Assembly (NCBI GenBank): GCA_020630975.1 | Contig: JAHDID010000025.1 | Location: 1-64,000 of the forward strand | Origin: Verrucomicrobiota bacterium | Lineage (GTDB): Bacteria > Verrucomicrobiota > Verrucomicrobiia > Verrucomicrobiales > DEV007 | DNA length: 64,000 bases | Direction: 5' to 3' | Shown here: positions 1-64,000 of the stretch, piece after piece | How the letters are laid out: each line of letters begins with the position of its first letter | Position numbering within the stretch: the first letter of the stretch is position 1 | Notes under the pieces: model-generated | What the model was told of the DNA's origin: nothing | What the model saw: the letters and a program-made list of their open reading frames with translations, nothing else | The model's database searches: none | Program-made: the position numbers and the translations under genes

Positions 1-1
1 A

Positions 2-181
2 TTATTCCGTTATAAGAGAGAAGAGTTTGTATGGTTCACGCTGAACCAGAACAATTTCTATGCTGACTTCTGAACGAAAGAAGATCTCGAATGAGTTGTT
101 GGTGAAGTCGAGAACGTAGCCGCCTTTCATTTGGAGGGAGTCTTCGAGCTGCATGGTTTCACTGTATTTTAGGTGGTTCAT
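2..181 (-). CDS. Short ORF resembling the N-terminus of an abortive-infection-like family, probably truncated
   Basis: A 59-residue ORF with ATG at 181-179 and TAA at 4-2. Its N-terminal part contains GGYVLDFTNNSFEIFF, which from memory resembles the opening of a widespread group of about 300-residue proteins (pattern GYVLDFSN-x-TF-x-x-F) often grouped with AbiJ-like phage-defence proteins. Those proteins are far longer, so this copy is either a decayed 5' fragment or a short relative; the continuation after EVSIEI does not look like the family. The neighbouring broken tRNA-like sequence also suggests a decayed mobile region. The family link rests on pattern recall only. Confidence 0.35.
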   Translation of the reverse strand: MNHLKYSETMQLEDSLQMKGGYVLDFTNNSFEIFFRSEVSIEIVLVQREPYKLFSLITE

Positions 182-402
182 TATGCTTGGTTTTGTTTAA
201 GGGTTGTTAACCTTAAACATTGCTAGGGTAAGATGAAGGGGAGGCAACGGGGAAAATTCAAGAAAATGTGCAAACGAACAATGGCGGGAATATACAAAGC
301 GCTGCAGGCCGCTTGTGCCCTGCCCTAGCTGTGACTTTAACACTGAATGATTTTGCTGAAAAAAGAGCGGTTACGGGGTTTTGAGGGGCCAACAATGCTG
401 AT

Positions 403-465
403 AGCACCGTGGAACGGTTGACTACGGATCAGGAGGTTTGGGATTCGAATCCCTACGGGGGTGCT
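403..465 (+). pseudogene. tRNA-Arg(ACG)-like remnant lacking the D arm
   Basis: The sequence holds a recognisable anticodon arm with loop CTACGGA (anticodon ACG, U33, A38), a T-arm with TTCGAAT, and ends that can pair (AGCACC at 403-408 with GGTGCT at 460-465). It is only 63 nt long: about 12-14 nt where the D arm should lie are missing, the T-stem closing position is A opposite C instead of G-C, and the 3' acceptor side carries extra G residues. No CCA follows. It is therefore called a degenerate tRNA and not a working gene. Confidence 0.4.
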
Positions 466-522
466 TCTCGTTTCGCTAGCGTCACTAACATTAGATCACT
501 GTGAGCAGCCTTTTTACCTGAA

Positions 523-558
523 ATTCAATAGGGTACAATTTTTATTCAATAGGGTACA
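523..558 (+). repeat. Pair of 15-bp direct repeats at 21-bp period (site 1 of 3)
   Basis: ATTCAATAGGGTACA occurs at 523-537 and again at 544-558, start-to-start spacing 21 bp. The same pair, with one T/C difference in the spacer, occurs at 23679-23714, and three degenerate copies in the opposite orientation at 58806-58862. This site lies about 170 bp before the OmpA-domain gene. It could be a multi-site protein-binding element or the end of a transposon. Confidence 0.8.
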
Positions 559-725
559 GTCGCATTTTGCAACCACTTGGCGACTACCCGTGACTACAAA
601 TGTACATCATCGCCCGTCGTCGATCGTCATCACTGTAGATGCAAACAGCATAAGTCGGCTTTGCTCATTCAAAAAAGTGGGTTTAGTTTGCAGCTCAGCA
701 TCCTAGCGACCAACACACGAATACT

Positions 726-1802
726 ATGGCTACCGATTACGACTGGCATCCCGATGCGAACAATGGCGGGTCTGTCTTTAAGGTGGAGACCCACAACCTG
801 AAGTGGTGGGTCGTGCTGGCTATCGTGGTGTCAGTGCTCATCCACATCCTCATGTACTTCGTGCTGACTCGCTGGGAGGGCCCTGCCAGTGCGGCTCAGG
901 AGGATCTCAACTTTCGCCTGCTGACAGAGCAAGAGTCGATCGATCGCGACACGCTGGAGGAGCTGCTAGCCGACGAGCCTGTACTCCCCGAGGATCTGGA
1001 CGTCAAGACCATCGAGCCGGAAAATCTGTCTGACATAGATATCGACCAAAACTTCGACGAGTTCGGAGTGATGGATGAGCTGAGCAAAGAGGAGCTGATC
1101 CGCATGGCACCAGCCGATGCACCGGAGATGTTTGGCGGCGCTATGCCCCAGGTCCCCTCCAATGTGCTCGACATGGCTGCTACCGAGATGGATCTCGCCT
1201 CCGCCGATACGCTCAACAATGAGCTGCAGGACATGCGCAAAAAGCTGACCGAAGCCAGCGAACAGATCTCTCCCGATCAGGTGACTCTAGAGATCGATGC
1301 CAATGAAGTGAGCGAGGGCCTAAATACTGATGAGTTTTTCAAAGACGCCGCACAGAAAGTGATGGGCGAAAAGGCTGATGAATTTGTGAAGGGCTACGCC
1401 ACCCTAGATGATCTGATCGGTATGACTGGCGGCATCAAGCGAGGCACCAGCAAGACGGCAATGATGCCTACCGACATCCTCTTCGACTACGGCGAGGACT
1501 CGCTAAAAGAATCTGCCGAGCTCGCGATGATCAAGCTCGCCTACCTGATCGAGACCAATCCGGATGCCGTCTTCATCATCGAGGGGCATACCGATAGTTT
1601 CGGCGGCGACGAATACAATCGCGCCCTAAGCGAGCGCCGTGCCCAAGCCGTGAAGGACTGGCTGGTTAAAAAACTACGTCTCGATGCCAAAAACATCCGC
1701 GTCGTCGGCAAAGGCAAGCTCGAGCCGATCGTCCCTATCACTGGAGATGCTGACCAACAAGAGCTCAACCGTCGCGTCGAGATCGAGATCCGCAGGGACT
1801 AG
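726..1802 (+). CDS. Membrane-anchored protein with C-terminal OmpA-like peptidoglycan-binding domain
   Basis: The 358-residue product has a short cytoplasmic N-terminus, one transmembrane helix at about residues 27-48 (WWVVLAIVVSVLIHILMYFV), a long acidic periplasmic region rich in Asp and Glu, and an OmpA/MotB-type domain from about 248 to 355. The domain shows DILFDYG, the EGHTDSFG turn and the LSERRAQAV helix that line the diaminopimelate-binding pocket in this family, and ends in NRRVEIEI. It probably tethers the inner membrane to the cell wall. The single N-terminal helix and acidic linker resemble TonB- or MotB-like stalks more than a barrel OmpA. The ATG at 726 is the natural start. 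A pair of 21-bp-period repeats lies upstream. Confidence 0.85.
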   Translation: MATDYDWHPDANNGGSVFKVETHNLKWWVVLAIVVSVLIHILMYFVLTRWEGPASAAQEDLNFRLLTEQESIDRDTLEELLADEPVLPEDLDVKTIEPENLSDIDIDQNFDEFGVMDELSKEELIRMAPADAPEMFGGAMPQVPSNVLDMAATEMDLASADTLNNELQDMRKKLTEASEQISPDQVTLEIDANEVSEGLNTDEFFKDAAQKVMGEKADEFVKGYATLDDLIGMTGGIKRGTSKTAMMPTDILFDYGEDSLKESAELAMIKLAYLIETNPDAVFIIEGHTDSFGGDEYNRALSERRAQAVKDWLVKKLRLDAKNIRVVGKGKLEPIVPITGDADQQELNRRVEIEIRRD

Positions 1803-1840
1803 GAGATGCTCCCTTATCGGTAAAGATCCTGAGATAGACA

Positions 1841-1901
1841 GACTGGGGTCTTCCGCTAAGACTCCCTGCTCACACTCGTAGCTGAATTCCCCAGCATTCA
1901 G
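1841..1901. repeat. Dispersed intergenic repeat, copy 1
   Basis: This segment begins with GACTGGGGTCTTCC and ends with GAATTCCCCAGCATTCAG. The same start and end, about 58-61 bp apart, recur at 29931-29988, and the first half recurs at 43180-43208. The start forms a small hairpin in each copy. All copies lie between genes. No coding sequence was seen in 1803-2017. Confidence 0.6.
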
Positions 1902-2017
1902 ACCGCACAGCCCCTCGCCCGTTTCTGACTCCACCGACATCTGCCCTACGTAACTGCGGCCATCGATCCGTCCAACCGAATTGACATCGATTTCCGAAAC
2001 ACTGTAGTGTCTCCCCC

Positions 2018-3511
2018 ATGATGAAGACACCTCTCCTGCTCGTAGTCGCTATCACCGCTTTTCTGCTCGGGGCTTTTAGCACCAGCCAGGCTGCGGATGA
2101 AAGGCCCAACATTCTGTGGATCATCGCCGATGATATGTCGGCCCACTTTTCCTGCTACGGGGAGAAGACCATCCAGACACCGCATGTCGATGCGCTGGCC
2201 GAGAGAGGTAGCCTGTTTTCCAATGCCTATGTGACTGCCCCCGTATGCTCCACCAATCGATCTGCCTTTGTGACCGGGATGTACCAGACCTCTATCGGTG
2301 CGCACCAGCACCGCAGCGGTCGCGGCGAGCTAAAAATCCAACTACCCGACGGGATCCGACTAGTCCCAGAGCTATTCCAGGAAGCCGGCTACTACACCGC
2401 CATCGCTCAGTGGCCACTGAATGGCAAACTGGGCAAGACCGACTACAACTTCGAATGGGACCCAGCCGCCTATGATAGTGCCGACTGGGCAGGACGAAAA
2501 AAAGACCAACCTTTCTTCGCCCAGATCCAGATCAAAGGCGGCAAACTCCGTGGCGCTGCGCGAGACACCACTGAGAAATTCGTCGAGCGTATGGAGCCGA
2601 TCCACGGACCTCGCACCGCTATGGCTGATGTGGTGCTGCCCCCCTACTACCCCTACACAGAGGATATCATATTCGACTGGGCAGCCTATCTCGACTCAGT
2701 GCGCGAGACCGATCGAGTCGTAGGCGATATCGTGCAGACACTAGCTGATCGCGGTGAACTGGAAAATACCGTAGTCCTATTCATGACCGACCACGGTATC
2801 AGCCATGCCCGCGGCAAGCAGTACTGCTACGACGAGGGGCTGCACGTGCCTCTAGTCATAGCAGGCCCAGGCGTCCCCACCGAGACCCGCCACGATCTGG
2901 TCGAGCATATCGATATCGCCGCACTTTCTCTAGGCCTAGCCGGTATCGCGATACCTGACTACATGCAGGCGCGCGATATCCTGGCCGATGACTACACGGC
3001 TAGAGACTATGTATTCGCCGCACGCGACCGCTGCGACGAGACAGTCGAGCGGATCCGCTCCGTCCGCTCGGATCGTTTCAAATACATCCGCAACTACTAC
3101 CCCGAGCGCCCACACCTCTCGCCCAACAACTACAAAGATAATAAACTGATCTACCAAAGCCTGCGTGCCGCTCACCAGGCAGGAGAGCTCACCGAGCAGC
3201 AAGAGGAGGTGCTTTTCGCCCCCACGCGCCAGCCAGAGGAGCTGTACGATCTGGATGCCGATCCCTGGGAGATGACCAACCTCGCAGGCGACCCGACCTA
3301 CCAGCAGGCCCTACTGACCCTGCGCCAGCGTCTGGATACCTGGATCGAAGAGACCGGAGACCAGGGTGATGAGTCGGAAGAGATGTGGGCTAGCGATATG
3401 GCAGCCTACCTCAAAGGATTCGACCGAAAAGGCAAAGCCAATCCAGATGGCAAAGCCAATGTGCAGCGTAATATCGAGCAGATGAAAGCCTGGAAAAAGG
3501 CGGGGAAGTAG
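2018..3511 (+). CDS. Secreted sulfatase (alkaline-phosphatase superfamily)
   Basis: The 497-residue protein begins with a signal peptide (hydrophobic 4-20, likely cleavage after SQA at 23-25) and the metal-binding opening PNILWIIADDM. The sulfatase active-site segment is VCSTNRSAFVTG, with the nucleophile candidate Cys77 and Arg81. Position 79 is Thr where formylglycine-dependent sulfatases normally have Pro or Ala. The DHG metal motif follows (MTDHGISHARGK). The C-terminus has the usual YDLDADPWE segment. It probably removes sulfate from polysaccharides in the periplasm or outside the cell; the substrate cannot be told. No maturase is adjacent. Confidence 0.9.
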   Translation: MMKTPLLLVVAITAFLLGAFSTSQAADERPNILWIIADDMSAHFSCYGEKTIQTPHVDALAERGSLFSNAYVTAPVCSTNRSAFVTGMYQTSIGAHQHRSGRGELKIQLPDGIRLVPELFQEAGYYTAIAQWPLNGKLGKTDYNFEWDPAAYDSADWAGRKKDQPFFAQIQIKGGKLRGAARDTTEKFVERMEPIHGPRTAMADVVLPPYYPYTEDIIFDWAAYLDSVRETDRVVGDIVQTLADRGELENTVVLFMTDHGISHARGKQYCYDEGLHVPLVIAGPGVPTETRHDLVEHIDIAALSLGLAGIAIPDYMQARDILADDYTARDYVFAARDRCDETVERIRSVRSDRFKYIRNYYPERPHLSPNNYKDNKLIYQSLRAAHQAGELTEQQEEVLFAPTRQPEELYDLDADPWEMTNLAGDPTYQQALLTLRQRLDTWIEETGDQGDESEEMWASDMAAYLKGFDRKGKANPDGKANVQRNIEQMKAWKKAGK

Positions 3512-3518
3512 AATTTAC

Positions 3519-3549
3519 AAAAAAAGAGGGGACAGAATTGAGTCCTCTC
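3519..3549 (-). terminator. Rho-independent terminator of tRNA-Asn
   Basis: GAGGGGAC at 3526-3533 pairs with GTCCTCTC at 3542-3549 (one G-U pair). Read on the minus strand, the stem is followed by seven T residues (3519-3525). It lies just downstream of the minus-strand tRNA-Asn. Confidence 0.8.
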
Positions 3550-3583
3550 CGTTTAGAACCTGACGGTGGTCCTAAGTGAAAAA

Positions 3584-3658
3584 TGGCTCCTCAGGTTGGG
3601 TTCGAACCAACGACCTAGTGGTTAACAGCCACCCGCTCTACCGCTGAGCTACTGAGGA
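3584..3658 (-). tRNA. tRNA-Asn (GTT)
   Basis: On the minus strand the sequence folds as a standard cloverleaf. The acceptor TCCTCAG pairs with CTGAGGA, the D arm contains AGCTCAGCGGTAGAGC, the anticodon loop is CTGTTAA giving anticodon GTT, and the T arm contains GGTTCGAACC. Discriminator G and an encoded CCA end the gene (75 nt). A terminator follows. Confidence 0.97.
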
Positions 3659-3777
3659 ACACTACCGGGAAACCGATGTGATTTCCGACGGGCCGTTACA
3701 ATGCTATTTCAGAGTCGTTTTTCAAGAGAAATTTTAGACTTTTTAACTGTTTTTGGCCGTAATAAAATGCGACTCTG

Positions 3778-4353
3778 GTGGAGTATTCTACTGTGAGCCA
3801 AACCAATCCCAAATCTAGCCCGGCCTCGAAAATGCCTGCCTGTGACCTATCCCACCCAAGTTTTGCGGAATTAATAGCCAGTCACCAGCCCCGGCTGGTC
3901 GGCTACATCCGCACGATGATCGCAGACGAGCACGCTGCCAAAGACATCCTACAGGACACCAACATGGCTCTCCTGCGGAAAAAAGCCGACTTCGAACCGG
4001 GGACGAATTTTACCGCATGGGCATTTCGGATCGCTTATTTCGAGGTGCTGAGCTGGCGGCGCAACAAAGGCCGCGAGAAAGTCCAATTCTCCAGTGAACT
4101 AGTCGAGGCCCTCGCAGAATCGGGCGAGCAGATGGCAAAAAACTACGACACTCGACTGGAAGCCCTGAAAAGCTGCCTGAGCAAACTACCAGATCGCCAG
4201 AAAGCCATCGTGCAGCGGCGCTACCTCAGCGGAGAATCGGTACAAACCATCGCCGAGTCGATGGGATTCAAAGCCAATGCAGGCTCTCAGCTCCTGCACC
4301 GCGCCCGGCAAAATCTCTTCCAGTGCATCACTCGGCTGACCACAGGCTCCTAA
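3778..4353 (+). CDS. ECF-type RNA polymerase sigma factor
   Basis: The 191-residue product has region 2 at about 30-100 (DEHAAKDILQDTNMALLRK, then FTAWAFRIAYFEVLSWRR, which matches the promoter-melting helix of ECF factors) and region 4 at about 130-185 (LPDRQKAIVQRRYLSGESVQTIAESMG, a helix-turn-helix). No anti-sigma fusion is seen. The frame opens at a GTG at 3778; GTG 3793 or ATG 3832 are possible alternatives. The following gene is a small membrane protein 18 bp downstream and is probably its partner. This layout is typical of planctomycete and verrucomicrobial ECF groups that act in envelope sensing. Confidence 0.9.
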   Translation: MEYSTVSQTNPKSSPASKMPACDLSHPSFAELIASHQPRLVGYIRTMIADEHAAKDILQDTNMALLRKKADFEPGTNFTAWAFRIAYFEVLSWRRNKGREKVQFSSELVEALAESGEQMAKNYDTRLEALKSCLSKLPDRQKAIVQRRYLSGESVQTIAESMGFKANAGSQLLHRARQNLFQCITRLTTGS

Positions 4354-4371
4354 CCTATCTCTGACCTGACC

Positions 4372-4947
4372 ATGGCCAAACCAACTCACATAGACATGGC
4401 AAAGACGCCACAGGAGTCCAGACTCGATGAACTGATCGATACGCTCCATAGTGGCCAGCAGTTGACCGAGGACGAGATGGCCGAGCTAGAGGCTATGCTC
4501 TCAGCCGATCACGAGGCTAGAGCCCACTACATCCTACGCCAGGAGCTACACACCATGCTGGAGGTGGATAAATCGGTCCGCCTGCAGTTGGCTATCGATG
4601 AGCTGCCAGACCACATCCTGACCGATGACTTTGCCGACGAGCAGGTGCCAGAGAGTGATGATACACCAGCGCCCGCACCGAAACTCTCTAGATCGAGCAA
4701 AGAAGCCTTTCGCATGGCCACATCGATAGCTGCGATGATCGCAGGTGTGATCGGCATGCTATGGATGTATGTGCAGGTCGAAAAATTCACCCAAATCGAG
4801 GCGGCTAATGAAGCGGCAAAGAAGAAAGCTGCCGAGAGCGAGGTAGCTGCCGAGGATGAGCCCGAAAAGCCTGGCACTGACCTTAAGGAGATGAAATTCG
4901 ACATGGTCGATATCTTCAAAGGCACCACCAAACTAATCGGGCTCTAG
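4372..4947 (+). CDS. Small single-pass membrane protein, probable anti-sigma partner
   Basis: The 191-residue protein has an N-terminal acidic helical region (LDELIDTLHSGQQLTEDEMAELEAML) of the kind found in anti-sigma and FecR-like proteins paired with planctomycete/verrucomicrobial ECF factors. One transmembrane helix follows at about residues 116-136, then a Lys/Glu/Ala-rich stretch. It lacks the FecR or LamG sensor domain that usually follows the helix, so the periplasmic part is short. It lies 18 bp after the sigma gene, which suggests co-transcription. ATG 4396 is an alternative start. The anti-sigma role is inferred from neighbourhood and architecture, not from a clear domain match. 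Confidence 0.6.
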   Translation: MAKPTHIDMAKTPQESRLDELIDTLHSGQQLTEDEMAELEAMLSADHEARAHYILRQELHTMLEVDKSVRLQLAIDELPDHILTDDFADEQVPESDDTPAPAPKLSRSSKEAFRMATSIAAMIAGVIGMLWMYVQVEKFTQIEAANEAAKKKAAESEVAAEDEPEKPGTDLKEMKFDMVDIFKGTTKLIGL

Positions 4948-4981
4948 ACGAGCTCGACTACTACCTAAGGATCCTAGCGAG

Positions 4982-5905
4982 ATGAATATCGAGCGTATCG
5001 CAGTAGTCGGCTCCGGGGCTGTGGGCTGCTACTATGGAGCCAAGCTAGCCCAGAGCGGACACGCCGTATCATTTCTGATGCGGACCGATCTCGCCCACGT
5101 GAGCGAGCACGGTCTGGTCATCGATAGCAATGATGTGGATGGCAGCTTCACCCTACCAAAAGTCGACTGCGCAGGCACCACGGCTGAGATAGGCGAGGTG
5201 GATCTAGTCATCGTAGCGCTCAAAACCACGGACAACCAAGCGCTCGACACGCTGCTACCACCTCTGCTAGGCCCAGACACACTCATCCTGACTCTGCAAA
5301 ATGGCCTGGGCAATGAAGACTACCTAGCCGAGCGCTTCGGCAAAGAGCGGATACTCGGCGGGCTATGCTTTGTCTGCCTAAACCGAACAGCCCCAGGGCA
5401 AATCCACCATATCGGCCATGGCCTGATCGAGCTGGGCGAGCATAGCAGCGACCCTCAGCCACGCACTCACCTGATCGCCGATAGGCTGAGAGATAGTGGT
5501 GTGCCCTGCGAGGTACTGGAGAGCCTGCAGCTATCGCGCTGGCGCAAGCTCGTGTGGAATATCCCATTCAATGGCTTATCCATCGCTGCCGGTGGGATCG
5601 ATGTGGGGCAGATCCTGGCGGATCCCATCCTGCATAAGCGCGTGCTCGCTCTGATGAAGGAAGTCGTCGAGACGGCAGCTCTATTTGGCTACGAGATACC
5701 AGAGGCATTCATCGAAGAAAACATAACCCGTACCTATCCGATGGGAGCCTATCGCCCCTCCAGCCTCCTCGACTATCTGGCAGGCCGAGCGGTAGAAGTC
5801 GAGTCGATATGGGGCGAACCCCTACGCCGAGCGCAGACGGTAGGCGCAGCGGTACCTGAGCTAGCAAGTCTCTATACCGAGATAAAGACCGCCGTAGGTG
5901 GATAA
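4982..5905 (+). CDS. panE: 2-dehydropantoate 2-reductase family protein
   Basis: The 307-residue protein opens with a Rossmann fingerprint for NADPH (VVGSGAVGCYYGAKLAQSG) followed by the family's VALKTTDN segment and LQNGLGNE. The C-terminal helical domain has LVWNIPFNGLS, matching the KLVWN(I/L)xxN pattern that carries the catalytic Lys and substrate-binding Asn, and ends with RAVEVESIWGEPLRRA, also typical. It would reduce ketopantoate to pantoate in coenzyme A synthesis, but paralogues of this family act on other 2-keto acids. It follows the sigma/membrane-protein pair by 34 bp and may be read with it. Confidence 0.85.
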   Translation: MNIERIAVVGSGAVGCYYGAKLAQSGHAVSFLMRTDLAHVSEHGLVIDSNDVDGSFTLPKVDCAGTTAEIGEVDLVIVALKTTDNQALDTLLPPLLGPDTLILTLQNGLGNEDYLAERFGKERILGGLCFVCLNRTAPGQIHHIGHGLIELGEHSSDPQPRTHLIADRLRDSGVPCEVLESLQLSRWRKLVWNIPFNGLSIAAGGIDVGQILADPILHKRVLALMKEVVETAALFGYEIPEAFIEENITRTYPMGAYRPSSLLDYLAGRAVEVESIWGEPLRRAQTVGAAVPELASLYTEIKTAVGG

Positions 5906-6089
5906 CTCAAAAGCGAGCAGACGAGCGAGTCATCCCGCAGGCAAAATGTAATGTGGCTGCGAGCATCAGCGAGTAGACCGCAGAGCCTATCCGACGCCCC
6001 TCTCTAACGATGAAACTCCACTCGCGGCACGCTCGCCGCCACGTAGAGCTGCATTCCAATACTAAGACTAAGGATATCTGAAGCCAAAC

Positions 6090-6806
6090 TTAAGCAGCGC
6101 AATACCCCAGCGCCTCCAGCTGATCAGCCTCAAGATACATCCAATCACCTGGCTCGAGATCCTCAGGTAAGAACAAATCACCTACTGCAGTGCGACGCAG
6201 GGTTTCGACTCGATTCGATGCGGCAGCTATCATCCGTTTCACCTGGTGATAGCAACCCTGCCCGATCGACATCGAGATAGAGTGCTCATCAATCTGATTT
6301 ACTGCCAACGCTCGAAATAGCTCAGGCTCCTGATGCAGCTCTACCCCACTTAATAGCTTTTTCTCCTGATCAGGAGTAAAGGAATGCTTTAGGCCGACTA
6401 AATAGGTTTTGGACACACCTTTCTTTGGCGAAGTGACGTGGTGAATGAACTGCCCATCATCAGAAAGCAACAACAGACCATCGGTATCGACATCGAGCCT
6501 ACCTGCTATCTGGATCTTTCGATTGATGAAGTGATCGGGCATCAGATCCAATGCACTTTCGTGATGCTGAGGCCGATGAGAGCACTCGTAGCCGATAGGC
6601 TTGTAGAGCATGATGTAGACACGCTCTCGGTAGCGATGCTGCTGCCCTGCGATAGTGAACTCCAGATCGGCAATATCGAATTTTCTATCAGGATTTTTAT
6701 GCAGTTCACCACCGATCTCCACACCACTGCCTTTGATGATCCAGGTGCACTCTTTTCGACTGCCGTAGCCTTGGCTCTGCAGGATTTTCACTAGTGGCTT
6801 TTTCAT
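6090..6806 (-). CDS. rsuA: RsuA-family 16S rRNA pseudouridine synthase
   Basis: The 238-residue protein has a short S4-like N-terminal domain (SQGYGSRKECTWIIKGSGVEIGG) and the RsuA/RluB catalytic core with GRLDVDTDGLLLLSDDG, which contains the catalytic Asp. The later QGCYHQVKRMIAAASN segment fits the RsuA class (G-x-YHQVKRM) more than RluB/E/F. It isomerises a uridine in 16S rRNA, position 516 in E. coli. It lies 13 bp downstream of the RsmC-like methyltransferase on the same strand, so the two rRNA-modifying enzymes are probably co-transcribed. Confidence 0.85.
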   Translation of the reverse strand: MKKPLVKILQSQGYGSRKECTWIIKGSGVEIGGELHKNPDRKFDIADLEFTIAGQQHRYRERVYIMLYKPIGYECSHRPQHHESALDLMPDHFINRKIQIAGRLDVDTDGLLLLSDDGQFIHHVTSPKKGVSKTYLVGLKHSFTPDQEKKLLSGVELHQEPELFRALAVNQIDEHSISMSIGQGCYHQVKRMIAAASNRVETLRRTAVGDLFLPEDLEPGDWMYLEADQLEALGYCAA

Positions 6807-6819
6807 CGCTACTTATCTA

Positions 6820-7821
6820 TCACTTGGTGGCGATCAATACTTTGAAGTCTATCGACTCCTCGATACGCTGAAAGCTGTAGAAGCGCTCTTTGATCTCGCG
6901 CTCGTAGGGGAGCTGGCGATTGGCCACCAGAATCAGCTTTCCACTGCGCGTCAGGCACTCAGATGCCACTTCGATAAAGCGACAGCCGAGACGCACGTCG
7001 GTGCGCGCCGATGTGTGAAATGGAGGATTGGTGATGATGTAATCGTAGTCGCGCTTCTCCGGCAGCTGCTGTGCGAGATCTAGCCAGTGAAACTTAGCCC
7101 TTTCCTCCGCCCCCTGAAGATTGGTCTTTGCCATCTCCAGAGCCAGCCCCTCGTTTTCATACAGGTCTAGCTGTTTGATCTTAGGATAGCGCTCCAGCAC
7201 TTGATGGCTCAGATAGCCCCACCCTGCCCCCAGATCGGCCACATGGCCTTTGATATCGCGCGGCAGTTGATCGATCAAAAACTGCGAGCCTTTGTCGACT
7301 TTATTCCAGCTAAACACCCCTGGGTGGGTCTGGTAATCTGTATCCGCGATGTGAGGATGGGCCGACGAGTAATCTGCCCACTCCTCTGGCAGGACGGTAT
7401 CTGGATCTTTCTGCAGCCAGAATACACGGCAATGGTTCTTCGTCAGACGATCCACTGTGGGAATGGCGCGATTGATCGTCTTCTCGATACTTTTCACGCC
7501 GATATCATTATGCCCCACACAGACCAGAGTGCCACCTGGCTCGAGCATCTGCCAGGCACGGTAGACATTGCCATAATTCTCCCGCTTGTGTTTGGTGAAG
7601 CTACAGAAGCCCATCGGATAGCTAGGCTGACCACTCTCTAGCTCTAGGTGTTTGCGCACAGAGAAGCCTGCCGCCTTTAAATCCTGATACTCGGCATACA
7701 GAGACTGCTCACACACCAGACTAGCTACCCATGAGGTGTCCAAACTAGGCACGAGTGTCGCTCGGATGAAGAAAGCTCGATCAGGGCGAGCCAACGTCCC
7801 CTCCGCAAACGGCATGAGCAA
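6820..7821 (-). CDS. RsmC/RlmG-type rRNA guanine-N2 methyltransferase
   Basis: The 333-residue protein has the two-part plan of RsmC and RlmG. The N-terminal degenerate methyltransferase-like half contains GFCSFTKHKRENYGNVYRA. The C-terminal active half has the SAM-binding VADLGAGWGYLS motif and the base-binding NPPFH motif (IITNPPFHTSARTD). Such enzymes methylate the exocyclic amine of a guanosine in 16S (G1207) or 23S (G1835) rRNA; the sequence alone does not separate these. The short spacing to the rsuA-like gene supports a role in 16S modification. Confidence 0.82.
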   Translation of the reverse strand: MLMPFAEGTLARPDRAFFIRATLVPSLDTSWVASLVCEQSLYAEYQDLKAAGFSVRKHLELESGQPSYPMGFCSFTKHKRENYGNVYRAWQMLEPGGTLVCVGHNDIGVKSIEKTINRAIPTVDRLTKNHCRVFWLQKDPDTVLPEEWADYSSAHPHIADTDYQTHPGVFSWNKVDKGSQFLIDQLPRDIKGHVADLGAGWGYLSHQVLERYPKIKQLDLYENEGLALEMAKTNLQGAEERAKFHWLDLAQQLPEKRDYDYIITNPPFHTSARTDVRLGCRFIEVASECLTRSGKLILVANRQLPYEREIKERFYSFQRIEESIDFKVLIATK

Positions 7822-7880
7822 GGTCTCGATCTGACTGGTGGAATGTTTGTCGATAGTGAAATGAAAGTTTAGGTTTTAAA

Positions 7881-7913
7881 CAAAAAAGGCTTACCCAGAT
7901 AAAGGGTAAGCCT
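7881..7913 (-). terminator. Terminator of the DUF2853 gene
   Basis: AGGCTTACCC at 7887-7896 and GGGTAAGCCT at 7904-7913 form a perfect 10-bp stem with a 7-nt loop. On the minus strand the stem is followed by six T residues. It lies between the stop of the DUF2853 gene and the start of the methyltransferase gene. Confidence 0.9.
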
Positions 7914-7958
7914 CTTTTAAATAAGCGTCGTGACCTTACGTGGTAATCCTATCGGATT

Positions 7959-8291
7959 CTACTTATAAACGGAACTCTTCTTGAGTTTTTTCACGAGCAA
8001 GTAGTAGACCACAGCACGCTGCTTCTGGCGCTTGTTGTAGGTCTTGAAGACTTCCTTCAGATTTTCGTCGAGCTTGGGTGTGTCAGCACAGCCCAGCTTC
8101 TTGATGCAGAAGTTCTTCTTCACGCGCTCCACTTCCTTCGGATCGCTAGCAGCGACTAGGCAAGCATCTTTGCGGTAGAGAGATGGGCCACAGCCCTTGG
8201 CTACTGCGAGGAGTAGCGCCTTGTCTACCTTCATATCGAGTGCTTCGATTTCTTTAGCGTATTTTTCAACGAGTTCGTCGAGTTTGCTCAT
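7959..8291 (-). CDS. DUF2853 family protein
   Basis: The 110-residue protein matches the DUF2853 pattern along its whole length: an N-terminal YAKEIEALDMKVDKALL helix, AKGCGPSLYRKDACLVAASD, VKKNFCIKKLG, and a C-terminal RAVVYYLLVKKL. It is small, all-helical in prediction, Lys-rich and cytosolic. No function is known for the family. It has its own terminator and no close same-strand neighbour upstream, so it is probably monocistronic. Confidence 0.85.
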   Translation of the reverse strand: MSKLDELVEKYAKEIEALDMKVDKALLLAVAKGCGPSLYRKDACLVAASDPKEVERVKKNFCIKKLGCADTPKLDENLKEVFKTYNKRQKQRAVVYYLLVKKLKKSSVYK

Positions 8292-8471
8292 AGCTATTTT
8301 TTTGGTGGTCTTTCTGTTATTTCGTAAGGTTAACAGATCTTTACTATCACCTGTGTCCGATAAGGCAAGCCTCTTTTGACGTAATGGTGCTAACCATAAA
8401 CCAGATACGATGCGCCTTTGCGCAAGATCACACCACTTTACGAAGACGCGAGGTGATGATTAGATGCTAGT

Positions 8472-9926
8472 ATGAGACGACTTTTACTCAGTATCATCCT
8501 CGGCACCTGCCTAGCACAAGCAGCCGAAGAAAAGCCCAATATCCTTTTCATTTTCTCCGATGATCAGTGCTTTGAGACCATCGGCACACTCGGTCTCACC
8601 GATATCGACACCCCTCATCTGGACAAACTCGTCGCGCAGGGCACCAACTTTACCCACGCCTATAATATGGGCTCGTGGAGCGGCGCAGTATGTGTGGCCA
8701 GTCGCCATATGCTGAACACAGGCACATTCGTCTGGCATGCAGAAAAAATCTCGCAACGCATCAACAGCAGCAAACAGAAGAACCAGAAACCCAATCCTAA
8801 TAACCAGTGGCCGGACTTCCCCGCCGAGAATCTGATGTGGTCGCAACTCATGGAACAGGCTGGCTACGACACCTATTTTACCGGCAAATGGCACGTGAAA
8901 GCCAAGGCCGAAGACATCTTTACCACCACAAAGAATGTGCGCGGCGGCATGCCCAAGCAGACACCGGAAGGCTACAACCGCCCCATCGATGGCCAGCCCG
9001 ATCCCTGGAGCCCTAGCGACCCTGTGCACGGCGGCTTCTGGGAGGGAGGCAAACACTGGAGCGAAGTCGTAGCCGACGATGCCGAAGAATTCCTCACCAC
9101 TGCCAGTCAGGATGATGATCCATTCTTCATGTATATCGCATTCAATGCCCCACACGACCCACGCCAGGCACCCCAAGAGTATGTAGATCGCTACCCTCTG
9201 GATCGCATCCAGATGCCAGAAAACTTCATGGCGGAATACCCGTATAAAGATGACATCGACTGTAGCGCTAAGCTACGCGACGAAAAGCTCGCGCCATTTC
9301 CTCGCACAGAAAACGCCGTAAAGGTCAACCGCCAGGAATACTATGCCATCATCACCCACATGGATGACCAAATCGGCCGTATCCTCGACGCACTGGAGAA
9401 AAGCGGAAAGAAAGACAACACCTACATCTTCTTCACCTCCGATCACGGACTCGCTGTCGGCCGCCACGGCCTGATGGGTAAGCAGAACCTTTTCGACCAC
9501 AGCATACGCGTGCCCATGCTAGCTATCGGACCAGACATCGAAGCTGGAGCCGAGAATCACTCACCAGTCTACCTGCAGGATGTCATGGCCACCGCCCTAG
9601 ACCTAGGCCAGGCGACTGTGCCAGAGCATGTCCAATTCCAATCCCTGAAACCGATCTGGCAGGGTAAGTCTGAAGGCTACGACGCCATCTATGGAGGCTA
9701 CCTCAAAGGTCAGCGCTGCGTCATCAAAGGCGACCACAAGCTCCTACTCTTCACTCGCGTGCCCAAGGTCCAACTCTTCGACCTGAAAGCCGATCCATTT
9801 GAACTAAAGGACATCTACCAAGGCAACGAAGCCCTAGCCAAAGAGCTATTCCAAGATCTGCTAGCCCTCCAGAAAGAAACGGGAGACCAGCTCGATATCG
9901 TTTCGACCTTTCCGGAACTCAAATAA
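8472..9926 (+). CDS. Secreted sulfatase
   Basis: The 484-residue protein has a short signal peptide (MRRLLLSIILGTCLAQA), the metal-binding NILFIFSDDQ segment, and an active-site segment CVASRHMLNTG with Cys74 and Arg78 in a C-x-A-x-R setting compatible with formylglycine formation. The later FTSDHGLAVGRHGLMGKQNLFDHSIRVPM block is typical of choline-sulfatase-like and glycan sulfatases. It is only distantly similar to the sulfatase at 2.0 kb, so the two probably act on different sulfate esters. Confidence 0.92.
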   Translation: MRRLLLSIILGTCLAQAAEEKPNILFIFSDDQCFETIGTLGLTDIDTPHLDKLVAQGTNFTHAYNMGSWSGAVCVASRHMLNTGTFVWHAEKISQRINSSKQKNQKPNPNNQWPDFPAENLMWSQLMEQAGYDTYFTGKWHVKAKAEDIFTTTKNVRGGMPKQTPEGYNRPIDGQPDPWSPSDPVHGGFWEGGKHWSEVVADDAEEFLTTASQDDDPFFMYIAFNAPHDPRQAPQEYVDRYPLDRIQMPENFMAEYPYKDDIDCSAKLRDEKLAPFPRTENAVKVNRQEYYAIITHMDDQIGRILDALEKSGKKDNTYIFFTSDHGLAVGRHGLMGKQNLFDHSIRVPMLAIGPDIEAGAENHSPVYLQDVMATALDLGQATVPEHVQFQSLKPIWQGKSEGYDAIYGGYLKGQRCVIKGDHKLLLFTRVPKVQLFDLKADPFELKDIYQGNEALAKELFQDLLALQKETGDQLDIVSTFPELK

Positions 9927-10056
9927 CTGGATGGTATAGGGTGGGCAGAACTCAACATAGCCCCCTTCAGCAGCTTTGGTAACTCGCAAATTCTAATGCC
10001 GTTTTTAGTTTCGACTGGTCGGACACTGGAACGCCATAGGTTAACCAAAGTTTCTA

Positions 10057-10252
10057 GCACCCCGCCGGGGTGCAGCTACAGTTCTGCCCCACCACCCGGT
10101 GGCTGCGCTAGGCTTGCCACCAGCTATCATCTTTGAGTCCCTCCGGGACTGGTAAAATTCCGAGCCCCGGAGGGGCTAACAGCTAGTAGCCCGGGGTAAA
10201 ACCCCGGGTCGGATATCCATAAGCATTACCCCACCCTGGAAGGGTGGTAGAA
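10057..10252. repeat. Cluster of GC-rich palindromes
   Basis: At least five short palindromes follow one another: GCACCCCGCCGGGGTGC at 10057-10073, then GTCCCTCCGGGAC, AGCCCCGGAGGGGCT, CCCGGGGTAAAACCCCGGG and CCACCCTGGAAGGGTGG near 10252. Each can form a tight hairpin. Arrays like this are common between genes in planctomycetes and verrucomicrobia; no function is assigned. Confidence 0.75.
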
Positions 10253-10396
10253 ACGTTCCACCAACTTTACCACTCCCACTTCTCTTCCGCTCCGGAAAGC
10301 TGACCAAAAATCCACACATCGGTTGTGAGAATTTTTTGGCTCAATATGACTATATCCCCCCTTATACCCCCCTCTTTTTTTTTCGTAGCTGTGTGC

Positions 10397-10423
10397 TGTA
10401 AACCCATTACCATGGGCTTTACA
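10397..10423. promoter_or_regulatory. Inverted repeat, possible operator
   Basis: TGTAAACCCAT at 10397-10407 is opposed by ATGGGCTTTACA at 10412-10423. The arms pair except for one extra base. It lies in the gene-poor stretch with no gene directly beside it, so an operator role is only a possibility. Confidence 0.3.
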
Positions 10424-10513
10424 GGCGCTTGAAAAAATTAGCTACCGGTCTGAGCGACTTAAAAATTCAGCATAGATTCCTGCGAGGGTTATGTTGTATG
10501 ATAAGGGGTTATG

Positions 10514-10552
10514 TTGAGGTCTGAGGGTGGGGGATACCCCACCCCACCTCAA
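10514..10552. repeat. Long two-part hairpin
   Basis: TTGAGGT and ACCTCAA form an outer stem around an inner stem GGGTGGGG/CCCCACCC with a small loop at about 10533-10536. There is no T run after it on either strand, so it is not a simple terminator. Confidence 0.6.
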
Positions 10553-10687
10553 TCCGAGAAGTTTCTGGCGCTGCACTAATAAATAAGTCGCAGCCAAAAG
10601 CAATCCTCGGTCGATCGGCAGAAAGCAAGCACTCCGGCTGTAGATGGCACGCTTCTGTCAACCCTGCTGGGTCTGGCTCTTTAAGTT

Positions 10688-10742
10688 CCGGTGGTTATCG
10701 CTGCGCTTCACCACCGGTATTATCTGTCGTGCCTACCGGCAC
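10688..10742. repeat. Two adjacent hairpins
   Basis: CCGGTGGT at 10688-10695 pairs with ACCACCGG at 10710-10717. A second hairpin, GTGCC/GGCAC, spans 10729-10742. They belong to the same GC-rich hairpin field as 10057-10252. Confidence 0.6.
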
Positions 10743-11082
10743 TGCGCGACCTACCTTGGTACTCTCACCCGCCTTCACCTCACTTGAACTCCACATTCAG
10801 GGCACTGCAGAATCACCTGCCTTGGGCTGTGCCACTCATTTCTTATTCAGAATCAACCTGAATGAAATACGCCCTCAAATGTCGAGAAGCCTCTTAGCCC
10901 CGAAAGCCGACAAAAACGCCACTAGGCCTAAAGAATCTATCAACTTGGTTGAGCTACAAGTTTGATCGTGTGCTATGCGCCAGCTGCTAGGGAACTGACC
11001 TTCCAACCAAAGCGGGCACACACGCGTCTTACAGCTCCCTCATGAGCTCGCCATCTTCGAGCTGCAGAGCAAAAGAAAACTA

Positions 11083-11415
11083 TCAGTCCTCTTCGGTAGC
11101 CCCACCGATGAATGAACCGAATCCTGGGCCATCATCAACTGGCGGTAATGGCGCACTCGTATCAACCGCATTCAACGCCTCTTGAGCCTGACGGATTTTC
11201 TGTAGATCAGTCCCCTCTCGCACTGAAAACATCACATTTCCACAGGCCACACACACATTAGCCACTACAGGAATCGATACCGCCTCAGTCAGGAACAAAG
11301 CGTGAGGACTCATGTGAGTCTCCAAAGCAAGGTCACTTTTATCCCCCTCGCCCACCTGATCCATCACACGAAGGTTCAGTACCACATCATCGGAACCACA
11401 TTGAGTGCACTTCAT
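11083..11415 (-). CDS. Small zinc-ribbon protein, function unknown
   Basis: The 110-residue protein has two CxxC pairs, CTQC at residues 3-6 and CVAC at about 55-58, which form a rubredoxin-like zinc ribbon. A short acidic Pro/Gly-rich tail follows. The middle is hydrophobic but not a clear membrane helix. It starts 41 bp after the stop of lptD on the same strand, so it may be expressed with it. I do not recognise a specific family. Confidence 0.7.
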   Translation of the reverse strand: MKCTQCGSDDVVLNLRVMDQVGEGDKSDLALETHMSPHALFLTEAVSIPVVANVCVACGNVMFSVREGTDLQKIRQAQEALNAVDTSAPLPPVDDGPGFGSFIGGATEED

Positions 11416-11456
11416 GAGAAAAGAGAACCTTGGGAAATTCGAAGTAAAATTACACC

Positions 11457-13724
11457 TTACAGACCAAGACCACCAGTAGGTTGATAGTCGATCGGTATAG
11501 AGACTTTTGGAAACGCCTTGAGCGTCAGACTAAGAAATAATCCATACTCAGGATCACCTACACCGTGATTACGAATAGAACCACCTACACGACCTACCCA
11601 ACTCCCAAGATCCTTGTGCAGAGCATACTGCTGATAGTTGAGTTGACTATTTTCAATATCATAACGATGCCCTGTACTTACCCCCCAGTCGGCACCAAGC
11701 CTAGTGTAAGTGTTAAAGGACAGCAGATTTGCATCCGGTATGGTCTCATGCCCACTGAGATAGAAGTGACCGATCGAGAAGCGAAAATCATCAACCGGCA
11801 TAAAATGAGCAAAGGAACTCAACTCTGTAAAACTATACTGGTTATCTTCAATAGGCAACTGCGCTGTCGTTCTAAATCCAAACCATGAAACAGGAGTCCA
11901 TGCGATATCAGTGTAGAAATTAGAAAACTGCCTATCAAACTCCGGATCTTCGAAGTAAGCCTCTAAATAATTATCAATTGAGAGCCATTTGTAATTCGCA
12001 CCATTTCTTCGGGTATACCAACGATTGGAAATACCACCCCGAAGAACATTCCAATCACTAATAGCATCAACTGCGGTGAAGGTGGGCAAATCAATAGAGC
12101 GCAGTCTTGTTGTTGGGATGTAACGATCTACAGCTGCAAACCTACCATTAATCTCCTTCGCCCCGGTCACTGAGTAATTGAGATAAGGCTGAGCCACATG
12201 CATCAAACCATCAATACCGAACAGTTCATTCTGAACACTAGCATCACGCTTAGACAACTTAAACGACAAATCAATACCAGCGTGGTAAGTGGCCGAATCA
12301 AAGGAATCCAATCCAGCAATATCGAAATTAGAATAGTTGCGATAACCAATACCCGCACGTGGCACGACATTTAACCAACCATCGACAGTCTGAGGAAAAA
12401 GCACCTCATGGTAGGTCGAAAAACGATTATAGCTATTAGGCGAGAACCGATTACCATTCGCATCAGTCCAATTACCTAAGTTGGTATCCTCACCAAGTTG
12501 CTCATCCAATCGACCGTAAGAAGTTAAACCACTGTAATAAGCCCCCGAATCACCAAGAGGAGTGCGGATGATATCCAAAGCCCCCTCCAATCGAGTATCT
12601 GTATGGTTGTAGCCATTGGGATCGAAGCGCCCCACCACAGAGGCTTCACCGCGATCAAACGTGCGGGTCACAGAAACAACATTGTCAGGTTTGGGGTCAA
12701 TGCGAAAGTCATTAGGGTAAAAGTCCTCATCCACATATCGATCACTACGAGCGTTAATATCTGCATCAACATAGAAGTCACCACCCCCTGTCGACGGCAC
12801 ATACACACGGTGTTGTAGATTGACGCGGTACCTTTCGTTGTCGGGTGTGGCATTCGCAGGACGCAGCTGGCCGTTAAATCGAGTCTGTGGCGACTTATCC
12901 TGAATGTAGTAGAGACTCAAACCACCGAACCGAGAACGGCGATCTTTGATATCCAAACCACCCGCAACACCACGCTCAGAACGATAATCTAACTTCGCCG
13001 TGGCAATGTGGTCATCATTAAGAGCGAAACCATACTGATTGAGGACATACCCACCCCACGCCGAACTCCAACCCGGTGTGAATTTATAACCGACATCGCC
13101 ATTCAATGGCTGAATGTAAAAAGGCAGCGCCATGACCGTCCGATCGCCAACTTTGAATTTAGCCCCACGGATGACCACACGACTCTCAGGATGGACAGTA
13201 ATTTTCTTGGCGGTGATCCGATAATCTGGATTAGGAGAATCATCAGTCGTGATGGTCGCATTCTCCATGGTGATCGGCCTCCCCTCGCCCTCTGGGACGA
13301 TCACTTTTTCGCCCTCATAGTAAAATGGCTCTAGCGCACTGCGGATGTGGCTCGCGTTCACCTCTTTGGTGTTAACGTTGTAAAAAATTTCCTCAGCATT
13401 GATCACTTGCTCTCCCTTGAACAGACGGACGTCTCCAGAGGCGCGAATCATCCCTGAAGCTTGGCTGAATTCGAATTCTTGAGACTCGATTGTCAAAGAG
13501 TCCAATTTAACAATCACATCTCCAGAAGCGCGGGCAACGCCAGTTGCGTGGTCGAAATCAGAGACATCGGCATGAATCTCAAGATTCGACGTATCGAGAC
13601 CAGCCTGATCTGAAAGCATGATCTGAGCATCGGCACCCACAACGCTGACGAGCACAAACAGTGCTGCTAGCAGGTTTTTAACCAAGCTGGAGTGCCCGGC
13701 AGTATGTTGTGTTTTAGTGGTCAA
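11457..13724 (-). CDS. lptD: LPS-assembly outer-membrane protein LptD
   Basis: The 755-residue protein has a signal peptide (about residues 1-33), an OstA/LptA-like N-terminal jellyroll domain (LEIHADVSDFDHATGVARASGDV and IRASGDVRLFKGEQVINAEEI, about 45-175), and a long C-terminal region of alternating aromatic/polar strands expected of the LptD barrel. It inserts lipopolysaccharide into the outer leaflet of the outer membrane with LptE, which is not seen here. lpxA lies upstream on the same strand, after a 143-bp gap. Base composition is slightly more AT-rich than the neighbouring genes, as in many barrel genes. Confidence 0.9.
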   Translation of the reverse strand: MTTKTQHTAGHSSLVKNLLAALFVLVSVVGADAQIMLSDQAGLDTSNLEIHADVSDFDHATGVARASGDVIVKLDSLTIESQEFEFSQASGMIRASGDVRLFKGEQVINAEEIFYNVNTKEVNASHIRSALEPFYYEGEKVIVPEGEGRPITMENATITTDDSPNPDYRITAKKITVHPESRVVIRGAKFKVGDRTVMALPFYIQPLNGDVGYKFTPGWSSAWGGYVLNQYGFALNDDHIATAKLDYRSERGVAGGLDIKDRRSRFGGLSLYYIQDKSPQTRFNGQLRPANATPDNERYRVNLQHRVYVPSTGGGDFYVDADINARSDRYVDEDFYPNDFRIDPKPDNVVSVTRTFDRGEASVVGRFDPNGYNHTDTRLEGALDIIRTPLGDSGAYYSGLTSYGRLDEQLGEDTNLGNWTDANGNRFSPNSYNRFSTYHEVLFPQTVDGWLNVVPRAGIGYRNYSNFDIAGLDSFDSATYHAGIDLSFKLSKRDASVQNELFGIDGLMHVAQPYLNYSVTGAKEINGRFAAVDRYIPTTRLRSIDLPTFTAVDAISDWNVLRGGISNRWYTRRNGANYKWLSIDNYLEAYFEDPEFDRQFSNFYTDIAWTPVSWFGFRTTAQLPIEDNQYSFTELSSFAHFMPVDDFRFSIGHFYLSGHETIPDANLLSFNTYTRLGADWGVSTGHRYDIENSQLNYQQYALHKDLGSWVGRVGGSIRNHGVGDPEYGLFLSLTLKAFPKVSIPIDYQPTGGLGL

Positions 13725-13867
13725 GAGCGGTCAGTTTTGGATAAACTAGCGTGATCCCGTCGAGGGCACAGAAATCAACACCTATGACTTAGCCAATATC
13801 GGGGGAAACACCAACTAAAATTTCAATTTTCATGCTAAAAAATTGCTCTTTGAGCCGCATTTTTTAG

Positions 13868-14653
13868 TTATTTGTGAAGTTTCAGGCAAAAGCCCTTCTT
13901 CGAATCCGATTTTAGAAAATTAACCATCAGCATCGCGACCTCGCCCCACTCCTGCTCTGACAGCTTCTCCAGCGCCTGTTTCAGGTTCAGATCACTTCGA
14001 TAGACTGTCCGATAGACTTCCTTAATCTGCTTGCGATCTTCCGACTCAAACCCTCCTCGCTTGAGCCCTACTGCGTTCAGCCCTGCTATCTCGTTGATTC
14101 CGGCCAATATGGTAAATGGAGGCACATCTGTGCTGACACCAGCCAAGCCCTGCGCCATCACATAATCGCCTACGCGGACGAACTGGTGATAAACCGACCC
14201 CCCACCCAGAAAACAACGGTTGCCCATCTCGACGTGGCCGCCGAGCAGCACATTATTGGCCAGTACATTGTGATCGCCCACGATGCAGTCGTGTCCGATG
14301 TGAGCTCCATTCATGAGATAGTTATGGTCTCCTAGGACTGTCTCGCCGTCAGGCTCGATACTGCGGTGGATAGTGACATACTCGCGGATCACATTGTGAT
14401 CGCCCACCGTCGCTCGGGAGTCGATCCCACGATCGAAACCCACAAAATGGGGATCTGCACCTACTAGAGCGCCAGAACCAATCTCGCACTCGACACCGAT
14501 CCTTGAGCCCTTTCTCACTTGAGCCTGGGCCATGATCTCGGTGCCAGCCCCGATGACGACATCGTCCTCTATTATCGCGTAGGGACCGATCTTCACTCCC
14601 TCGCCCAAGGTCGCGGAATCTGCCACGATGGCAGTTTGGTGGATGTTATCCAT
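13868..14653 (-). CDS. lpxA: Acyl-ACP:UDP-N-acetylglucosamine O-acyltransferase LpxA
   Basis: The 261-residue protein is full length for LpxA. It starts with the usual IHQTAIVADSATLGEGVKIGPY and continues as left-handed beta-helix hexapeptide repeats. The catalytic His is in GAHIGHDC (His121), followed by VLANNVLLGGHV. The C-terminal helical domain has GLNAVGLKRGGF. It transfers a hydroxyacyl chain to UDP-GlcNAc, the first step of lipid A synthesis. lpxC/fabZ are not next to it here. Confidence 0.95.
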   Translation of the reverse strand: MDNIHQTAIVADSATLGEGVKIGPYAIIEDDVVIGAGTEIMAQAQVRKGSRIGVECEIGSGALVGADPHFVGFDRGIDSRATVGDHNVIREYVTIHRSIEPDGETVLGDHNYLMNGAHIGHDCIVGDHNVLANNVLLGGHVEMGNRCFLGGGSVYHQFVRVGDYVMAQGLAGVSTDVPPFTILAGINEIAGLNAVGLKRGGFESEDRKQIKEVYRTVYRSDLNLKQALEKLSEQEWGEVAMLMVNFLKSDSKKGFCLKLHK

Positions 14654-14686
14654 AAATGATTAAAAAGTCTGTGTTTGGTGAAATGG

Positions 14687-15391
14687 CTAAGGGATAAACC
14701 CGCTCTCTTTAAAGCTAAAATAGCCTTGAGGGCATTCACTGGTCACAGAACCGATTATCACATGATCAGCAAGCTTTATCCCTACTGTTTCCGCCGCTTT
14801 CCGTAGCTTTTTGGTAGCCTGCACATCGGCATCGCTCGCCCAGGGATCGCCACTTGGGTGATTGTGGACGACGATGAAGTAACTGGCCGAATGAATGATC
14901 GGATACCTCAACAACTCGGCCGGATCCGCCATGCAGGAATTCCGCGTGCCTCGATAGACCTCCTCCACTGTGATCAGACGCCTACGTTGGTCGAGCAGCA
15001 CCACCCGCATCGACTCCGTGCGTAGCGACTTCATCTCTGCAAACAGCAGACGCTGCACATCCTCAGGCCCTACTACAGGCTGAGAATCGTAGGCCTCCAG
15101 TGCCATCCGACGCCCCAGCTCAAAGATCGCTGTCAGATGCGATGCCTTGACCGGCCCGACCCCGCTGACATTCTGCCACTCAGCAGGGTCTGCTCGCGAC
15201 AGCGCAGTGAGAGTCGAGTACTTGCGCATCAGCTCACGACCGATATCGACCGCGCTGTAGCCCTCTCGCCCAGTCCGAAAGACCAACCCTAGCAGCTCCG
15301 CATCGCTGAGGCCCTGCGGCCCCGTCCGATCCAGCTTCTCCCTAGGCCGCTCCTCTCGCGGCATATCTTTTATTAATACAGTAGATGACAC
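14687..15391 (-). CDS. radC: RadC-family protein (JAB/MPN domain)
   Basis: The product has the conserved RadC opening (LIKDMPREERPREKL), a helix-hairpin-helix region (NVSGVGPVKASHLTAIFELGRRM), and a C-terminal JAB domain with the metal motif HNHPSGDPWASDAD (H-x-H-x10-D). The preferred start is the GTG at 15391-15389: it gives the normal RadC N-terminus and has AGGAT about 9 bases upstream. The longer frame from 15430 adds an unrelated hydrophobic stretch. ATG 15364 is the other option. The biological role of RadC is not settled. It is divergent from mnmE. Confidence 0.88.
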   Translation of the reverse strand: MSSTVLIKDMPREERPREKLDRTGPQGLSDAELLGLVFRTGREGYSAVDIGRELMRKYSTLTALSRADPAEWQNVSGVGPVKASHLTAIFELGRRMALEAYDSQPVVGPEDVQRLLFAEMKSLRTESMRVVLLDQRRRLITVEEVYRGTRNSCMADPAELLRYPIIHSASYFIVVHNHPSGDPWASDADVQATKKLRKAAETVGIKLADHVIIGSVTSECPQGYFSFKESGFIP

Positions 15392-15464
15392 GAGTGTTAT
15401 CCTGAACAATAATAAAATCACTGCAAGCAAAAAACAGTTTATTTGAACAGATTTTTAAAAATCC

Positions 15465-16817
15465 ATGGGTGATTCCTCTACGATAGCAGCCATCGCATCT
15501 CCTCCAGGCATGGGGGCGATCTCTCTGATCCGTGTCTCTGGTGCGGACTGCTTATCCATTGCCAACCGGCTATTCGCTCGATTTCCAGACGCGCCCGAAC
15601 CGAGACGCCAATACCTATGCCGCTGGCAGGATAGTGAGGGCTGCCAGATCGACGAGGGCCTCGTCAGCTACTTTCCTGCTCCGCACAGCTTCACTGGCGA
15701 GCACATGCTAGAGATGAGTGGCCATGGCGGCATGGCTGTCACACAGGCATCTCTAGAGCGGCTCTTTGAGCTAGGCGCGACCCCTGCCGAGCCTGGCGAA
15801 TTCTCGCAGCGCGCCTTCCTAAACGGCAAGGTCGACCTGACACAGGCCGAGGCCATCATGGACCTCATTTCAGCCCAGACCAGCCTAGCGATCCGCGCCG
15901 CTAGCCAACAGCTAGGTGGAGCTCTCAGCCAGCAGATCGAGGCACTCCGACTGGATCTGATCGAGGTCACGGCTCATGTGGAAGCCTACATCGATTTTCC
16001 AGACGAAGATATCGACCTAGAATCCCGCGATCGCATCTCTCGGCGCATCACGACAGCCGTCGACTCGATCCACAAGCTGCTGGCCACAGCCGATCGCGGG
16101 AAAATCCTCCGCGAAGGCATCAAAACCGTGCTCTGCGGCGCACCCAATGCGGGCAAATCCAGCCTACTCAATCAACTGCTAGGCTACGACCGAGCCATCG
16201 TCACCGATCGGCCTGGCACGACTCGCGACACCATTGAGGAAAGCATCAATCTGGCCGGCATCCCCCTCGTGCTGACCGATACCGCAGGCATCCGCGATAG
16301 TAGCGACGAAATCGAGGCCGAGGGTATCGAACGTAGCCGATCTCAGGTACAGCAGGCAGAGCTAGTCCTCATCGTAGTCGATCGATCTCAGCCAAAAAAT
16401 CAGTCCCCTGCCATAGCAGCCCCAGACGGCGCACGGGTGGTGACCATCCTAAACAAGTCAGATCTAGAGCCTCACCCTGACTGGCTCGGCGGCGAAGCCA
16501 CCGGTATAGCAGTCTCCTGCACCACGGGCGAGGGTATCGATGAGCTGCGCTCTCATCTACTCCGAGAGATCACGGGAAGTGCCAGCGGTTTCGATCGAGG
16601 AGACCTTGTCTCGATCAATACTCGGCACCAGCACTACCTGCGTTCAGCTCTCGATGGTCTAACTGCCGGTCAGAAGCAATTGACCGCCGAGCAATCGCCG
16701 GAATTCGTCGCTTTTGAGCTCAGAGAGGCTCTGGATGCTATCGGTGCCGTAGTCGGCAAAACCGACATCGAAGAAATACTGGGCTCAATCTTCAGCACAT
16801 TTTGTATCGGCAAGTGA
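15465..16817 (+). CDS. mnmE: tRNA modification GTPase MnmE
   Basis: The 450-residue protein has the folate-binding N-terminal domain (TIAAIASPPGMGAISLIRVSG), a helical domain, and an inserted GTPase domain with P-loop GAPNAGKSS, the switch segment GTTRDTIEE, DTAGIRD and NKSD. It ends in the invariant CIGK with the catalytic Cys. With MnmG it installs the carboxymethylaminomethyl group on wobble uridines. Its last 33 bp overlap the 3' end of the convergent nucleosidase-like gene. Confidence 0.97.
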   Translation: MGDSSTIAAIASPPGMGAISLIRVSGADCLSIANRLFARFPDAPEPRRQYLCRWQDSEGCQIDEGLVSYFPAPHSFTGEHMLEMSGHGGMAVTQASLERLFELGATPAEPGEFSQRAFLNGKVDLTQAEAIMDLISAQTSLAIRAASQQLGGALSQQIEALRLDLIEVTAHVEAYIDFPDEDIDLESRDRISRRITTAVDSIHKLLATADRGKILREGIKTVLCGAPNAGKSSLLNQLLGYDRAIVTDRPGTTRDTIEESINLAGIPLVLTDTAGIRDSSDEIEAEGIERSRSQVQQAELVLIVVDRSQPKNQSPAIAAPDGARVVTILNKSDLEPHPDWLGGEATGIAVSCTTGEGIDELRSHLLREITGSASGFDRGDLVSINTRHQHYLRSALDGLTAGQKQLTAEQSPEFVAFELREALDAIGAVVGKTDIEEILGSIFSTFCIGK

Positions 16818-17633
16818 TCGCAACGCCGCCAAAATATCTTTTCCAGCTCGATACCCCCCACCTGCAGCCCAGGCCTCTAGATCAAAGCTCGGCTCTAGCG
16901 CCAGTATTCGGCGACTGACCCGCAGCAGTTGGTGCATTTGAGTCTGGGTGAAGTGATACCGCTCGCACACAGCCGCATAGCCAGCCGGCTCGGCATCCCG
17001 CTCGCTCGATCGATCCGCTCTTTCCCGCCACTCTGCCAGCCCGTCATACAGGTCCGGCAGACGATCAACACAGACTCGAGAGATCGCTGCAGCATTCAGC
17101 TCGACCAGATCTGTTTCCTTATTATCAGACACCACTTTGATCACCTGCACCCACTCCACCGAGGTGAAGCGCAGCGCAGCTGAGATAAACCCCGCAGCCT
17201 CCATCTCGACACACTTTCTAGCTTCGGGATAGTCAGTGCAGGGCTGATCGACCGTACACACCTCGACTGCGTCGATCCCTTTCCATAGCCCTATCGCCAT
17301 CGGGTACCAGGATTTGTCGATGGCGGTATCCGTCACTCTGCCGGCTCTGACTAGGTCGCCCACAGGCCGCTCGAGATGACCACAAACTCCAAAATTCAGC
17401 CACAAAGCGGGTTCGCCGGTCTGCGCAGCCAGCCAGACCACAGCAGCTGCTGCAGCTACCTTGCCTAGCCCTGTCACGATCAAACGCTGGTCCTGCTCGC
17501 GATTTTCGTAAACCTGAAAGCCCGCACCCGACAGACTAGCCGAGTGATGAAGACTCTGGTTTTCTATGATTGCCTGCGCCTCCGGCTTTAGCGCGACCAC
17601 CCAATGCAGTGGGACAGTATGTGGCTGGTTCAT
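16785..17633 (-). CDS. Nucleoside phosphorylase / MTA-SAH nucleosidase superfamily protein
   Basis: The 282-residue protein has the family's LIVTGLGKVAAAAA strand-turn, LNFGVCGHL, the nucleoside-ribose binding segment CVEMEAAGF, and KVVSDN with the catalytic Asp. After about residue 195 comes a C-terminal helical extension of roughly 80 residues that is not part of the core fold. It may cleave 5'-methylthioadenosine, S-adenosylhomocysteine or a related nucleoside. The start ATG overlaps the stop of the upstream membrane-protein gene by 4 bp, so the two are coupled. The 3' end runs 33 bp into mnmE. Confidence 0.75.
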   Translation of the reverse strand: MNQPHTVPLHWVVALKPEAQAIIENQSLHHSASLSGAGFQVYENREQDQRLIVTGLGKVAAAAAVVWLAAQTGEPALWLNFGVCGHLERPVGDLVRAGRVTDTAIDKSWYPMAIGLWKGIDAVEVCTVDQPCTDYPEARKCVEMEAAGFISAALRFTSVEWVQVIKVVSDNKETDLVELNAAAISRVCVDRLPDLYDGLAEWRERADRSSERDAEPAGYAAVCERYHFTQTQMHQLLRVSRRILALEPSFDLEAWAAGGGYRAGKDILAALRSLADTKCAED

Positions 17634-18166
17634 CGCAAAAGTCCTATCACCCCACCGAGCACAGCCGACACACTCAGATGAGGTGAATCCATCAAAAACG
17701 CAAAGATTCCCCCACTCTCACCTCGCAGCCAAGCCCACGCACTGGATAAAAACCCCGGCTGCCCATCGGGCCGCAGCCACTCTAGTACATGCCCCTGCCC
17801 GACTAGCAGCACCGCCAAACAAATCACCACACATAGCGCCAGCACCCCATTGATTAGTGTGCGAGCGAGACTACCGATCGCCAGCGCCAGCAGAAAGGTA
17901 AAGCCCACGCGGCTCAGCGGGCTACTCCAGAGCTTGGCGTAGGACAGCTCTCTCGGCCTTTCCGAAGTCGCGATGGGATCGCCATACTCATCATACTGGA
18001 TCGGGGAGACTCGGTGCTCCGCCGAGATCCATGGGTGATCCTGATTCTCTTCGAGCAAATCATTAGTCTCCCACAGCATCCCCGCTGCGACCAGGATAGC
18101 AGCGAGTAGCATCAGCCTGCGTTTCCACTTGGGTATCGCGACAAATGGCTCTAAAAAACGGCTCAA
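17630..18166 (-). CDS. Small multi-pass membrane protein, function unknown
   Basis: The 178-residue protein has an N-terminal helix (RLMLLAAILVAAGMLWE), an extracytoplasmic loop with an acidic Pro-rich segment, two further helices at about 85-125, and a Gly-rich hydrophobic C-terminus (VSAVLGGVIGLLR). No motif of a known family is visible. It shares a 4-bp stop/start overlap with the nucleosidase-like gene and lies 43 bp downstream of the phoH-like gene, so all three are probably one transcript. Confidence 0.65.
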   Translation of the reverse strand: MSRFLEPFVAIPKWKRRLMLLAAILVAAGMLWETNDLLEENQDHPWISAEHRVSPIQYDEYGDPIATSERPRELSYAKLWSSPLSRVGFTFLLALAIGSLARTLINGVLALCVVICLAVLLVGQGHVLEWLRPDGQPGFLSSAWAWLRGESGGIFAFLMDSPHLSVSAVLGGVIGLLR

Positions 18167-18209
18167 CTCGATAAGTTAAGACATCTTAAGCATCTTAGCC
18201 ACCGTATTT

Positions 18210-19169
18210 TCAGTCCTCGCGCCCCTGATCGTACGCGGCGATGATCCGTGCCACCACAGGATGTCGCACCACATCTCCCGCCTCAAATTCCACAAATGAC
18301 ACACCCTCTACATCCCTCAGCAAAGACATCGCCTCTAGGATCCCCGACTTATTAGCAGGGCGCAGATCGATCTGGCTAGGATCCCCCGTCACGATACACT
18401 TGGAGCCCTCGCCGATTCGGGTGAGAAACATAAACATCTGCTCACGACTGGTGTTTTGCGCCTCGTCTAGGATCACACAGGCGTGGTTCAGCGTCCGTCC
18501 GCGCATGTAGGCGAGCGGAGCGATCTCGATCAAGTTTTTCTCGGCAAACTTCTGCGCTTCAGCAGGATCGATCATGTCATTGAGCGCATCATATAGAGGG
18601 CGGAGATAGGGCAGCACCTTTTCCTCCAAAGCTCCAGGAAGAAAGCCCAATGCCTCCCCCGCCTCGACGGCTGGCCTGGTCAGGATGATCCGATCGATCT
18701 CTCGTCGCTTCAGAGCATCCAGCGCATAAGCCATCGCCAGATAAGTCTTACCCGTACCCGCCGGACCGACTCCGAATACCACATCGTGGGTATCCAGACT
18801 GCGCAGATAGCTCAACTGGTTCTGATTTCGTGGCGTCACCGGCGGCTTCGAGGAAGTGCCCAGCAGTCGATGGTCGATCAGCTCCGAGAGCTTACTCTTC
18901 TCTTCCGCAGCCTTGGCAGCGGCATTCACCGCAAATCGAAATGCCGCAGACGAGATCGGCCCAGCCTTTCGGCGGCTCTCCTCGAGGTCTTCAAACAAGC
19001 CACTCACCTGATCTAGGGCACGCTCAGCACCCTCGACTTTCAGCCAGGCATCTCGAGTCGTCACCGACACGTCGAATGCATCCTCCACCTCCTTGAGCAG
19101 ACCGACATCGTCGGCAAACAAGCTGTGCAAAAAATGAGGACTCTCGTACTGCAGGGTTCTCTCAGGCAT
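18210..19169 (-). CDS. PhoH-like ATPase
   Basis: The 319-residue protein has a KH-like N-terminal segment (about 1-70), then the PhoH ATPase with Walker A GPAGTGKT, the diagnostic ILTRPAVEAGEALGFLPG segment, MRGRTLNHACVILDEAQN (Walker B) and TGDPSQIDL. PhoH proteins are cytosolic ATPases linked to RNA metabolism and are often next to ybeY, but ybeY is not found here. It leads a likely operon with the membrane protein and nucleosidase-like genes downstream. Confidence 0.92.
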   Translation of the reverse strand: MPERTLQYESPHFLHSLFADDVGLLKEVEDAFDVSVTTRDAWLKVEGAERALDQVSGLFEDLEESRRKAGPISSAAFRFAVNAAAKAAEEKSKLSELIDHRLLGTSSKPPVTPRNQNQLSYLRSLDTHDVVFGVGPAGTGKTYLAMAYALDALKRREIDRIILTRPAVEAGEALGFLPGALEEKVLPYLRPLYDALNDMIDPAEAQKFAEKNLIEIAPLAYMRGRTLNHACVILDEAQNTSREQMFMFLTRIGEGSKCIVTGDPSQIDLRPANKSGILEAMSLLRDVEGVSFVEFEAGDVVRHPVVARIIAAYDQGRED

Positions 19170-19186
19170 ATGCGAATGAGCAATTG

Positions 19187-19648
19187 TTAGCGGTAGCCAT
19201 ACACTAGACCCCAGTCCAGCTTGGGATGCTTATCCGATGCCGCAAAGACTCTTATGAAATATGAGCCCGTCTTTTTCGGTAGCACACGCACTCCTGCTTT
19301 TCCGTCTTTTGAGAAACTTTCCAAACCCACGGAATTACCACTATCGTCAAAAATCCCCACGGTCACCTTCGAGTCAGGGAAGCTAGTCGCAGCCCAAAAC
19401 CAATACTCATTCCCCCGAAAGAGCTGATGCTTCACCAGCAGAGGCTTTTCAGACTTCGTCTCACCAGACCAGTTATCTTCGCGGATCTTGAACCCATCCT
19501 TCACGTAGGGAAAGGCAGCCTCCAGCGCTAGGGTGATACCCTCGTGCATGATCGCATGCACCCAGCCACAGCTCAAAGACACGGCTACCAGCGCTGCGAT
19601 GAGTGCTGAGCCTCGCTTTGGAAAAATACTTTTCAGTCGGCCTATCAT
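19187..19648 (-). CDS. Hypothetical secreted protein
   Basis: The 153-residue protein has a basic N-terminus and one hydrophobic segment (ALIAALVAVSLSCGWVHA) that acts as signal peptide or anchor. The rest is predicted beta-rich, with YWFWAATSFPDSKVTVGIFDDSGN and TGSYFIRVFAAS. This pattern is like the pre-peptidase C-terminal (PPC) type of beta-sandwich, but the match is weak. The stop is 17 bp before the phoH-like start, so the genes are probably linked in one transcript. Confidence 0.6.
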   Translation of the reverse strand: MIGRLKSIFPKRGSALIAALVAVSLSCGWVHAIMHEGITLALEAAFPYVKDGFKIREDNWSGETKSEKPLLVKHQLFRGNEYWFWAATSFPDSKVTVGIFDDSGNSVGLESFSKDGKAGVRVLPKKTGSYFIRVFAASDKHPKLDWGLVYGYR

Positions 19649-19677
19649 GTTTGTGTGATCAGTTATTTAGGCTAGCC

Positions 19678-20496
19678 TCACTCAGCAGACTCTTCAAAGT
19701 AGAACTGCTGCAATATCTCTTGGGTGATTTCTTTCAAAGACTCGATAGTCGCAGCATCCAGCGTCCGCTCATCTCTCAGCAGAGCATCGATACGCCCCAG
19801 TCCTTCTGCGACTTTTTCGATCTCAGCCACTCGGGTCAATCTCTGGTCCATCTTAGTCAGCCTCTCGCGGAAATAACGCACTAGGTCCGGCTGGTTGAGT
19901 AGTTCGGCCTTATCACTGGTGAAATCTTCCGCTATCAGCTGGGTCAATACATTAGTCCCACGCAGCCAGCCACCGAGGCTGACGAGCTCGGATAGCTCCT
20001 GGTCGCGCTGCTGGCTCATCGCCTGGCGGACTGTCTGCTGAGTCTTATCCAGCTCCGCTCGCACGCTCAGCCAGTCATTCTTTTTGGCAGAATCGATCAG
20101 ACTCATGCTGTGCGACTTCACCGCAGCCTCCAGACCCAGCGCATCGGCCAGAGTCAGAGAGCGCATACCGATCTGCCGGATATCCTCGCTACTCTCAGCC
20201 TGCACGGCTATGAACCCCTCTGCCACCAGGCAGCCAAATGACATCGCTAGTATCCCCCTGTCTTTCGACAGATCGGTGGTATCGACATGCTTTATGCCTC
20301 CGCTCCAGTCGGGATCTCCGACCTTATCGAGCACGGCAAATATCTCTGCGGGTATGGGAATCACTACCTGCTGCACGATCTCTCCCGGAAACGCACTCAG
20401 ATCGATACTCTCGGGCACCTCACTGTCACTACCCTGAGCCTGTAGCAGTGGGATCGCAGTCGCTACCAGCAGGGCCGCAGCTCCCCTTCCTTTCAT
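19678..20496 (-). CDS. Hypothetical secreted helical protein
   Basis: From ATG 20496 the product starts MKGRGAAALLVATAIPLLQA, a clean signal peptide; upstream in-frame ATGs at 20526 and 20559 would add an Arg-rich leader. The mature part is mostly alpha-helical, with a conserved-looking PAEIFAVLDKVGDPDW segment and a C-terminal run of charged helices. No known domain is recognised. It lies in a row of minus-strand envelope genes, so a periplasmic role is likely but unproven. Confidence 0.6.
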   Translation of the reverse strand: MKGRGAAALLVATAIPLLQAQGSDSEVPESIDLSAFPGEIVQQVVIPIPAEIFAVLDKVGDPDWSGGIKHVDTTDLSKDRGILAMSFGCLVAEGFIAVQAESSEDIRQIGMRSLTLADALGLEAAVKSHSMSLIDSAKKNDWLSVRAELDKTQQTVRQAMSQQRDQELSELVSLGGWLRGTNVLTQLIAEDFTSDKAELLNQPDLVRYFRERLTKMDQRLTRVAEIEKVAEGLGRIDALLRDERTLDAATIESLKEITQEILQQFYFEESAE

Positions 20497-20634
20497 CACG
20501 CTAGATCTCGATCGACACACTCTCATAAAATGAAACACTTCATAGGCACCTGCATTCACGCACCATCAGCGCCTTCTTCAAACGCAGTTTTTTTAGAATT
20601 AAGCTATGATTTACTCCTAACAAGCCAACAATAC

Positions 20635-21354
20635 TCAAATCGACAAACGAGTCACAGCGATATTCCCCCGATCAAACACCTCCGCCACATCACTCCCCTC
20701 GGACCGAGGTCGATCGTGATAAGTCCCCGAATACTGAAAGCTATCCACAGCTGCACCGGATTGATATTGAACATCTAAGGGCGCTGCCTCAGGATGACAG
20801 AAAGCGACCTCTGCCGGAGCAGCATCCACCTCCAGATGTGGCAGATTGATCCCCCAAAACTCGCCCCCAGCCAGAGAAGGCTGCTCGACCAGCGCATCGA
20901 CAGCAGATCCCAGCCTCTCGGCTGCTATCTCCCAATCCAACTGCAAGCCTCGGCGCATGTAGTGAGATGCACCCAGCGCCGGCACTCCAAAAAATGCGGC
21001 CTCTCGAGCTGCTGCTAGAGTCCCCGAGATATAGTAGTCATGTAGCCCCAGATTCCCCCCATGATTGATGCCACTCCAGACCCAGTCCGGCCGTCTACCA
21101 ATCAGCTCGATCCCGATGCGCACACAGTCTGCAGGTGTGCCATCGACTGACATTCTTCGACCTCCTAAGCGATTCACTGTCAACAGCCTATCAGTCGTCA
21201 CCCGATGGCCGACCTGAGAGTTTTCCACATCGGGTGCCACCACCCACACCTCATCAAAATAGCGCTCGGCCAGCCGCGCTAGTGCCGCGATACCATCCGC
21301 CGCGATACCATCATCATTGGTCACTAGGACCGTGCCTCCGTCAGTCATATCCAT
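20635..21354 (-). CDS. surE: 5'/3'-nucleotidase SurE
   Basis: The 239-residue protein has the metal-binding opening VTNDDG, VAPDVENSQVGH (with the conserved Ser), VDGTPADCVRIG, SGINHGGNLG and SGTLAAAREA. These are all diagnostic of the SurE acid phosphatase fold. It dephosphorylates nucleoside monophosphates. A strong hairpin lies just upstream of its start and separates it from the small lipoprotein-like gene on the same strand. Confidence 0.95.
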   Translation of the reverse strand: MDMTDGGTVLVTNDDGIAADGIAALARLAERYFDEVWVVAPDVENSQVGHRVTTDRLLTVNRLGGRRMSVDGTPADCVRIGIELIGRRPDWVWSGINHGGNLGLHDYYISGTLAAAREAAFFGVPALGASHYMRRGLQLDWEIAAERLGSAVDALVEQPSLAGGEFWGINLPHLEVDAAPAEVAFCHPEAAPLDVQYQSGAAVDSFQYSGTYHDRPRSEGSDVAEVFDRGNIAVTRLSI

Positions 21355-21360
21355 GCATAA

Positions 21361-21394
21361 AAAAACGACCGTGGCAGAACCAACGGTCGTTTTT
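21361..21394 (-). terminator. Terminator of the small Cys-rich gene
   Basis: AAAAACGACCGT at 21361-21372 pairs with ACGGTCGTTTTT at 21383-21394, a perfect 12-bp stem. On the minus strand a run of T continues into 21359-21365. It would end transcription from the small gene at 21421-21516 before surE. It also has T residues on the plus strand, so it can act in both directions. Confidence 0.9.
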
Positions 21395-21420
21395 CTAATA
21401 AAGTAATGCTTTGCAGCGTC

Positions 21421-21516
21421 TTACTTAGCGCAAGCAACAGGCTTCTTGCAGCAGCAAGAAGTAGTACCAGCAGCAGCGAGAGCAACAAGAGCGATAGCAA
21501 GAATAACTTTCTTCAT
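21421..21516 (-). CDS. 31-residue Cys-rich small exported peptide
   Basis: The ORF reads MKKVILAIALVALAAAG and then TTSCCCKKPVACAK. It has a Lys-Lys start, a 14-residue hydrophobic helix and a tail with four Cys. The helix followed by TTSC resembles a lipoprotein signal, which would leave a mature peptide of about ten residues. It is flanked by its own terminator and by an inverted repeat in the leader, which supports a real transcript. No function is known. Confidence 0.6.
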   Translation of the reverse strand: MKKVILAIALVALAAAGTTSCCCKKPVACAK

Positions 21517-21542
21517 ATTTTAGTAGGATGGTAGTTAAAGGT

Positions 21543-21564
21543 TATCAGTCTGTTAGGACTGATA
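21543..21564. promoter_or_regulatory. Perfect inverted repeat in the leader of the small Cys-rich gene
   Basis: TATCAGTC at 21543-21550 and GACTGATA at 21557-21564 form a perfect 8-bp inverted repeat with a 6-nt centre. It is about 27 bp upstream of the small gene's ATG, so it could be an operator or a leader hairpin. Confidence 0.45.
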
Positions 21565-21715
21565 TGGTATGCTTGTATTCTCGTTTCGTTTGTCTCTCTT
21601 GCAATTAGAAAGTGTAAAAACTTTTAAGAAAAGTTAACAATTTTTCCCTCAGTTGCTTTTCACGCCCTATTGCATAGACTCTGCGAGCGTCGGAAAAACG
21701 ACGTCGTCACCGAAA

Positions 21716-22726
21716 ATGAGTCTCAATAAAAACATCGCTGTAGCCGGAGCCACCGGTGCTGTGGGTATCGAAATTCTCAACTGTCTCGACCAGAGAGACG
21801 TGCCTGCGAGTCAGATCAAACTTCTGGCCTCAGCCAGATCAGCAGGGAAAGAACTCGACTACCGTGGTGAAAAACTCGTCGTCGAAGAGCTCACCACCGA
21901 TTCCTTCGATGGGGTCGATATCGCCCTCTTCAGTGCTGGCGGCTCGATCTCCAAAGCCTTTGCCCAGTCCGCTGTCGATGCAGGGGCTGTCGTGGTCGAT
22001 AATTCATCCGCCTTCCGGATGGACGAAAATGTGCCTTTGGTAGTGCCTGAGGTGAATCCCGAGGCCGTGGCCGATCACCAGGGCATCATCGCCAACCCTA
22101 ACTGCACCACCATCATCACTCTCATGGGTCTCAACCCCATGCAGAAAGCCTTTGGCGGTGTGAAGCAGATCATCGCATCCAGCTATCAAGCCGTATCAGG
22201 TAGCGGTGCTGCCGGTCTCACCGAGCTAGAGGGACAGGTAAAAGCCTCGGTGCATGGAGAAGAAGCTCCCGAGAAGCAGGTCTACCTGCACCCCATCGCC
22301 TTCAATGTCATCCCTCACGTCGATGTCTTTCTGGAGAATGGCTACACCAAAGAGGAGATGAAGATGCATCACGAAGGAGCCAAAATCCTCGGCATCTCCG
22401 ATCTGCGCGCCTCGGTCACCTGTGTACGAGTGCCCGTCTACCGCAGCCACTCCATCGCCGTGACAGCTGTGTTCAACGACAAGCCGACAGTGGCAGCCGC
22501 CCGAGCAGCTATCGGGGCCGCACCTGGCGTCTATCTAGCCGACGAGCCATTCGCCGATACCCCAGTGTATCCGACGCCTCTCGACTCCACCAATCAAGAT
22601 GACTGTATCGTCGGTCGTATCCGCGAGGACATCGTGCTCGACAATGCGCTGACCTTTTGGGTAGTCGGCGATCAGGTGCGCAAAGGAGCAGCGCTAAACG
22701 CTGTCCAAATCGCAGAGCTCCTCTAG
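21716..22726 (+). CDS. asd: Aspartate-semialdehyde dehydrogenase
   Basis: The product (336 residues from ATG 21716) has the NADP-binding IAVAGATGAVG, LFSAGGSISK, and the active-site NPNCTT with the catalytic Cys. SSYQAVSGSGAAG and RVPVYRSHSIAV are also typical of this class. It reduces aspartyl phosphate for lysine, threonine and diaminopimelate synthesis. The frame opens earlier at TTG 21653, but the Met at 21716 gives the family's normal N-terminus. The prenyl synthase gene follows 13 bp downstream. Confidence 0.96.
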   Translation: MSLNKNIAVAGATGAVGIEILNCLDQRDVPASQIKLLASARSAGKELDYRGEKLVVEELTTDSFDGVDIALFSAGGSISKAFAQSAVDAGAVVVDNSSAFRMDENVPLVVPEVNPEAVADHQGIIANPNCTTIITLMGLNPMQKAFGGVKQIIASSYQAVSGSGAAGLTELEGQVKASVHGEEAPEKQVYLHPIAFNVIPHVDVFLENGYTKEEMKMHHEGAKILGISDLRASVTCVRVPVYRSHSIAVTAVFNDKPTVAAARAAIGAAPGVYLADEPFADTPVYPTPLDSTNQDDCIVGRIREDIVLDNALTFWVVGDQVRKGAALNAVQIAELL

Positions 22727-22739
22727 CCCGCTCCGACAC

Positions 22740-23642
22740 ATGGCTACTGCAGATCTAAAATCGCACCTCAAGTCTCGCTGCGAGCAGGTGGACTCAGCCC
22801 TCGAGAGCTACCTCCCTGCTCCAGACATCCGCCCGCAGACCATTCACGAGGCGATGCGCTACTCAGTATTCGCCGGGGGAAAGCGCCTGCGCCCCATCCT
22901 GTGCATGGAGGCAGCCCTAGCCTGTGGTGGCACCGCCGAGTCAGCCTTAGCTCCGGCAGCCTCGGTCGAGTGTATCCACACCTACTCGCTGATCCACGAT
23001 GACCTGCCCTGCATGGACGACGATGATCTGCGCCGCGGCATGCCCACCAGCCACGTGAAGTATGGCGAGGGCATCGCTGTGCTCGCCGGCGATGCTCTAC
23101 TGACGGTCGCCTTTGAGATTCTAGCCGGAACCGCGCTACCCACAGATGGTAGCTACTCCGCTGGAGATCTAGTCACCGAGCTAGCCGTCACCTCTGGCAG
23201 CCGCCATCTCGTAGGCGGCCAGGTACTAGACCTCGAGGGCGAGGGACAGGATGTGCAGCTATCCCTAGAGGAGCTGAAATACATCCACCTCAGCAAGACC
23301 GCAGCCCTACTCACCACCTCTCTGCGCCTCGGCGGCATGGTCGCAGATGCCTCTGCCGAGCAGCTCCAGGCATTGACTGATTTTGGCACCAATCTAGGTC
23401 TGGCCTTCCAGATCATCGACGACATCCTAGACGTCACCCAGAGCACGGAAAAGCTCGGCAAGAGCGCCGGCAAAGATGAAGCCACCGACAAGTCGACCTA
23501 CCCCGCCCTCTTTGGTCTGGATCAGTCCAGAGAAGAGGCCGCCAAACTCACCGCAGCAGCCCACTCCGCACTAGCCCCATTCGGCGAAACTGGATCCTGC
23601 CTAGCCGATATCGCCGACTACCTGCTAGATCGCGATTACTAG
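22740..23642 (+). CDS. ispA: Prenyl diphosphate synthase (farnesyl/geranylgeranyl type)
   Basis: The 300-residue protein has the first Asp-rich motif DDLPCMDDDDLRRG, preceded by ECIHTYSLIH, and the second, FQIIDDILDVT. GGKRLRP near residue 43 binds the isopentenyl diphosphate. The two-residue insertion in the first motif (DDxxxxD) is usual for bacterial FPP/GGPP synthases. It makes short-chain prenyl diphosphates in the cytosol. It follows asd closely and is probably co-transcribed. Confidence 0.93.
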   Translation: MATADLKSHLKSRCEQVDSALESYLPAPDIRPQTIHEAMRYSVFAGGKRLRPILCMEAALACGGTAESALAPAASVECIHTYSLIHDDLPCMDDDDLRRGMPTSHVKYGEGIAVLAGDALLTVAFEILAGTALPTDGSYSAGDLVTELAVTSGSRHLVGGQVLDLEGEGQDVQLSLEELKYIHLSKTAALLTTSLRLGGMVADASAEQLQALTDFGTNLGLAFQIIDDILDVTQSTEKLGKSAGKDEATDKSTYPALFGLDQSREEAAKLTAAAHSALAPFGETGSCLADIADYLLDRDY

Positions 23643-23678
23643 CAGGTTAAGCCCTCTAGGAGGCCTTAACAGACTCCA

Positions 23679-23714
23679 ATTCAATAGGGTACAATTTTCA
23701 TTCAATAGGGTACA
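23679..23714 (+). repeat. Pair of 15-bp direct repeats at 21-bp period (site 2 of 3)
   Basis: ATTCAATAGGGTACA at 23679-23693 and 23700-23714 repeats at 21 bp. The whole block is nearly identical to 523-558, with one T/C difference in the spacer. It sits between the prenyl synthase and the eboE-like gene. Confidence 0.8.
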
Positions 23715-23830
23715 GTTCCACCCATCGACTATTACATCTGGAGCCGATGCCCCATTAGGCAGCCTCCGGATTTTTCCACTTACATTTAGCCGACCTTGAT
23801 CTGCGAGCGCTCCCTACTATGCTACCCGCT

Positions 23831-25018
23831 ATGCGTTTGAATCATGGCATCCACCTCGGCTACTGCACCAATATCCACCGAGGAGAGACTTGGGAAGAAA
23901 CCTTTAAGGGACTGGCCGAGCATACCGACCGAGTACGCCGTCAGGTGTGCCCAGATGATCCTTATGCCATCGGTCTACGTCTCAGCCAAGAGGCCGCAGC
24001 CAGCCTGAATAACGATCAAGCTGAACGCAGTCAATTCGCCAAATGGCTGGAGGACAATCAGTCCTACCTGTTCACCATCAATGGCTTTCCCTACGGAAAA
24101 TTCCATGGCAGCCGAGTGAAGGAGCAGGTCTACGCCCCTGACTGGACCACTCCAGAGCGCCTAGCCTATACCAATGAGCTATTCGACCTGATCGCAGCCA
24201 TGGCCCCAGCGGGCGAAGAGGTCAGCGTGAGTACCCTGCCTGGATCGTTTAAAGCTTTCATCAAGCCCGCCACCGAGACCGAGCAGCTCGATGCCATCGT
24301 AGCAAACCTACGCGCCTGCCATCGCCACATCGAAAAGCTCAGAGACGAGACCGGTCGCGATATCCACCTAGGCCTTGAGCCCGAGCCACTCGGCTTGTTT
24401 GAAAACACCAGCGAGAGCATCGCTTTTTTCGAGCGGCTTACCGATGGACTATCGAGCGACGAGAGCGCTGCCCTGCTGCGCAATATCGGCATCAATTACG
24501 ACACCTGTCACTTTGCCATCCAGTTTGAAGATGCGGCCAGCTCGATCCGGGCGCTGAATGCTGCCGGCATCCGCATCAGCAAGATCCATCTCAGCTCCGC
24601 CCTCTCGCTGCAGCCATCTGACACGGTGGTCGAGCGTCTGGCCGCATTCCAGGACGAAGTCTACCTCCACCAGACGCTCATCCAGGATGCCGGCGAGGTG
24701 ACTCAGCGATTCGCCGACCTCCCAGAGGTGCTAGCCTGGTACCCTGACCACCGCGACCTGGCCGGCGACGAGTGGCGAGTCCATTTCCACATCCCTCTTC
24801 ACTCCGCCCCGGAGGAGGGCTTTGGCGACACTCGCAGTCAGATCGATGGTGTACTCGCCGAGCTAAAGGCCGATCCCGGCATCTGCCGCCACTTCGAGAT
24901 GGAGACCTACACTTGGGAAGTGCTCCCGCAGGCACTGCAGTGTACGGATGTGGTCGATCAGCTCCGCGAAGAATATCAATGGTGTTTGGAGAGATTCCGC
25001 CATTACCGTCTCGCCTAG
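23831..25018 (+). CDS. eboE: EboE-like TIM-barrel protein
   Basis: The product (395 residues from ATG 23831; ATG 23819 adds four) opens with HGIHLGYCTNIHRGETWEET, the signature of EboE metabolite-traffic proteins. It continues as a xylose-isomerase-like TIM barrel with FTINGFPYGKFHG, HLGLEPEPLG, INYDTCHFAIQFED and ETYTWEVLP. The spread of His, Glu and Asp suggests a metal site. EboE is one of six proteins that in cyanobacteria and other bacteria help move isoprenoid-linked or scytonemin-type precursors to the periplasm. No other ebo gene is seen here. A prenyl synthase gene is just upstream. Confidence 0.85.
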   Translation: MRLNHGIHLGYCTNIHRGETWEETFKGLAEHTDRVRRQVCPDDPYAIGLRLSQEAAASLNNDQAERSQFAKWLEDNQSYLFTINGFPYGKFHGSRVKEQVYAPDWTTPERLAYTNELFDLIAAMAPAGEEVSVSTLPGSFKAFIKPATETEQLDAIVANLRACHRHIEKLRDETGRDIHLGLEPEPLGLFENTSESIAFFERLTDGLSSDESAALLRNIGINYDTCHFAIQFEDAASSIRALNAAGIRISKIHLSSALSLQPSDTVVERLAAFQDEVYLHQTLIQDAGEVTQRFADLPEVLAWYPDHRDLAGDEWRVHFHIPLHSAPEEGFGDTRSQIDGVLAELKADPGICRHFEMETYTWEVLPQALQCTDVVDQLREEYQWCLERFRHYRLA

Positions 25019-25031
25019 GAGACTTGCGACA

Positions 25032-26444
25032 ATGAAGAGAGCGATACGACTGATCACACTACTCTGCGGCTTGGGAGCACTGACCGCAGCCGACATTCAG
25101 CTATTTGATATGGCTGAGATCCACGATGAATCGACTCTCGACATCGAAGTCATCCAGGACTGGCATCTGGTCGAGGGCGAGGTACCGACTCGGCGCAAAT
25201 TGATCACTATCAATGTGGGCGAAATCTGGGACGGGCAGGACTATCGCGTACCGGTAAAATTCATCGTCCCTGCCGATCGCAAAGCCACAGGCTTTCATCT
25301 GACTGGCGGTAGCTCGCCTAAAAAACTAGAGACCGACTTTCGCATCCGCGGCGTGCAGGAGCATCTGCTGCGCGGTGGCGTAGGCTGGGTGACCACCGTC
25401 GTGCAAGAGCCGGGCACCTATGGCCAGCGCGAGCTGGGACAGGCATCGGAGGCTCGCTTCGCGAGGAGTCTCAACCCACGCCACAAGATCCAGTACTGGG
25501 CCTGGCCTGCGACTCTGATGAGAGCGATCACGGCTGCCTACGCCGAGACCGATCACTTTCAGCCCGGCAAAATAGCCGTCACAGGTAGCTCGAAAAACGG
25601 TGCTTCTCCATCGATGGCGATCATCCACGACCAGCGCATGACAGCGGTGCACGCCACCGTCTCGCCCATCTGGGATTCTCCACTGCGCCACTGCGATGCC
25701 GAGGCGCGCGCGGTCCACGCAGACGCAGGCGGCAAGCAGCGCGGCTTTGCCGCAGGGCATTTTGGCCCCAACTTCAACCAACGCGCTCTCGATGCGGGAC
25801 ACTCATGGGCCGATCTCGAGAGCTTTACCCGCTCAATCTCGGACGGAGTCTTCATCGCCAGCAATCTCGACTCTCTGCGCGCCCGCGGTGTGGAGATGAT
25901 GTTTCACCCCGGCACACACGACTTCGTCGCCTACGATCTAGCCTGGGGAGGCGCGAGGTACACCGATATCCCCATCTACCTCGGTGCCAATACCGGCCAT
26001 GGCAAAAAAGGCCATCCCGATACCGAAAAAGACCAACAGAACAAGACCGCCTTCTTGCTCCGCCACTTTTTCCCAGAGGAAGTCGGCACCCCACTACTGT
26101 CGCCACCACAGATCACCGCGCAGGTGGATGCCGAGGCTGGAACGGCTACGATTACCTCCACCTTTCCCCCTGATGCGGGTGATGAGTCTGGCAGGATCTT
26201 TTGGCTCTACGACCGCGATCCCGACGGCAGCCCTGACTACCTAAAGCGCCTGATCCCTGATGACCATAGCCAAGAGATGATCAGAGATAACCCAACCAAT
26301 GCCTGGTCCGTCACGATCAATTTAGCCCCCGAGGCGAGCCATATCGATGTATTCACCAACCACCGGAAAACGATCGAATATGATGGGCAAACCTATCCCA
26401 CCTACCTCTCGAGTCCCTACACTCGAGTAATCCTGAAGAAATAA
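25032..26444 (+). CDS. Secreted alpha/beta-hydrolase, PhoPQ-activated-related type
   Basis: The product (470 residues from ATG 25032) has a signal peptide (KRAIRLITLLCGLGALTAA) and then a beta-rich region. The GxSxxG-like nucleophile elbow is TGSSKNGAS, with Asp and His candidates in FHPGTHDFVAYD and NTGHGKKGHP. A C-terminal beta domain follows. It resembles PhoPQ-activated pathogenicity-related (PqaA-like) hydrolases, whose substrates are unknown. The frame is open from 24948, but that segment overlaps the eboE-like gene and lacks a signal peptide. Only 13 bp separate the genes, so co-transcription is likely. Confidence 0.7.
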   Translation: MKRAIRLITLLCGLGALTAADIQLFDMAEIHDESTLDIEVIQDWHLVEGEVPTRRKLITINVGEIWDGQDYRVPVKFIVPADRKATGFHLTGGSSPKKLETDFRIRGVQEHLLRGGVGWVTTVVQEPGTYGQRELGQASEARFARSLNPRHKIQYWAWPATLMRAITAAYAETDHFQPGKIAVTGSSKNGASPSMAIIHDQRMTAVHATVSPIWDSPLRHCDAEARAVHADAGGKQRGFAAGHFGPNFNQRALDAGHSWADLESFTRSISDGVFIASNLDSLRARGVEMMFHPGTHDFVAYDLAWGGARYTDIPIYLGANTGHGKKGHPDTEKDQQNKTAFLLRHFFPEEVGTPLLSPPQITAQVDAEAGTATITSTFPPDAGDESGRIFWLYDRDPDGSPDYLKRLIPDDHSQEMIRDNPTNAWSVTINLAPEASHIDVFTNHRKTIEYDGQTYPTYLSSPYTRVILKK

Positions 26445-26457
26445 CCACCGAACTGGG

Positions 26458-27366
26458 TTAGCGGTTCTTTTTCTTAAACATAAAGCGCTTACCACCGCCG
26501 ATCTGCGGACGATTCTGCTGCTGATTTTTCTTCTTAGGACCGATCAGCAGCTTGCCTTTACGCGCCTCATTTTCTAGCTCCAGAGCTTGGGTCTCCGCGT
26601 GATTGTGGCCGCTAGTCACCATGAGCTGTAGATCTCTAGGAATGTCTTTCACATAGTCGACATTCTTTAGAGGCAGCGGCTGTCCCTGAGCATCATAGTC
26701 CTGAATGACGCGGCGTAGAGGCTTGCCCTGTGCATCGCGCAGATGCTGCTCTACCATTCTACCCAGAGGGTCATAGACGAATTTGCCCATGTACTTGTAG
26801 CGATCGGCAGCATCGTAGATGCGCACATGATCGGGGCGACCAATTTGGTTCAGATAGATCTTACGCGTCATGATCACCGGATCTTCCGTCGGTGCATTGG
26901 GATTGTCGAAATCGGTGATTCTGCGGCGAGTCCGCTGAGTGATCACATTTTGATCTTTCTGACGATCTGCATCCCCCGAGTCATCGATGACTGTCTCGGT
27001 GTAGGTGCCATCGGTGTGGTTCTCCGCACGGCCCCACACTTCCGCATCGCGCAAGTCGGTGTAGCCGATCTGCATGTTCACACCAGCCTCACGAGCCAGT
27101 TGCTTTGCCTCATCCGACAACACGATGGCTGCCATCTCGCGAGAATTGACTGCGCCTCCACCCTGCATCTGCGCCTGCGGAGGGGCTACGGCCTGGCCAT
27201 GCATGTTGTTACCGCCACTGTATCCCTGGTTGGTAAAGTCTAGCGTATTGTTCATTTGCCGCACCCCAGGGTAGCTACCGCCAGTGCTTTTCTTTTGGTG
27301 AAACTGGGCACTCAGCACAGTCGGAAGGGCCAAAACAAGAACCAAGAAAAGAGTACGAGCGAGCAT
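26458..27366 (-). CDS. Hypothetical secreted protein
   Basis: The product (302 residues from ATG 27366) begins with a clear signal peptide (MLARTLFLVLVLALPTVLSA). It contains a Gln/Gly-rich segment, a region predicted as long beta strands (KYMGKFVYDPLGRMVEQHLRD, similar in style to YD repeats but not a repeat array), and a basic C-terminus (KKKNQQQNRP, KRFMFKKKNR). The longer ORF up to 27495 lacks a signal peptide. I do not recognise the family. It is convergent with the hydrolase gene, 13 bp apart. Confidence 0.65.
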   Translation of the reverse strand: MLARTLFLVLVLALPTVLSAQFHQKKSTGGSYPGVRQMNNTLDFTNQGYSGGNNMHGQAVAPPQAQMQGGGAVNSREMAAIVLSDEAKQLAREAGVNMQIGYTDLRDAEVWGRAENHTDGTYTETVIDDSGDADRQKDQNVITQRTRRRITDFDNPNAPTEDPVIMTRKIYLNQIGRPDHVRIYDAADRYKYMGKFVYDPLGRMVEQHLRDAQGKPLRRVIQDYDAQGQPLPLKNVDYVKDIPRDLQLMVTSGHNHAETQALELENEARKGKLLIGPKKKNQQQNRPQIGGGKRFMFKKKNR

Positions 27367-27439
27367 GGTTGGGTGTTTGCGTGTGAAAAATAACTCTCTG
27401 AAACTATCGCGGCACCAAGAAAACAGCAACTCTAATACG

Positions 27440-29854
27440 CTAAAAATAAATCGCTGTAATATCTCCAGGCGAGATAGCTCGCCACTCAGGGGCATCGAGA
27501 TCTCCAGAGCCCTGATAGCTCTGGCCAGAACCTTGATCCTTCACAAACACATCGAGCTTCCAATTGGGGAAATCGACTGTCGCGGAGCCTTTCACCCTAG
27601 GAGCTAAGGGCAGCAGCAATAGATCTGTACTCGAGAAGACTCCCTGCTCCAAAACAAAGCTCGCTGTCGAACGACGCCCAGAGAGCTCGCCAGTGCGCTC
27701 GGGCAACAGCTCGCCCAGCCCGGCTAGCAGAGGGATCTGTAGCACATCACTACTAGCCACCGAGATACGACCGTTGCCATCGGCCACTCCCAGCCCCAGA
27801 CGAGGGGCCGATACCTCGAGATGCCCATTCAGGCTACCTTTGGCATCCACCTCTGTGCCAAATAGCTTCGCAAAAGATCGCAGCCCGATCTCCTCGAGCT
27901 TCATCGTCGCTCGATAAGCGCCACCACTAGCTGGCAACTGATCGGAGTCGATCTCCAGATCTATGGTGCCACCGCACAGCCCTGCCTGCATCGACTGCAG
28001 ATGCACCCCATCACCATCGAGACGGATCTGCCCCTGTGGAGAATCGACCAAAATTTCATACTCGTAGAACGGGTAGCGAAATGGCCCCTGACTAGCGAAG
28101 TCGATCGATAAATCATTCTTCCTACTCGCTCCAGAGAGCATCTCGGTGGTCCGCCCGTCGATCGTGCCATTCACCGTCAAGACCGGAGGCTCAGCAAAGC
28201 GGTAAGGCTCCAGATGTCCCCGCAGCCAGGGGCTGAAGGCTCCCAAGCCGTCCCACAGATCGATCGTGCTCTGCAAGTTCTCCAGCTGCCACATGCGAGT
28301 GGCCGTATCCAGATGAGCTAGGTCTGCCTCTACCGTGCCATCCTCGCGCTCCAGACGGATGCTCCGGTACCAGCGCTGACTGCCATCCACCTCGATATCG
28401 GCCTCCAGCTCCTCAAAGGCGATGCCATTGAGCCGGAAATCGCGCAGATCGATAAACCCTTTGGCCTGCAAATCTTCCAATGAGAAGGACGAAGCTTTTC
28501 CCGCAGCCTTCAGATTGACGCCGGAGTTGTCTCGGAATTGCCATTTCGTCAAAAACTCCTCGGCCTCGGCATTTTTCACAAATGGCAAAAACGCCGCAGG
28601 ATCCATCATCACCTGACTCTGAAACTGCAGCGACTCACGCCCGCGCCCCGGCTCATAGATACAGTTGAGAAAAGCCACGCCCGACTTGTGATCGGCCCGC
28701 AGATTGCGCAAGTAAAAGCTATCGCCCCGCAGACTGAAGTCGCAGCGACTGCTATTAAAAATCACTCCAGAGCTGACAAAACGCTCGGTCTGAAACTCTC
28801 CCTGCACACTGCCAGGAAACAAAACACTCTCGGTATGCCCTCGCAGCATAGCTAGATCTAGAGATCCCTTTGCCTTTAGCAGTGGTGGCTGATAAAAGAC
28901 CACCTCATCGAGCTGGCGGATCGGGCGGACCATCTGCAGGAAGTCAGCCAGACTCAAATCCGAATCGATGTTGAAACTCAGCTCATCGCCACCCTGATCC
29001 CAATGCCCATCTGCCTCCAGGGTCCCCACTCGATCGACCACCCGCAGTCTGGGGATCTGCATCTGACGGATGCGCCCCTCATACTCGGCATAAGCCTCGA
29101 CTGACTCGACAGTATAGGAGCTACCCTTTTCCCAAAACTGTTCTGACTTCAGGGTTGCCTTGGCCGTAGTCGTCGATAGATCGCGCAAATCACCGCGGAT
29201 ATCGACAGTCAGCTCTGGCGGATTGACGAATTGAAAGTCTTTCAGACGGTCGAGCAGATCCTTCACCGCCTGCATCTGCGAAGACACCGCCGCAAGTGCC
29301 TGTTGGCTCTGCTCGCCAGACATCGGCACCTGAGGTTTTGTATTCGGCGCACGGAGCAGCGAGCCATTCAGCGATATACGTACAGCTCCCATCATCGCCT
29401 CGCAGCGGACGATCTCTACCAGACTCTCAGTCAGCGCCACACGAGCCGAGAGATCGTAGATAGTCAGCTCGCCAGTCGGCCCGCCCTGGGTCTCTGGCAG
29501 CGGAATCGTCAGCCTACCATCTTTCACGTCGAGCGTGTTCACTGCTATTCGCTTTCGCCAGACTTCCTGCAGATCCACATCGAGATAGATGTCATTCAGG
29601 ATCGCCAGCTCGGCCTCGCGCGAGTCATCTCGGAAAAATCGCACATCCTCAGCCACCAGTCCGCGAAAAGCTCCTAATGTCAGCTTGCCGATATCCACGT
29701 AGTAGCCCTGCTGAGCCAGCTCCGCCTCGATCGCCTGCCGCCACGACTCAGTGAAACCACGCTTCCTCGCGTACACACCGGCCCACACCAGTCCACCTAT
29801 CACCAGCAGACAAGTGATCACAAAGACGAGACGGATCATCCGGGCCCTATCCAT
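27440..29854 (-). CDS. Large AsmA/YhdP-like envelope protein
   Basis: The product (804 residues from ATG 29854) has one N-terminal membrane helix (LVFVITCLLVIGGLVWAGVY) and then a very long, beta-rich periplasmic region. The opening after the helix (the ELAQQGYYVDIGKLTLGAFRG stretch) and late segments such as GSLNGHLEVSAP and VKGSATVDFP are typical of AsmA-like proteins, now thought to form bridges that move lipids between membranes. Nearby rsmD and waaA are on the opposite strand. In-frame sequence upstream of 29854 is unlikely to be coding. Confidence 0.7.
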   Translation of the reverse strand: MDRARMIRLVFVITCLLVIGGLVWAGVYARKRGFTESWRQAIEAELAQQGYYVDIGKLTLGAFRGLVAEDVRFFRDDSREAELAILNDIYLDVDLQEVWRKRIAVNTLDVKDGRLTIPLPETQGGPTGELTIYDLSARVALTESLVEIVRCEAMMGAVRISLNGSLLRAPNTKPQVPMSGEQSQQALAAVSSQMQAVKDLLDRLKDFQFVNPPELTVDIRGDLRDLSTTTAKATLKSEQFWEKGSSYTVESVEAYAEYEGRIRQMQIPRLRVVDRVGTLEADGHWDQGGDELSFNIDSDLSLADFLQMVRPIRQLDEVVFYQPPLLKAKGSLDLAMLRGHTESVLFPGSVQGEFQTERFVSSGVIFNSSRCDFSLRGDSFYLRNLRADHKSGVAFLNCIYEPGRGRESLQFQSQVMMDPAAFLPFVKNAEAEEFLTKWQFRDNSGVNLKAAGKASSFSLEDLQAKGFIDLRDFRLNGIAFEELEADIEVDGSQRWYRSIRLEREDGTVEADLAHLDTATRMWQLENLQSTIDLWDGLGAFSPWLRGHLEPYRFAEPPVLTVNGTIDGRTTEMLSGASRKNDLSIDFASQGPFRYPFYEYEILVDSPQGQIRLDGDGVHLQSMQAGLCGGTIDLEIDSDQLPASGGAYRATMKLEEIGLRSFAKLFGTEVDAKGSLNGHLEVSAPRLGLGVADGNGRISVASSDVLQIPLLAGLGELLPERTGELSGRRSTASFVLEQGVFSSTDLLLLPLAPRVKGSATVDFPNWKLDVFVKDQGSGQSYQGSGDLDAPEWRAISPGDITAIYF

Positions 29855-29930
29855 CGCCCCACCTTCGTGCGTGCAGCGGGGTAAAGAAAGAGGAAATATT
29901 CCACCATTCACCTGACCACCAAATCAGGAA

Positions 29931-29988
29931 GACTGGGCTCTTCCTCTACACCCTACCACTCTCAGTAGCCGAATTCCCCAGCATTCAG
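29931..29988. repeat. Dispersed intergenic repeat, copy 2
   Basis: This copy begins with GACTGGGCTCTTCC and ends with GAATTCCCCAGCATTCAG, the same ends as at 1841-1901. AGGAAGA/TCTTCCT forms a hairpin around the start. A further half copy (GCAGTTCCCCGCATTCAGG) lies at 30021-30039. Confidence 0.65.
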
Positions 29989-30084
29989 CCCTACCCCGCA
30001 AGATCCCGCCTTTTCGATTTGCAGTTCCCCGCATTCAGGCACTTGTTAGCCGCAGCTCTCTTTCTTTCTCTACATCCTATTTCC

Positions 30085-30642
30085 ATGCGTATCATTGCCG
30101 GCACATCGGGAGGTATCCCGATCAAGGTCCCCCGCGAGACGACTCGACCGACTACCGATCGCGTGCGCGAAGCCATCTTTTCCAGCCTAGGCGATCGTGT
30201 CGTCGAGGCTCAGGTGCTAGATCTTTTCGCCGGCTCAGGAGCTCTCGGGCTAGAGTCGATCAGCCGCGGTGCCCAGTCCGCCATCTTCATCGAGGAGAGC
30301 CGCCACGCCTGCAAAGTGATCGAAGAAAATCTGGAAAAAACCCGCCTCGCCGCAGCTGCCACCGTGCGCTGTATGCGAGTCGAGCGCTACCTCACCAGCT
30401 CAGCCGGCCGCCACAGCTACGATCTGGTCTTTGCCGATCCACCCTACGCTCGCGACGAAACCCGCACCGAGGTGCTCAATACCTTTCTCACCTCCGGATC
30501 GATGCAAAAAGTCCTTTCTGACGATGGCATCCTCATCCTCGAAAGCTACTCCCGCGTCGCTCTACCTGTGCTAGATGGCCTACGCGCCTACCAGGAGAAA
30601 GTCTACGGCGACACCCGCATCTCATTTTTCTATAAAAGCTAG
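30085..30642 (+). CDS. rsmD: 16S rRNA guanine-966 N2-methyltransferase RsmD
   Basis: From ATG 30085 the product (185 residues) starts MRIIAGTSGGIPIKVP, the usual RsmD opening, then TRPTTDRVREAIFSSL, the SAM-binding VLDLFAGSGALGLESISRG, and the base-binding FADPPY motif. It methylates G966 of 16S rRNA. The open frame upstream to 30019 crosses the intergenic repeat and is not likely coding. waaA follows 23 bp downstream. Confidence 0.95.
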   Translation: MRIIAGTSGGIPIKVPRETTRPTTDRVREAIFSSLGDRVVEAQVLDLFAGSGALGLESISRGAQSAIFIEESRHACKVIEENLEKTRLAAAATVRCMRVERYLTSSAGRHSYDLVFADPPYARDETRTEVLNTFLTSGSMQKVLSDDGILILESYSRVALPVLDGLRAYQEKVYGDTRISFFYKS

Positions 30643-30665
30643 CTAACGGCCACACACCTAAGAGC

Positions 30666-31958
30666 ATGCCGCGATCTCTCATCTATCTGATCTACAATCT
30701 ACTGCTACCACTGCTGCTGGTAGTCGGCATCCCTGGCTACATCAGAAAAGGTCTCAAACGCGGCAACCTGAAGCGCAATTTCCGTCAGCGCTTTGGCACA
30801 CTGCCGGACTCCATCGGCCAGTTAGAGACACAGCCGATCTGGTTTCATGCTGTCAGCGTCGGCGAAGTCCTCGTCGCCGCCAAGATCATCCGCGCTGTAC
30901 ATCTACAGTCCCCCGACCAACCAGTCGTGCTCACCACCACCACCACCACTGGCTATGCCGTGGCGGAAAAAGAGCTCTCCGAGCACGCCATCGTCATCCA
31001 CAATCCAGTCGACCTCCTGCCTGTGGTCAAAAGCGTCGTCGATCAGATCAATCCGAAAAAGATGGTCCTAGTCGAATCCGAGATCTGGCCAAATCTCGTG
31101 AATCACCTGAAAAAGCGTGGCATCCCCGTCCTACTTGCCAACGCCAGGCTATCGCCCAGATCAGAGCGCCGCTACACCAAGGTCAAAGGCCTGATCAGCC
31201 CCATCTTTTCTCTCATCGATAGGGCAGCCGTGCCCTACGATACCGATATCGCCCGCTGGTCTGCCCTCGGTATCGACGCCGACCAGATCAGCGTGATGGG
31301 CAGTGTGAAATTCGACGAATCCGTCGCGACCGAACCCACCGCCCAGATCGAGGAGCTAGCTCAGTGGCTCGAATCTGTCGGCTGCGCCCGCGATCGACGT
31401 ATCTTCCTAGCAGGCAGCACCCACGCTGGCGAGGAAGCCATCTGCGGTCGAGTCTGGAAAAAACTCGTCAAAGACCACCCCGATCTCGCCCTAGTCATCG
31501 TGCCCCGCCACGCCGAGCGCGCTGTCGACTTTCACACCCAGCTGCAAGCGTACGATCTGGCACCCATCTACCGCTCTGGCAGCATCCCCGCGCCCGATCA
31601 GCCCGACGTCTACGTCGCCGATACCACCGGCGAGCTGCGCGCTTGGTTTCACCTAGCCTCAGTGGTCTTCATCGGCAAAAGTCTGACCGGCCACGGCTGC
31701 CAAAATCCCGTGGAACCCATTCAAGCTGGCAAACCCGTCATCGTCGGGCCCAACACCCAGAACTTCCTAGAAGTCGTCGAAGACCTCGTAGCCAAACAAG
31801 GCATCTCCCAAGTCCCCGACGAACCCGCCCTGCTCAAAGAAATCAACCGCCTACTGAACGACCGCACCGCCGCCCGCCAACAGGCTGAAAACGGCCAAAA
31901 AGCGCTAGAAAGCCACTATGGTGCTGCAGTGCGTACGGCGGAGTGGATTTTGCAGTAG
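30666..31958 (+). CDS. waaA: 3-deoxy-D-manno-octulosonic acid transferase WaaA
   Basis: The 430-residue protein has an N-terminal membrane anchor (LIYLIYNLLLPLLLVVGIPGYI) and the GT-B fold of Kdo transferase, with WFHAVSVGEVLVA, SEIWPNLVNHLKKRGIPVLLANARLSPRS, FLAGSTHAGEE and VFIGKSLTGHGCQNPVEP. It adds Kdo to lipid A at the inner membrane. With lpxA and lptD in the same window this confirms a lipopolysaccharide outer membrane. It follows rsmD in the same direction. Confidence 0.95.
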   Translation: MPRSLIYLIYNLLLPLLLVVGIPGYIRKGLKRGNLKRNFRQRFGTLPDSIGQLETQPIWFHAVSVGEVLVAAKIIRAVHLQSPDQPVVLTTTTTTGYAVAEKELSEHAIVIHNPVDLLPVVKSVVDQINPKKMVLVESEIWPNLVNHLKKRGIPVLLANARLSPRSERRYTKVKGLISPIFSLIDRAAVPYDTDIARWSALGIDADQISVMGSVKFDESVATEPTAQIEELAQWLESVGCARDRRIFLAGSTHAGEEAICGRVWKKLVKDHPDLALVIVPRHAERAVDFHTQLQAYDLAPIYRSGSIPAPDQPDVYVADTTGELRAWFHLASVVFIGKSLTGHGCQNPVEPIQAGKPVIVGPNTQNFLEVVEDLVAKQGISQVPDEPALLKEINRLLNDRTAARQQAENGQKALESHYGAAVRTAEWILQ

Positions 31959-31983
31959 AAAGCCCTGGCAAAGCGCATAGAAA

Positions 31984-32484
31984 TCAAACCATCTCCTGAA
32001 TCAGCTGCGCACAGCCATCCTCGAGTAAATCGAGCACCTTCTCAAAACCCTCCGGCCCACCGTAATAGGGATCGGGAACTTCGGTTTCGGAGTGATCTTG
32101 GCAGTAGTCGCATAGCATGACTAGCTGAGCTTTGATTTGATCCCCCGTAGCTTGCTCACGGACTAGCTGCAGGTCGTCGTAGTTGTCCTGATCCATAGCG
32201 ACGATCCAGTCAAAATTTTCAAAGTCACTGGGCTGAACTTGGCGCGCCGCACCAGCGATGGTGATACCGCGAGCTTGAGCCGCCTCGATCATGCGAGCGT
32301 CGGGCGATTTGCCGGTGTGGAAGCCGATGGTACCAGCCGACTCGAGATGAAGCTGATCCGCTACACCTGCCTCTTCTGCCAGATGCCGAGTGACACACTC
32401 CCCGGCTGGAGAGCGGCAGATATTGCCCATACAGACGAAGAGGATACGGACTGGTGAGATTGATGCTGCTGCAGGATCGGACAT
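31984..32484 (-). CDS. Low-molecular-weight protein-tyrosine phosphatase
   Basis: The 166-residue protein has the active-site loop CMGNICRSP (Cys18 to Arg24, the C-x5-R motif) and the general-acid segment VPDPYYGG. The length is normal for the family. Such enzymes often regulate exopolysaccharide export or stress signalling; arsenate reductases of this fold are related, but the DPYYGG segment fits the phosphatases. It is convergent with waaA, 25 bp from its stop. Confidence 0.93.
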   Translation of the reverse strand: MSDPAAASISPVRILFVCMGNICRSPAGECVTRHLAEEAGVADQLHLESAGTIGFHTGKSPDARMIEAAQARGITIAGAARQVQPSDFENFDWIVAMDQDNYDDLQLVREQATGDQIKAQLVMLCDYCQDHSETEVPDPYYGGPEGFEKVLDLLEDGCAQLIQEMV

Positions 32485-32608
32485 GAGGATAGAGTTTGCT
32501 AAAAATCGAGAAACTCAACACTCGAGCGACTGGGGATTTTACCACATTCTCGCACAGGAGGTGTGGTTTCGCACTAGACCTCAGTGGCTGTAGCTCATAC
32601 CTTTACCT

Positions 32609-34114
32609 ATGCAACGCAGCACCTCCCTAGCCCAAATCGCCGACACTCGCCTGTGGGACATCGTAGTGATCGGAGGCGGTGCCACGGGACTGGCGACTGC
32701 GCTCGATGCAGCGACTCGTGGCTACCGCTGCATACTACTGGAGGCGAATGACTTTTGCGAAGGCACTTCCTCGCGCAGCACCAAACTGATCCATGGCGGG
32801 GTGCGCTACCTACGCGGCGGCGAGATCAGCCTAGTAAAGGAGTCGCTAGAGGAAAGGGGCAACCTGCTGCGCAATGCCCCAAATCTAGTGAAGCCCCTGC
32901 CCTTCATCGTGCCGGCTTATAAAAAATGGGAGCGCCTGTACTACGGTGCCGGCCTGACACTCTATGACATGCTGTCCGGCCGCCTCGGTATCGGCTCCAC
33001 CCAGCATCTGGATGCAGAAAAGACTCTAGCAGCCTGCCCAAATCTAAACGCCAACAATCTGGCAGGGTCGACCTACTACTGGGATGCGCAGTTCGATGAC
33101 AGTCGACTGGCGATCGCCATGGCAAAGACTGCTCACGAGCATGGCGCCGCCCTACTCAACCACTGCCCCGTGACCGCACTGGTAAAACCAGCAGGCAAGA
33201 TCACCGGCGTGATCGCTCAAGACAAAATAACCGGCGCCGAGATCGAGCTAAAGACGCGCTCTGTAGTCAATGCCACTGGCATCTTCAGCGATAGCATCCG
33301 ACAGATGGATGACCCCAGCACCAAACCGATGATGACGCCGAGCCAAGGCATCCACTTAGTGCTCGACAAATCTTTCCTCGGCGGCCAGACCGGCATCATG
33401 ATCCCCAGCACAGACGACGGCCGCGTGCTATTCGCCATCCCTTGGCTGGGCCGTACCCTACTCGGCACTACCGACACCGCCGGAGTCGCTCCGGAGATCA
33501 ACCCAATGCCCAGAAAAGATGAGGTCGCCTACTTGCTCGAACACACCGCCCGCTACCTGACCAAGGCACCTCAGCACAGCGATATCAAAGCCGCATTCGC
33601 CGGACTCCGGCCACTGGTGACACCGCCCGATGGCGCATCGGCCAAAAGCTCCAAGATATCGCGAAAACACGCCCTAATGGTCAGCGACTCCGGACTGGTA
33701 ACCATCACCGGCGGCAAATGGACCACCTGTCGCTCGATGGCCGACGCCACAGTCTACAAAGCGATAGCCGTAGGCGGTATGCCACCTGAGTACTGCCGCA
33801 CCAAAGATCTCAAGCTACTCGACGAGCCCACCCCAAAAAGTAGCAACCCCGCTCAAAACGAGCTGATCGATCCAGACCTACCCTACACCGCCGCCGATCT
33901 GCTCGCTGGCGTGCAGGATGAGATGGCCGAGACACTGCCCGATCTGCTGGCCCGCCGCACGCGCTGCATGCACATCGATGCGCGCGCGACTCTGCGCTGC
34001 CTGCCATCGATAGCCCAGTCTTTCGCACAAATGAAAGGCTGTGATGACAATTGGGTCAAAAAAGCCGTGCAAGATGTGACTTCTGAAATTGAAGACTGCA
34101 TCCAAGTGAGTTAA
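32609..34114 (+). CDS. glpD: Aerobic glycerol-3-phosphate dehydrogenase
   Basis: The 501-residue protein has an FAD-binding N-terminus (VIGGGATGLATALDAATRG), then TSSRSTKLIHGGVRYL, the flavin/substrate-binding segment of GlpD. Later come LLGTTDTAG and the second half of the fold with VTITGGKWTTCRSMAD. It oxidises glycerol 3-phosphate at the membrane and feeds electrons to quinone. No glpF or glpK is adjacent. The nuo block a few kb away is a separate entry to the quinone pool. Confidence 0.95.
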   Translation: MQRSTSLAQIADTRLWDIVVIGGGATGLATALDAATRGYRCILLEANDFCEGTSSRSTKLIHGGVRYLRGGEISLVKESLEERGNLLRNAPNLVKPLPFIVPAYKKWERLYYGAGLTLYDMLSGRLGIGSTQHLDAEKTLAACPNLNANNLAGSTYYWDAQFDDSRLAIAMAKTAHEHGAALLNHCPVTALVKPAGKITGVIAQDKITGAEIELKTRSVVNATGIFSDSIRQMDDPSTKPMMTPSQGIHLVLDKSFLGGQTGIMIPSTDDGRVLFAIPWLGRTLLGTTDTAGVAPEINPMPRKDEVAYLLEHTARYLTKAPQHSDIKAAFAGLRPLVTPPDGASAKSSKISRKHALMVSDSGLVTITGGKWTTCRSMADATVYKAIAVGGMPPEYCRTKDLKLLDEPTPKSSNPAQNELIDPDLPYTAADLLAGVQDEMAETLPDLLARRTRCMHIDARATLRCLPSIAQSFAQMKGCDDNWVKKAVQDVTSEIEDCIQVS

Positions 34115-34168
34115 GATAACTCGCGTCCGCTTCCTGCTTTCCCAACTGCCACTTCCCAAGAAACGAAC

Positions 34169-34618
34169 ATGAACACATCGCCCCTCGCGTGGCGGCAGAG
34201 TTTGGTATTTTGCCTCACGACACCGCTTATCGCATTAGCATCCCTAGCTCACTCTGAAGAACGCAGTGAGAAACTTTCCATCGAGCGCTACTCCATCATC
34301 TGGAAGCGCCCGATCCTTGTCAGCAAACAGAAAGCTGACCCGCTACAGGAGCAGTCCCTCACTTGGACGCTGAAAAGCATCCTGCGCACAGGCGAGCGCT
34401 ACACCGCAGTGATCAGCAATCCGGCTGCAAATAAGGAAGAAGAGATCAAATCAGACGGCACCTCCCCTCGCGGATTGACCCTCGTAGACGTCGAGACCGA
34501 CTCTCTAGGACAGGTACTACGGGTGAAAGTGGCTAACGCGAGCCGCGCCTTTTGGGTGGCCAGACCGACCCAGCCTGTCCGGCACATGCCAACCGAAATC
34601 GCGACAGCAGATCTATAG
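34169..34618 (+). CDS. Hypothetical exported protein
   Basis: The 149-residue protein begins with a signal peptide (SLVFCLTTPLIALASLAHS). The mature part is beta-rich and resembles secretion-system-like or pseudopilin-partner proteins of verrucomicrobia only in general style (FERYSIIWKRPI-like opening, an LRTGERYTAVISN segment). No catalytic motif is visible. It lies 54 bp after glpD in the same direction, but there is no functional link to glycerol metabolism. Confidence 0.55.
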   Translation: MNTSPLAWRQSLVFCLTTPLIALASLAHSEERSEKLSIERYSIIWKRPILVSKQKADPLQEQSLTWTLKSILRTGERYTAVISNPAANKEEEIKSDGTSPRGLTLVDVETDSLGQVLRVKVANASRAFWVARPTQPVRHMPTEIATADL

Positions 34619-34735
34619 CCCACAGATATAGGCCACAGATCACTTGCCTAGGCCATGGCTTTCTCTTCACATTGAGTTATAGTCTTCCACGGATCGGGGC
34701 TACCCTCGGCCCTAGCCCAAGACACTAAACCACTC

Positions 34736-35278
34736 ATGTCACAGTTGCACCAAATGCAGTTGGCCTATGTCGCCGAGGAGGATCGCATCCTACTGCGGAT
34801 GAACACTCGGTCTCGCCAGGAATTTCGATTTTGGATCACCCGCCGCTACACCGACCTCCTCTGGCGCACCGTCACTCAGGTGGTACAACAGCGTGAGCCA
34901 GAGGTCGCACCCATCCAGGATGAGCTGAAGAAAGCCACTGTCATTCAGGAAAAGCACGAAAAAGCAGTCGAGAGTTCAGATTTCGAGACAGCCTACCAGG
35001 AGAGCTCGTACTTGCCTCTGGGCGAGGCTCCTGCGCTACTATTCCGCGCTGGGATCAAGCCAGACGCCGAAGGCCGCGCCCTACTGTGCATGCACCCTAA
35101 GTCAGGCCAAGGTATCGAACTAGCGATGAACGACCAAATCGTGCACTCGCTATGTAAACTACTGCTCGAGGCCACCCGAAAGGCCAACTGGCAGCTAAAT
35201 CTGAAATGGTCGAAGCTAGATCCCAAGCCCAACGCTGACGATGAAGCTCAGTCGTCACCAGACCAGGGCCTGAACTGA
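34736..35278 (+). CDS. Conserved hypothetical protein
   Basis: The 180-residue protein has no signal peptide or membrane helix. Its first half (MQLAYVAEEDRILLRMNTRSRQEFRFWITRRY) is a strand-helix pattern that I have seen in uncharacterised proteins from several phyla; the second half ends in a short acidic tail. It may be cytosolic. No function can be given. Confidence 0.6.
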   Translation: MSQLHQMQLAYVAEEDRILLRMNTRSRQEFRFWITRRYTDLLWRTVTQVVQQREPEVAPIQDELKKATVIQEKHEKAVESSDFETAYQESSYLPLGEAPALLFRAGIKPDAEGRALLCMHPKSGQGIELAMNDQIVHSLCKLLLEATRKANWQLNLKWSKLDPKPNADDEAQSSPDQGLN

Positions 35279-35419
35279 GCCCATCCAGTGCGTTGCTGAA
35301 GGCTCATTGAGACTCTTGCCTAAGCCAAGAGAAGTCGGCAGGCACGTCAGTGCTACCCGATTAGCCTGAGCCCCAGCGCCAAATGAAGAAAAAAGGCTGC
35401 AGCCCGCTAGGCGCGGAGC

Positions 35420-35437
35420 TTGTGAAAAATTTCACAA
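35420..35437. promoter_or_regulatory. CRP/FNR-type palindrome upstream of nuoJ
   Basis: TTGTGAAA-AA-TTTCACAA is a perfect 18-bp palindrome and contains TGTGA-N6-TCACA, the exact E. coli CRP half-site arrangement. It ends 7 bp upstream of the -35 element of the nuoJ promoter, so its centre is about 50 bp before the expected start of transcription. A CRP/FNR-family activator or repressor could bind here. No such regulator is in the window. Confidence 0.6.
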
Positions 35438-35444
35438 AGTCACC

Positions 35445-35473
35445 TTGACCCTGAAACCGGCGAGCGGCATACT
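35445..35473 (+). promoter_or_regulatory. Sigma-70-type promoter of the nuoJKLMN operon
   Basis: TTGACC (35445-35450) and CATACT (35468-35473) are spaced by exactly 17 bp, giving good -35 and fair -10 elements. Transcription would start near 35480, about 70 bp before the nuoJ ATG. It is the only clear promoter found ahead of the five nuo genes. Confidence 0.6.
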
Positions 35474-35551
35474 CCCGCCGAGTCGTTTTTGGGATACAAA
35501 CTGTATCGCAAACGCAATGCATTATCCCAATCCGCTACACCGCCGTTGGCT

Positions 35552-36064
35552 ATGATATTTTTCTTCTATCTCTTTGCCGCACTCGCCATCTGTGGTGGCC
35601 TGGGAGTGATCGCGTACAAAAATCCGGTCACATCGGCATTCTCGATGATCGTCTCTTTCCTAGGGCTAGCGGCTCTGTTCATCCAACTAGATGCCTATCT
35701 AGTCGGGATCTTACAGATCCTCGTCTACGCAGGCGCCATCATGGTGCTGTTCATTTTCATCATCATGCTGCTCGATATCAAAGAGGAGGAGGAAAAGACC
35801 TTCTCTGCGGGCCGCATCTTCTCAGCCAGTATCGCTGGTATCGGCTTTCTGGCGCTCGTGACCCTGGTGCTGGTCAGATCTGGAGTCGGTCATAAGGAGG
35901 CCCTGCCAGAGGTCGCTGGCCTCGGTGGTGCTGGCAAGTCCGATACCCACCACATCGGTGAACTGCTCTTTAGTCATTACTGGTTTCCCATCCAAATCGT
36001 AGGTGTACTGCTCCTCGTCGCTACTGTAGGAGTCGTCGTACTGAGCCGCAAACAACTGCGCTAA
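35552..36064 (+). CDS. nuoJ: NADH-quinone oxidoreductase subunit J
   Basis: From ATG 35552 the product (170 residues) has the five helices of NuoJ, with [46 protein letters not shown] being diagnostic (conserved Tyr and Gly in the YAGAIMVLF helix). It is a membrane-arm subunit of complex I. The upstream in-frame part to 35489 is not membrane-like and overlaps the promoter region. It is the first gene of a five-gene operon. Confidence 0.95.
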
Positions 36065-36075
36065 TCACGTCCGTT

Positions 36076-36411
36076 ATGTTCTCGCTAGATACCACTCTTA
36101 CACTGCAGCACTTCTTGTACGTGAGCGGAGCGCTTTTCGCCATCGGCCTCGCAGGGGTGATGGTGCGCCGCAATCTGATCGTCATTTTTATGTGCCTAGA
36201 GCTGATGCTCAGCGCGGCCAACCTGACGCTGGTCGCCTTTTCCCGCTATCGCACCGAGGGCGATCTGCCCGACTACGATGGCCAAGTCCTTCTGTTTTTC
36301 ATCATCACGGTCGCCGCTGCAGAGGTAGCAGTGGGTCTAGCCATCATCGTAGCCCTGTTCCGATCACGTGAGACCACTGACGTGAGTCAGATCACCGAAC
36401 TCAAGCACTGA
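36076..36411 (+). CDS. nuoK: NADH-quinone oxidoreductase subunit K
   Basis: The 111-residue protein has three membrane helices. The second contains [29 protein letters not shown] with the conserved Glu used in proton transfer. The third contains [18 protein letters not shown] with the second conserved Glu. It starts 11 bp after nuoJ. Length is normal for NuoK. Confidence 0.96.
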
Positions 36412-36434
36412 ATCTCCTGCCCAATTGTCTATCC

Positions 36435-38390
36435 ATGGAGCCTAATTTACTAGCCTGGTCGATTCTGCTGCTGCCGCTACTGGTCGCTACGGTCATTCTG
36501 TTCTTCCTGCGCAATGCAGGTGGCGTCGCTGGATTTTTAGCGACTGCATCAGCCCTCATCACTTTGGTCTTTGCCGTGATGCTAGCGCACCCGGAGCTGC
36601 GCTTTTCAACAGACGGAGCGGAGGCACCTCACCATGAAGAAGGGCATCATAAAGATGCCGCCTCTGAAAAGGGTGGTAAAAAAGACGACGGCCATGGCCA
36701 CGCAGAGATCGATCTGATCGGCGACTCAGAGGTAGCAAGCTACCCCTGGATCAATCTGGGCGAAGATGTGCTGAAAATCGATATCGGCCTAAAGATCGAC
36801 AAGCTCAGCGCCGGTATGATGCTGATCGTTACTTTCATCGGCTTCCTCGTGCATCTATTCTCGCTCGGCTACATGAAGGGCGATGAAGGCCTCGGACGCT
36901 ACTTTGGTGCGCTGGCTCTATTCATGTTTTCCATGACGGGCATCGTGCTCGCCGACAACTTCGTGATGATGTTCATCTTCTGGGAGCTAGTCGGTGTCAG
37001 CTCTTACCTGCTGATCAGCCACTGGTACACCAAGCCATCGGCCGCCGATGCTGCGAAGAAAGCCTTTCTCACCAACCGTATCGGCGACTTTGGCTTCATG
37101 CTCGGTATCCTGATCCTGTGGAAGCTGTGCGGGCACTTCTCATTCGATGGTATCCAGGCCAACTATGGCGAGATCAAAAACGATCTGATGCTTAATGTGG
37201 CGGTGCTACTGATCTTCTGCGGGGCTCTCGGTAAGTCAGCCCAAGCACCACTGCACGTCTGGCTGCCCGATGCGATGGAGGGCCCGACTCCTGTGTCGGC
37301 ACTGATCCACGCGGCTACCATGGTGGCCGCCGGTGTCTTCATGATGGCTCGCATCGGCTACCTCGTAGCTGTGGCAGAGATCGCCTCCTACGTGATCATC
37401 TGTGTCGGCGCCGCTACCGCACTGATCGCGGCGCTCATCGCCCTGCAGCAGAGCGATATCAAGAAGATCCTCGCCTACTCCACACTATCCCAGCTGGGCT
37501 ATATGATCATGGCTCAGGGCTGTGGCACCTACGGTAGCGAAGCCGGAATGTTTCACCTCTACACCCACGCTTTCTTCAAGGCGCTGCTCTTCCTAGGCTC
37601 TGGAGCGGTCATCTACGCCTGCCACCACGAGCAAAACATCTGGAAGATGGGCGGCCTGCTCCGTCGCATGCCGATCACCACGATTACCTTTGCCATCGGT
37701 ACCGCAGCTCTGATCGCTGTGCCTTTGACCAGTGGCTTCTGGAGTAAGGAGCACATCCTCCACCAGGCGCTTGAGACGGGTCACATCTATGGCCAGATCG
37801 CTCATTGGGTCGGCCTATTCGTCGCCCTACTCACACCTTTCTACATGACTCGCCTGTTCATCGTAGCGTTTCTCGGCAAGCCAAAGAGCCAGAATGCCAA
37901 CCATGCTCTGGAGGTCTCCCCAGTCATGTTTGTGCCACTGGTCCTCCTGACTGCCGTCTCGCTTTTCTCCGTATACCTCGGTGTGCCCGAGTGGCTGCTC
38001 GCTCAGCATAGCTCGGTCAATCCGATCGGCGACTTCGCCATCAACATCACTTCTATCTGCTCCATGGGAGCCTTGGTCATAGGTGTGCTAGCCGCCCTAG
38101 TGATCTACCGCGGCAAGGATAAGGACCCGATCACCATCGCTCCGCTACGTGACAAATTTTACATCGACGAGCTGTATCAAAAGATCGTGCTCATCTGTCA
38201 GGACCTAGTCGGCAAGCTGTTCGACATCCTCGATCGCTACCTCGTAGAAGGTATCGTGGCCAAACTGCCAGCTGGCTTGGCTCTGGGTGCCGGTATCGCA
38301 CTGCGCCGCCTACAGGCAGGCAATCTGCAATCCTACGCTTTCTTTTTCGCCTTCGCAGTGCTGCTGCTGATTTTCATTCTCATCTTTTAA
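36435..38390 (+). CDS. nuoL: NADH-quinone oxidoreductase subunit L with His-rich loop
   Basis: The 651-residue protein is the antiporter-like end subunit of complex I, with about 15 helices, FVMMFIFWELVGVSSYLLI, the conserved Lys in the AQAPLHVWLPDAMEGPTPVSALIHAATMVAAG segment, and the long lateral helix near the C-terminus. The loop after the second helix, residues about 63-92, is an unusual His/Lys/Asp-rich insertion (APHHEEGHHK, KKDDGHGHAE). It faces the periplasm if the usual topology holds. The gene lies 23 bp after nuoK. Confidence 0.96.
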   Translation: MEPNLLAWSILLLPLLVATVILFFLRNAGGVAGFLATASALITLVFAVMLAHPELRFSTDGAEAPHHEEGHHKDAASEKGGKKDDGHGHAEIDLIGDSEVASYPWINLGEDVLKIDIGLKIDKLSAGMMLIVTFIGFLVHLFSLGYMKGDEGLGRYFGALALFMFSMTGIVLADNFVMMFIFWELVGVSSYLLISHWYTKPSAADAAKKAFLTNRIGDFGFMLGILILWKLCGHFSFDGIQANYGEIKNDLMLNVAVLLIFCGALGKSAQAPLHVWLPDAMEGPTPVSALIHAATMVAAGVFMMARIGYLVAVAEIASYVIICVGAATALIAALIALQQSDIKKILAYSTLSQLGYMIMAQGCGTYGSEAGMFHLYTHAFFKALLFLGSGAVIYACHHEQNIWKMGGLLRRMPITTITFAIGTAALIAVPLTSGFWSKEHILHQALETGHIYGQIAHWVGLFVALLTPFYMTRLFIVAFLGKPKSQNANHALEVSPVMFVPLVLLTAVSLFSVYLGVPEWLLAQHSSVNPIGDFAINITSICSMGALVIGVLAALVIYRGKDKDPITIAPLRDKFYIDELYQKIVLICQDLVGKLFDILDRYLVEGIVAKLPAGLALGAGIALRRLQAGNLQSYAFFFAFAVLLLIFILIF

Positions 38391-38402
38391 TCCCAACGCG
38401 CC

Positions 38403-39947
38403 GTGACACCGACTATTCTAGAGATCATTGTCCTATTGCCGCTGGTCGCAGCACTGGCGATCGCTATCGGGGCACCCGCACGCATCACCTCGCTGATTGC
38501 ATCGTTTTTGGTATTGGGCGCCTCGCTAGGCACCGCGCTCAATTTCGATCGCAATGCAGAGGGCGTGGGCAACTTCGCTTTCCAATATTTCGCCGGCGAA
38601 CAGGGCGGCGGCCATGGACGCACCATCCTCGATATCGCTGGCTTCCCCGATATCTCTCTGGCCTTCGGCCTCGATGGCATCAGCGTGGTGTTGATGCTAC
38701 TCACCGCCATCGTGCTGCTCGCTGCGATCTGGATGTCGCCTCGCGAGGACAAAATCGAAGGCAGTAGCAAGCTCTACTACATCTGCTCCCTGCTCATCGG
38801 CGGTGGTGCAATGGGAGCTTTCCTTTCAACCGATCTTTTCTTCCTCTATGCCTTCCACGAGCTGGCACTGATCCCAACATTCCTGATGATCGGCCTATTC
38901 GGCAATGGAGCCGACCGTGTCCGCACCGCTTGGAAGACTACTATCTACCTCGGTGTCGGCAGTATCATCCTACTCGTCGGACTCATCGCTGCGGTGGTGA
39001 ATATCGGTGCTGAGTCATTCGATATCCCCAGCCTGATCGCTGCTGCCAAAGATGCCAATCTATCTGGCACAGTGCAGATGTGGATCTACCTACCTCTGCT
39101 CATCGGCTTCGGTATCCTGGTGTCACTATTTCCTTTCCACAGCTGGGCACCCGATGCCTACGCCGATGCCCCTACCCCAGTGGCCATGCTGCACGCGGGT
39201 GTTTTGAAAAAGTTCGGTCTCTACGGTCTGATCCGTATCGGTGCACCGCTCTTCCCAGAGGGAGCCGAGAGCCTATCGCACATCCTACTGCTGCTACTGG
39301 CGTGCAATATCATCGTCCTCGGTCTGGTCACGATCGCCCAGAAGCGTCTCGACAAGATGCTCGGTTACTCATCGGTCATGCACATGGGCTATGTCTTTCT
39401 CGGTATCGCCAGCGGCACACACATCGGCCTAGTGGGCGCTGTGGTGCTGATGTTTGCTCACGGTCTATCAGTAGCGCTGCTCTTCGGGCTGTGCGGTTCA
39501 CTGCGCGAGCGCTACGGCAGCCTAGAGTTTGATAAGCTCGGTGGCGTCGCCAAAGTCATTCCTGAGGCGGGACTGCTGTTTGGCTTTGCCGCATTTGCCT
39601 CGATTGGATTGCCTGGCTTCACCAACTTCGCTGCAGAAGTGATGGTCTTCTTCTCGGGCTTTCAGGCCTATTCCGCTGAGACAGGGTTCACACCACTGCA
39701 GTGGACTACAGTTTTCGCCCTCTGGGGTGTGGTGATCTCTGCAGTCTACATGCTGCGCGCCTACCGAAATGTATTTAAAGGAGACCTCGCAGAGGGCTTG
39801 CCCGCTGTCAGCGACCTCCGATGGAATGAGAAGCTGCCGATCTTTCTACTACTCGGCACCCTACTGGTGACGGGCTTCATTCCAGAGATTCTCATCAAGT
39901 ATGTTCGCCCAGCCTTGGAAGGGCTGATGATAGCGTCTGGTCAATAA
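38403..39947 (+). CDS. nuoM: NADH-quinone oxidoreductase subunit M
   Basis: The 514-residue protein starts at a GTG 12 bp after nuoL. It has the NuoM antiporter fold with LFFLYAFHELALIPTFLMI (conserved Glu), FPFHSWAPDAYADAPTPVAMLHAGVLKKFGLYG (conserved Lys) and GYSSVMHMGYVFLG. It contributes one proton-pumping channel of the membrane arm. Confidence 0.96.
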   Translation: MTPTILEIIVLLPLVAALAIAIGAPARITSLIASFLVLGASLGTALNFDRNAEGVGNFAFQYFAGEQGGGHGRTILDIAGFPDISLAFGLDGISVVLMLLTAIVLLAAIWMSPREDKIEGSSKLYYICSLLIGGGAMGAFLSTDLFFLYAFHELALIPTFLMIGLFGNGADRVRTAWKTTIYLGVGSIILLVGLIAAVVNIGAESFDIPSLIAAAKDANLSGTVQMWIYLPLLIGFGILVSLFPFHSWAPDAYADAPTPVAMLHAGVLKKFGLYGLIRIGAPLFPEGAESLSHILLLLLACNIIVLGLVTIAQKRLDKMLGYSSVMHMGYVFLGIASGTHIGLVGAVVLMFAHGLSVALLFGLCGSLRERYGSLEFDKLGGVAKVIPEAGLLFGFAAFASIGLPGFTNFAAEVMVFFSGFQAYSAETGFTPLQWTTVFALWGVVISAVYMLRAYRNVFKGDLAEGLPAVSDLRWNEKLPIFLLLGTLLVTGFIPEILIKYVRPALEGLMIASGQ

Positions 39948-39972
39948 TATCGAACCCACACTTTCACTCACT

Positions 39973-41457
39973 ATGCCTGTTTACGCTCTGGAGATAATTG
40001 TGGTTGGCATCGGCCTACTGATGCTGATGCTGGATGCCTTCGCCGATCTGAAGGATAAACGCGCCATCGGCTACTTGGGAGTCATCGGACTCATCGCTGT
40101 ATTTGGTCTACTTTTCGTGGTCGATCGCACTAGTAGCGACTCACCGTTTTGGCAGTTTTACAGTGCCGACGGCAAGTCGATGTTCTACAAAGGCATCGCC
40201 GTTCTGACAACCCTGATCGTCCTACTCATGGCGATCGATTACTCTCCCGTCACCATCGCTCAGACAGCCGAGCCTGAAGAGGGCGCTCACCCGCAGGCCG
40301 GATTGGGCGAGTTTTTCTCACTACCACTTTTCACCTGTGCCGGTCTGATGTGGATGGCATCTGCGACCCATCTGGTCAGCATCTTTGTCGCTCTGGAGAC
40401 CGTCACCATCTCTTTCTACGTGCTCGTCGCTTACAACCGCAGAAACGTCGGTTCACTTGAGGCTGGCGTGAAATACCTGATCCTCGGCGCGCTATCCACA
40501 GGCTTCCTCGTCTATGGTATGGCTTGGCTCTACGGTATGACGGGTAGCATGCAGCTGTCCGAGATCGCTACCAAGCTACAGGCTGACGGCATCAACGAGA
40601 CCGGTGCTCTGTTCGCTTTCGCTCTGCTACTGACCGCTATGGCCTTCAAGGTAGGAGCCGTGCCTTTTCACCAGTGGATACCCGATGTTTACCAAGGTGC
40701 CCCGACTCCTATCACAGCCTTTCTTTCTGTCGGTTCCAAAGCAGCAGGCTTCATTATCTTTATGCGCATCACGGCGCTCTATCTAGGCAATGGGTATCTG
40801 GTAGGCAAGATCACCCTAGTCCTGACCATCCTAGCGATTCTGACACTGATAGTGGGTAATCTAGCCGCCCTACCTCAGAGTAACTTCAAACGCCTACTCG
40901 CCTACTCTAGTGTCGCTCACGCGGGCTTCCTTTTAATGGCTATGGCGTCAACGCCCACAGAGACTGTGGCAAAGAGCGGCGAGTCCATGTCTGTCGGCAG
41001 CGTGGTCTCCTTCTACCTTGGCGCTTACCTGCTGATGACCTTGCTCGCCTTCCTGGTGATGACGGTGATCCGCGCCTCTACCAGCGGCGAGAGCATCAGC
41101 TCCTACGCTGGCATCGCTCGCACCAATCCTTTCCTAGCGACAGCTCTGCTATTCTCCATGGCCTCTCTGGCTGGTATCCCACTTACCGTTGGTTTCTTCG
41201 GCAAGTTATTCGTGTTCAAGCTCGCCTTCGAGCAAGAGCAGTGGATCCTACTGGCCTGTGGTATCATCGGTGCGTGTGCTGGCTTCTACTACTACTTGAA
41301 GATCGCCGCCTCGATGTTTCTCAGCTCTCCCAACGAGGGCGAGACTGTGCCTGCGATCCGTGTCAGCCCTGCTGCAGCTATCTGCATGGTGCTACTGATG
41401 GCAGCCATCATCTACGGCGGGATCAACCCTAGCCTACTACTAAAACTCGTCGGCTAG
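39973..41457 (+). CDS. nuoN: NADH-quinone oxidoreductase subunit N
   Basis: The 494-residue protein has the NuoN antiporter fold: LVSIFVALETVTISFYVLVAYNRRNVGSLEAGVKYLILGALSTGFLVYG, FKVGAVPFHQWIPDVYQGAPTPITAFLSVGSKAAGF and LLAYSSVAHAGFLLMA. It is the last gene of the J-K-L-M-N block. The hydrophilic-arm genes and nuoH, nuoI and nuoA are not in the window, so complex I is encoded in at least two places. Confidence 0.96.
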   Translation: MPVYALEIIVVGIGLLMLMLDAFADLKDKRAIGYLGVIGLIAVFGLLFVVDRTSSDSPFWQFYSADGKSMFYKGIAVLTTLIVLLMAIDYSPVTIAQTAEPEEGAHPQAGLGEFFSLPLFTCAGLMWMASATHLVSIFVALETVTISFYVLVAYNRRNVGSLEAGVKYLILGALSTGFLVYGMAWLYGMTGSMQLSEIATKLQADGINETGALFAFALLLTAMAFKVGAVPFHQWIPDVYQGAPTPITAFLSVGSKAAGFIIFMRITALYLGNGYLVGKITLVLTILAILTLIVGNLAALPQSNFKRLLAYSSVAHAGFLLMAMASTPTETVAKSGESMSVGSVVSFYLGAYLLMTLLAFLVMTVIRASTSGESISSYAGIARTNPFLATALLFSMASLAGIPLTVGFFGKLFVFKLAFEQEQWILLACGIIGACAGFYYYLKIAASMFLSSPNEGETVPAIRVSPAAAICMVLLMAAIIYGGINPSLLLKLVG

Positions 41458-41511
41458 AGGGTGCAGAGCTTATTTGACTGTCACGTCATCTGGCAGAAGC
41501 TATCCGCCACG

Positions 41512-43086
41512 ATGACTGACAGATTCCCCAAACAGGTCCGGTTGCTAGCAGCTGGCATCTTAAGTTTCGCTCTAGCCAATGCATGTGGCGTAGCAAAAGA
41601 GCAGGAGGACAATCCCTATACCTCTCTGGGCATCTCTGAGTTCGCCTTTCTCAAGTCAGGCGATCCCTTAGTCGATTGGAAGTCTGTGCGGACATTTCGT
41701 GCCGCAGACGGGCGCACTATGCAGGCGCAGCTAGTCGGAATCGAGGCCGAGAATGCGTTGTTCCGGTTACCCGGCAATCGACCGGCAAAAATCCCGATCG
41801 ACCGCTTTGCCAAGGAGGACCAGAGATTCATCAAAGAGTGGCAGGAGATATCTCGCTATTTCAATCTCAACTTCCAGCCTCTCAAAGACATCAATCACCA
41901 GGTGAAAGCTGAGATCCGCGACGGTGCATTCGCCAAAAAAGGCAAAGTCCACGAGACACGGAACTTTAAATTCGTCTGCGATGTCGATCTGAATGCCCTG
42001 ACGGTAAAAGACTTCAGCCGTATGTTTGAGGCCACCTACTCGATGGTGCGTGCCCTCCCCCTAGGGCTAGAGGTGGCCAGCCCGCCAGAAGGAAAGTTCC
42101 GAGTGACGCTATTCTCTAACAAAGATCAGTATCACGCCGCAGGAGGACCTGCGAATTCCGCCGGGGTCTACATCATCAAAACGCGCGAGATCATGGTGCC
42201 CCTCTCCTCTCTCGGGCTACAGAAAAGCGGCAATACCTACCGCAAGGCATCCGACTACGATCCCTCGACTCTGATCCACGAGATCACTCACTCGGTGACT
42301 CACCAGTGGATCCAATATCTGCCCATGTGGATGGCAGAAGGTCTGGCAGACTATGTGTCCGCTATCCCCTACCGAGACGGCGCCTTCACCTACGATCCTG
42401 CCAAGCTCGACTCTGGTATCTCCTTGATGGTCAGCAAAAACTTCGGCGGCGACCGTTATCGCTTGCGCCTGCTCACTCCAGAGGAATTCGTCTATCTGAA
42501 TCCCGATGAGTTCATGAATCGCCAGTCGCAGCCCGAGCAAAAACTGGTGCTCAACCCCGTCGAACCTTTTCAAATCAAACTACAGGACAACACTGACGAT
42601 TCAGCAGGAACACGAGAGCAGATAGTGATCCCTGTCGGCTTCAATCCATCCACCATCGTCACCCAGCGCTACACCTCCTCTATGGTGCTACTCCACCACC
42701 TGATCAAATCCGGCCAGGTCGCAAGTCTACGCCGCTACCTCTTTGCCCACCTCAACCACCGCTGGGATTCCGAGCGATACATCGATACCTACAACCAAAC
42801 CCTGCGCGACTACCACGCCGAAGTGAAAGCACAGATCGCAGACTTCGATAGTCAGTTGAACCACTTCAACGACGAGATCAATCGCTACAATGAGCTCGTC
42901 GATCGAAAGAACAGTGGTGAAGATGTCGAGCTACCCGACATCCCCGAACAACCCGCCATACCAGAAGCTATACCAGTGCCAGAGATCCTCTCCCACCCTA
43001 GGAAGCCCGAAGATTTCTCGACCTCCCACTTCCTCAAGAAATCCGTCAGTGACTACCTGAGACTTCCCAGCGGGCTTCAACCTTAA
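41512..43086 (+). CDS. Secreted gluzincin-like HExxH metallopeptidase
   Basis: From ATG 41512 the product (524 residues) has a signal peptide (LLAAGILSFALANA). An SHD1-like segment follows (FRAADGRTMQAQLVGIEAENALFRL, then IPIDRFAKEDQRFI), a domain common in planctomycetes and verrucomicrobia. The zinc motif is HEITH at about residues 256-260, with the third ligand in EGLADYV about 27 residues later. The C-terminus is helical and Pro-rich. Substrate unknown. The frame is open from a GTG at 41461, immediately after nuoN, but the signal peptide supports 41512. Confidence 0.78.
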   Translation: MTDRFPKQVRLLAAGILSFALANACGVAKEQEDNPYTSLGISEFAFLKSGDPLVDWKSVRTFRAADGRTMQAQLVGIEAENALFRLPGNRPAKIPIDRFAKEDQRFIKEWQEISRYFNLNFQPLKDINHQVKAEIRDGAFAKKGKVHETRNFKFVCDVDLNALTVKDFSRMFEATYSMVRALPLGLEVASPPEGKFRVTLFSNKDQYHAAGGPANSAGVYIIKTREIMVPLSSLGLQKSGNTYRKASDYDPSTLIHEITHSVTHQWIQYLPMWMAEGLADYVSAIPYRDGAFTYDPAKLDSGISLMVSKNFGGDRYRLRLLTPEEFVYLNPDEFMNRQSQPEQKLVLNPVEPFQIKLQDNTDDSAGTREQIVIPVGFNPSTIVTQRYTSSMVLLHHLIKSGQVASLRRYLFAHLNHRWDSERYIDTYNQTLRDYHAEVKAQIADFDSQLNHFNDEINRYNELVDRKNSGEDVELPDIPEQPAIPEAIPVPEILSHPRKPEDFSTSHFLKKSVSDYLRLPSGLQP

Positions 43087-43137
43087 TGCGACTATCTCGC
43101 CAACTTCATCCAGAAAGTCCAAGGCGTGACGTAGCGG

Positions 43138-43208
43138 CATTTCCCAAAATGCCGAGTTTCGAAGCAACCAGCCGATAACTACGGACGGAAGATTGGGATC
43201 TTCCGCTA
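43138..43208. repeat. Hairpin and dispersed repeat, copy 3 (partial)
   Basis: GGCATTT/AAATGCC at 43138-43155 forms a 7-bp hairpin just after the peptidase gene. GGAAGATTGGGATCTTCC-GCTACTAC at about 43187-43208 resembles the first half of the repeat at 1841 and 29931, and also forms a hairpin (GAAGAT/ATCTTC). No gene was found between 43087 and 43386. Confidence 0.5.
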
Positions 43209-43386
43209 CTACAGGCGCGCAGATGATACACGGAGCCCCACCTACGAGACATACCGATTCTCGAGTGCACAACCGCTGCCAAACTTGGCTTTGGCAGATG
43301 TGCTTTTCGGCCCTCTGACTCAGCGGTATAAACCAGCTCGAAATTATAGCAGTCAAAAGAATCCTGCTGTGGGAATCTACCGGCAT

Positions 43387-43857
43387 ATGAAAACCTTGTT
43401 TCGCTTTGCCTACCAACTGAACCGTCTTGCGTTGTTTATCCTCGCCTTGGCCTTTCTCAGCTTTTACCTAGTCACCTTTCCTGACTTGGCTGAAAAAGTG
43501 ACACCTGTAGTCGAGTCAGCTACTCAATACTTACCGATACTCCTCGTGCCAGTGACGATCGTCATGGCTGTCGTCCTACTGTTTCGCTACATTGGCAAGA
43601 AAGGTCACGAGAGGATTACCTTTGGCGATGTGCTGGCAGGTCTACTCGCACTAGCAGGCCAGATCGGAGTGATCGCTCTCTACAGAGCGCAGGGCAGTGA
43701 AGTCCTACACTCCTCTTTCCTCACGAATTTTCCCGATGTGACTGCTCTCGCAGCAAAGGCCGCGCCTATGGGGATACTCGCTGTAGCAGCCCTACAGCTC
43801 GTGACATTTGTGCTGTATTGTGTCGCCGATCCTGACCCCAGAAGGGTGAAGGCCTAA
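43387..43857 (+). CDS. Small four-helix membrane protein, function unknown
   Basis: From ATG 43387 the product (156 residues) has about four membrane helices (LALFILALAFLSFYLVTF, LPILLVPVTIVMAVVLLF, VLAGLLALAGQIGVIALY and MGILAVAALQLVTFVLY). No conserved catalytic residues are evident. The frame extends upstream to a TTG at 43285, but that segment is not hydrophobic. It lies just outside the left end of the putative island. Confidence 0.65.
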   Translation: MKTLFRFAYQLNRLALFILALAFLSFYLVTFPDLAEKVTPVVESATQYLPILLVPVTIVMAVVLLFRYIGKKGHERITFGDVLAGLLALAGQIGVIALYRAQGSEVLHSSFLTNFPDVTALAAKAAPMGILAVAALQLVTFVLYCVADPDPRRVKA

Positions 43858-43878
43858 TACCCGACCTGAGATCAAGTA

Positions 43879-43900
43879 AGAGGCACGAGGTAGTGCCTCT
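43879..43900. terminator. Hairpin next to the tRNA-Pro 3' fragment
   Basis: AGAGGCAC (43879-43886) and GTGCCTCT (43893-43900) form a perfect 8-bp stem. On the minus strand it lies directly after the tRNA-Pro-like 3' end, with CGTTTTC between, so it may be the old terminator of the tRNA before the island was inserted. There is no T run after it. Confidence 0.5.
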
Positions 43901-43906
43901 GAAAAC

Positions 43907-43932
43907 GGTCGGGATGACTGGATTCGAACCAG
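43907..43932 (-). repeat. attachment-site-like copy of tRNA-Pro 3' end
   Basis: The minus strand reads CTGGTTCGAATCCAG followed by TCATCCCGACC, identical over 26 nt to the intact tRNA-Pro. The next base is G where the gene has the A of CCA. On the other side similarity falls away quickly (AGCTCCCACACC against CGACCCCCACAACC). No matching 5' acceptor strand is present, so this is a fragment only. Confidence 0.75.
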
Positions 43933-44000
43933 AGCTCCCACACCGTTTTTTATCTCCTATCGGCCGCATTCGCGGTTACCATGGGTTAAACCCTACAGCC

Positions 44001-44028
44001 AAAATCAATGCTCGAAGCATTGATTTTT
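44001..44028 (+). terminator. Terminator at the left island edge
   Basis: AAAATCAATGC (44001-44011) and GCATTGATTTT (44017-44027) form a perfect 11-bp stem with loop TCGAA, followed by a T-rich run to 44034. It lies in the 5' end of the longest frame of the kinase gene, which argues that the kinase starts further downstream. Confidence 0.85.
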
Positions 44029-44052
44029 GCTTTTGGAGGGGCTGAGATTTTG

Positions 44053-45375
44053 ATGTACTTTCAGGGTGTGGATGAGACTCCAGATAGATCGAATCTAGTG
44101 CCACAGATCACTCGGCTACTGGTAGAGCTCTCTCGGTGCGATACGATCGAGCAGATCGCTCGGGTCTGCTGCGAGAGGGCGCGCCAAGCCGTGTCGTCCG
44201 ATGGGGTGTGCTTCGTGCTGATAGAGGATGGGCACGCCCATTATATCGAGGAGGATTCGGTGAATATATTTTTAAAAGGCACTAGCCGTGGCTTAGAGGA
44301 CTGCATATGCGGCTGGTGCATCCAGCACGAGCAACTAGCATTAGTGGACGATGTCTACCAGGATGAGCGCATCCATATCCGATTTTACGATGATTCTTAT
44401 GTGAGAAGTCTGGCTATGATCCCGATCAATGGCGAGTCAGGAGTCATCGGTGCCTTAGGCTTTTACTTCAGTCAGCCATCGTTTACCTCAAATCGAATCG
44501 GGTACGATCAGGAGCGAACAAGGTTCCAAGACCACCGGATTCCTATGATGGAGTGTCTAGCCGAAGCTGCGGGGTTTGCGCTGAAAAATGCGACTATCCT
44601 CGCCAATGTCGATACGGTGATAGCTGAGCGCACCGATGCACTAGAGCGGGTCAACCACGAGCTGGAAACATTTGCCTACACCGTAGCCCACGATCTGAAA
44701 AATCCACTCTCAGTCGTCAAGACCAACTGCTGGACCATCCTAAATCTGATGGCTGAACAGTGCTCGGATAAGACTTTGGAGTGCGTCCAGCGCATGGAGA
44801 CTGCCGTCGAGCGGATGAAGGGCCAGATCGACGGAATGCTAGAGATGTATCGGCTGACTAACGCGGAATTTGACTTACAGAATATCGATCTATCCACACT
44901 GGCTTTGGCCACCGTCGAGCTACTGCGTGCTCGCGAACCCGACCGGACTGTCGACTGCACGATCGAGCCAGGTATGCATGCGTATGGAGATAGCCGCACG
45001 CTCGGGGCTCTCATCGAGAATCTACTGAGTAACGCTTGGAAGTTCACCAGCGATATCGAGAAGCCGCAAATTGAGTTTTTCTCCATCCAGACCGACGACG
45101 ATGGGCTAGTCTACGTGGTGCGCGACAATGGCGCTGGTTTCTCCGTCGAGGAAGCTCAAACGCTTTTCAAAGTCTTCCATCGATTACCCGATACTGCGGA
45201 CATCGAAGGCCATGGCATCGGGCTCACATCGGTGCGCCGCATCATCAACAAGCACGGCGGACGAGTCTGGGCGGAGGGAGTAAAGGGCCAGGGAGCTAGC
45301 TTTTTCTTCACGCTACCACTGCTACCCATCGATACCGATCTCGAAGAGTTCATCGAGGAGCATGTGGAAATTTGA
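44053..45375 (+). CDS. GAF-domain sensor histidine kinase
   Basis: From ATG 44053 the product (440 residues) has a GAF domain at about 20-180 (DGVCFVLIEDGHAHYIEED, CGWCIQHEQLALVDDVYQDERI) and a coiled linker. The kinase core has phosphoacceptor His213 in VAHDLKNPLSVV, N box ENLLSNAWKFTS, G1 DNGAGF and G2 HGIGLTSVRR. No membrane helix is seen, so it is cytosolic, as in phytochrome-type kinases. GGAGG lies about 12 bases before ATG 44053; the ATG at 44008 is inside a terminator hairpin. Receiver-like genes follow. Confidence 0.88.
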   Translation: MYFQGVDETPDRSNLVPQITRLLVELSRCDTIEQIARVCCERARQAVSSDGVCFVLIEDGHAHYIEEDSVNIFLKGTSRGLEDCICGWCIQHEQLALVDDVYQDERIHIRFYDDSYVRSLAMIPINGESGVIGALGFYFSQPSFTSNRIGYDQERTRFQDHRIPMMECLAEAAGFALKNATILANVDTVIAERTDALERVNHELETFAYTVAHDLKNPLSVVKTNCWTILNLMAEQCSDKTLECVQRMETAVERMKGQIDGMLEMYRLTNAEFDLQNIDLSTLALATVELLRAREPDRTVDCTIEPGMHAYGDSRTLGALIENLLSNAWKFTSDIEKPQIEFFSIQTDDDGLVYVVRDNGAGFSVEEAQTLFKVFHRLPDTADIEGHGIGLTSVRRIINKHGGRVWAEGVKGQGASFFFTLPLLPIDTDLEEFIEEHVEI

Positions 45376-45543
45376 GCCCAACCCATCTATCCTTAAACTG
45401 CTAACTCGTTTTACGATCTGTAGTGTCACTATGCAGTAGACAGCAACAGGAAAACAACCCAACCATCACGCAGACCACTTGTATTCAGCGAGTTACGCAT
45501 TCCATTTGTTCACTCCCACATCTAGGGTTTCGATGATGCCAAG

Positions 45544-45945
45544 ATGAAGACGATGGTCGCCAAACAATCTAGCAGGCCTACGAGAGCCCCCCTGCCACGG
45601 AAAGCCTTACTACTTGTCGAGGGCGATAGCAATGTCAGAGACAGCCTAGACAGCCTGCTCAGCACCTGTGGCTTTGCCACCGAGACCTGCAGCAGCCTCG
45701 AAGCGGCGATCTCAAAGGCTGCAGCCAACCGATTCGATGCGATCCTCCTCGATGGTCAATTGCCCGAGCTATCGACAGACTATGGCGCCGACCCGATTTC
45801 TCCTACAGGCTTCGGCACCCCCTTCATCATCATCGGCGGCGATCAGAACGCGATTCAAGAGGCATTTACCACAGAAGCTGCAGGGTATATTCCCAAGCCT
45901 TTCAATCCTACTGATCTACTGACGGCTCTAGTAAACACACTATAA
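45544..45945 (+). CDS. Stand-alone receiver-like protein, altered
   Basis: The 133-residue protein has a response-regulator receiver fold. ALLLVEGDSNVRDSL replaces the usual pair of Asp by Glu-Gly-Asp, Asp70 in ILLDGQLPE is the phosphoacceptor, FIIIGGD has Gly where the switch Ser/Thr is expected, and YIPKPF keeps the Lys (118). It has no output domain. It may therefore be a phosphate relay or a protein-protein switch. It follows the histidine kinase by 168 bp. Confidence 0.8.
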   Translation: MKTMVAKQSSRPTRAPLPRKALLLVEGDSNVRDSLDSLLSTCGFATETCSSLEAAISKAAANRFDAILLDGQLPELSTDYGADPISPTGFGTPFIIIGGDQNAIQEAFTTEAAGYIPKPFNPTDLLTALVNTL

Positions 45946-46163
45946 TTCCATACTGTTTTTCGCCAATGGACCATTCTAATCGTCAAGTGAGTGGCATGCA
46001 GGCGCTAAAGCAACGAATCGGCTTATTGGTCGATTGTATAGAGTATAGACTACCGCCTGGGTTGATATGACTACCGAACTGGCCCCTGATCCACTCACAG
46101 CCTATACGACCCATCCCGCTCAAAATTCTTGGCAGCAGGCCATAAGCCTAAAGAACTAAAGAT

Positions 46164-46565
46164 ATGATCGCTAAGACTATGAAACCTACCAACTATGGTA
46201 CGCCTACTAGCCCTCAGCACATCACACTGGTCGATACCCATTTTCGACTAGGTAGATTTTTCCAAAGATACTTACCTGCAGGAGGCGAGCTCCACTACCT
46301 GCGAGACATCGAACAGCTTACCCCGCTCGACCTAGGTCTTTCTGACCTCATGGTTGTCGATCTGGAGGACATCGTCACCGAGATACCCTTCGGCGACCTC
46401 GCGTGTACGATACGCGCAGCCGATCGCTGCCGCAGTAGCATCGCTATCTGCGGCACTGCGGATGAGGAGCGCCTGCTCGATCGCATGGGCTTCGGGCTAG
46501 TCATCCGCACCCCGTTTAGCGAGGATGCACTGCGAGGATATATCGATGCCTATTTAGGCAAATGA
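46164..46565 (+). CDS. Degenerate receiver-like protein
   Basis: The 133-residue protein keeps the alternating strand-helix order of a receiver (ITLVDTHFRLGRFFQRYL, DLMVVDLEDIV, SSIAICGTADE, GLVIRTPFSEDALRGYI). Asp66 sits at the phosphoacceptor site, but only one acidic residue remains in the metal pocket and the conserved Lys is Arg115. This points to a receiver that no longer takes phosphate in the usual way. It ends 4 bp before the stop of the convergent marR-like gene. Confidence 0.65.
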   Translation: MIAKTMKPTNYGTPTSPQHITLVDTHFRLGRFFQRYLPAGGELHYLRDIEQLTPLDLGLSDLMVVDLEDIVTEIPFGDLACTIRAADRCRSSIAICGTADEERLLDRMGFGLVIRTPFSEDALRGYIDAYLGK

Positions 46566-46569
46566 GAGG

Positions 46570-47061
46570 CTAAATCGGCATCCCCTTGATCAAATCTCGT
46601 AATAATTGATCCAAGTGCGCCAACTGAGCCGCATCGAGTCCCCCCAGAGACCTGTCCGCGCAGGCAAATCTGGCTTCACTAGCTTGATTTGCCAGATCTA
46701 TACCAGCCTGAGTCAGCCCAATGATGACTCGCCGCCGATCCTCCGCATCCTCCACTCGGCTGACCAACCCCCGCTTCTTGAGTCGATCGATACGATTGGT
46801 AACAGCCCCTGGTGAGATCATAGCCGCCTCCGTGATATCGCTCGCCGACAGCTGAAAAGGCGGGCCCTGGCGTCGCAGAGCAGACAGAACATCGTACTCA
46901 AACCACTCCAAATCTAGCTCTGATAACGCCGAGGTGACCTCGGCAGCCATACGTCTAGCAACTAGCTGGAACCGCAATTCCAAAGCTAGACAGTCACTGT
47001 CTAGCTCTGGTCTCTCTGATTCCCAATCGGATAAAACACTGTCAACTCGGTCGTCGGCCAT
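46570..47061 (-). CDS. MarR-family transcriptional regulator
   Basis: From ATG 47061 the product (163 residues) has the MarR winged helix: LEWFEYDVLSALRRQGPPFQLSASDITEAAMISPGAVTNRIDRLKKRGLVSR (helix-turn-helix) followed by the DAEDRRRVIIGLT wing. The wing motif DxRxxxxxLT is diagnostic. The longer frame to 47106 adds a hydrophobic, Phe-rich leader that is unlikely. A perfect 16-bp palindrome plus a degenerate copy lie about 50 bp upstream and are the probable operator, shared with the divergent acidic-protein gene. Confidence 0.9.
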   Translation of the reverse strand: MADDRVDSVLSDWESERPELDSDCLALELRFQLVARRMAAEVTSALSELDLEWFEYDVLSALRRQGPPFQLSASDITEAAMISPGAVTNRIDRLKKRGLVSRVEDAEDRRRVIIGLTQAGIDLANQASEARFACADRSLGGLDAAQLAHLDQLLRDLIKGMPI

Positions 47062-47108
47062 CTGTGGAACTTTGAAACACATAAACCAAAATCCGAAAAA
47101 AGGCATTC

Positions 47109-47139
47109 ATTTTAACGTTAAAATATTTGACGTTAAAAT
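47109..47139. promoter_or_regulatory. MarR operator candidate (tandem palindromes)
   Basis: ATTTTAACGTTAAAAT at 47109-47124 is a perfect 16-bp palindrome. A degenerate copy, ATTTGACGTTAAAAT, lies at 47125-47139, with centres 15 bp apart. They are in the divergent region between the marR-like gene and the acidic-protein gene. Confidence 0.7.
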
Positions 47140-47221
47140 AAAAAGACCGAATATAACTCTGTCGGAGATCTTCCATGAAAGACTCCTCAATCGGGAACAA
47201 CAGAACAACTCAATTCCAAAC

Positions 47222-47518
47222 ATGAAAGTATTGCACGCATTCAAAGACTTGGACTACTGCGCTGATGGTCTATCTGAGTCTCCTCAAGTTTCAAAGGTAG
47301 AGCAGCCTATCTACAATAGGGGCTCTTCAGAGCCAAAGAACCTAGGCGATCTTTCCGAAGCCCCCGATATATGGCTAGAAACCGAATATCGCGACTATCA
47401 AGATGACTTCGACTATCTCGCTCCTGAAGAATCTGACTACGACGATTTCGAAGACGATGACTACTATCGTCATCGTGACTGGCGGCCCAGCTCGCAATCT
47501 AGCGGCAAGCGGTGGTAA
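47222..47518 (+). CDS. Small very acidic Tyr/Asp-rich protein
   Basis: From ATG 47222 the product has 98 residues. The first 60 are moderately polar (KVLHAFKDLDYCADG, EAPDIWLETEYRDY). Then comes a strongly acidic aromatic run (DDFDYLAPEESDYDDFED, DDDYYRHRDW), and the tail RPSSQSSGKRW is basic. The frame is open from 46934, but that part is antisense to marR. The gene faces the operator and has its own terminator, which supports a real, regulated transcript. No family is recognised. A role as substrate or precursor for the next gene is possible. Confidence 0.65.
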   Translation: MKVLHAFKDLDYCADGLSESPQVSKVEQPIYNRGSSEPKNLGDLSEAPDIWLETEYRDYQDDFDYLAPEESDYDDFEDDDYYRHRDWRPSSQSSGKRW

Positions 47519-47598
47519 CCGAAACATATCGCCGATCCCTACACTTCAAGCGATTGTTCCGATCTTTAAAGAAACTAAGGTAACACAACAATAGCTGA

Positions 47599-47655
47599 AC
47601 CCCGCTCTGGAATAGCAGGTAACAACCAGAGCGGGGTCAGTCTTTCTTTTTTTGA
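47599..47655 (+). terminator. Terminator of the acidic-protein gene
   Basis: ACCCCGCTCTGG (47599-47610) and CCAGAGCGGGGT (47626-47637) form a perfect 12-bp stem with a 15-nt loop. It is followed by CTTTCTTTTTTT. It separates the acidic-protein gene from the methyltransferase-ATP-grasp gene. Confidence 0.9.
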
Positions 47656-47656
47656 A

Positions 47657-47668
47657 GGGGGGGGGGGG
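47657..47668 (+). repeat. Run of 12 G residues
   Basis: An uninterrupted G12 tract lies 45 bp before the start of the methyltransferase-ATP-grasp gene. Tracts of this length slip during replication and can change promoter spacing. Confidence 0.9.
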
Positions 47669-47713
47669 AATAAATCTAAAGAAACAGCCCACCTCGAATT
47701 TATACATTTATAC

Positions 47714-49657
47714 ATGCATACCACAGCATCTCGTACTGAAAAGCAACGCAAACAGACATCACCTCACAACAAGAAGAAAAAGACCAAACCTGCCGTCTCC
47801 ATACTAGGACCAGTCGAGGATCTTGAGAGCTATGTTAAAGCCGAGTGGTGGAAAGATGTCTTCAATTCCAACTATTTAAAAACCGATGGGGATGTCGTGA
47901 ACGACAGTCATATCACTGATCTCGAGATCAATCGATTCATTAGAATCTTGAAGCCCAATTCAGACAGCCACATCCTAGACCTCTGCTGCGGACATGGCCG
48001 ACATACTATTGCACTAGCCAAACGAGGCTACAAAAACGTTACAGGTTTAGACAGATCCCACTACCTAATAAAAAAGGCTAGAAAGCAAGCTAGTGAGGAA
48101 AATTTAACGCTCCGGTTTCGCGAAGGAGACGCTCGAAAACTACCATTCAAACCCAGAACGTTCGATTTTGTCGTGATTCCAGGAAATAGTTTTGGTTACT
48201 TCGAGTCAGCTCAGGAGGATCATAGCGTCCTATCCGAGATCGCGCGGGTGCTGAAACCCGGCGGCCAGGTCCTCTTAGATCTCACAGATGGTGACTATCA
48301 GCGGGAAAACTACCAACCTCGGAGCTGGGAGTGGATCGATAAAAACTACTTTGTCTGCCGAGAGAGATGCCTCTCTGACGATAAATCACGATTGATCTCC
48401 CGAGAAGTCATCACCCATACCACAAAGGGGGTGGTATCTGATCAATTCTATGCCGAGAGACTATACTCTCAGAAACAAATAGAAACGCTACTCTCAGACT
48501 TAGGATATAGGGCGATTAAGATCGAAGAGCCATTTTCCACCAATAGTGTACGCAATCAAGATCTAGGAATGATGCAGCAGCGCTATTTATGCAGCGCCCG
48601 AGCGCCCGATTTAGCGCCATCAACCGTGAAGACGAAAGCTTTCAAAAACATAGCCGTCATCATGGGAGACCCCTCTAAACGAGACACCGTCAAGCCCGGT
48701 GGGGAATTCGACGACGATGACTTTGTCGTGATCGACCGGCTCCGGAGTTCACTCTCCCATTTGAATGATTTTCAGTTTACCTATTTTACGAATCACGATC
48801 AACTCTTATCAGACTCAGCAAAGATCAAAAACGAGTTCGACCTAGTGTTCAACCTATGTGACGAAGGATTCCAAAATCAAGCTCGCCAAGAGTTGCACAT
48901 ACCAGCTCTACTCGAGATGCTGGACATACCATACACAGGCGGCACACCTCAGTGCCTTGGATTTTGCTATGACAAATCCCTGGTGCGAGGTGTCGCCAAC
49001 GAAATGGATATCCCCACACCCCAAGGCTTTCTAATCCAGCCGGATGATAGCACATTCCATGATATGGTGATAGACTTCCCAGTCCTGATCAAACCTAACC
49101 TCGGAGATTCAAGTATCGGAATCACACAGCGTAGCGTGTGTAGAAATCTGCGCGAACTTACAGCTGCAATCCACGAGGTGAGGAGCCGGTTCGATTTTCA
49201 GATCCCTATTTTGGTGGAGCAATTCCTAGAGGGAGCGGACCTGACCGTTGGATTCATAGGTAATCTATCCACAGACTTTCGTATATTCCCCGTTGTGGAA
49301 GAGGACTACAGTGCGTTACCGGACGACTTGCCTGCGATTTGTGGCTACGAAGCAAAATGGGATCCCGATTCTCCCTATTGGCAGCTATCATCTAGACCAG
49401 CCAACCTACCAGAGCAAACCGAAGCATTTTTGATCAACTCGTGTCAGCGCCTATTTGAGCGATTAGAATGTCGAGATTACGCAAGATTCGACTGGCGGGT
49501 AGACTCCAATGGCACACCCCGACTTTTGGAGGTAAACCCCAACCCTGGATGGTGCTGGGATGGCCATCTAGCCAAGATGGCAAAGCTAGACAACATCGAC
49601 TATGGCGATATGCTGGGACTGATCATCAAGGCTGCGATACAGCGACACTCAACCTGA
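47714..49657 (+). CDS. Fusion of SAM-dependent methyltransferase and D-Ala-D-Ala-ligase-like ATP-grasp
   Basis: The 647-residue protein has a basic leader (about 1-28) and a class I methyltransferase at about 60-295, with motif I ILDLCCGHGR (87-96), GLDRS, and DFVVIPGNSFGYF. From about 310 to 640 there is an ATP-grasp module of the Ddl type: YTGGTPQC (407-414), PVLIKPNLGDSSIGI (456-470) and RLLEVNPNPG (603-612). Ddl-type enzymes join a carboxylate to an amine using ATP. Fusion with a methyltransferase points to a tailoring enzyme for a peptide or amino acid derivative and not to cell-wall Ddl. It is followed by hairpins and not by a gene on the same strand. Confidence 0.85.
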   Translation: MHTTASRTEKQRKQTSPHNKKKKTKPAVSILGPVEDLESYVKAEWWKDVFNSNYLKTDGDVVNDSHITDLEINRFIRILKPNSDSHILDLCCGHGRHTIALAKRGYKNVTGLDRSHYLIKKARKQASEENLTLRFREGDARKLPFKPRTFDFVVIPGNSFGYFESAQEDHSVLSEIARVLKPGGQVLLDLTDGDYQRENYQPRSWEWIDKNYFVCRERCLSDDKSRLISREVITHTTKGVVSDQFYAERLYSQKQIETLLSDLGYRAIKIEEPFSTNSVRNQDLGMMQQRYLCSARAPDLAPSTVKTKAFKNIAVIMGDPSKRDTVKPGGEFDDDDFVVIDRLRSSLSHLNDFQFTYFTNHDQLLSDSAKIKNEFDLVFNLCDEGFQNQARQELHIPALLEMLDIPYTGGTPQCLGFCYDKSLVRGVANEMDIPTPQGFLIQPDDSTFHDMVIDFPVLIKPNLGDSSIGITQRSVCRNLRELTAAIHEVRSRFDFQIPILVEQFLEGADLTVGFIGNLSTDFRIFPVVEEDYSALPDDLPAICGYEAKWDPDSPYWQLSSRPANLPEQTEAFLINSCQRLFERLECRDYARFDWRVDSNGTPRLLEVNPNPGWCWDGHLAKMAKLDNIDYGDMLGLIIKAAIQRHST

Positions 49658-49687
49658 TTGGAGGTCTGGTATTTAGGGGATAGAGTT

Positions 49688-49768
49688 GCGGGTCAGCCGA
49701 GGGTAAGGAACCATGCACCCTTGGACTGACCCGCTTGGGTTGATATCCCCCTAGTATCTTTAACCCAA
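49688..49768 (+). terminator. Two successive large hairpins after the ATP-grasp gene
   Basis: GCGGGTCAG at 49688-49696 pairs with CTGACCCGC at 49726-49734, with AGGGT/ACCCT inside. A second stem, TTGGGTT/AACCCAA, spans 49735-49768. T-rich sequence follows only weakly, so termination is likely but not certain. Confidence 0.65.
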
Positions 49769-49800
49769 ATCTTTACTTCTATAAGTTAATGTCTCATAGT

Positions 49801-50217
49801 CTAGTAGTTAGAAAGGGGCTTCAGTTTCTTCAGTTCTGAGAATAGAGCCAAACTAGCAAAGGCCAGCTTTTCCAGTGCCTTGATATGGTCCACATCCCCT
49901 TGTCTATTCTTTAAATGTTCTTTCACTCGACTAATATCTTCAAGATGGCTCTCGAGCTTGTGGCAAATTTGCCGGGCGCAACTAGGGCTGATACGGCCGA
50001 TTTCTCGGTACAGCTCCATGCGGTTGGCGATCTCGGTACCCTCGATCATCATATCCAGTATCCAGTCAAAATGGCGGTGCCATTGTGCCGCTGAGACGCC
50101 TCGCAAAGCCGGGCGAAAAATCTCGCGTATAGTTGATTCACGGCTTTGGAAATCTTGCGATGCCTTCGCTGCCGACTCTGGTACGGGCACGGGCCCGAGC
50201 TTTAGGTGAATGGCCAT
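49801..50217 (-). CDS. Paralogue A of an unknown small helical family
   Basis: The 138-residue protein is predicted to be all helical and cytosolic. It shares a clear pattern with the protein at 51023-51424: F(Q/E)S-x-E-x-x-I, then W, then (I/V)(E/D)G(T/S)EI-x-x-R, LY-x-EIG-x-I-(S/T)P, and ARQ-x-CH-x-(L/I)E. The conserved Glu, Arg and His residues could make a binding site. No known family is recognised. Confidence 0.65.
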   Translation of the reverse strand: MAIHLKLGPVPVPESAAKASQDFQSRESTIREIFRPALRGVSAAQWHRHFDWILDMMIEGTEIANRMELYREIGRISPSCARQICHKLESHLEDISRVKEHLKNRQGDVDHIKALEKLAFASLALFSELKKLKPLSNY

Positions 50218-50256
50218 ATTTTTCGCGTGATCAGTTAAGCCGATTTTTATTAGGTT

Positions 50257-50634
50257 TTAAGCCGAGGTGGGCGCTAAGAGCGCTGCACTTGCTGCAGTTA
50301 GTTGCTCCTCAGATGCATCCACTAGCCAACTGCAAGGAAGCTCTATCTCGAAGACCCGTGGTGAAGGGCTAAGCCCCCGAAAGGCTAAATCGAGCCACTG
50401 ACATAGCTCATCAGATAATGGCGCGTGCTCCGTACCATATTTGAACAGACGCCTGCCATGGTAGTTCGCGATTCGCAGTGCTAAGCCCGACTTGATGAAA
50501 TCACGTAAACCATGAACGACGGCGTTACAGGAACCCGGATCAGAACAATCGTCATCAAGACGATCCATCATCATATCGATGTCGGACTGCGTGATGCAGA
50601 GTTCAATGACGACAGGAGGCTCATAAGACTTCAT
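50257..50634 (-). CDS. Unknown small acidic protein between the paralogues
   Basis: The 125-residue protein has a strand-helix start (VVIELCITQSDIDMMMDRLDDD), an acidic Cys-containing segment (CSDPGSCNAVVHGLRDFIKSGLALRI), and a C-terminal strand (RVFEIELPCSWLVDA). No membrane helix, signal peptide or known motif is seen. It is 39 bp upstream of paralogue A on the same strand and is probably co-transcribed with it. Confidence 0.6.
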   Translation of the reverse strand: MKSYEPPVVIELCITQSDIDMMMDRLDDDCSDPGSCNAVVHGLRDFIKSGLALRIANYHGRRLFKYGTEHAPLSDELCQWLDLAFRGLSPSPRVFEIELPCSWLVDASEEQLTAASAALLAPTSA

Positions 50635-51022
50635 ACCCAGACAAAACTCACCACTTAAAACTGCGCAATAAATACGTTTAACTCATTGAACGTGAATAAA
50701 TTAACAATCCTTAAGAACAACTAATCAAGGGCAACACTGGCCTATTAATTAACAACTTGCTTATCTGTTGATCACTCGGCAGATCAGATTTTTAGAAAGA
50801 TGATAGCGTGGCTAATCACTTCGAATTTGCCGATAACGAGGAAAATAATGCCCCTAGCAACCGTCCCTGTCCTAGATGGGGACAAACTGTAAAGGAACTT
50901 AGCAGAACAATCATCTCTGATGCTCACAAAAGGCACGCAACAATCTAATAATCAATAAGTTAAGATCCGTGTTGATCGAGCATTAATCGTACAGCAAGGG
51001 TTTTACCTGAGTCGCCTAAGAT
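50635..51022. other. AT-rich divergent intergenic region
   Basis: The 388-bp region lies between two divergent small genes and has no ORF of note. It is AT-rich, with TTAACAA occurring twice (near 50700 and 50750), and a short hairpin around TGTCC/GGACA near 50870-50885. It probably holds both promoters, but none is clear enough to mark. Confidence 0.5.
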
Positions 51023-51424
51023 ATGATAGCTAAGAAAGTTCTCACCATTCCTGCAGAGGTTACTCAAGCTGCGCAAATTTTTGAGTCTGCCGAGCAGTCG
51101 ATCAAAAATGAGATATTCCCCATCCTAAAGGAACAGGGACAACCAGCCTGGCAATGTGAAAACTCCGGCCTGCTGAATCTGGTGGTAGATGGGAGCGAGA
51201 TTTCCCACCGCCTCAGCCTTTATGCGGAAATCGGCCACATCACTCCACCGATGGCTCGCCAGACCTGTCACCGGATAGAGCTTTATCTAGAATCTTTACT
51301 CAATGTCATGGATCGCATCGAAGACGATGCTGAGCAGCAAAACCTACTAAAACAACTGTCGACTAGTGCAATAGGGCTCCTCCATTGTATGAGGCGCTTG
51401 AGGCCTTGCCACTGTTCCCATTAG
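51023..51424 (+). CDS. Paralogue B of an unknown small helical family
   Basis: The 133-residue protein aligns with the product of 49801-50217 over most of its length. Shared elements are FESAEQSI, DGSEISHRLSLYAEIGHITPP and ARQTCHRIELYLE. It ends in a Cys/His-rich tail (CMRRLRPCHCSH). It lies 18 bp before the RimB-like gene and is the probable first gene of the B/RimB/AstE-like/RimK operon. Confidence 0.65.
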   Translation: MIAKKVLTIPAEVTQAAQIFESAEQSIKNEIFPILKEQGQPAWQCENSGLLNLVVDGSEISHRLSLYAEIGHITPPMARQTCHRIELYLESLLNVMDRIEDDAEQQNLLKQLSTSAIGLLHCMRRLRPCHCSH

Positions 51425-51442
51425 ATCGATGCACGAAAAGTA

Positions 51443-51877
51443 ATGAGTAAACCTATCATAATTGGTTGGCGAGAGATGGTAACTCTCCCAGAGTGGGGGC
51501 TTGAGTTGCGTGCTAAAGTAGATACCGGAGCCAAGAGCAGCTCTATCGATTGCTCTGATATAGTGGAACTGCCAGACAACCGTGTTCGGTTCACTATACG
51601 AGTTTCGCGCTCTCGAGGGAAGACCATCACCTTAGAAGCCCCAATAGCAATCAGAAAGCGAGTGCGCAGCTCCACAGGTGAAGGGCGCAGCCGACTATTC
51701 GTAGAGACGACCTTACACCTAGCTGGAATCGAGAAAAAAATCCTAGTCAATCTAGCCTGTCGCAAAAAGATGTTACACCGTATGCTACTGGGGCGCGAGG
51801 CTCTAGGGGGCCGAGAGTTTTTGATCGATTGTGGAGTCGATCACTGGGCGACAGCCCCTCCCAACGAAAAGAAATAA
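51443..51877 (+). CDS. RimB-like retropepsin-fold protease (DUF785)
   Basis: The 144-residue protein matches the family annotated as ATP-dependent zinc protease or RimB. WREMVTLPEWG is the typical start, then KVDTGAKSSSID with the aspartic-protease DTG at 27-29, a strand-rich middle with many Arg, and HRMLLGREALGGREFLIDCG. In Pseudomonas, RimB removes Glu residues added by RimK to ribosomal protein S6. Here a RimK-like gene is two genes downstream, so the pairing of addition and removal is likely. Confidence 0.85.
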   Translation: MSKPIIIGWREMVTLPEWGLELRAKVDTGAKSSSIDCSDIVELPDNRVRFTIRVSRSRGKTITLEAPIAIRKRVRSSTGEGRSRLFVETTLHLAGIEKKILVNLACRKKMLHRMLLGREALGGREFLIDCGVDHWATAPPNEKK

Positions 51878-51878
51878 G

Positions 51879-52997
51879 ATGACCACCCAAACACGTGAGA
51901 AGCGGCCGATCGATCGATGGGGATCTATAAAGATTGAGCTAGGAGAGAAGAAACAAGTCCGTCTAGAGGCGGGCGAAAGCTTTACCGGCGTGGCGATGCG
52001 ACTCCCCATCATGGTATGGCGAGGCAAAACAGATGGCCCAGTGGTAGGAATCACCGCAGCCGTCCACGGGGATGAGATCAATGGCACTGGTGCAATCCGC
52101 AGGCTGATCCAAGAGCCTCCCTTCGAGCTAGATTACGGAGCCCTGATATTGGTGCCAGTGGTAAATATAATGGGATTTGAGCGACATAGCCGCTACACAC
52201 CAGATCGCAGGGATCTAAATCGTATGTTTCCCGGCAGTCCCAAAGGTAGTATGACGGCGAGGCTCGCCCACTTGATATTTGAGGAAGTTATCAGCCGCTG
52301 TGACTATGTGATAGATCTACACACGGCTGCCGTCAGACGCACCAACTTCCCTAACGTACGAGCGGATCTAGAAATACCCGAGTGCGAGCGTCTCGCTCAT
52401 GCTTTCGGCGCTGAGGTGCTCGTAGATAGCGAGGGGCCGGAAGGATCGCTACGACGAGAAGCCTGTAAGACAGGATGCCCGACCATCATCCTCGAGGCAG
52501 GCGAAGTCAGCAAGGTCGAGCCGACCGTGCTAGATCTGACCATTCGCGGCATCACTCACGTGCTAGAGGAGCTAGGGATGATCGAGATCAGCGCAAAAGA
52601 GCGCCCCGATACGGCGCCTCATCAGATGATTGTCCATCGCTCGACCTGGCTCCGAGGCGAAAATGGTGGTTTCCTAAAGTTTCACGTATCGGCTGGCGAT
52701 ACGGTGGAAAAAGAACAGCCGGTAGCCACCAATACGGGCTTGCTAGGTGAAGAGATCGAAGTGCTGACCAGCCCATACAATGGCATCGTGCTAGGGATGA
52801 CGACTATGCCCGCAGTATCGCCAGGAGACCCGATCGTCCATATCGCTAGACCTGAGACACGAAAGCAATTTCGAAAACTGGAGGAAAGCGTTGATCAAAT
52901 AGAAGACGACGCTCTAGAGAGCCAATTAAGAGACCATCTGGCCACCAGTATCACCGTAGAGGAGCCGTCCGAGATCATCGATGAGGAGGAGTTCTAA
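51879..52997 (+). CDS. Succinylglutamate desuccinylase/aspartoacylase-family zinc enzyme
   Basis: From ATG 51879, one base after the RimB stop codon, the product (372 residues) has zinc-binding AAVHGDEINGTG (His63, Glu66) and DLHTA (His148), the Arg/Asn segment RRDLNRMFPG, and the general-base Glu in IILEAGE. A biotinyl-lipoyl-like C-terminal domain follows (FLKFHVSAGDTVEKEQPVA). Family members hydrolyse N-acyl amino acids or amides. The acidic tail (PSEIIDEEEF) is unusual. It lies between the RimB-like and RimK-like genes, as seen in other bacteria. Confidence 0.88.
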   Translation: MTTQTREKRPIDRWGSIKIELGEKKQVRLEAGESFTGVAMRLPIMVWRGKTDGPVVGITAAVHGDEINGTGAIRRLIQEPPFELDYGALILVPVVNIMGFERHSRYTPDRRDLNRMFPGSPKGSMTARLAHLIFEEVISRCDYVIDLHTAAVRRTNFPNVRADLEIPECERLAHAFGAEVLVDSEGPEGSLRREACKTGCPTIILEAGEVSKVEPTVLDLTIRGITHVLEELGMIEISAKERPDTAPHQMIVHRSTWLRGENGGFLKFHVSAGDTVEKEQPVATNTGLLGEEIEVLTSPYNGIVLGMTTMPAVSPGDPIVHIARPETRKQFRKLEESVDQIEDDALESQLRDHLATSITVEEPSEIIDEEEF

Positions 52998-53031
52998 ACC
53001 ACGCTAACTAACCTTTACAAAAGATACAGCT

Positions 53032-54231
53032 ATGAGACTAAATATCCTATCTCGGTCCCCGGAATGCTACTCCACCATGCGCCTAGTAGAGGCCGCCAAG
53101 GACAGAGGCCATAAAGTACTAGTACGAGATGTACTGAACTATGCCATCGATATCGACCAAGGAGAACCGGATCTATACTACCAGGGAAAAGAAATAAATA
53201 TACCAAACGCAGTCATACCTCGCATCGGCACATCCGTGACTCGCTACGGCACTACAGTACTCAGGCAGTTTGAACAAATGGATGTCTACACACCCAACAC
53301 ATCCTCGGGCGTCACTAACTCGCGTGACAAGCTGCGTAGCTTACAGATTCTATCAAAGCATAACATCGGTATCCCTCGCACAGCTTATGTCAGCCGCAAA
53401 GAGGATGTGAATGATGCACTAGAAAGAGTGGGCGGGACTCCTGTTATCATCAAACTCATCGAGGGCACACAGGGAGTGGGCGTAATCCTCGCCGACAAGC
53501 CGGAGATAGCCAAAGCTATCATTGAGACTCTCCACTCGGCTCATCAAAATGTCTTAATCCAAAAATTTGTGGCAGAAAGCAAAGGCAAAGATGTCCGAGC
53601 TTTTGTTATAAATGACCGTGTCGTCGGTGCGATACGCCGCACTGCACAGGGGCAAGAGTTTCGCAGCAACGTCCATCGCGGAGGCGTCGCTACCCCGATA
53701 GACCTCGATCCAACCTATGAAAATGCTGCTGTCCGAGCAGCCCAGATTATGGGCTTAAAGGTCTGCGGCGTAGATATGCTAGAGGGCGCAGATGGCCCGC
53801 AGATCATGGAAGTCAATTCCTCCCCCGGACTAGAGGGTATCGAAGGATCCACAGGGCTTGATATCGCCGGCGAGATCATTGATTTTGTAGCTGATCAGGC
53901 CAATATGCCAGATATAGACTTGCGCCAGAGATTAACGGTCAGCCGAGGCTACGGAGTGGCCGACATAACTATACCAGATGGAAGCCCCTACATTGGTAAG
54001 ACCATTAAGGAAACAGGCCTGCGAGAAGACGATGTGGCGGTACTAACACTCAAGCGTGGCGACTCCGTGATTTCCAATCCCAAATCATCACGAGTACTGG
54101 AATCGGACGATACCCTGCTATGCTACGGTAAAGTCGAAATCATGAAGAAAATGATACAAGATCGCCCCAGAAGACGGCGAGAACTGCAACCACTACCCGA
54201 GACACCAGTGACCGAAGGGACTACCCTGTAA
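53032..54231 (+). CDS. rimK: RimK-type alpha-L-glutamate ligase fused to a TrkA-C domain
   Basis: The 399-residue protein has a RimK N-domain (ILSRSPECYSTMRLVEAAKDRGHKV and RIGTSVTRYGTTVLRQFE) and an ATP-grasp domain with PVIIKLIEGTQGVGVIL (137-153) and EVNSSPGLEGIE (260-271). After about residue 300 comes a TrkA-C (RCK_C) domain (VADITIPDGSPYIGKTIKE, VLTLKRGD, LESDDTLLCYGK). RimK adds Glu to the C-terminus of S6 and related targets. The RCK_C domain could bind a regulatory ligand. Confidence 0.9.
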   Translation: MRLNILSRSPECYSTMRLVEAAKDRGHKVLVRDVLNYAIDIDQGEPDLYYQGKEINIPNAVIPRIGTSVTRYGTTVLRQFEQMDVYTPNTSSGVTNSRDKLRSLQILSKHNIGIPRTAYVSRKEDVNDALERVGGTPVIIKLIEGTQGVGVILADKPEIAKAIIETLHSAHQNVLIQKFVAESKGKDVRAFVINDRVVGAIRRTAQGQEFRSNVHRGGVATPIDLDPTYENAAVRAAQIMGLKVCGVDMLEGADGPQIMEVNSSPGLEGIEGSTGLDIAGEIIDFVADQANMPDIDLRQRLTVSRGYGVADITIPDGSPYIGKTIKETGLREDDVAVLTLKRGDSVISNPKSSRVLESDDTLLCYGKVEIMKKMIQDRPRRRRELQPLPETPVTEGTTL

Positions 54232-54272
54232 CAAGATAACGTAAAATAATAAATAATTTAAGAAGTCTTGTT

Positions 54273-55757
54273 CTACTCCGCCTTCTTTGCAGCAGGTTTT
54301 TCACGCTTAGGAAATAACTCAAAGCGATCGAGCTTATCACGCACGGTTAATCGTGATACACCTAACCATTTCGCCATCGCTGATTGATTGCCGTGACTCA
54401 ATTCCACAGCCTGCCTATAGAGTTCTTTCTCGACATCTTCGAGTAATACCTCAAAAGCACCACGGCCTTCGAGTTTGCCTTTACTAGCAGCGAGGAGCAC
54501 ATCATAGATGTGTTCGGAGAAATTTCCGCCTGCCGATTTGGTTGCAACGCCTCCGGGGATAACTGATCCTCCCGGCTCGGCCAGCGCAGCGGCTATCAAG
54601 TCAGGCCCTATACTTCTTTCGCCGGCGCTGAGCATGACTTTCCGGATCGTATTTTCTAACTGCCGTACATTCCCAGGCCACGGTTCTGCCTTGAGGAGAT
54701 TGAGTGCTTTCTGAGTGATGGTGGGCACCCCTTGGCGATACTCCCTGGCCGTACGGTCGAGAAAGTAATCTACCAACACAGGTATATCTTCCACCCGCTC
54801 ACGCAGCGGAGGAAGATGCAACTCAACGGTATTAATTCTATAGTATAGATCCTCGCGAAAGGTGCCTTCGTGGATTCGTTTTTTCAAATCGTGGTGGGTA
54901 GCGGTAATTAATCGAACATCGACTTGGATATTTTTCTTACCTCCGACTCGCTGAAAAGTTTGCTCTTGTAATACACGCAAAAACTTGACCTGGGTATCAA
55001 GCGAGATATCACCGATTTCATCGAGAAACAAGGTACCTCCATCAGCTTGCTCAAAGCGACCAATCTTCTGGTTGATCGCATTACTAAAAGCACCTCGCTC
55101 ATGGCCGAAAAGTTCACTCTCAAGCTGACCTTCAGGTATCGCTGCACAGTTCACCGCGATGAATGGTTTATCAGACCGATCACCATTTTGTAGGATAGCA
55201 CGAGCTACCAATTCTTTTCCTGTCCCGGTCTCACCAGAGATCAAGACCGGAACAGGCTTCCCAGCGACACGCCCAATCTCTTTGAACACATTCATGATCG
55301 CCTTACTGGTACCTACCATTTTGTCGCGACAGGATTCTCCCCCACTCCCACCCCCTAGGCTGACTTTACGAGCACTGATACGTCCGCTGACCACAGCCTT
55401 CTCTACGGCGACCAGTAAATCTGGAATCTCCACAGGTTTTAATAAATAGTCGAAAGCTCCGCGGCGGGTAGCCTCAATAGCTCTGTCGGTCGAGTTAAAC
55501 GCCGTCATCATAATGATCGGCAGCTGCGGTTTAAACTTTTGTGCACGAGTGATTAGCTCCATACCATCGAGGTAGGGCATCTCGAAATCGGTGACCACGG
55601 CATCAAAATTCTCGGACTCGATCAAGTCTAGCGCTTCGTCGGCTCCGGACTGATAGTTGACTTCATAGGACGAGGCGATCAAAATATCACGAATCGAATG
55701 CCCCAGATCAACGTCGTCATCGATCAATAGAATAGTGCCTTTGGATTCGGTCTTCAT
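54273..55757 (-). CDS. NtrC-type sigma-54 response regulator with altered GAFTGA loop
   Basis: The 494-residue protein has a receiver domain with Asp57 (VVTDFEMPY), an AAA+ domain with Walker A GETGTGKE (175-182), and the sigma-54 contact loop GAFSNA (222-227) in place of [17 protein letters not shown] is Walker B. A Fis-type C-terminal helix-turn-helix ([20 protein letters not shown]) follows. The Ser keeps a hydroxyl at the contact position. Its partner kinase is unknown; the GAF kinase of the same island is a candidate. It is convergent with rimK, 41 bp apart. Confidence 0.92.
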
Positions 55758-56173
55758 ATCGTTGATAGTTATTGAACAAGTGCTAACCGACCTTACTAAC
55801 TGCCAATATAGTTATCAGCAATAACATCACGTTTCGCTTCTAAAGTATACCTCAAGCCTGCCCCAAACCACTTAATATCATGAAGTTTAAGAGATTCGAA
55901 GATAAGGCTAGTGTCCTTTTGCATCTGTTACAATAAGGCGCTGCCTAGTAGCAATCAAACCCATGACTTCTGCATCCTCCAAACTTACCTACATCACCTG
56001 AGGTAATCGCCATAGATGGCAATCTGCCGGGAATCAGTGGCGACGACGCGGTCGAAGAACTAAACTCATGGGTTTGTACCAAGGAACCATCATCGGTACC
56101 AGAACTCCGATCTTGAAGACTCCATGTCCACTACTGGAGCTTTGTGAGAACCAAAGTGCCAGTAGTTTTAAAA
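55758..56173. other. Intergenic region between the NtrC-type gene and tRNA-Pro
   Basis: These 416 bp hold no gene that I can support. A hairpin lies at 56130-56166: ACTACTGG pairs with CCAGTAGT around an inner CTTTG/CAAAG stem. It is directly after the 3' end of tRNA-Pro on the minus strand, so it may end or process that transcript. It would be the right end of the island. Confidence 0.6.
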
Positions 56174-56250
56174 TGGTCGGGATGACTGGATTCGAACCAG
56201 CGACCCCCACAACCCCATTGTGGTGCGCTACCAGACTGCGCCACATCCCG
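56174..56250 (-). tRNA. tRNA-Pro (GGG)
   Basis: On the minus strand CGGGATG pairs with CATCCCG. The D arm contains GGCGCAGTCTGGTAGCGC, the anticodon arm is CCACA-ATGGGGT-TGTGG with anticodon GGG, the T arm is CTGGTTCGAATCCAG, and the discriminator A with encoded CCA ends the gene at 56174. It is complete. Its last part is duplicated at 43907-43932. Confidence 0.97.
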
Positions 56251-56270
56251 TGATCTACGGTGACCATTTT

Positions 56271-56304
56271 ACGCACTTTTTGGGTTAAAGACCAAAAAGT
56301 GCGT
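56271..56304. promoter_or_regulatory. Perfect 13-bp inverted repeat upstream of tRNA-Pro
   Basis: ACGCACTTTTTGG (56271-56283) and CCAAAAAGTGCGT (56292-56304) form a perfect stem with an 8-nt loop. It lies 20 bp upstream of the tRNA-Pro 5' end on the minus strand. It may end transcription coming from upstream or be a protein-binding site. Confidence 0.6.
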
Positions 56305-56380
56305 CGATGATTTTCCGATAGATTTCGAAAAGGGCAAGTGTTTAGCTAATCAAAGCTGCTTACTTTAATCATCGTTTTTA

Positions 56381-56402
56381 ATGATAATTAAAAAATTATC
56401 AT
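56381..56402. promoter_or_regulatory. AT-rich palindrome upstream of the phospholipid cluster
   Basis: ATGATAATT and AATTATCAT form a 9-bp inverted repeat with a 4-nt centre, about 40 bp before the start of the CDP-alcohol phosphotransferase gene. An operator is possible. TAATCATCG and TTATCATCG copies around it add to the symmetry. Confidence 0.4.
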
Positions 56403-56440
56403 CGATTTTTAGTCCTGTTGTTTAGGCGGATGGTATTTTC

Positions 56441-57088
56441 ATGGAAACGAATCCACACCATGAAAATCAGCGTCGGGAAGTCTTTGGTCGAGATAATGGC
56501 ATCATCGTCGATATCGCGATCAGACTGAGAAATCGGGGAGTCGAGCCCAATACCATCTCACTCGCGAGCATCGGCTTTGCCGTAGTCGGGGCAGTCGGGC
56601 TGGCTGTGCTAGGTAGTGACTGGGAGCCGACTCGCTGGATCGTCATCCCCGTAGTGCTACTGGCGATCCTACTGCGCTGCCTGTGCAATGTCTGGGATGG
56701 CCTGGTGGCTGTCGAGGGTGGCCTGGGCCGCGCCGATGGGGCCTTTTTCAATGAGTTCCCCGATCGAGTAGCCGACCTCCTGCTACTCGGCGCCGCAGGG
56801 CTAGCATGGCGATGCGATGCGACAGGCCTGCTGCTCGGCCTCGCTACGGGTATGATGGCGCTCGCCGTGGCCTACATCCGAGCTCTCGGAGGCTCACTCA
56901 CCGGGGAGCAGATATTCTCTGGCATCATGGCAAAGCCAATCCGCATGGCCGTGCTGGCAGCCGGCCTAGTGGCCAGCGCCTGGCTAGGCCCTGTAGCCAT
57001 CGGCATCTGCCTAGCAGCGGTCATCATCGGCTGTCTGATCACCTGTGCCACCCGCTCGCAGCGGATCCTCGCTCTACTCCGTGCCTGA
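56441..57088 (+). CDS. CDP-alcohol phosphatidyltransferase family protein
   Basis: The 215-residue protein has several membrane helices. Its catalytic motif is WDGLVAVEGGLGRADGAFFNEFPDRVAD, matching DG-x2-A-x9-10-G-x3-D-x3-D, but with Val in place of the usual Arg after Ala. I have seen this DGMVAVEGG variant in a subgroup of the family. It moves a phospho-alcohol from a CDP-activated lipid. The stop overlaps the ATG of the next gene (TGATG), so translation is coupled. Confidence 0.82.
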   Translation: METNPHHENQRREVFGRDNGIIVDIAIRLRNRGVEPNTISLASIGFAVVGAVGLAVLGSDWEPTRWIVIPVVLLAILLRCLCNVWDGLVAVEGGLGRADGAFFNEFPDRVADLLLLGAAGLAWRCDATGLLLGLATGMMALAVAYIRALGGSLTGEQIFSGIMAKPIRMAVLAAGLVASAWLGPVAIGICLAAVIIGCLITCATRSQRILALLRA

Positions 57089-57732
57089 TGCCTCACACCC
57101 AAACCCAATATCCGAATATGAAACTCAGCCTCATGATCCCACTCCGCTCCACCGTCGCCTGGTGCCTACGCCGTGCCTTTGGCCTAGCACTAGTCGACGG
57201 CGATTCCCTCCCAGATCAATCCGCGATCTACATCGCCAATCACCGGAGCAATCTCGATGCCATCCTGATCTGGGCTAGCCTACCCAGAGCGACACGCGAG
57301 CAGACTCGCCCTGTGGCAGCACGCGACTACTGGGGTGCCACTCCGATACGCCGCTGGGTCGCCTGCCAGCTATTCCGCGCGCTGCTACTCGATCGCCGAC
57401 CGGCGATGCGCCGCAGCCATCCCCTCGCACCACTGATGTCTGCCCTCGAGGCTGGCGAGTCGCTCATCCTTTTCCCCGAGGGGACTCGACACAGCGGCCC
57501 TGAGCCACTGGCGCCTCTGAAAGCTGGTATCTATCATCTGCATCGCCACCACCCGGAGGTGGCTGTGGTGCCACTCTGGCTGGCAGGCTGCCAGCAGATC
57601 TTCCCAAAAGGAGCGCTACTCCCTCTGCCTCTACCCTCATCCGTCACACTCGGGCCGCCACTACCGGATGCCCCCGATAAACAAACCTACCTATCTCACG
57701 CCAAAGAATCTCTGCTCCAGCTAGCAGCCTAA
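57088..57732 (+). CDS. PlsC-type 1-acylglycerol-3-phosphate acyltransferase
   Basis: From the ATG at 57088, which overlaps the preceding stop, the product has 214 residues; ATG 57118 is an alternative and gives MKLSLMIPL. It carries the acyltransferase motifs NHRSNLDA (H-x4-D) and LFPEGTR, plus a Pro/Leu-rich C-terminal segment. It acylates lysophosphatidate or a related lysolipid. It lies between a CDP-alcohol transferase and CdsA-type gene, which fits phospholipid synthesis. Confidence 0.85.
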   Translation: MPHTQTQYPNMKLSLMIPLRSTVAWCLRRAFGLALVDGDSLPDQSAIYIANHRSNLDAILIWASLPRATREQTRPVAARDYWGATPIRRWVACQLFRALLLDRRPAMRRSHPLAPLMSALEAGESLILFPEGTRHSGPEPLAPLKAGIYHLHRHHPEVAVVPLWLAGCQQIFPKGALLPLPLPSSVTLGPPLPDAPDKQTYLSHAKESLLQLAA

Positions 57733-57768
57733 AGACACGCTCTACGATCTCATCACCACTTTTCCACT

Positions 57769-58716
57769 ATGAATGCTCTAGTCCTACTCAATCATCCCGC
57801 AGCCCTGCCTGTGCTAGGCGGTCTGCTCGGGACACTCTCCACCGCATCGCTGGCGCGCGCTGGCTACGGTCGGACTCGCCACGCCCACAGCCACCCGACT
57901 TTTTACCGAAACCTGACACAACGCATCCGTGCCTGGTGGGCGATGGTGGCGGTGTTTGCACTATCCTGCCTAGTCGGCACTGCCGGACCGGTGGTGTTGT
58001 TCGCCGGCGTCTCGTTTCTCGCGCTGCGCGAACTGGTCAGCCAGATGAGCACAGAGCGAGCAGATCACGGCAGTCTGCTGTGGATCTTCTACGCCGTGCT
58101 ACCCGCGCAGTATCTCTTGATCGGACTGGGGCAGCTACAGTGGTTTGCTATCTTTGCCCCAGTGGCAGGGCTGGCGATCATCGTCGTGCGCAACCTGATC
58201 GCTGGCGATGCCGAAAACTTTCTCTCACGCACCAGCCAGACCTACCTGGCCGCGATGCTCACCATCTACGCGATCGGCTATGTACCTGCCATCGCCCAGC
58301 TGGGCACGAGTCTGGTCGCAGGCATCGGGCTGCTGCTGTTTTTCACCATATGTGCCCAGGCATCGGATGTCCTCCAGTACCTGTCTGGAAACCTATTTGG
58401 CAAACGCGCCCTATCGCCACACATCAGCCCCAATAAGACCCTGGAGGGCGCCATAGGCGGCATACTCGCCACAGGCCTATTGGCCGCAGCCCTACACGGC
58501 CTCACCCCTGTATCCATAGGCGTGGCAGCGCTGCTGGGCATGGCTATCTCGCTACTCGGCATCTGTGGCGATCTCTTTCTCTCAGCGATCAAACGCGACC
58601 TGGGCGTAAAGGACTTCAGCACATCGATCCCAGGCCACGGCGGCGTGCTCGACCGCGTGGATTCACTGGTCTTCGCGGCGCCAGTATTTTTCTGGCCGAT
58701 GACTGGGCTGCTCTAG
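57769..58716 (+). CDS. CdsA-type phosphatidate cytidylyltransferase
   Basis: The 315-residue protein has about eight membrane helices and the CdsA signature near its C-terminus: SPHISPNKTLEGAIGG, then GDLFLSAIKRDLGVKDFSTSIPGHGGVLDRVDSLVF. The conserved Asp and Lys residues of this signature bind CTP and metal. It makes CDP-diacylglycerol at the membrane. Together with the two previous genes it forms a set similar in content to E. coli ynbABC. Confidence 0.9.
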   Translation: MNALVLLNHPAALPVLGGLLGTLSTASLARAGYGRTRHAHSHPTFYRNLTQRIRAWWAMVAVFALSCLVGTAGPVVLFAGVSFLALRELVSQMSTERADHGSLLWIFYAVLPAQYLLIGLGQLQWFAIFAPVAGLAIIVVRNLIAGDAENFLSRTSQTYLAAMLTIYAIGYVPAIAQLGTSLVAGIGLLLFFTICAQASDVLQYLSGNLFGKRALSPHISPNKTLEGAIGGILATGLLAAALHGLTPVSIGVAALLGMAISLLGICGDLFLSAIKRDLGVKDFSTSIPGHGGVLDRVDSLVFAAPVFFWPMTGLL

Positions 58717-58805
58717 ATGATTCGCGCGGACGAAACCTAGCAGCGCGGCAGCCGCGTATCCTTAGCTGGATGCCTAGATAAGAAAATCTAATCTCTGAGC
58801 AAATT

Positions 58806-58862
58806 TGTACCCTATTCGATTTCGATTGTACCCTATTCAGTATAAATTACACCCTATTGAAT
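58806..58862 (-). repeat. Three degenerate 15-bp repeats at 21-bp period (site 3 of 3)
   Basis: TGTACCCTATTCGAT (58806), TGTACCCTATTCAGT (58827) and TACACCCTATTGAAT (58848) each start 21 bp apart. They match the reverse complement of the motif at 523 and 23679. The last copy ends 27 bp before the halogenase-like gene. Confidence 0.75.
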
Positions 58863-58889
58863 TTCCTTTCCTACCCATCCTAAAGAGAC

Positions 58890-60176
58890 ATGAATCAGAA
58901 AAATCAGCACGACGTGATCATCATCGGAGCAGGACCTGCGGGCTCCACGACAGCAGCTCTCCTCGCCGAGAGCGGACGCGATGTGTTGGTCTTTGAGAAA
59001 GACAAATTCCCCCGCTACCACGTGGGCGAGTCGATGATGCCTTTCTGCTATTTCACCCTAGATCGTCTCGGCCTAGCGGGAAAGATGGACGAGATTGGCT
59101 TTCAGCAAAAGTACAGCGTGCAGTTCGCCACCACCGATGGCGAGGTCTCAAAGCCCTTCTACTTCTTTCAGCACAAAGACTGCCCATCGACGACGACTTG
59201 GCAGGTGGAGCGGGCTGACTTCGACAATATGATCGCGGAGAAAGCGCGGGAAAACGGAGCCGACATCCGCGAGCAGCACAAGGTGCGCGACCTGATCCGC
59301 GATGAGAATGGCCGCGTGATCGGTGTGGAGACCGATAGTGCCAATGGTCGCGAGCAGCACTTTGCCCAGATCGTGGTCGATGCCTCCGGTCGCGATGCTG
59401 TCGTCTCTAGTAAGAGCAAGTGGCGCCGCCGCGACCCCGAGCTGAATAAAATAGCTATCTGGACCTACTACGAGGGAGCCATGCGCGACCCCGGTCTGGA
59501 TGCAGGCTCTACCACCATCGCCTACATCCCTGCCAAAGGCTGGTTCTGGTACATCCCGATGCGCGATGACAAAATCTCGGTGGGTGTGGTAGCCGAGCGC
59601 GACTATCTGTATCGCGATGGCCTCCGCGATCCGAAAGAAATCATGGACCGCGAGGTGCTGGAAAACAAGTGGATGGAAGAGCACCTCTCCGTAGGCGAGC
59701 AGGTGGGCGAGTACTGGGTGGTAGGCGACTACAGCTACCGTGCCGAGTACTGCGCTGGCGATGGAGTGTTGCTCACAGGCGATGCGTTTGCCTTCCTCGA
59801 TCCGGTCTTTTCGAGTGGTATCTTTCTAGCCCTGAAGTCGGGCGAGCTAGCAGCCGACTCCATCAATGCAGCTCTCGACGCAGGCGATACCTCGGCAGGT
59901 CAGTTCACCGAGTATGGCGAGCAGCTATGCGAAGCCATCGAGCGAATGCGCAAAATCGTCTACGCCTTCTACAATGAGAACTTCAGCTTCGCCAAACTCG
60001 TCGGCAAACACCCACACCTGCGCCCGACGCTGACGGATCTGCTCATCGGAGATGTGTTCGTCGATCAGTTCGATGAGTTATTCGCGGCGGCCAATGAGAT
60101 CTGCGAGCTGCCGGACACTTTAGACTATGGCTTTCGGACGACCGCAGCAGAAAAGGAAGCTGCAATGATGGCGTAG
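58890..60176 (+). CDS. Flavin-dependent halogenase-like FAD enzyme
   Basis: The 428-residue protein has an FAD-binding GAGPAG (13-18), FEKDKFPRYHVGES, WxWxIP as WFWYIP (218-223), and FxxPxxSxG as FLDPVFSSG (302-310). The last two motifs are used to recognise flavin-dependent halogenases. Lys74 in FQQKYSVQF is in the region where these enzymes carry the catalytic Lys. Geranylgeranyl-reductase-like and other hydroxylase-like relatives share the FAD fold, so activity is not certain. It needs a flavin reductase, not seen here. The 21-bp-period repeats are just upstream. Confidence 0.75.
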   Translation: MNQKNQHDVIIIGAGPAGSTTAALLAESGRDVLVFEKDKFPRYHVGESMMPFCYFTLDRLGLAGKMDEIGFQQKYSVQFATTDGEVSKPFYFFQHKDCPSTTTWQVERADFDNMIAEKARENGADIREQHKVRDLIRDENGRVIGVETDSANGREQHFAQIVVDASGRDAVVSSKSKWRRRDPELNKIAIWTYYEGAMRDPGLDAGSTTIAYIPAKGWFWYIPMRDDKISVGVVAERDYLYRDGLRDPKEIMDREVLENKWMEEHLSVGEQVGEYWVVGDYSYRAEYCAGDGVLLTGDAFAFLDPVFSSGIFLALKSGELAADSINAALDAGDTSAGQFTEYGEQLCEAIERMRKIVYAFYNENFSFAKLVGKHPHLRPTLTDLLIGDVFVDQFDELFAAANEICELPDTLDYGFRTTAAEKEAAMMA

Positions 60177-60200
60177 GCCTCATCTCAGCCCAATAGGCAT

Positions 60201-60234
60201 AAAAAAGGCGCCACCTGCGGGCAGATGGCGCTTC
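60201..60234 (-). terminator. Terminator of the small Ala/Gly-rich gene
   Basis: GCGCCA (60208-60213) and TGGCGC (60226-60231) form the stem. On the minus strand it is followed by six T residues (60201-60206). It ends the transcript of the 60280-60612 gene and lies 25 bp after the stop of the halogenase-like gene. Confidence 0.8.
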
Positions 60235-60279
60235 TTCTATGATTATTTCGGAAAGCGATTTTCCGACAACTCTCGGTGT

Positions 60280-60612
60280 TTAGCCGAAAGAGCCGATGAT
60301 CTCGCGGATCTTGTTTAGGTGAGGCTCTACCACGCCGCTCACGCCTGGGATGGCGGTCAGCTTACCTGCGAGATCCTCAAACTGAGCAGAGTACTCCTCT
60401 ACCTTGCCAGAGACTTGGCTTTTGATAGGGCCAGGTAGCGCACCTAGCTTGCTAGCCAGCCCGTCTAGAGCGCTAGTCGCCTCCTCCAGCTCTGGAGCGG
60501 CTGCCTCGGCAGATGCCTGATCGGTGATGCCGCCGAGTAGGCCGGAGATATTACTGAAAGCACCTGTCGCGTCTTTGATGGCGTCCATGCCGCCTGTGAG
60601 TTTGTCGAACAT
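60280..60612 (-). CDS. Small Ala/Gly-rich helical protein
   Basis: The 110-residue protein has no signal peptide and is predicted to be helical with Gly turns (GGMDAIKDATGAFSNISGLLGGI, LDGLASKLGALPGPIKSQVSG). It resembles small apolipophorin-like or phasin-like proteins only in composition. No function is recognised. It has its own terminator and starts divergently from the LURP-one gene. Confidence 0.6.
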   Translation of the reverse strand: MFDKLTGGMDAIKDATGAFSNISGLLGGITDQASAEAAAPELEEATSALDGLASKLGALPGPIKSQVSGKVEEYSAQFEDLAGKLTAIPGVSGVVEPHLNKIREIIGSFG

Positions 60613-60744
60613 ATCTTAACTACTAGTGATTGATAGGGTGTGAAACGAGTGTTGTCTTCGCTCGGACTGTATTGACGATCGTCGCAGCCCGATAGTCACA
60701 AGTGCCTTGCCTTCCGGCGAATGTCACGTCATTTTAGCACCACG

Positions 60745-61329
60745 ATGAACTTCCCACTCACACTGTCTTGCAAGGTCATAGCACTCGCCCCACAGATCAA
60801 TGTAAGCGATGCCAGTGGCGCCAATATCTGCTACGTGCGCCAAAAGATCATGAAGCTGAAGGAGAATATCGAGGTATTCACCGACAAAAGTAAGAGCCAA
60901 AAGATCTGCGAAATCAAAGCCAACAAGATCATCGATTTTTCTGCGACCTACCGCTTCCTCGATCACAATGGCGAGGAATTCGGCTCCGTCGCGCGCAAGG
61001 GTATGCGCTCCATCTGGAAGGCGCACTACGACATCCTAAAGGATGATCAGCCCTACATGAGTATCGACGAGGAAAATCCTTGGGTGAAAATGGTCGACAG
61101 CCTAGTGGGTGAGATCCCCATCATCGGGGCGTTCACCGGCTACATGCTCAATCCGACTTACATCATCAAGAGCGCTGCTGGCGAAGATCTGATCCGCATC
61201 CGCAAGCGACCTGCCTTTTTTGAATCAAAGTTCGTCCTCGATAAACTAGGCAACTTCGAAGCCGACGATGAACTGCGCATGGTGGTATCGACCATCATGA
61301 TGGTGCTGCTCGAGAAGAGTCGTGGCTAG
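60745..61329 (+). CDS. LURP-one/Tubby-like family protein
   Basis: From ATG 60745 the product (194 residues) starts MNFPLTLSCKVIALAPQINV, the pattern common in bacterial LURP-one-related (DUF567-like) proteins. It forms a 12-stranded barrel around a central hydrophobic helix (RMVVSTIMMVLLE at the C-terminus). Members include scramblase-like proteins; bacterial roles are unknown. ATG 60721 would add eight residues. It is convergent with tyrS, 7 bp apart. Confidence 0.78.
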   Translation: MNFPLTLSCKVIALAPQINVSDASGANICYVRQKIMKLKENIEVFTDKSKSQKICEIKANKIIDFSATYRFLDHNGEEFGSVARKGMRSIWKAHYDILKDDQPYMSIDEENPWVKMVDSLVGEIPIIGAFTGYMLNPTYIIKSAAGEDLIRIRKRPAFFESKFVLDKLGNFEADDELRMVVSTIMMVLLEKSRG

Positions 61330-61336
61330 CATAGCG

Positions 61337-62620
61337 CTACTTCAGATAAACCAAGTGGCGGTTTTTCTTGCCGATATTGATCAGGATGAAGTGATCATTG
61401 ATCGCATCCTCCGCAGTAATCGTATGCTCGGCATCGGTCACTTTAGCGGTGTTGATGGAGATACACTTGTCCTTGGTGATCTTTCTGCGCGCATCGCCTT
61501 TGCTGGAGGTAGCGCCTACCTCAGCGAGGAAGTCGATCAGGTTCACGCCCTCTGCCAGATCACCACGAGCGATTTCGCCTTGGGCGACTCCCTCAAACAC
61601 ATCGGCCACAGCGGCCTCAGGCAGTGCCTTCAGATCGTCTAGCCCAGCTTTGCCAAACAGCAGCTTGGTCGCAGCGATAGCGGTATCGACTGCCTCTCGG
61701 CCATGGATACGCTCAGTCATCTCCTCAGCCAGCGAGCGCTGCAGCGAGTTGGGGGCCTCGGCCATGCCATCGATCTGAGCCTGAATCTCGTCGACAGACT
61801 TCAGCGAGAAGATCTTGGCCAGCTTCACGATGTCGGCATCTGAGTTCTGAATCCAGAACTGGTAAAACTTGAAGGGCGAGGTCATCTCCGGATTCAGGAA
61901 GATATTGCCCGCCTCGCTCTTACCAAACTTGGTGCCATCTGCCTTGGTGATCAGCGGGCAGGTAAAGGCATAGACCTTTTCCTCGCTACCCATCATACGG
62001 CGGATCAGCTCAGTCCCAGCCGTGATATTGCCCCACTGATCGGAGCCACCAAACTGCATATCGACGCCGTGCTCCTTGTGCAGGTGGTAAAAATCGTAAC
62101 CCTGGATCAGCTGGTAGGAAAACTCGGTAAACGAGATACCACTACCACCCTCCATACGCGACTTCACCGAGTCCTTGGAGGCCATGTAGTTCACCGTCAG
62201 GTGCTTGCCCACATCGCGCAGAAAGTCGAGCAGGCTGAAATCTTTAAACCAATCGTAGTTGTCGACCATCTTGGCAGGATTGCCGTCGCGGTCAAAGTCG
62301 AGGAAACGAGATAGCTCCTCTTTGAGATTGGCGATGTTTTTCTCCAGCTCATCATCGCCCAGTAGCTTGCGCTCGTCGGACTTGCCCGATGGGTCGCCGA
62401 TGCGGCCAGTCGCGCCACCTACTAGTGCGATCGGGTGATGCCCATGACGCTGAAAATGCGTGAGCAACATGATCTGCACCATATTGCCGATGCCCAGCGA
62501 CGCCGCCGTGGGATCGAATCCGATGTATCCCACCGCCTTATTTTCGTCGAGAAACTCCTCTGTCCCTGGGATGCTGTCCTGCACCATCCCGCGCCATTTT
62601 AGCTCTTCTATCAGTTTCAT
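61337..62620 (-). CDS. tyrS: Tyrosyl-tRNA synthetase with altered HIGH motif
   Basis: From ATG 62620 the product (427 residues) starts MKLIEELKWRGMVQDSIPGTEE, the usual opening. It has GYIGFDPTAASLGIGNM in place of the HIGH sequence, GGATGRIGDPSGKS, the tyrosine-binding QLIQGYDFYHLH and GGSDQWGNI, the signature loop TKFGKSE, and a C-terminal S4 domain. HIGH reads GIGN, so both His residues are replaced. The rest of the active site is intact. The frame open to 62773 overlaps the AraC gene and is not needed. Confidence 0.93.
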   Translation of the reverse strand: MKLIEELKWRGMVQDSIPGTEEFLDENKAVGYIGFDPTAASLGIGNMVQIMLLTHFQRHGHHPIALVGGATGRIGDPSGKSDERKLLGDDELEKNIANLKEELSRFLDFDRDGNPAKMVDNYDWFKDFSLLDFLRDVGKHLTVNYMASKDSVKSRMEGGSGISFTEFSYQLIQGYDFYHLHKEHGVDMQFGGSDQWGNITAGTELIRRMMGSEEKVYAFTCPLITKADGTKFGKSEAGNIFLNPEMTSPFKFYQFWIQNSDADIVKLAKIFSLKSVDEIQAQIDGMAEAPNSLQRSLAEEMTERIHGREAVDTAIAATKLLFGKAGLDDLKALPEAAVADVFEGVAQGEIARGDLAEGVNLIDFLAEVGATSSKGDARRKITKDKCISINTAKVTDAEHTITAEDAINDHFILINIGKKNRHLVYLK

Positions 62621-62654
62621 GTGTCGGCCTCGTTTTTTTATTGAGGCGGCCACA

Positions 62655-63575
62655 TTAACCGACAGTTTCGTCGGAGCCAGTGAGGGTTTTGAATTTTTCG
62701 CGATACACGTCTGGTGTGATCTCGAAAATATCCTCAAAAGCCGTGCCGAATGCCTCCAAATCGGAGTAGCCACAGATACGAGCCACCTGTTTGGGAGTCT
62801 CGTCGGAAGAAACCAGCGTGTAAGCCCCGTGGAAGATGCGACGGCGCAGGTAGTACTCGTGCGGGCTCAGGCCCGTGTAGGCACGGAAGGAGGACTCCAC
62901 CTCATCCTGCTCGTAGACCGAGCTATTGAAAATCCCCTCCTCGAAATCGAGCCCTGCAAAGACACGGCGCTCCATCACATCGAATGCGTAACGCACAGGA
63001 AGACTCATCGCAGGATTTCCCGCACCACGCCAGTAGCGCTGGAAGTCACGAGCCAGCCCTTCCATGAGCTTCAGCAGCGACAGACGAGTCGTCGGGTTCA
63101 GGTGATCCCCCGTCTGCAGCACTTGCTCGAGATAGGTTAGCTCTTTGGTCACGACGTCGCGTGTACTCTCCTGAGTATTAAAGACATGCAGAGCATCCTC
63201 GCGCGGGTACTGCAGCCAACTCTGATCGAAGAAAAGCGTGAGCACATCCGGCATGTCGATGATGCCATAAAACTCCATGGCAAACCACTCGGGCAAGAAG
63301 CGAATACGAGTCAGCACCACATTCTCGGGATTGCAGATTTTGTGCTGATGCCCGGGATGAACCAGAATCGCAAAACCCTCTCGGATAGTTTGCTTACCGT
63401 TCTTTGTCACATGCAGTAGACCACCCTCCTGGACGTAGAAGATCTCGGGGAAGTTCGTAGCTGGAAAGCTATACTCATCCGTGAGATGAAAGTGAGTAAG
63501 ACGGATCGGCCAGCGCCCCGCATTCTTAATGCGATTTTCCTGGGTCGATTGCTTAAAAAAGGTGGGCATGGACAT
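62655..63575 (-). CDS. AraC-family transcriptional regulator
   Basis: The 306-residue protein has an N-terminal cupin-like sensor (FPEIFYVQEGGLLHVTKNGKQTIREGFAILVHPGHQHKI) and a C-terminal pair of helix-turn-helix motifs. The second pair includes ETPKQVARICGYSDLEAFGTAFEDIFEITPDVYREKF, the AraC signature. It probably responds to a sugar or small carbon compound. It lies 34 bp upstream of tyrS on the same strand; they may share a transcript by chance. Confidence 0.9.
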   Translation of the reverse strand: MSMPTFFKQSTQENRIKNAGRWPIRLTHFHLTDEYSFPATNFPEIFYVQEGGLLHVTKNGKQTIREGFAILVHPGHQHKICNPENVVLTRIRFLPEWFAMEFYGIIDMPDVLTLFFDQSWLQYPREDALHVFNTQESTRDVVTKELTYLEQVLQTGDHLNPTTRLSLLKLMEGLARDFQRYWRGAGNPAMSLPVRYAFDVMERRVFAGLDFEEGIFNSSVYEQDEVESSFRAYTGLSPHEYYLRRRIFHGAYTLVSSDETPKQVARICGYSDLEAFGTAFEDIFEITPDVYREKFKTLTGSDETVG

Positions 63576-63625
63576 ATTTACTAGATTAGGTGGAATATTT
63601 CCAGGGGCTTTTAGTTAAATATACG

Positions 63626-64000
63626 CTAATAGTAAACTTTTTTTAGAAATAATCCACCCACAGGTGCGCAAAAAGGAGATTTTTTTAAATTACAAGGCTC
63701 AGAAAGCCACATTCGCACCTCTTCTTGGCTCACCCTCCCTGCTGCGATATAGCTGCCCACCCCGATCAAAAAGCGCACCATCTTGTACAGAAAGCCATTT
63801 CCGGTGATATCGATCTCCAGCAGCTCTGGTGACACTAGCCGACTCTCTACGGCATAGATCTCGCGCACCGTGTCGCGGGTCGCGTCTTTGCCATCATTTC
63901 GATTGGCCGAAAACATGCGGAAATCGTGCTCGCCCAGATAGACCGCCATCGCCTGCTGCATGGCCTCGGCATCGAGTCGCGGCTGATGCCACGCCAGCCC
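63626..64000 (-). CDS. truA: tRNA pseudouridine synthase A, C-terminal part (runs off the window)
   Basis: The frame stays open to the end of the window and has no start within the last 39 bp that fits the family. The readable part (124 residues) has AWHQPRLD, YLGEHDFRMFSANRNDGKDATRDTVREI, and EIDITGNGFLYKMVRFLIGVGSYIAAGRV, which are the C-terminal motifs of TruA. The catalytic Asp is upstream, outside the window. TruA isomerises uridines 38-40 of tRNA anticodon arms. Confidence 0.93.
   Translation of the reverse strand, partial: GLAWHQPRLDAEAMQQAMAVYLGEHDFRMFSANRNDGKDATRDTVREIYAVESRLVSPELLEIDITGNGFLYKMVRFLIGVGSYIAAGRVSQEEVRMWLSEPCNLKKSPFCAPVGGLFLKKVYY

Follow-up and report, generated by a model that had tools for sequence, protein, structure and literature searches.

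A small acidic protein gene divergent from marR in a Verrucomicrobiota bacterium, possibly part of a MarR regulon of very few genes

What does a MarR-family repressor control when the gene divergent from it encodes a small acidic protein of no recognized family? In the window, the whole stretch of 64,000 nucleotides analyzed here, an acidic, Tyr-rich protein of 98 residues with a short basic C-terminus is encoded at 47222..47518 (+), and counterparts of the ORF were located in genomes G024 and G009. It lies between a MarR-family repressor gene (46570..47106, −) and a gene for a fusion of a methyltransferase and a D-Ala-D-Ala-ligase-like ATP-grasp enzyme (47714..49657, +). A sequence-only reading had proposed that the product serves the ATP-grasp enzymes as a substrate or carrier. 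We tentatively consider the ORF to be real and probably coding, restricted to this lineage, and part of what appears to be a MarR regulon of very few genes, a view to which we give somewhat less than an even chance.

The acidic reading frame and its counterparts

The ATG at 47222 is, as read from the sequence, the first in-frame start past the operator. The product has a D+E fraction of 0.26, K+R of 0.11, Y of 0.08, and a net charge of −14; it carries DDFDYLAPEESDYDDFED, DDDYYRHRDW, and the tail RPSSQSSGKRW, and its charge per 15-residue window reaches a minimum of −9 and a final value of +2. The acidic Tyr/Asp-rich ORF of 98 residues reported earlier is real and both motifs quoted for it are present in the product. 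The description "extremely acidic" holds as to acidic, and "extremely" is somewhat strong, with 26% D+E and net −14 compared to 43% and net −26 in the G009 counterpart. The protein matched no family in Pfam, NCBIfam, or PHROGs, as the earlier reading had stated. The AlphaFold2 model (mean pLDDT 58.6, pTM 0.11) contained neither helix nor strand, and the protein is apparently a chain without a stable fold, the three-row alignment behind the model being too thin for proof.

The window protein gave only a self-match in its own genome and no usable relative among genome_contigs, phages, plasmids, and viral contigs. Weak matches at E ≤ 1 were obtained in 8 of 55 other related genomes, and the best of them, in G011 (E 2.7e-4, 40% over residues 32-83), located inside a 312-aa ORF of a different kind, was rejected as compositional. 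As direct homologue searches gave nothing convincing, both neighboring genes were used as queries. MarR orthologues at E ≤ 1e-30 were present in 4 of the 386 genomes of the order sample, namely, the window's own genome (G000), G009, G024 with two copies, and G034.

On contig C24 of G024 (L013), the fusion (1456-3429), marR (3438-3944), and an acidic ORF (4066-4410) follow each other on one strand, and on contig C156 of G009 (L015), marR (1471-1977, minus) is divergent from an acidic ORF (2129-2377, plus). Both genomes belong to the window's genus, and both counterparts are acidic with a basic C-terminus and adjoin the orthologous marR. The three acidic ORFs begin with ATGAAA 79 (G000), 67 (G024), and 61 bp (G009) past a 33-bp site. 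Over 15 residues, the basic tail of the G024 and G009 proteins attains a charge of up to +8, compared to +2 in the window protein, and the charge asymmetry, with an acidic N side and a basic C side, was reached by 33 (G000), 0 (G024), and 0 (G009) of 2000 shuffles. Smith-Waterman scores as high were obtained from full shuffles in 17 (G000-G024), 9 (G024-G009), and 440 (G000-G009) of 1000 cases, and against shuffles that preserved local composition no pair stood out (240, 329, and 876 of 1000, respectively). By these comparisons, position, composition, and charge layout are common to the three proteins, which have no demonstrable sequence homology; neither a core motif nor a C-terminal sequence is conserved among them.

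No such acidic ORF was seen beside marR of G034 or beside the second marR copy of G024 (L016/L031), which has neither an operator match nor an acidic-basic ORF alongside. Relatives of MarR in the class sample (3 of 384) comprised the window's own and the more distant L089 and L090, for which the ORF lists consulted contained no Asp/Tyr-rich basic-tailed ORF. A profile of the three counterparts retrieved at E ≤ 0.05 from 33 genomes of the genus only those three, a result circular for them that adds no further copy, and a composition filter set after the three proteins were known gave 5 matches in 806 kb, 3 of them these proteins, and is descriptive only. A looser acidic filter (D+E ≥ 0.25, net −10 or lower) returned ORFs in 11 loci without a phmmer match to the window protein at E ≤ 1; all of them (L030, L035, L036, L041, L056, L059, L066, L070, L072, L076, and L078) were rejected by eye for their different layout. 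In the article listings and the openings of abstracts, no paper was recognizable as dealing with such a pairing of MarR and an acidic protein, or with the solved chains closest to this MarR.

Two 133-aa ORFs are located beside marR in the window, one with a receiver domain (45544-45945, 49 bits) and one without a Pfam match (46164-46565). In G009, too, a receiver-like ORF of 133 aa (Response_reg, 26.9 bits, below the cut-off of 30.2) directly follows the acidic gene.

The coding claim for the 47222 ORF rests mainly on synteny, because its synonymous codon choice was no better than the null: 2874 of 5000 sequences of a base-composition null scored at least as high, and with a second training set 1980 of 3000 did so. 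Codon usage gave no coding support to the G009 ORF (2299 of 3000 null sequences as high) and moderate support to that of G024 (107 of 3000). It is highly improbable that the ORF is untranslated, the MarR-controlled transcript being a small RNA or the frame spurious. The missing codon bias in G000 and G009 and the counterparts' lack of demonstrable homology to each other would agree with that, but three ORFs of the same unusual composition and charge layout occupy the same place past the operator, and their lengths were matched in merely 20 (G000, ATG ORFs of at least 98 aa in the shuffled 458-bp stretch past the operator), 6 (G024), and 26 (G009) of 2000 shuffles. The marR gene of G000 is likewise weakly codon-biased (314 of 3000 null sequences as high). 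The 47222 ORF is probably a coding gene with its sequence under weak constraint.

The presumed operator and its distribution

The marR product matched MarR_2 (PF12802) with 53 bits (cut-off 27) and MarR (PF01047) with 45.2 bits (cut-off 24.6), which places its winged-helix MarR domain above the curated cut-offs; its closest solved chains are 8ylh and 8ylf. The true start of marR is likely at 47061, where the orthologues begin. Between marR and the acidic gene, a presumed MarR operator of two adjacent palindromic copies, TTTTAACGTTAAAATATTTGACGTTAAAATAAA, is located at 47110..47142 and is conserved beside marR in relatives. It belongs to a palindromic element with 17-nt arms, 88% complementary (47106-47142), to which a MarR-family protein is predicted to bind, and the 33-bp double palindrome was matched in 0 of 100 shuffles of the window. 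The operator region that the sequence-only reading had assigned jointly to marR and the acidic gene corresponds to this double palindrome between the divergent genes.

Within the second palindrome copy, TTGACG (47127-47132) could serve the acidic gene as its −35 element, with TATAAC 19 bp away as the −10 candidate. At the operator of the G024 acidic gene, TTGACG-18 bp-TATAAT was read from the sequence, and in the three genomes the second half-site contains TTGAC(G/A), a good −35. The automatic scan reported 3 promoters, no clear excess over the number in shuffles (mean 1.8, sd 1.3). The "own terminator" noted previously for the acidic gene was recovered as an intrinsic-terminator-like hairpin between the acidic and fusion genes (47600..47653, +), with an 11-bp stem (47600-47610/47626-47636), a 15-nt loop, and a T-rich run after the stem. 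The segment 47590-47660 folds at −33.2 kcal/mol (z −5.3), and 0 of 200 shuffles were as good; the automatic terminator scan, which takes loops of 3-8 bases, reported none here.

With up to 3 mismatches, the 33-bp operator pattern was found in 3 of 56 genomes (G000, G009, and G024), which are three of the four with an orthologous MarR; in the fourth, G034, the element upstream of marR has diverged. A near-identical pattern in the phylum sample occurred in 1 of 387 genomes, the window's own, and reversed-pattern controls gave 0 among the matches listed in both the 56-genome and the 387-genome search. A looser 32-bp pattern (≤2 mismatches) located one place each in G000, G009 (on both strands), and G034 and three in G024, and with an 18-bp half pattern (≤1 mismatch) the numbers of sites in G000, G009, G024, and G034 were 1, 1, 3, and 0. 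The operator copies are TTTTAATATAAAAATATTTGACGTAAAAATAAA at the acidic gene and TTTTAACATCAAATAATTTGACGTCAAAATAAA at the fusion in G024, and TTTTAACATTAAAAGATTTGACATTAAAATAAA in G009. As read from these sequences, the gene pair, the presumed operator, and a single operator place in the genome are found in G000 (about 96% complete), and the arrangement with its charge layout in three genomes. Because the operator was found once in G000, between marR and the acidic gene, the latter looks like the sole output of MarR besides marR itself.

In G024 the third operator site precedes a giant ORF (L028 7802-19000) of 3733 codons or more. Its product matches LEPR-XLL marginally (16.2 bits, cut-off 17) and is probably a surface protein in the same apparent MarR regulon.

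The adjoining methyltransferase-ATP-grasp fusion

Both neighbors named in the sequence-only reading, marR (MarR_2, 53 bits) and the fusion of a methyltransferase with a D-Ala-D-Ala-ligase-like enzyme, were recovered by profile matches. The fusion was detected at E ≤ 1e-40 in 2 of 56 relatives, G000 and G024 (64% identity). A scan of genome_contigs located it at 51 loci from many phyla, archaea included, with 49-63% identity, a scatter that suggests lateral spread. MarR matches (E ≤ 1e-3) accompanied it at 4 of the 51 loci, L074, L061 (38.6% identity), and, weakly, L045 and L060. In G024 the fusion is preceded by a copy of the operator. In the window it is not: there the fusion comes after the hairpin, and it lacks a separate operator match. 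As the fusion-marR pair and the acidic gene of G024 each have an operator copy, it is plausible that in this genome the fusion is linked to the acidic gene by regulation.

As a substrate, precursor, or carrier of ATP-grasp enzymes, either the fusion or RimK, the acidic protein would be modified at its acidic side chains or C-terminus. Its gene adjoins the fusion in G000 and shares a 21-kb contig with it in G024, both with an operator, and the methyltransferase half scored 62.6 bits against a RiPP (daptide) methyltransferase model, one of many methyltransferase models matched and far under its cut-off of 175. A role of this kind is nevertheless very unlikely indeed, since in G009 the marR-acidic pair is present without a fusion match at E ≤ 1e-40 (genome only 69% complete), a finding that the sequence-only reading had itself listed as speaking against the proposal, and since the search it had suggested, for the acidic gene beside fusions elsewhere, yielded an acidic-basic ORF in 1 of 51 loci, namely L074, the contig of G024 itself (the flanks are short at several loci, and a few cases could have been missed). 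The conserved core or C-terminus which it had expected of a precursor is absent from the three acidic proteins, and among NCBIfam models the ligase half matched D-Ala-D-Ala ligases best, under the cut-offs of these models, and not peptide maturases. Graspetide precursors (PMC8939145) are similar in being acidic peptides near an ATP-grasp gene. The window protein differs from them: no conserved core next to a cognate ligase was found, the neighboring enzyme is of the D-Ala-D-Ala ligase type, and the acidic gene is absent from 50 of 51 fusion loci.

Of the 51 fusion loci, 10 have an AstE/AspA-like gene and 5 a RimK-like ATP-grasp gene within the flanks retrieved. Acidic ORFs of 131-132 aa, alike in all three gammaproteobacterial MAG contigs L072 (6995-7393), L076 (1419-1814), and L078 (7357-7755), lie directly or closely upstream of the fusion and have no phmmer match to the window protein; they would be better candidate partners of the fusion than the latter. 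Two related small proteins without a family match (49801-50217 and 51023-51424, 29.6% identity) are encoded in the window near Zn_protease, AstE-like, and RimK genes (51443-54231), and three consecutive Proton_antipo_M proteins of the Mrp antiporter or complex I type (36435-41457) are encoded upstream of the region.

Possible ligand and action of the acidic protein

The targets of local MarR regulons are usually enzymes or transporters. The locus resembles such regulons in PF12802 and PF01047 matches above the gathering score, a divergent target, and a shared inverted repeat by marR, and differs in that the sole site found in G000 is shared by marR and the gene for an acidic protein that is apparently disordered. 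With a confidence a little short of even, we propose that the neighboring MarR represses the acidic gene as its dedicated target and that the product of the gene is a disordered polyanion acting by charge. MarR dimers on the double palindrome, the second half of which overlaps the presumed −35 of the acidic gene, would hold down both genes; a small ligand would free the repressor from the operator, and transcription of the acidic gene alone would then proceed as far as the terminator behind it. The product would lack a stable fold and consist of a long polyanionic Asp/Tyr stretch with a short basic tail after it. Most likely its charge would be what matters: once induced, the protein would sequester or screen polycations (polyamines, divalent metals) or basic macromolecules. 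The sequence-only reading had also suggested a metal or cation buffer, and none of the results speaks against this. The predicted regulation by MarR is well supported by the sequence comparisons, and we infer the binding of MarR to the operator, its release by a ligand, and all biochemical action of the acidic protein.

Polyamine-type neighbors, noticed after the fact, occur at 4 of 6 MarR loci (of the window, G009, G024 C24, G024 C322, G034, and L061) and hint at the MarR ligand, serving as a clue and no more. The G009 neighbors, encoded on the opposite strand, are agmatinase, nspC, and carboxynorspermidine synthase, the agmatinase and carboxynorspermidine synthase matches being below their cut-offs. 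G034 and the second MarR copy of G024 have nearby PAD_porph genes with weak agmatine-deiminase similarity; in the latter (C322), an aldehyde dehydrogenase gene lies between the PAD_porph gene and marR. The contig L061, from a Rhodospirillaceae MAG (alphaproteobacterial), has a related marR, and a diverged operator-like sequence separates it from a divergent operon (6104-14088) of citrate synthase, the fusion, an AstE-like protein, glutathionylspermidine amidase/synthase (898 bits), and an MFS transporter. No polyamine-type gene was found among the annotated genes at marR in the window and on G024 C24. The self-matches of the five polyamine-type queries carry no weight, because the queries came from the MarR loci, and only the match in L031 is additional. 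It is conceivable, if improbable, that MarR senses polyamines or cations and has a single target in the genome, an inducible polyanion without structure that binds polycations when they are in excess. Only the charge pattern would be kept by selection, and the protein would therefore be invisible to sequence search and recognizable by its operator alone.

Instead of a cation sink, the acidic protein might be a disordered binder of nucleic acid, ribosomes, or basic proteins, a chaperone-like polyampholyte induced by a stress that MarR senses, which we regard as unlikely, though worth keeping in mind. The charge-segregated design, with tails of +8 per 15-residue window in G024 and G009, would suit such a binder, but the window tail is weakly basic (+2 in its last 15-residue window) and no family was matched. 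The related marR of L061, with its diverged operator, is adjoined by a small protein of the PA3496 family (NF046101, "putative envelope integrity"; 37.8 bits, cut-off 22), a family that likewise has small proteins with an acidic and then a basic stretch. Yet this L061 protein has neither significant similarity to the three acidic proteins nor a charge asymmetry of its own, and the three do not match the family: the window protein had 0 families at E ≤ 0.01 and the G024 and G009 counterparts no PA3496 match at E ≤ 1. A rather improbable role is that of an antirepressor which binds MarR or mimics DNA in a feedback loop on the operator. A precedent is ArmR, which binds MexR and acts as antirepressor of this MarR-family repressor. 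The likeness lies in a small protein linked to a MarR-family repressor. Here, a strongly acidic small protein of the apparent MarR regulon adjoins marR in all three genomes, and G024 offers two further operator places; against this, the C-terminus is basic and not conserved in sequence, no helix is predicted, and the only operator found in G000 is the one between marR and the acidic gene, so that an antirepressor would have nothing else to switch there.

Under the reading of a MarR-repressed, disordered polyanion, the repressor-operator pair would be preserved while the controlled protein keeps only its charge and layout. Operators may thus offer a way to find fast-evolving disordered members of regulons, and concrete predictions on the induced protein follow. 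If the polyamine lead is true, the repressor would control a protein sink, where the target is usually an enzyme or a transporter.
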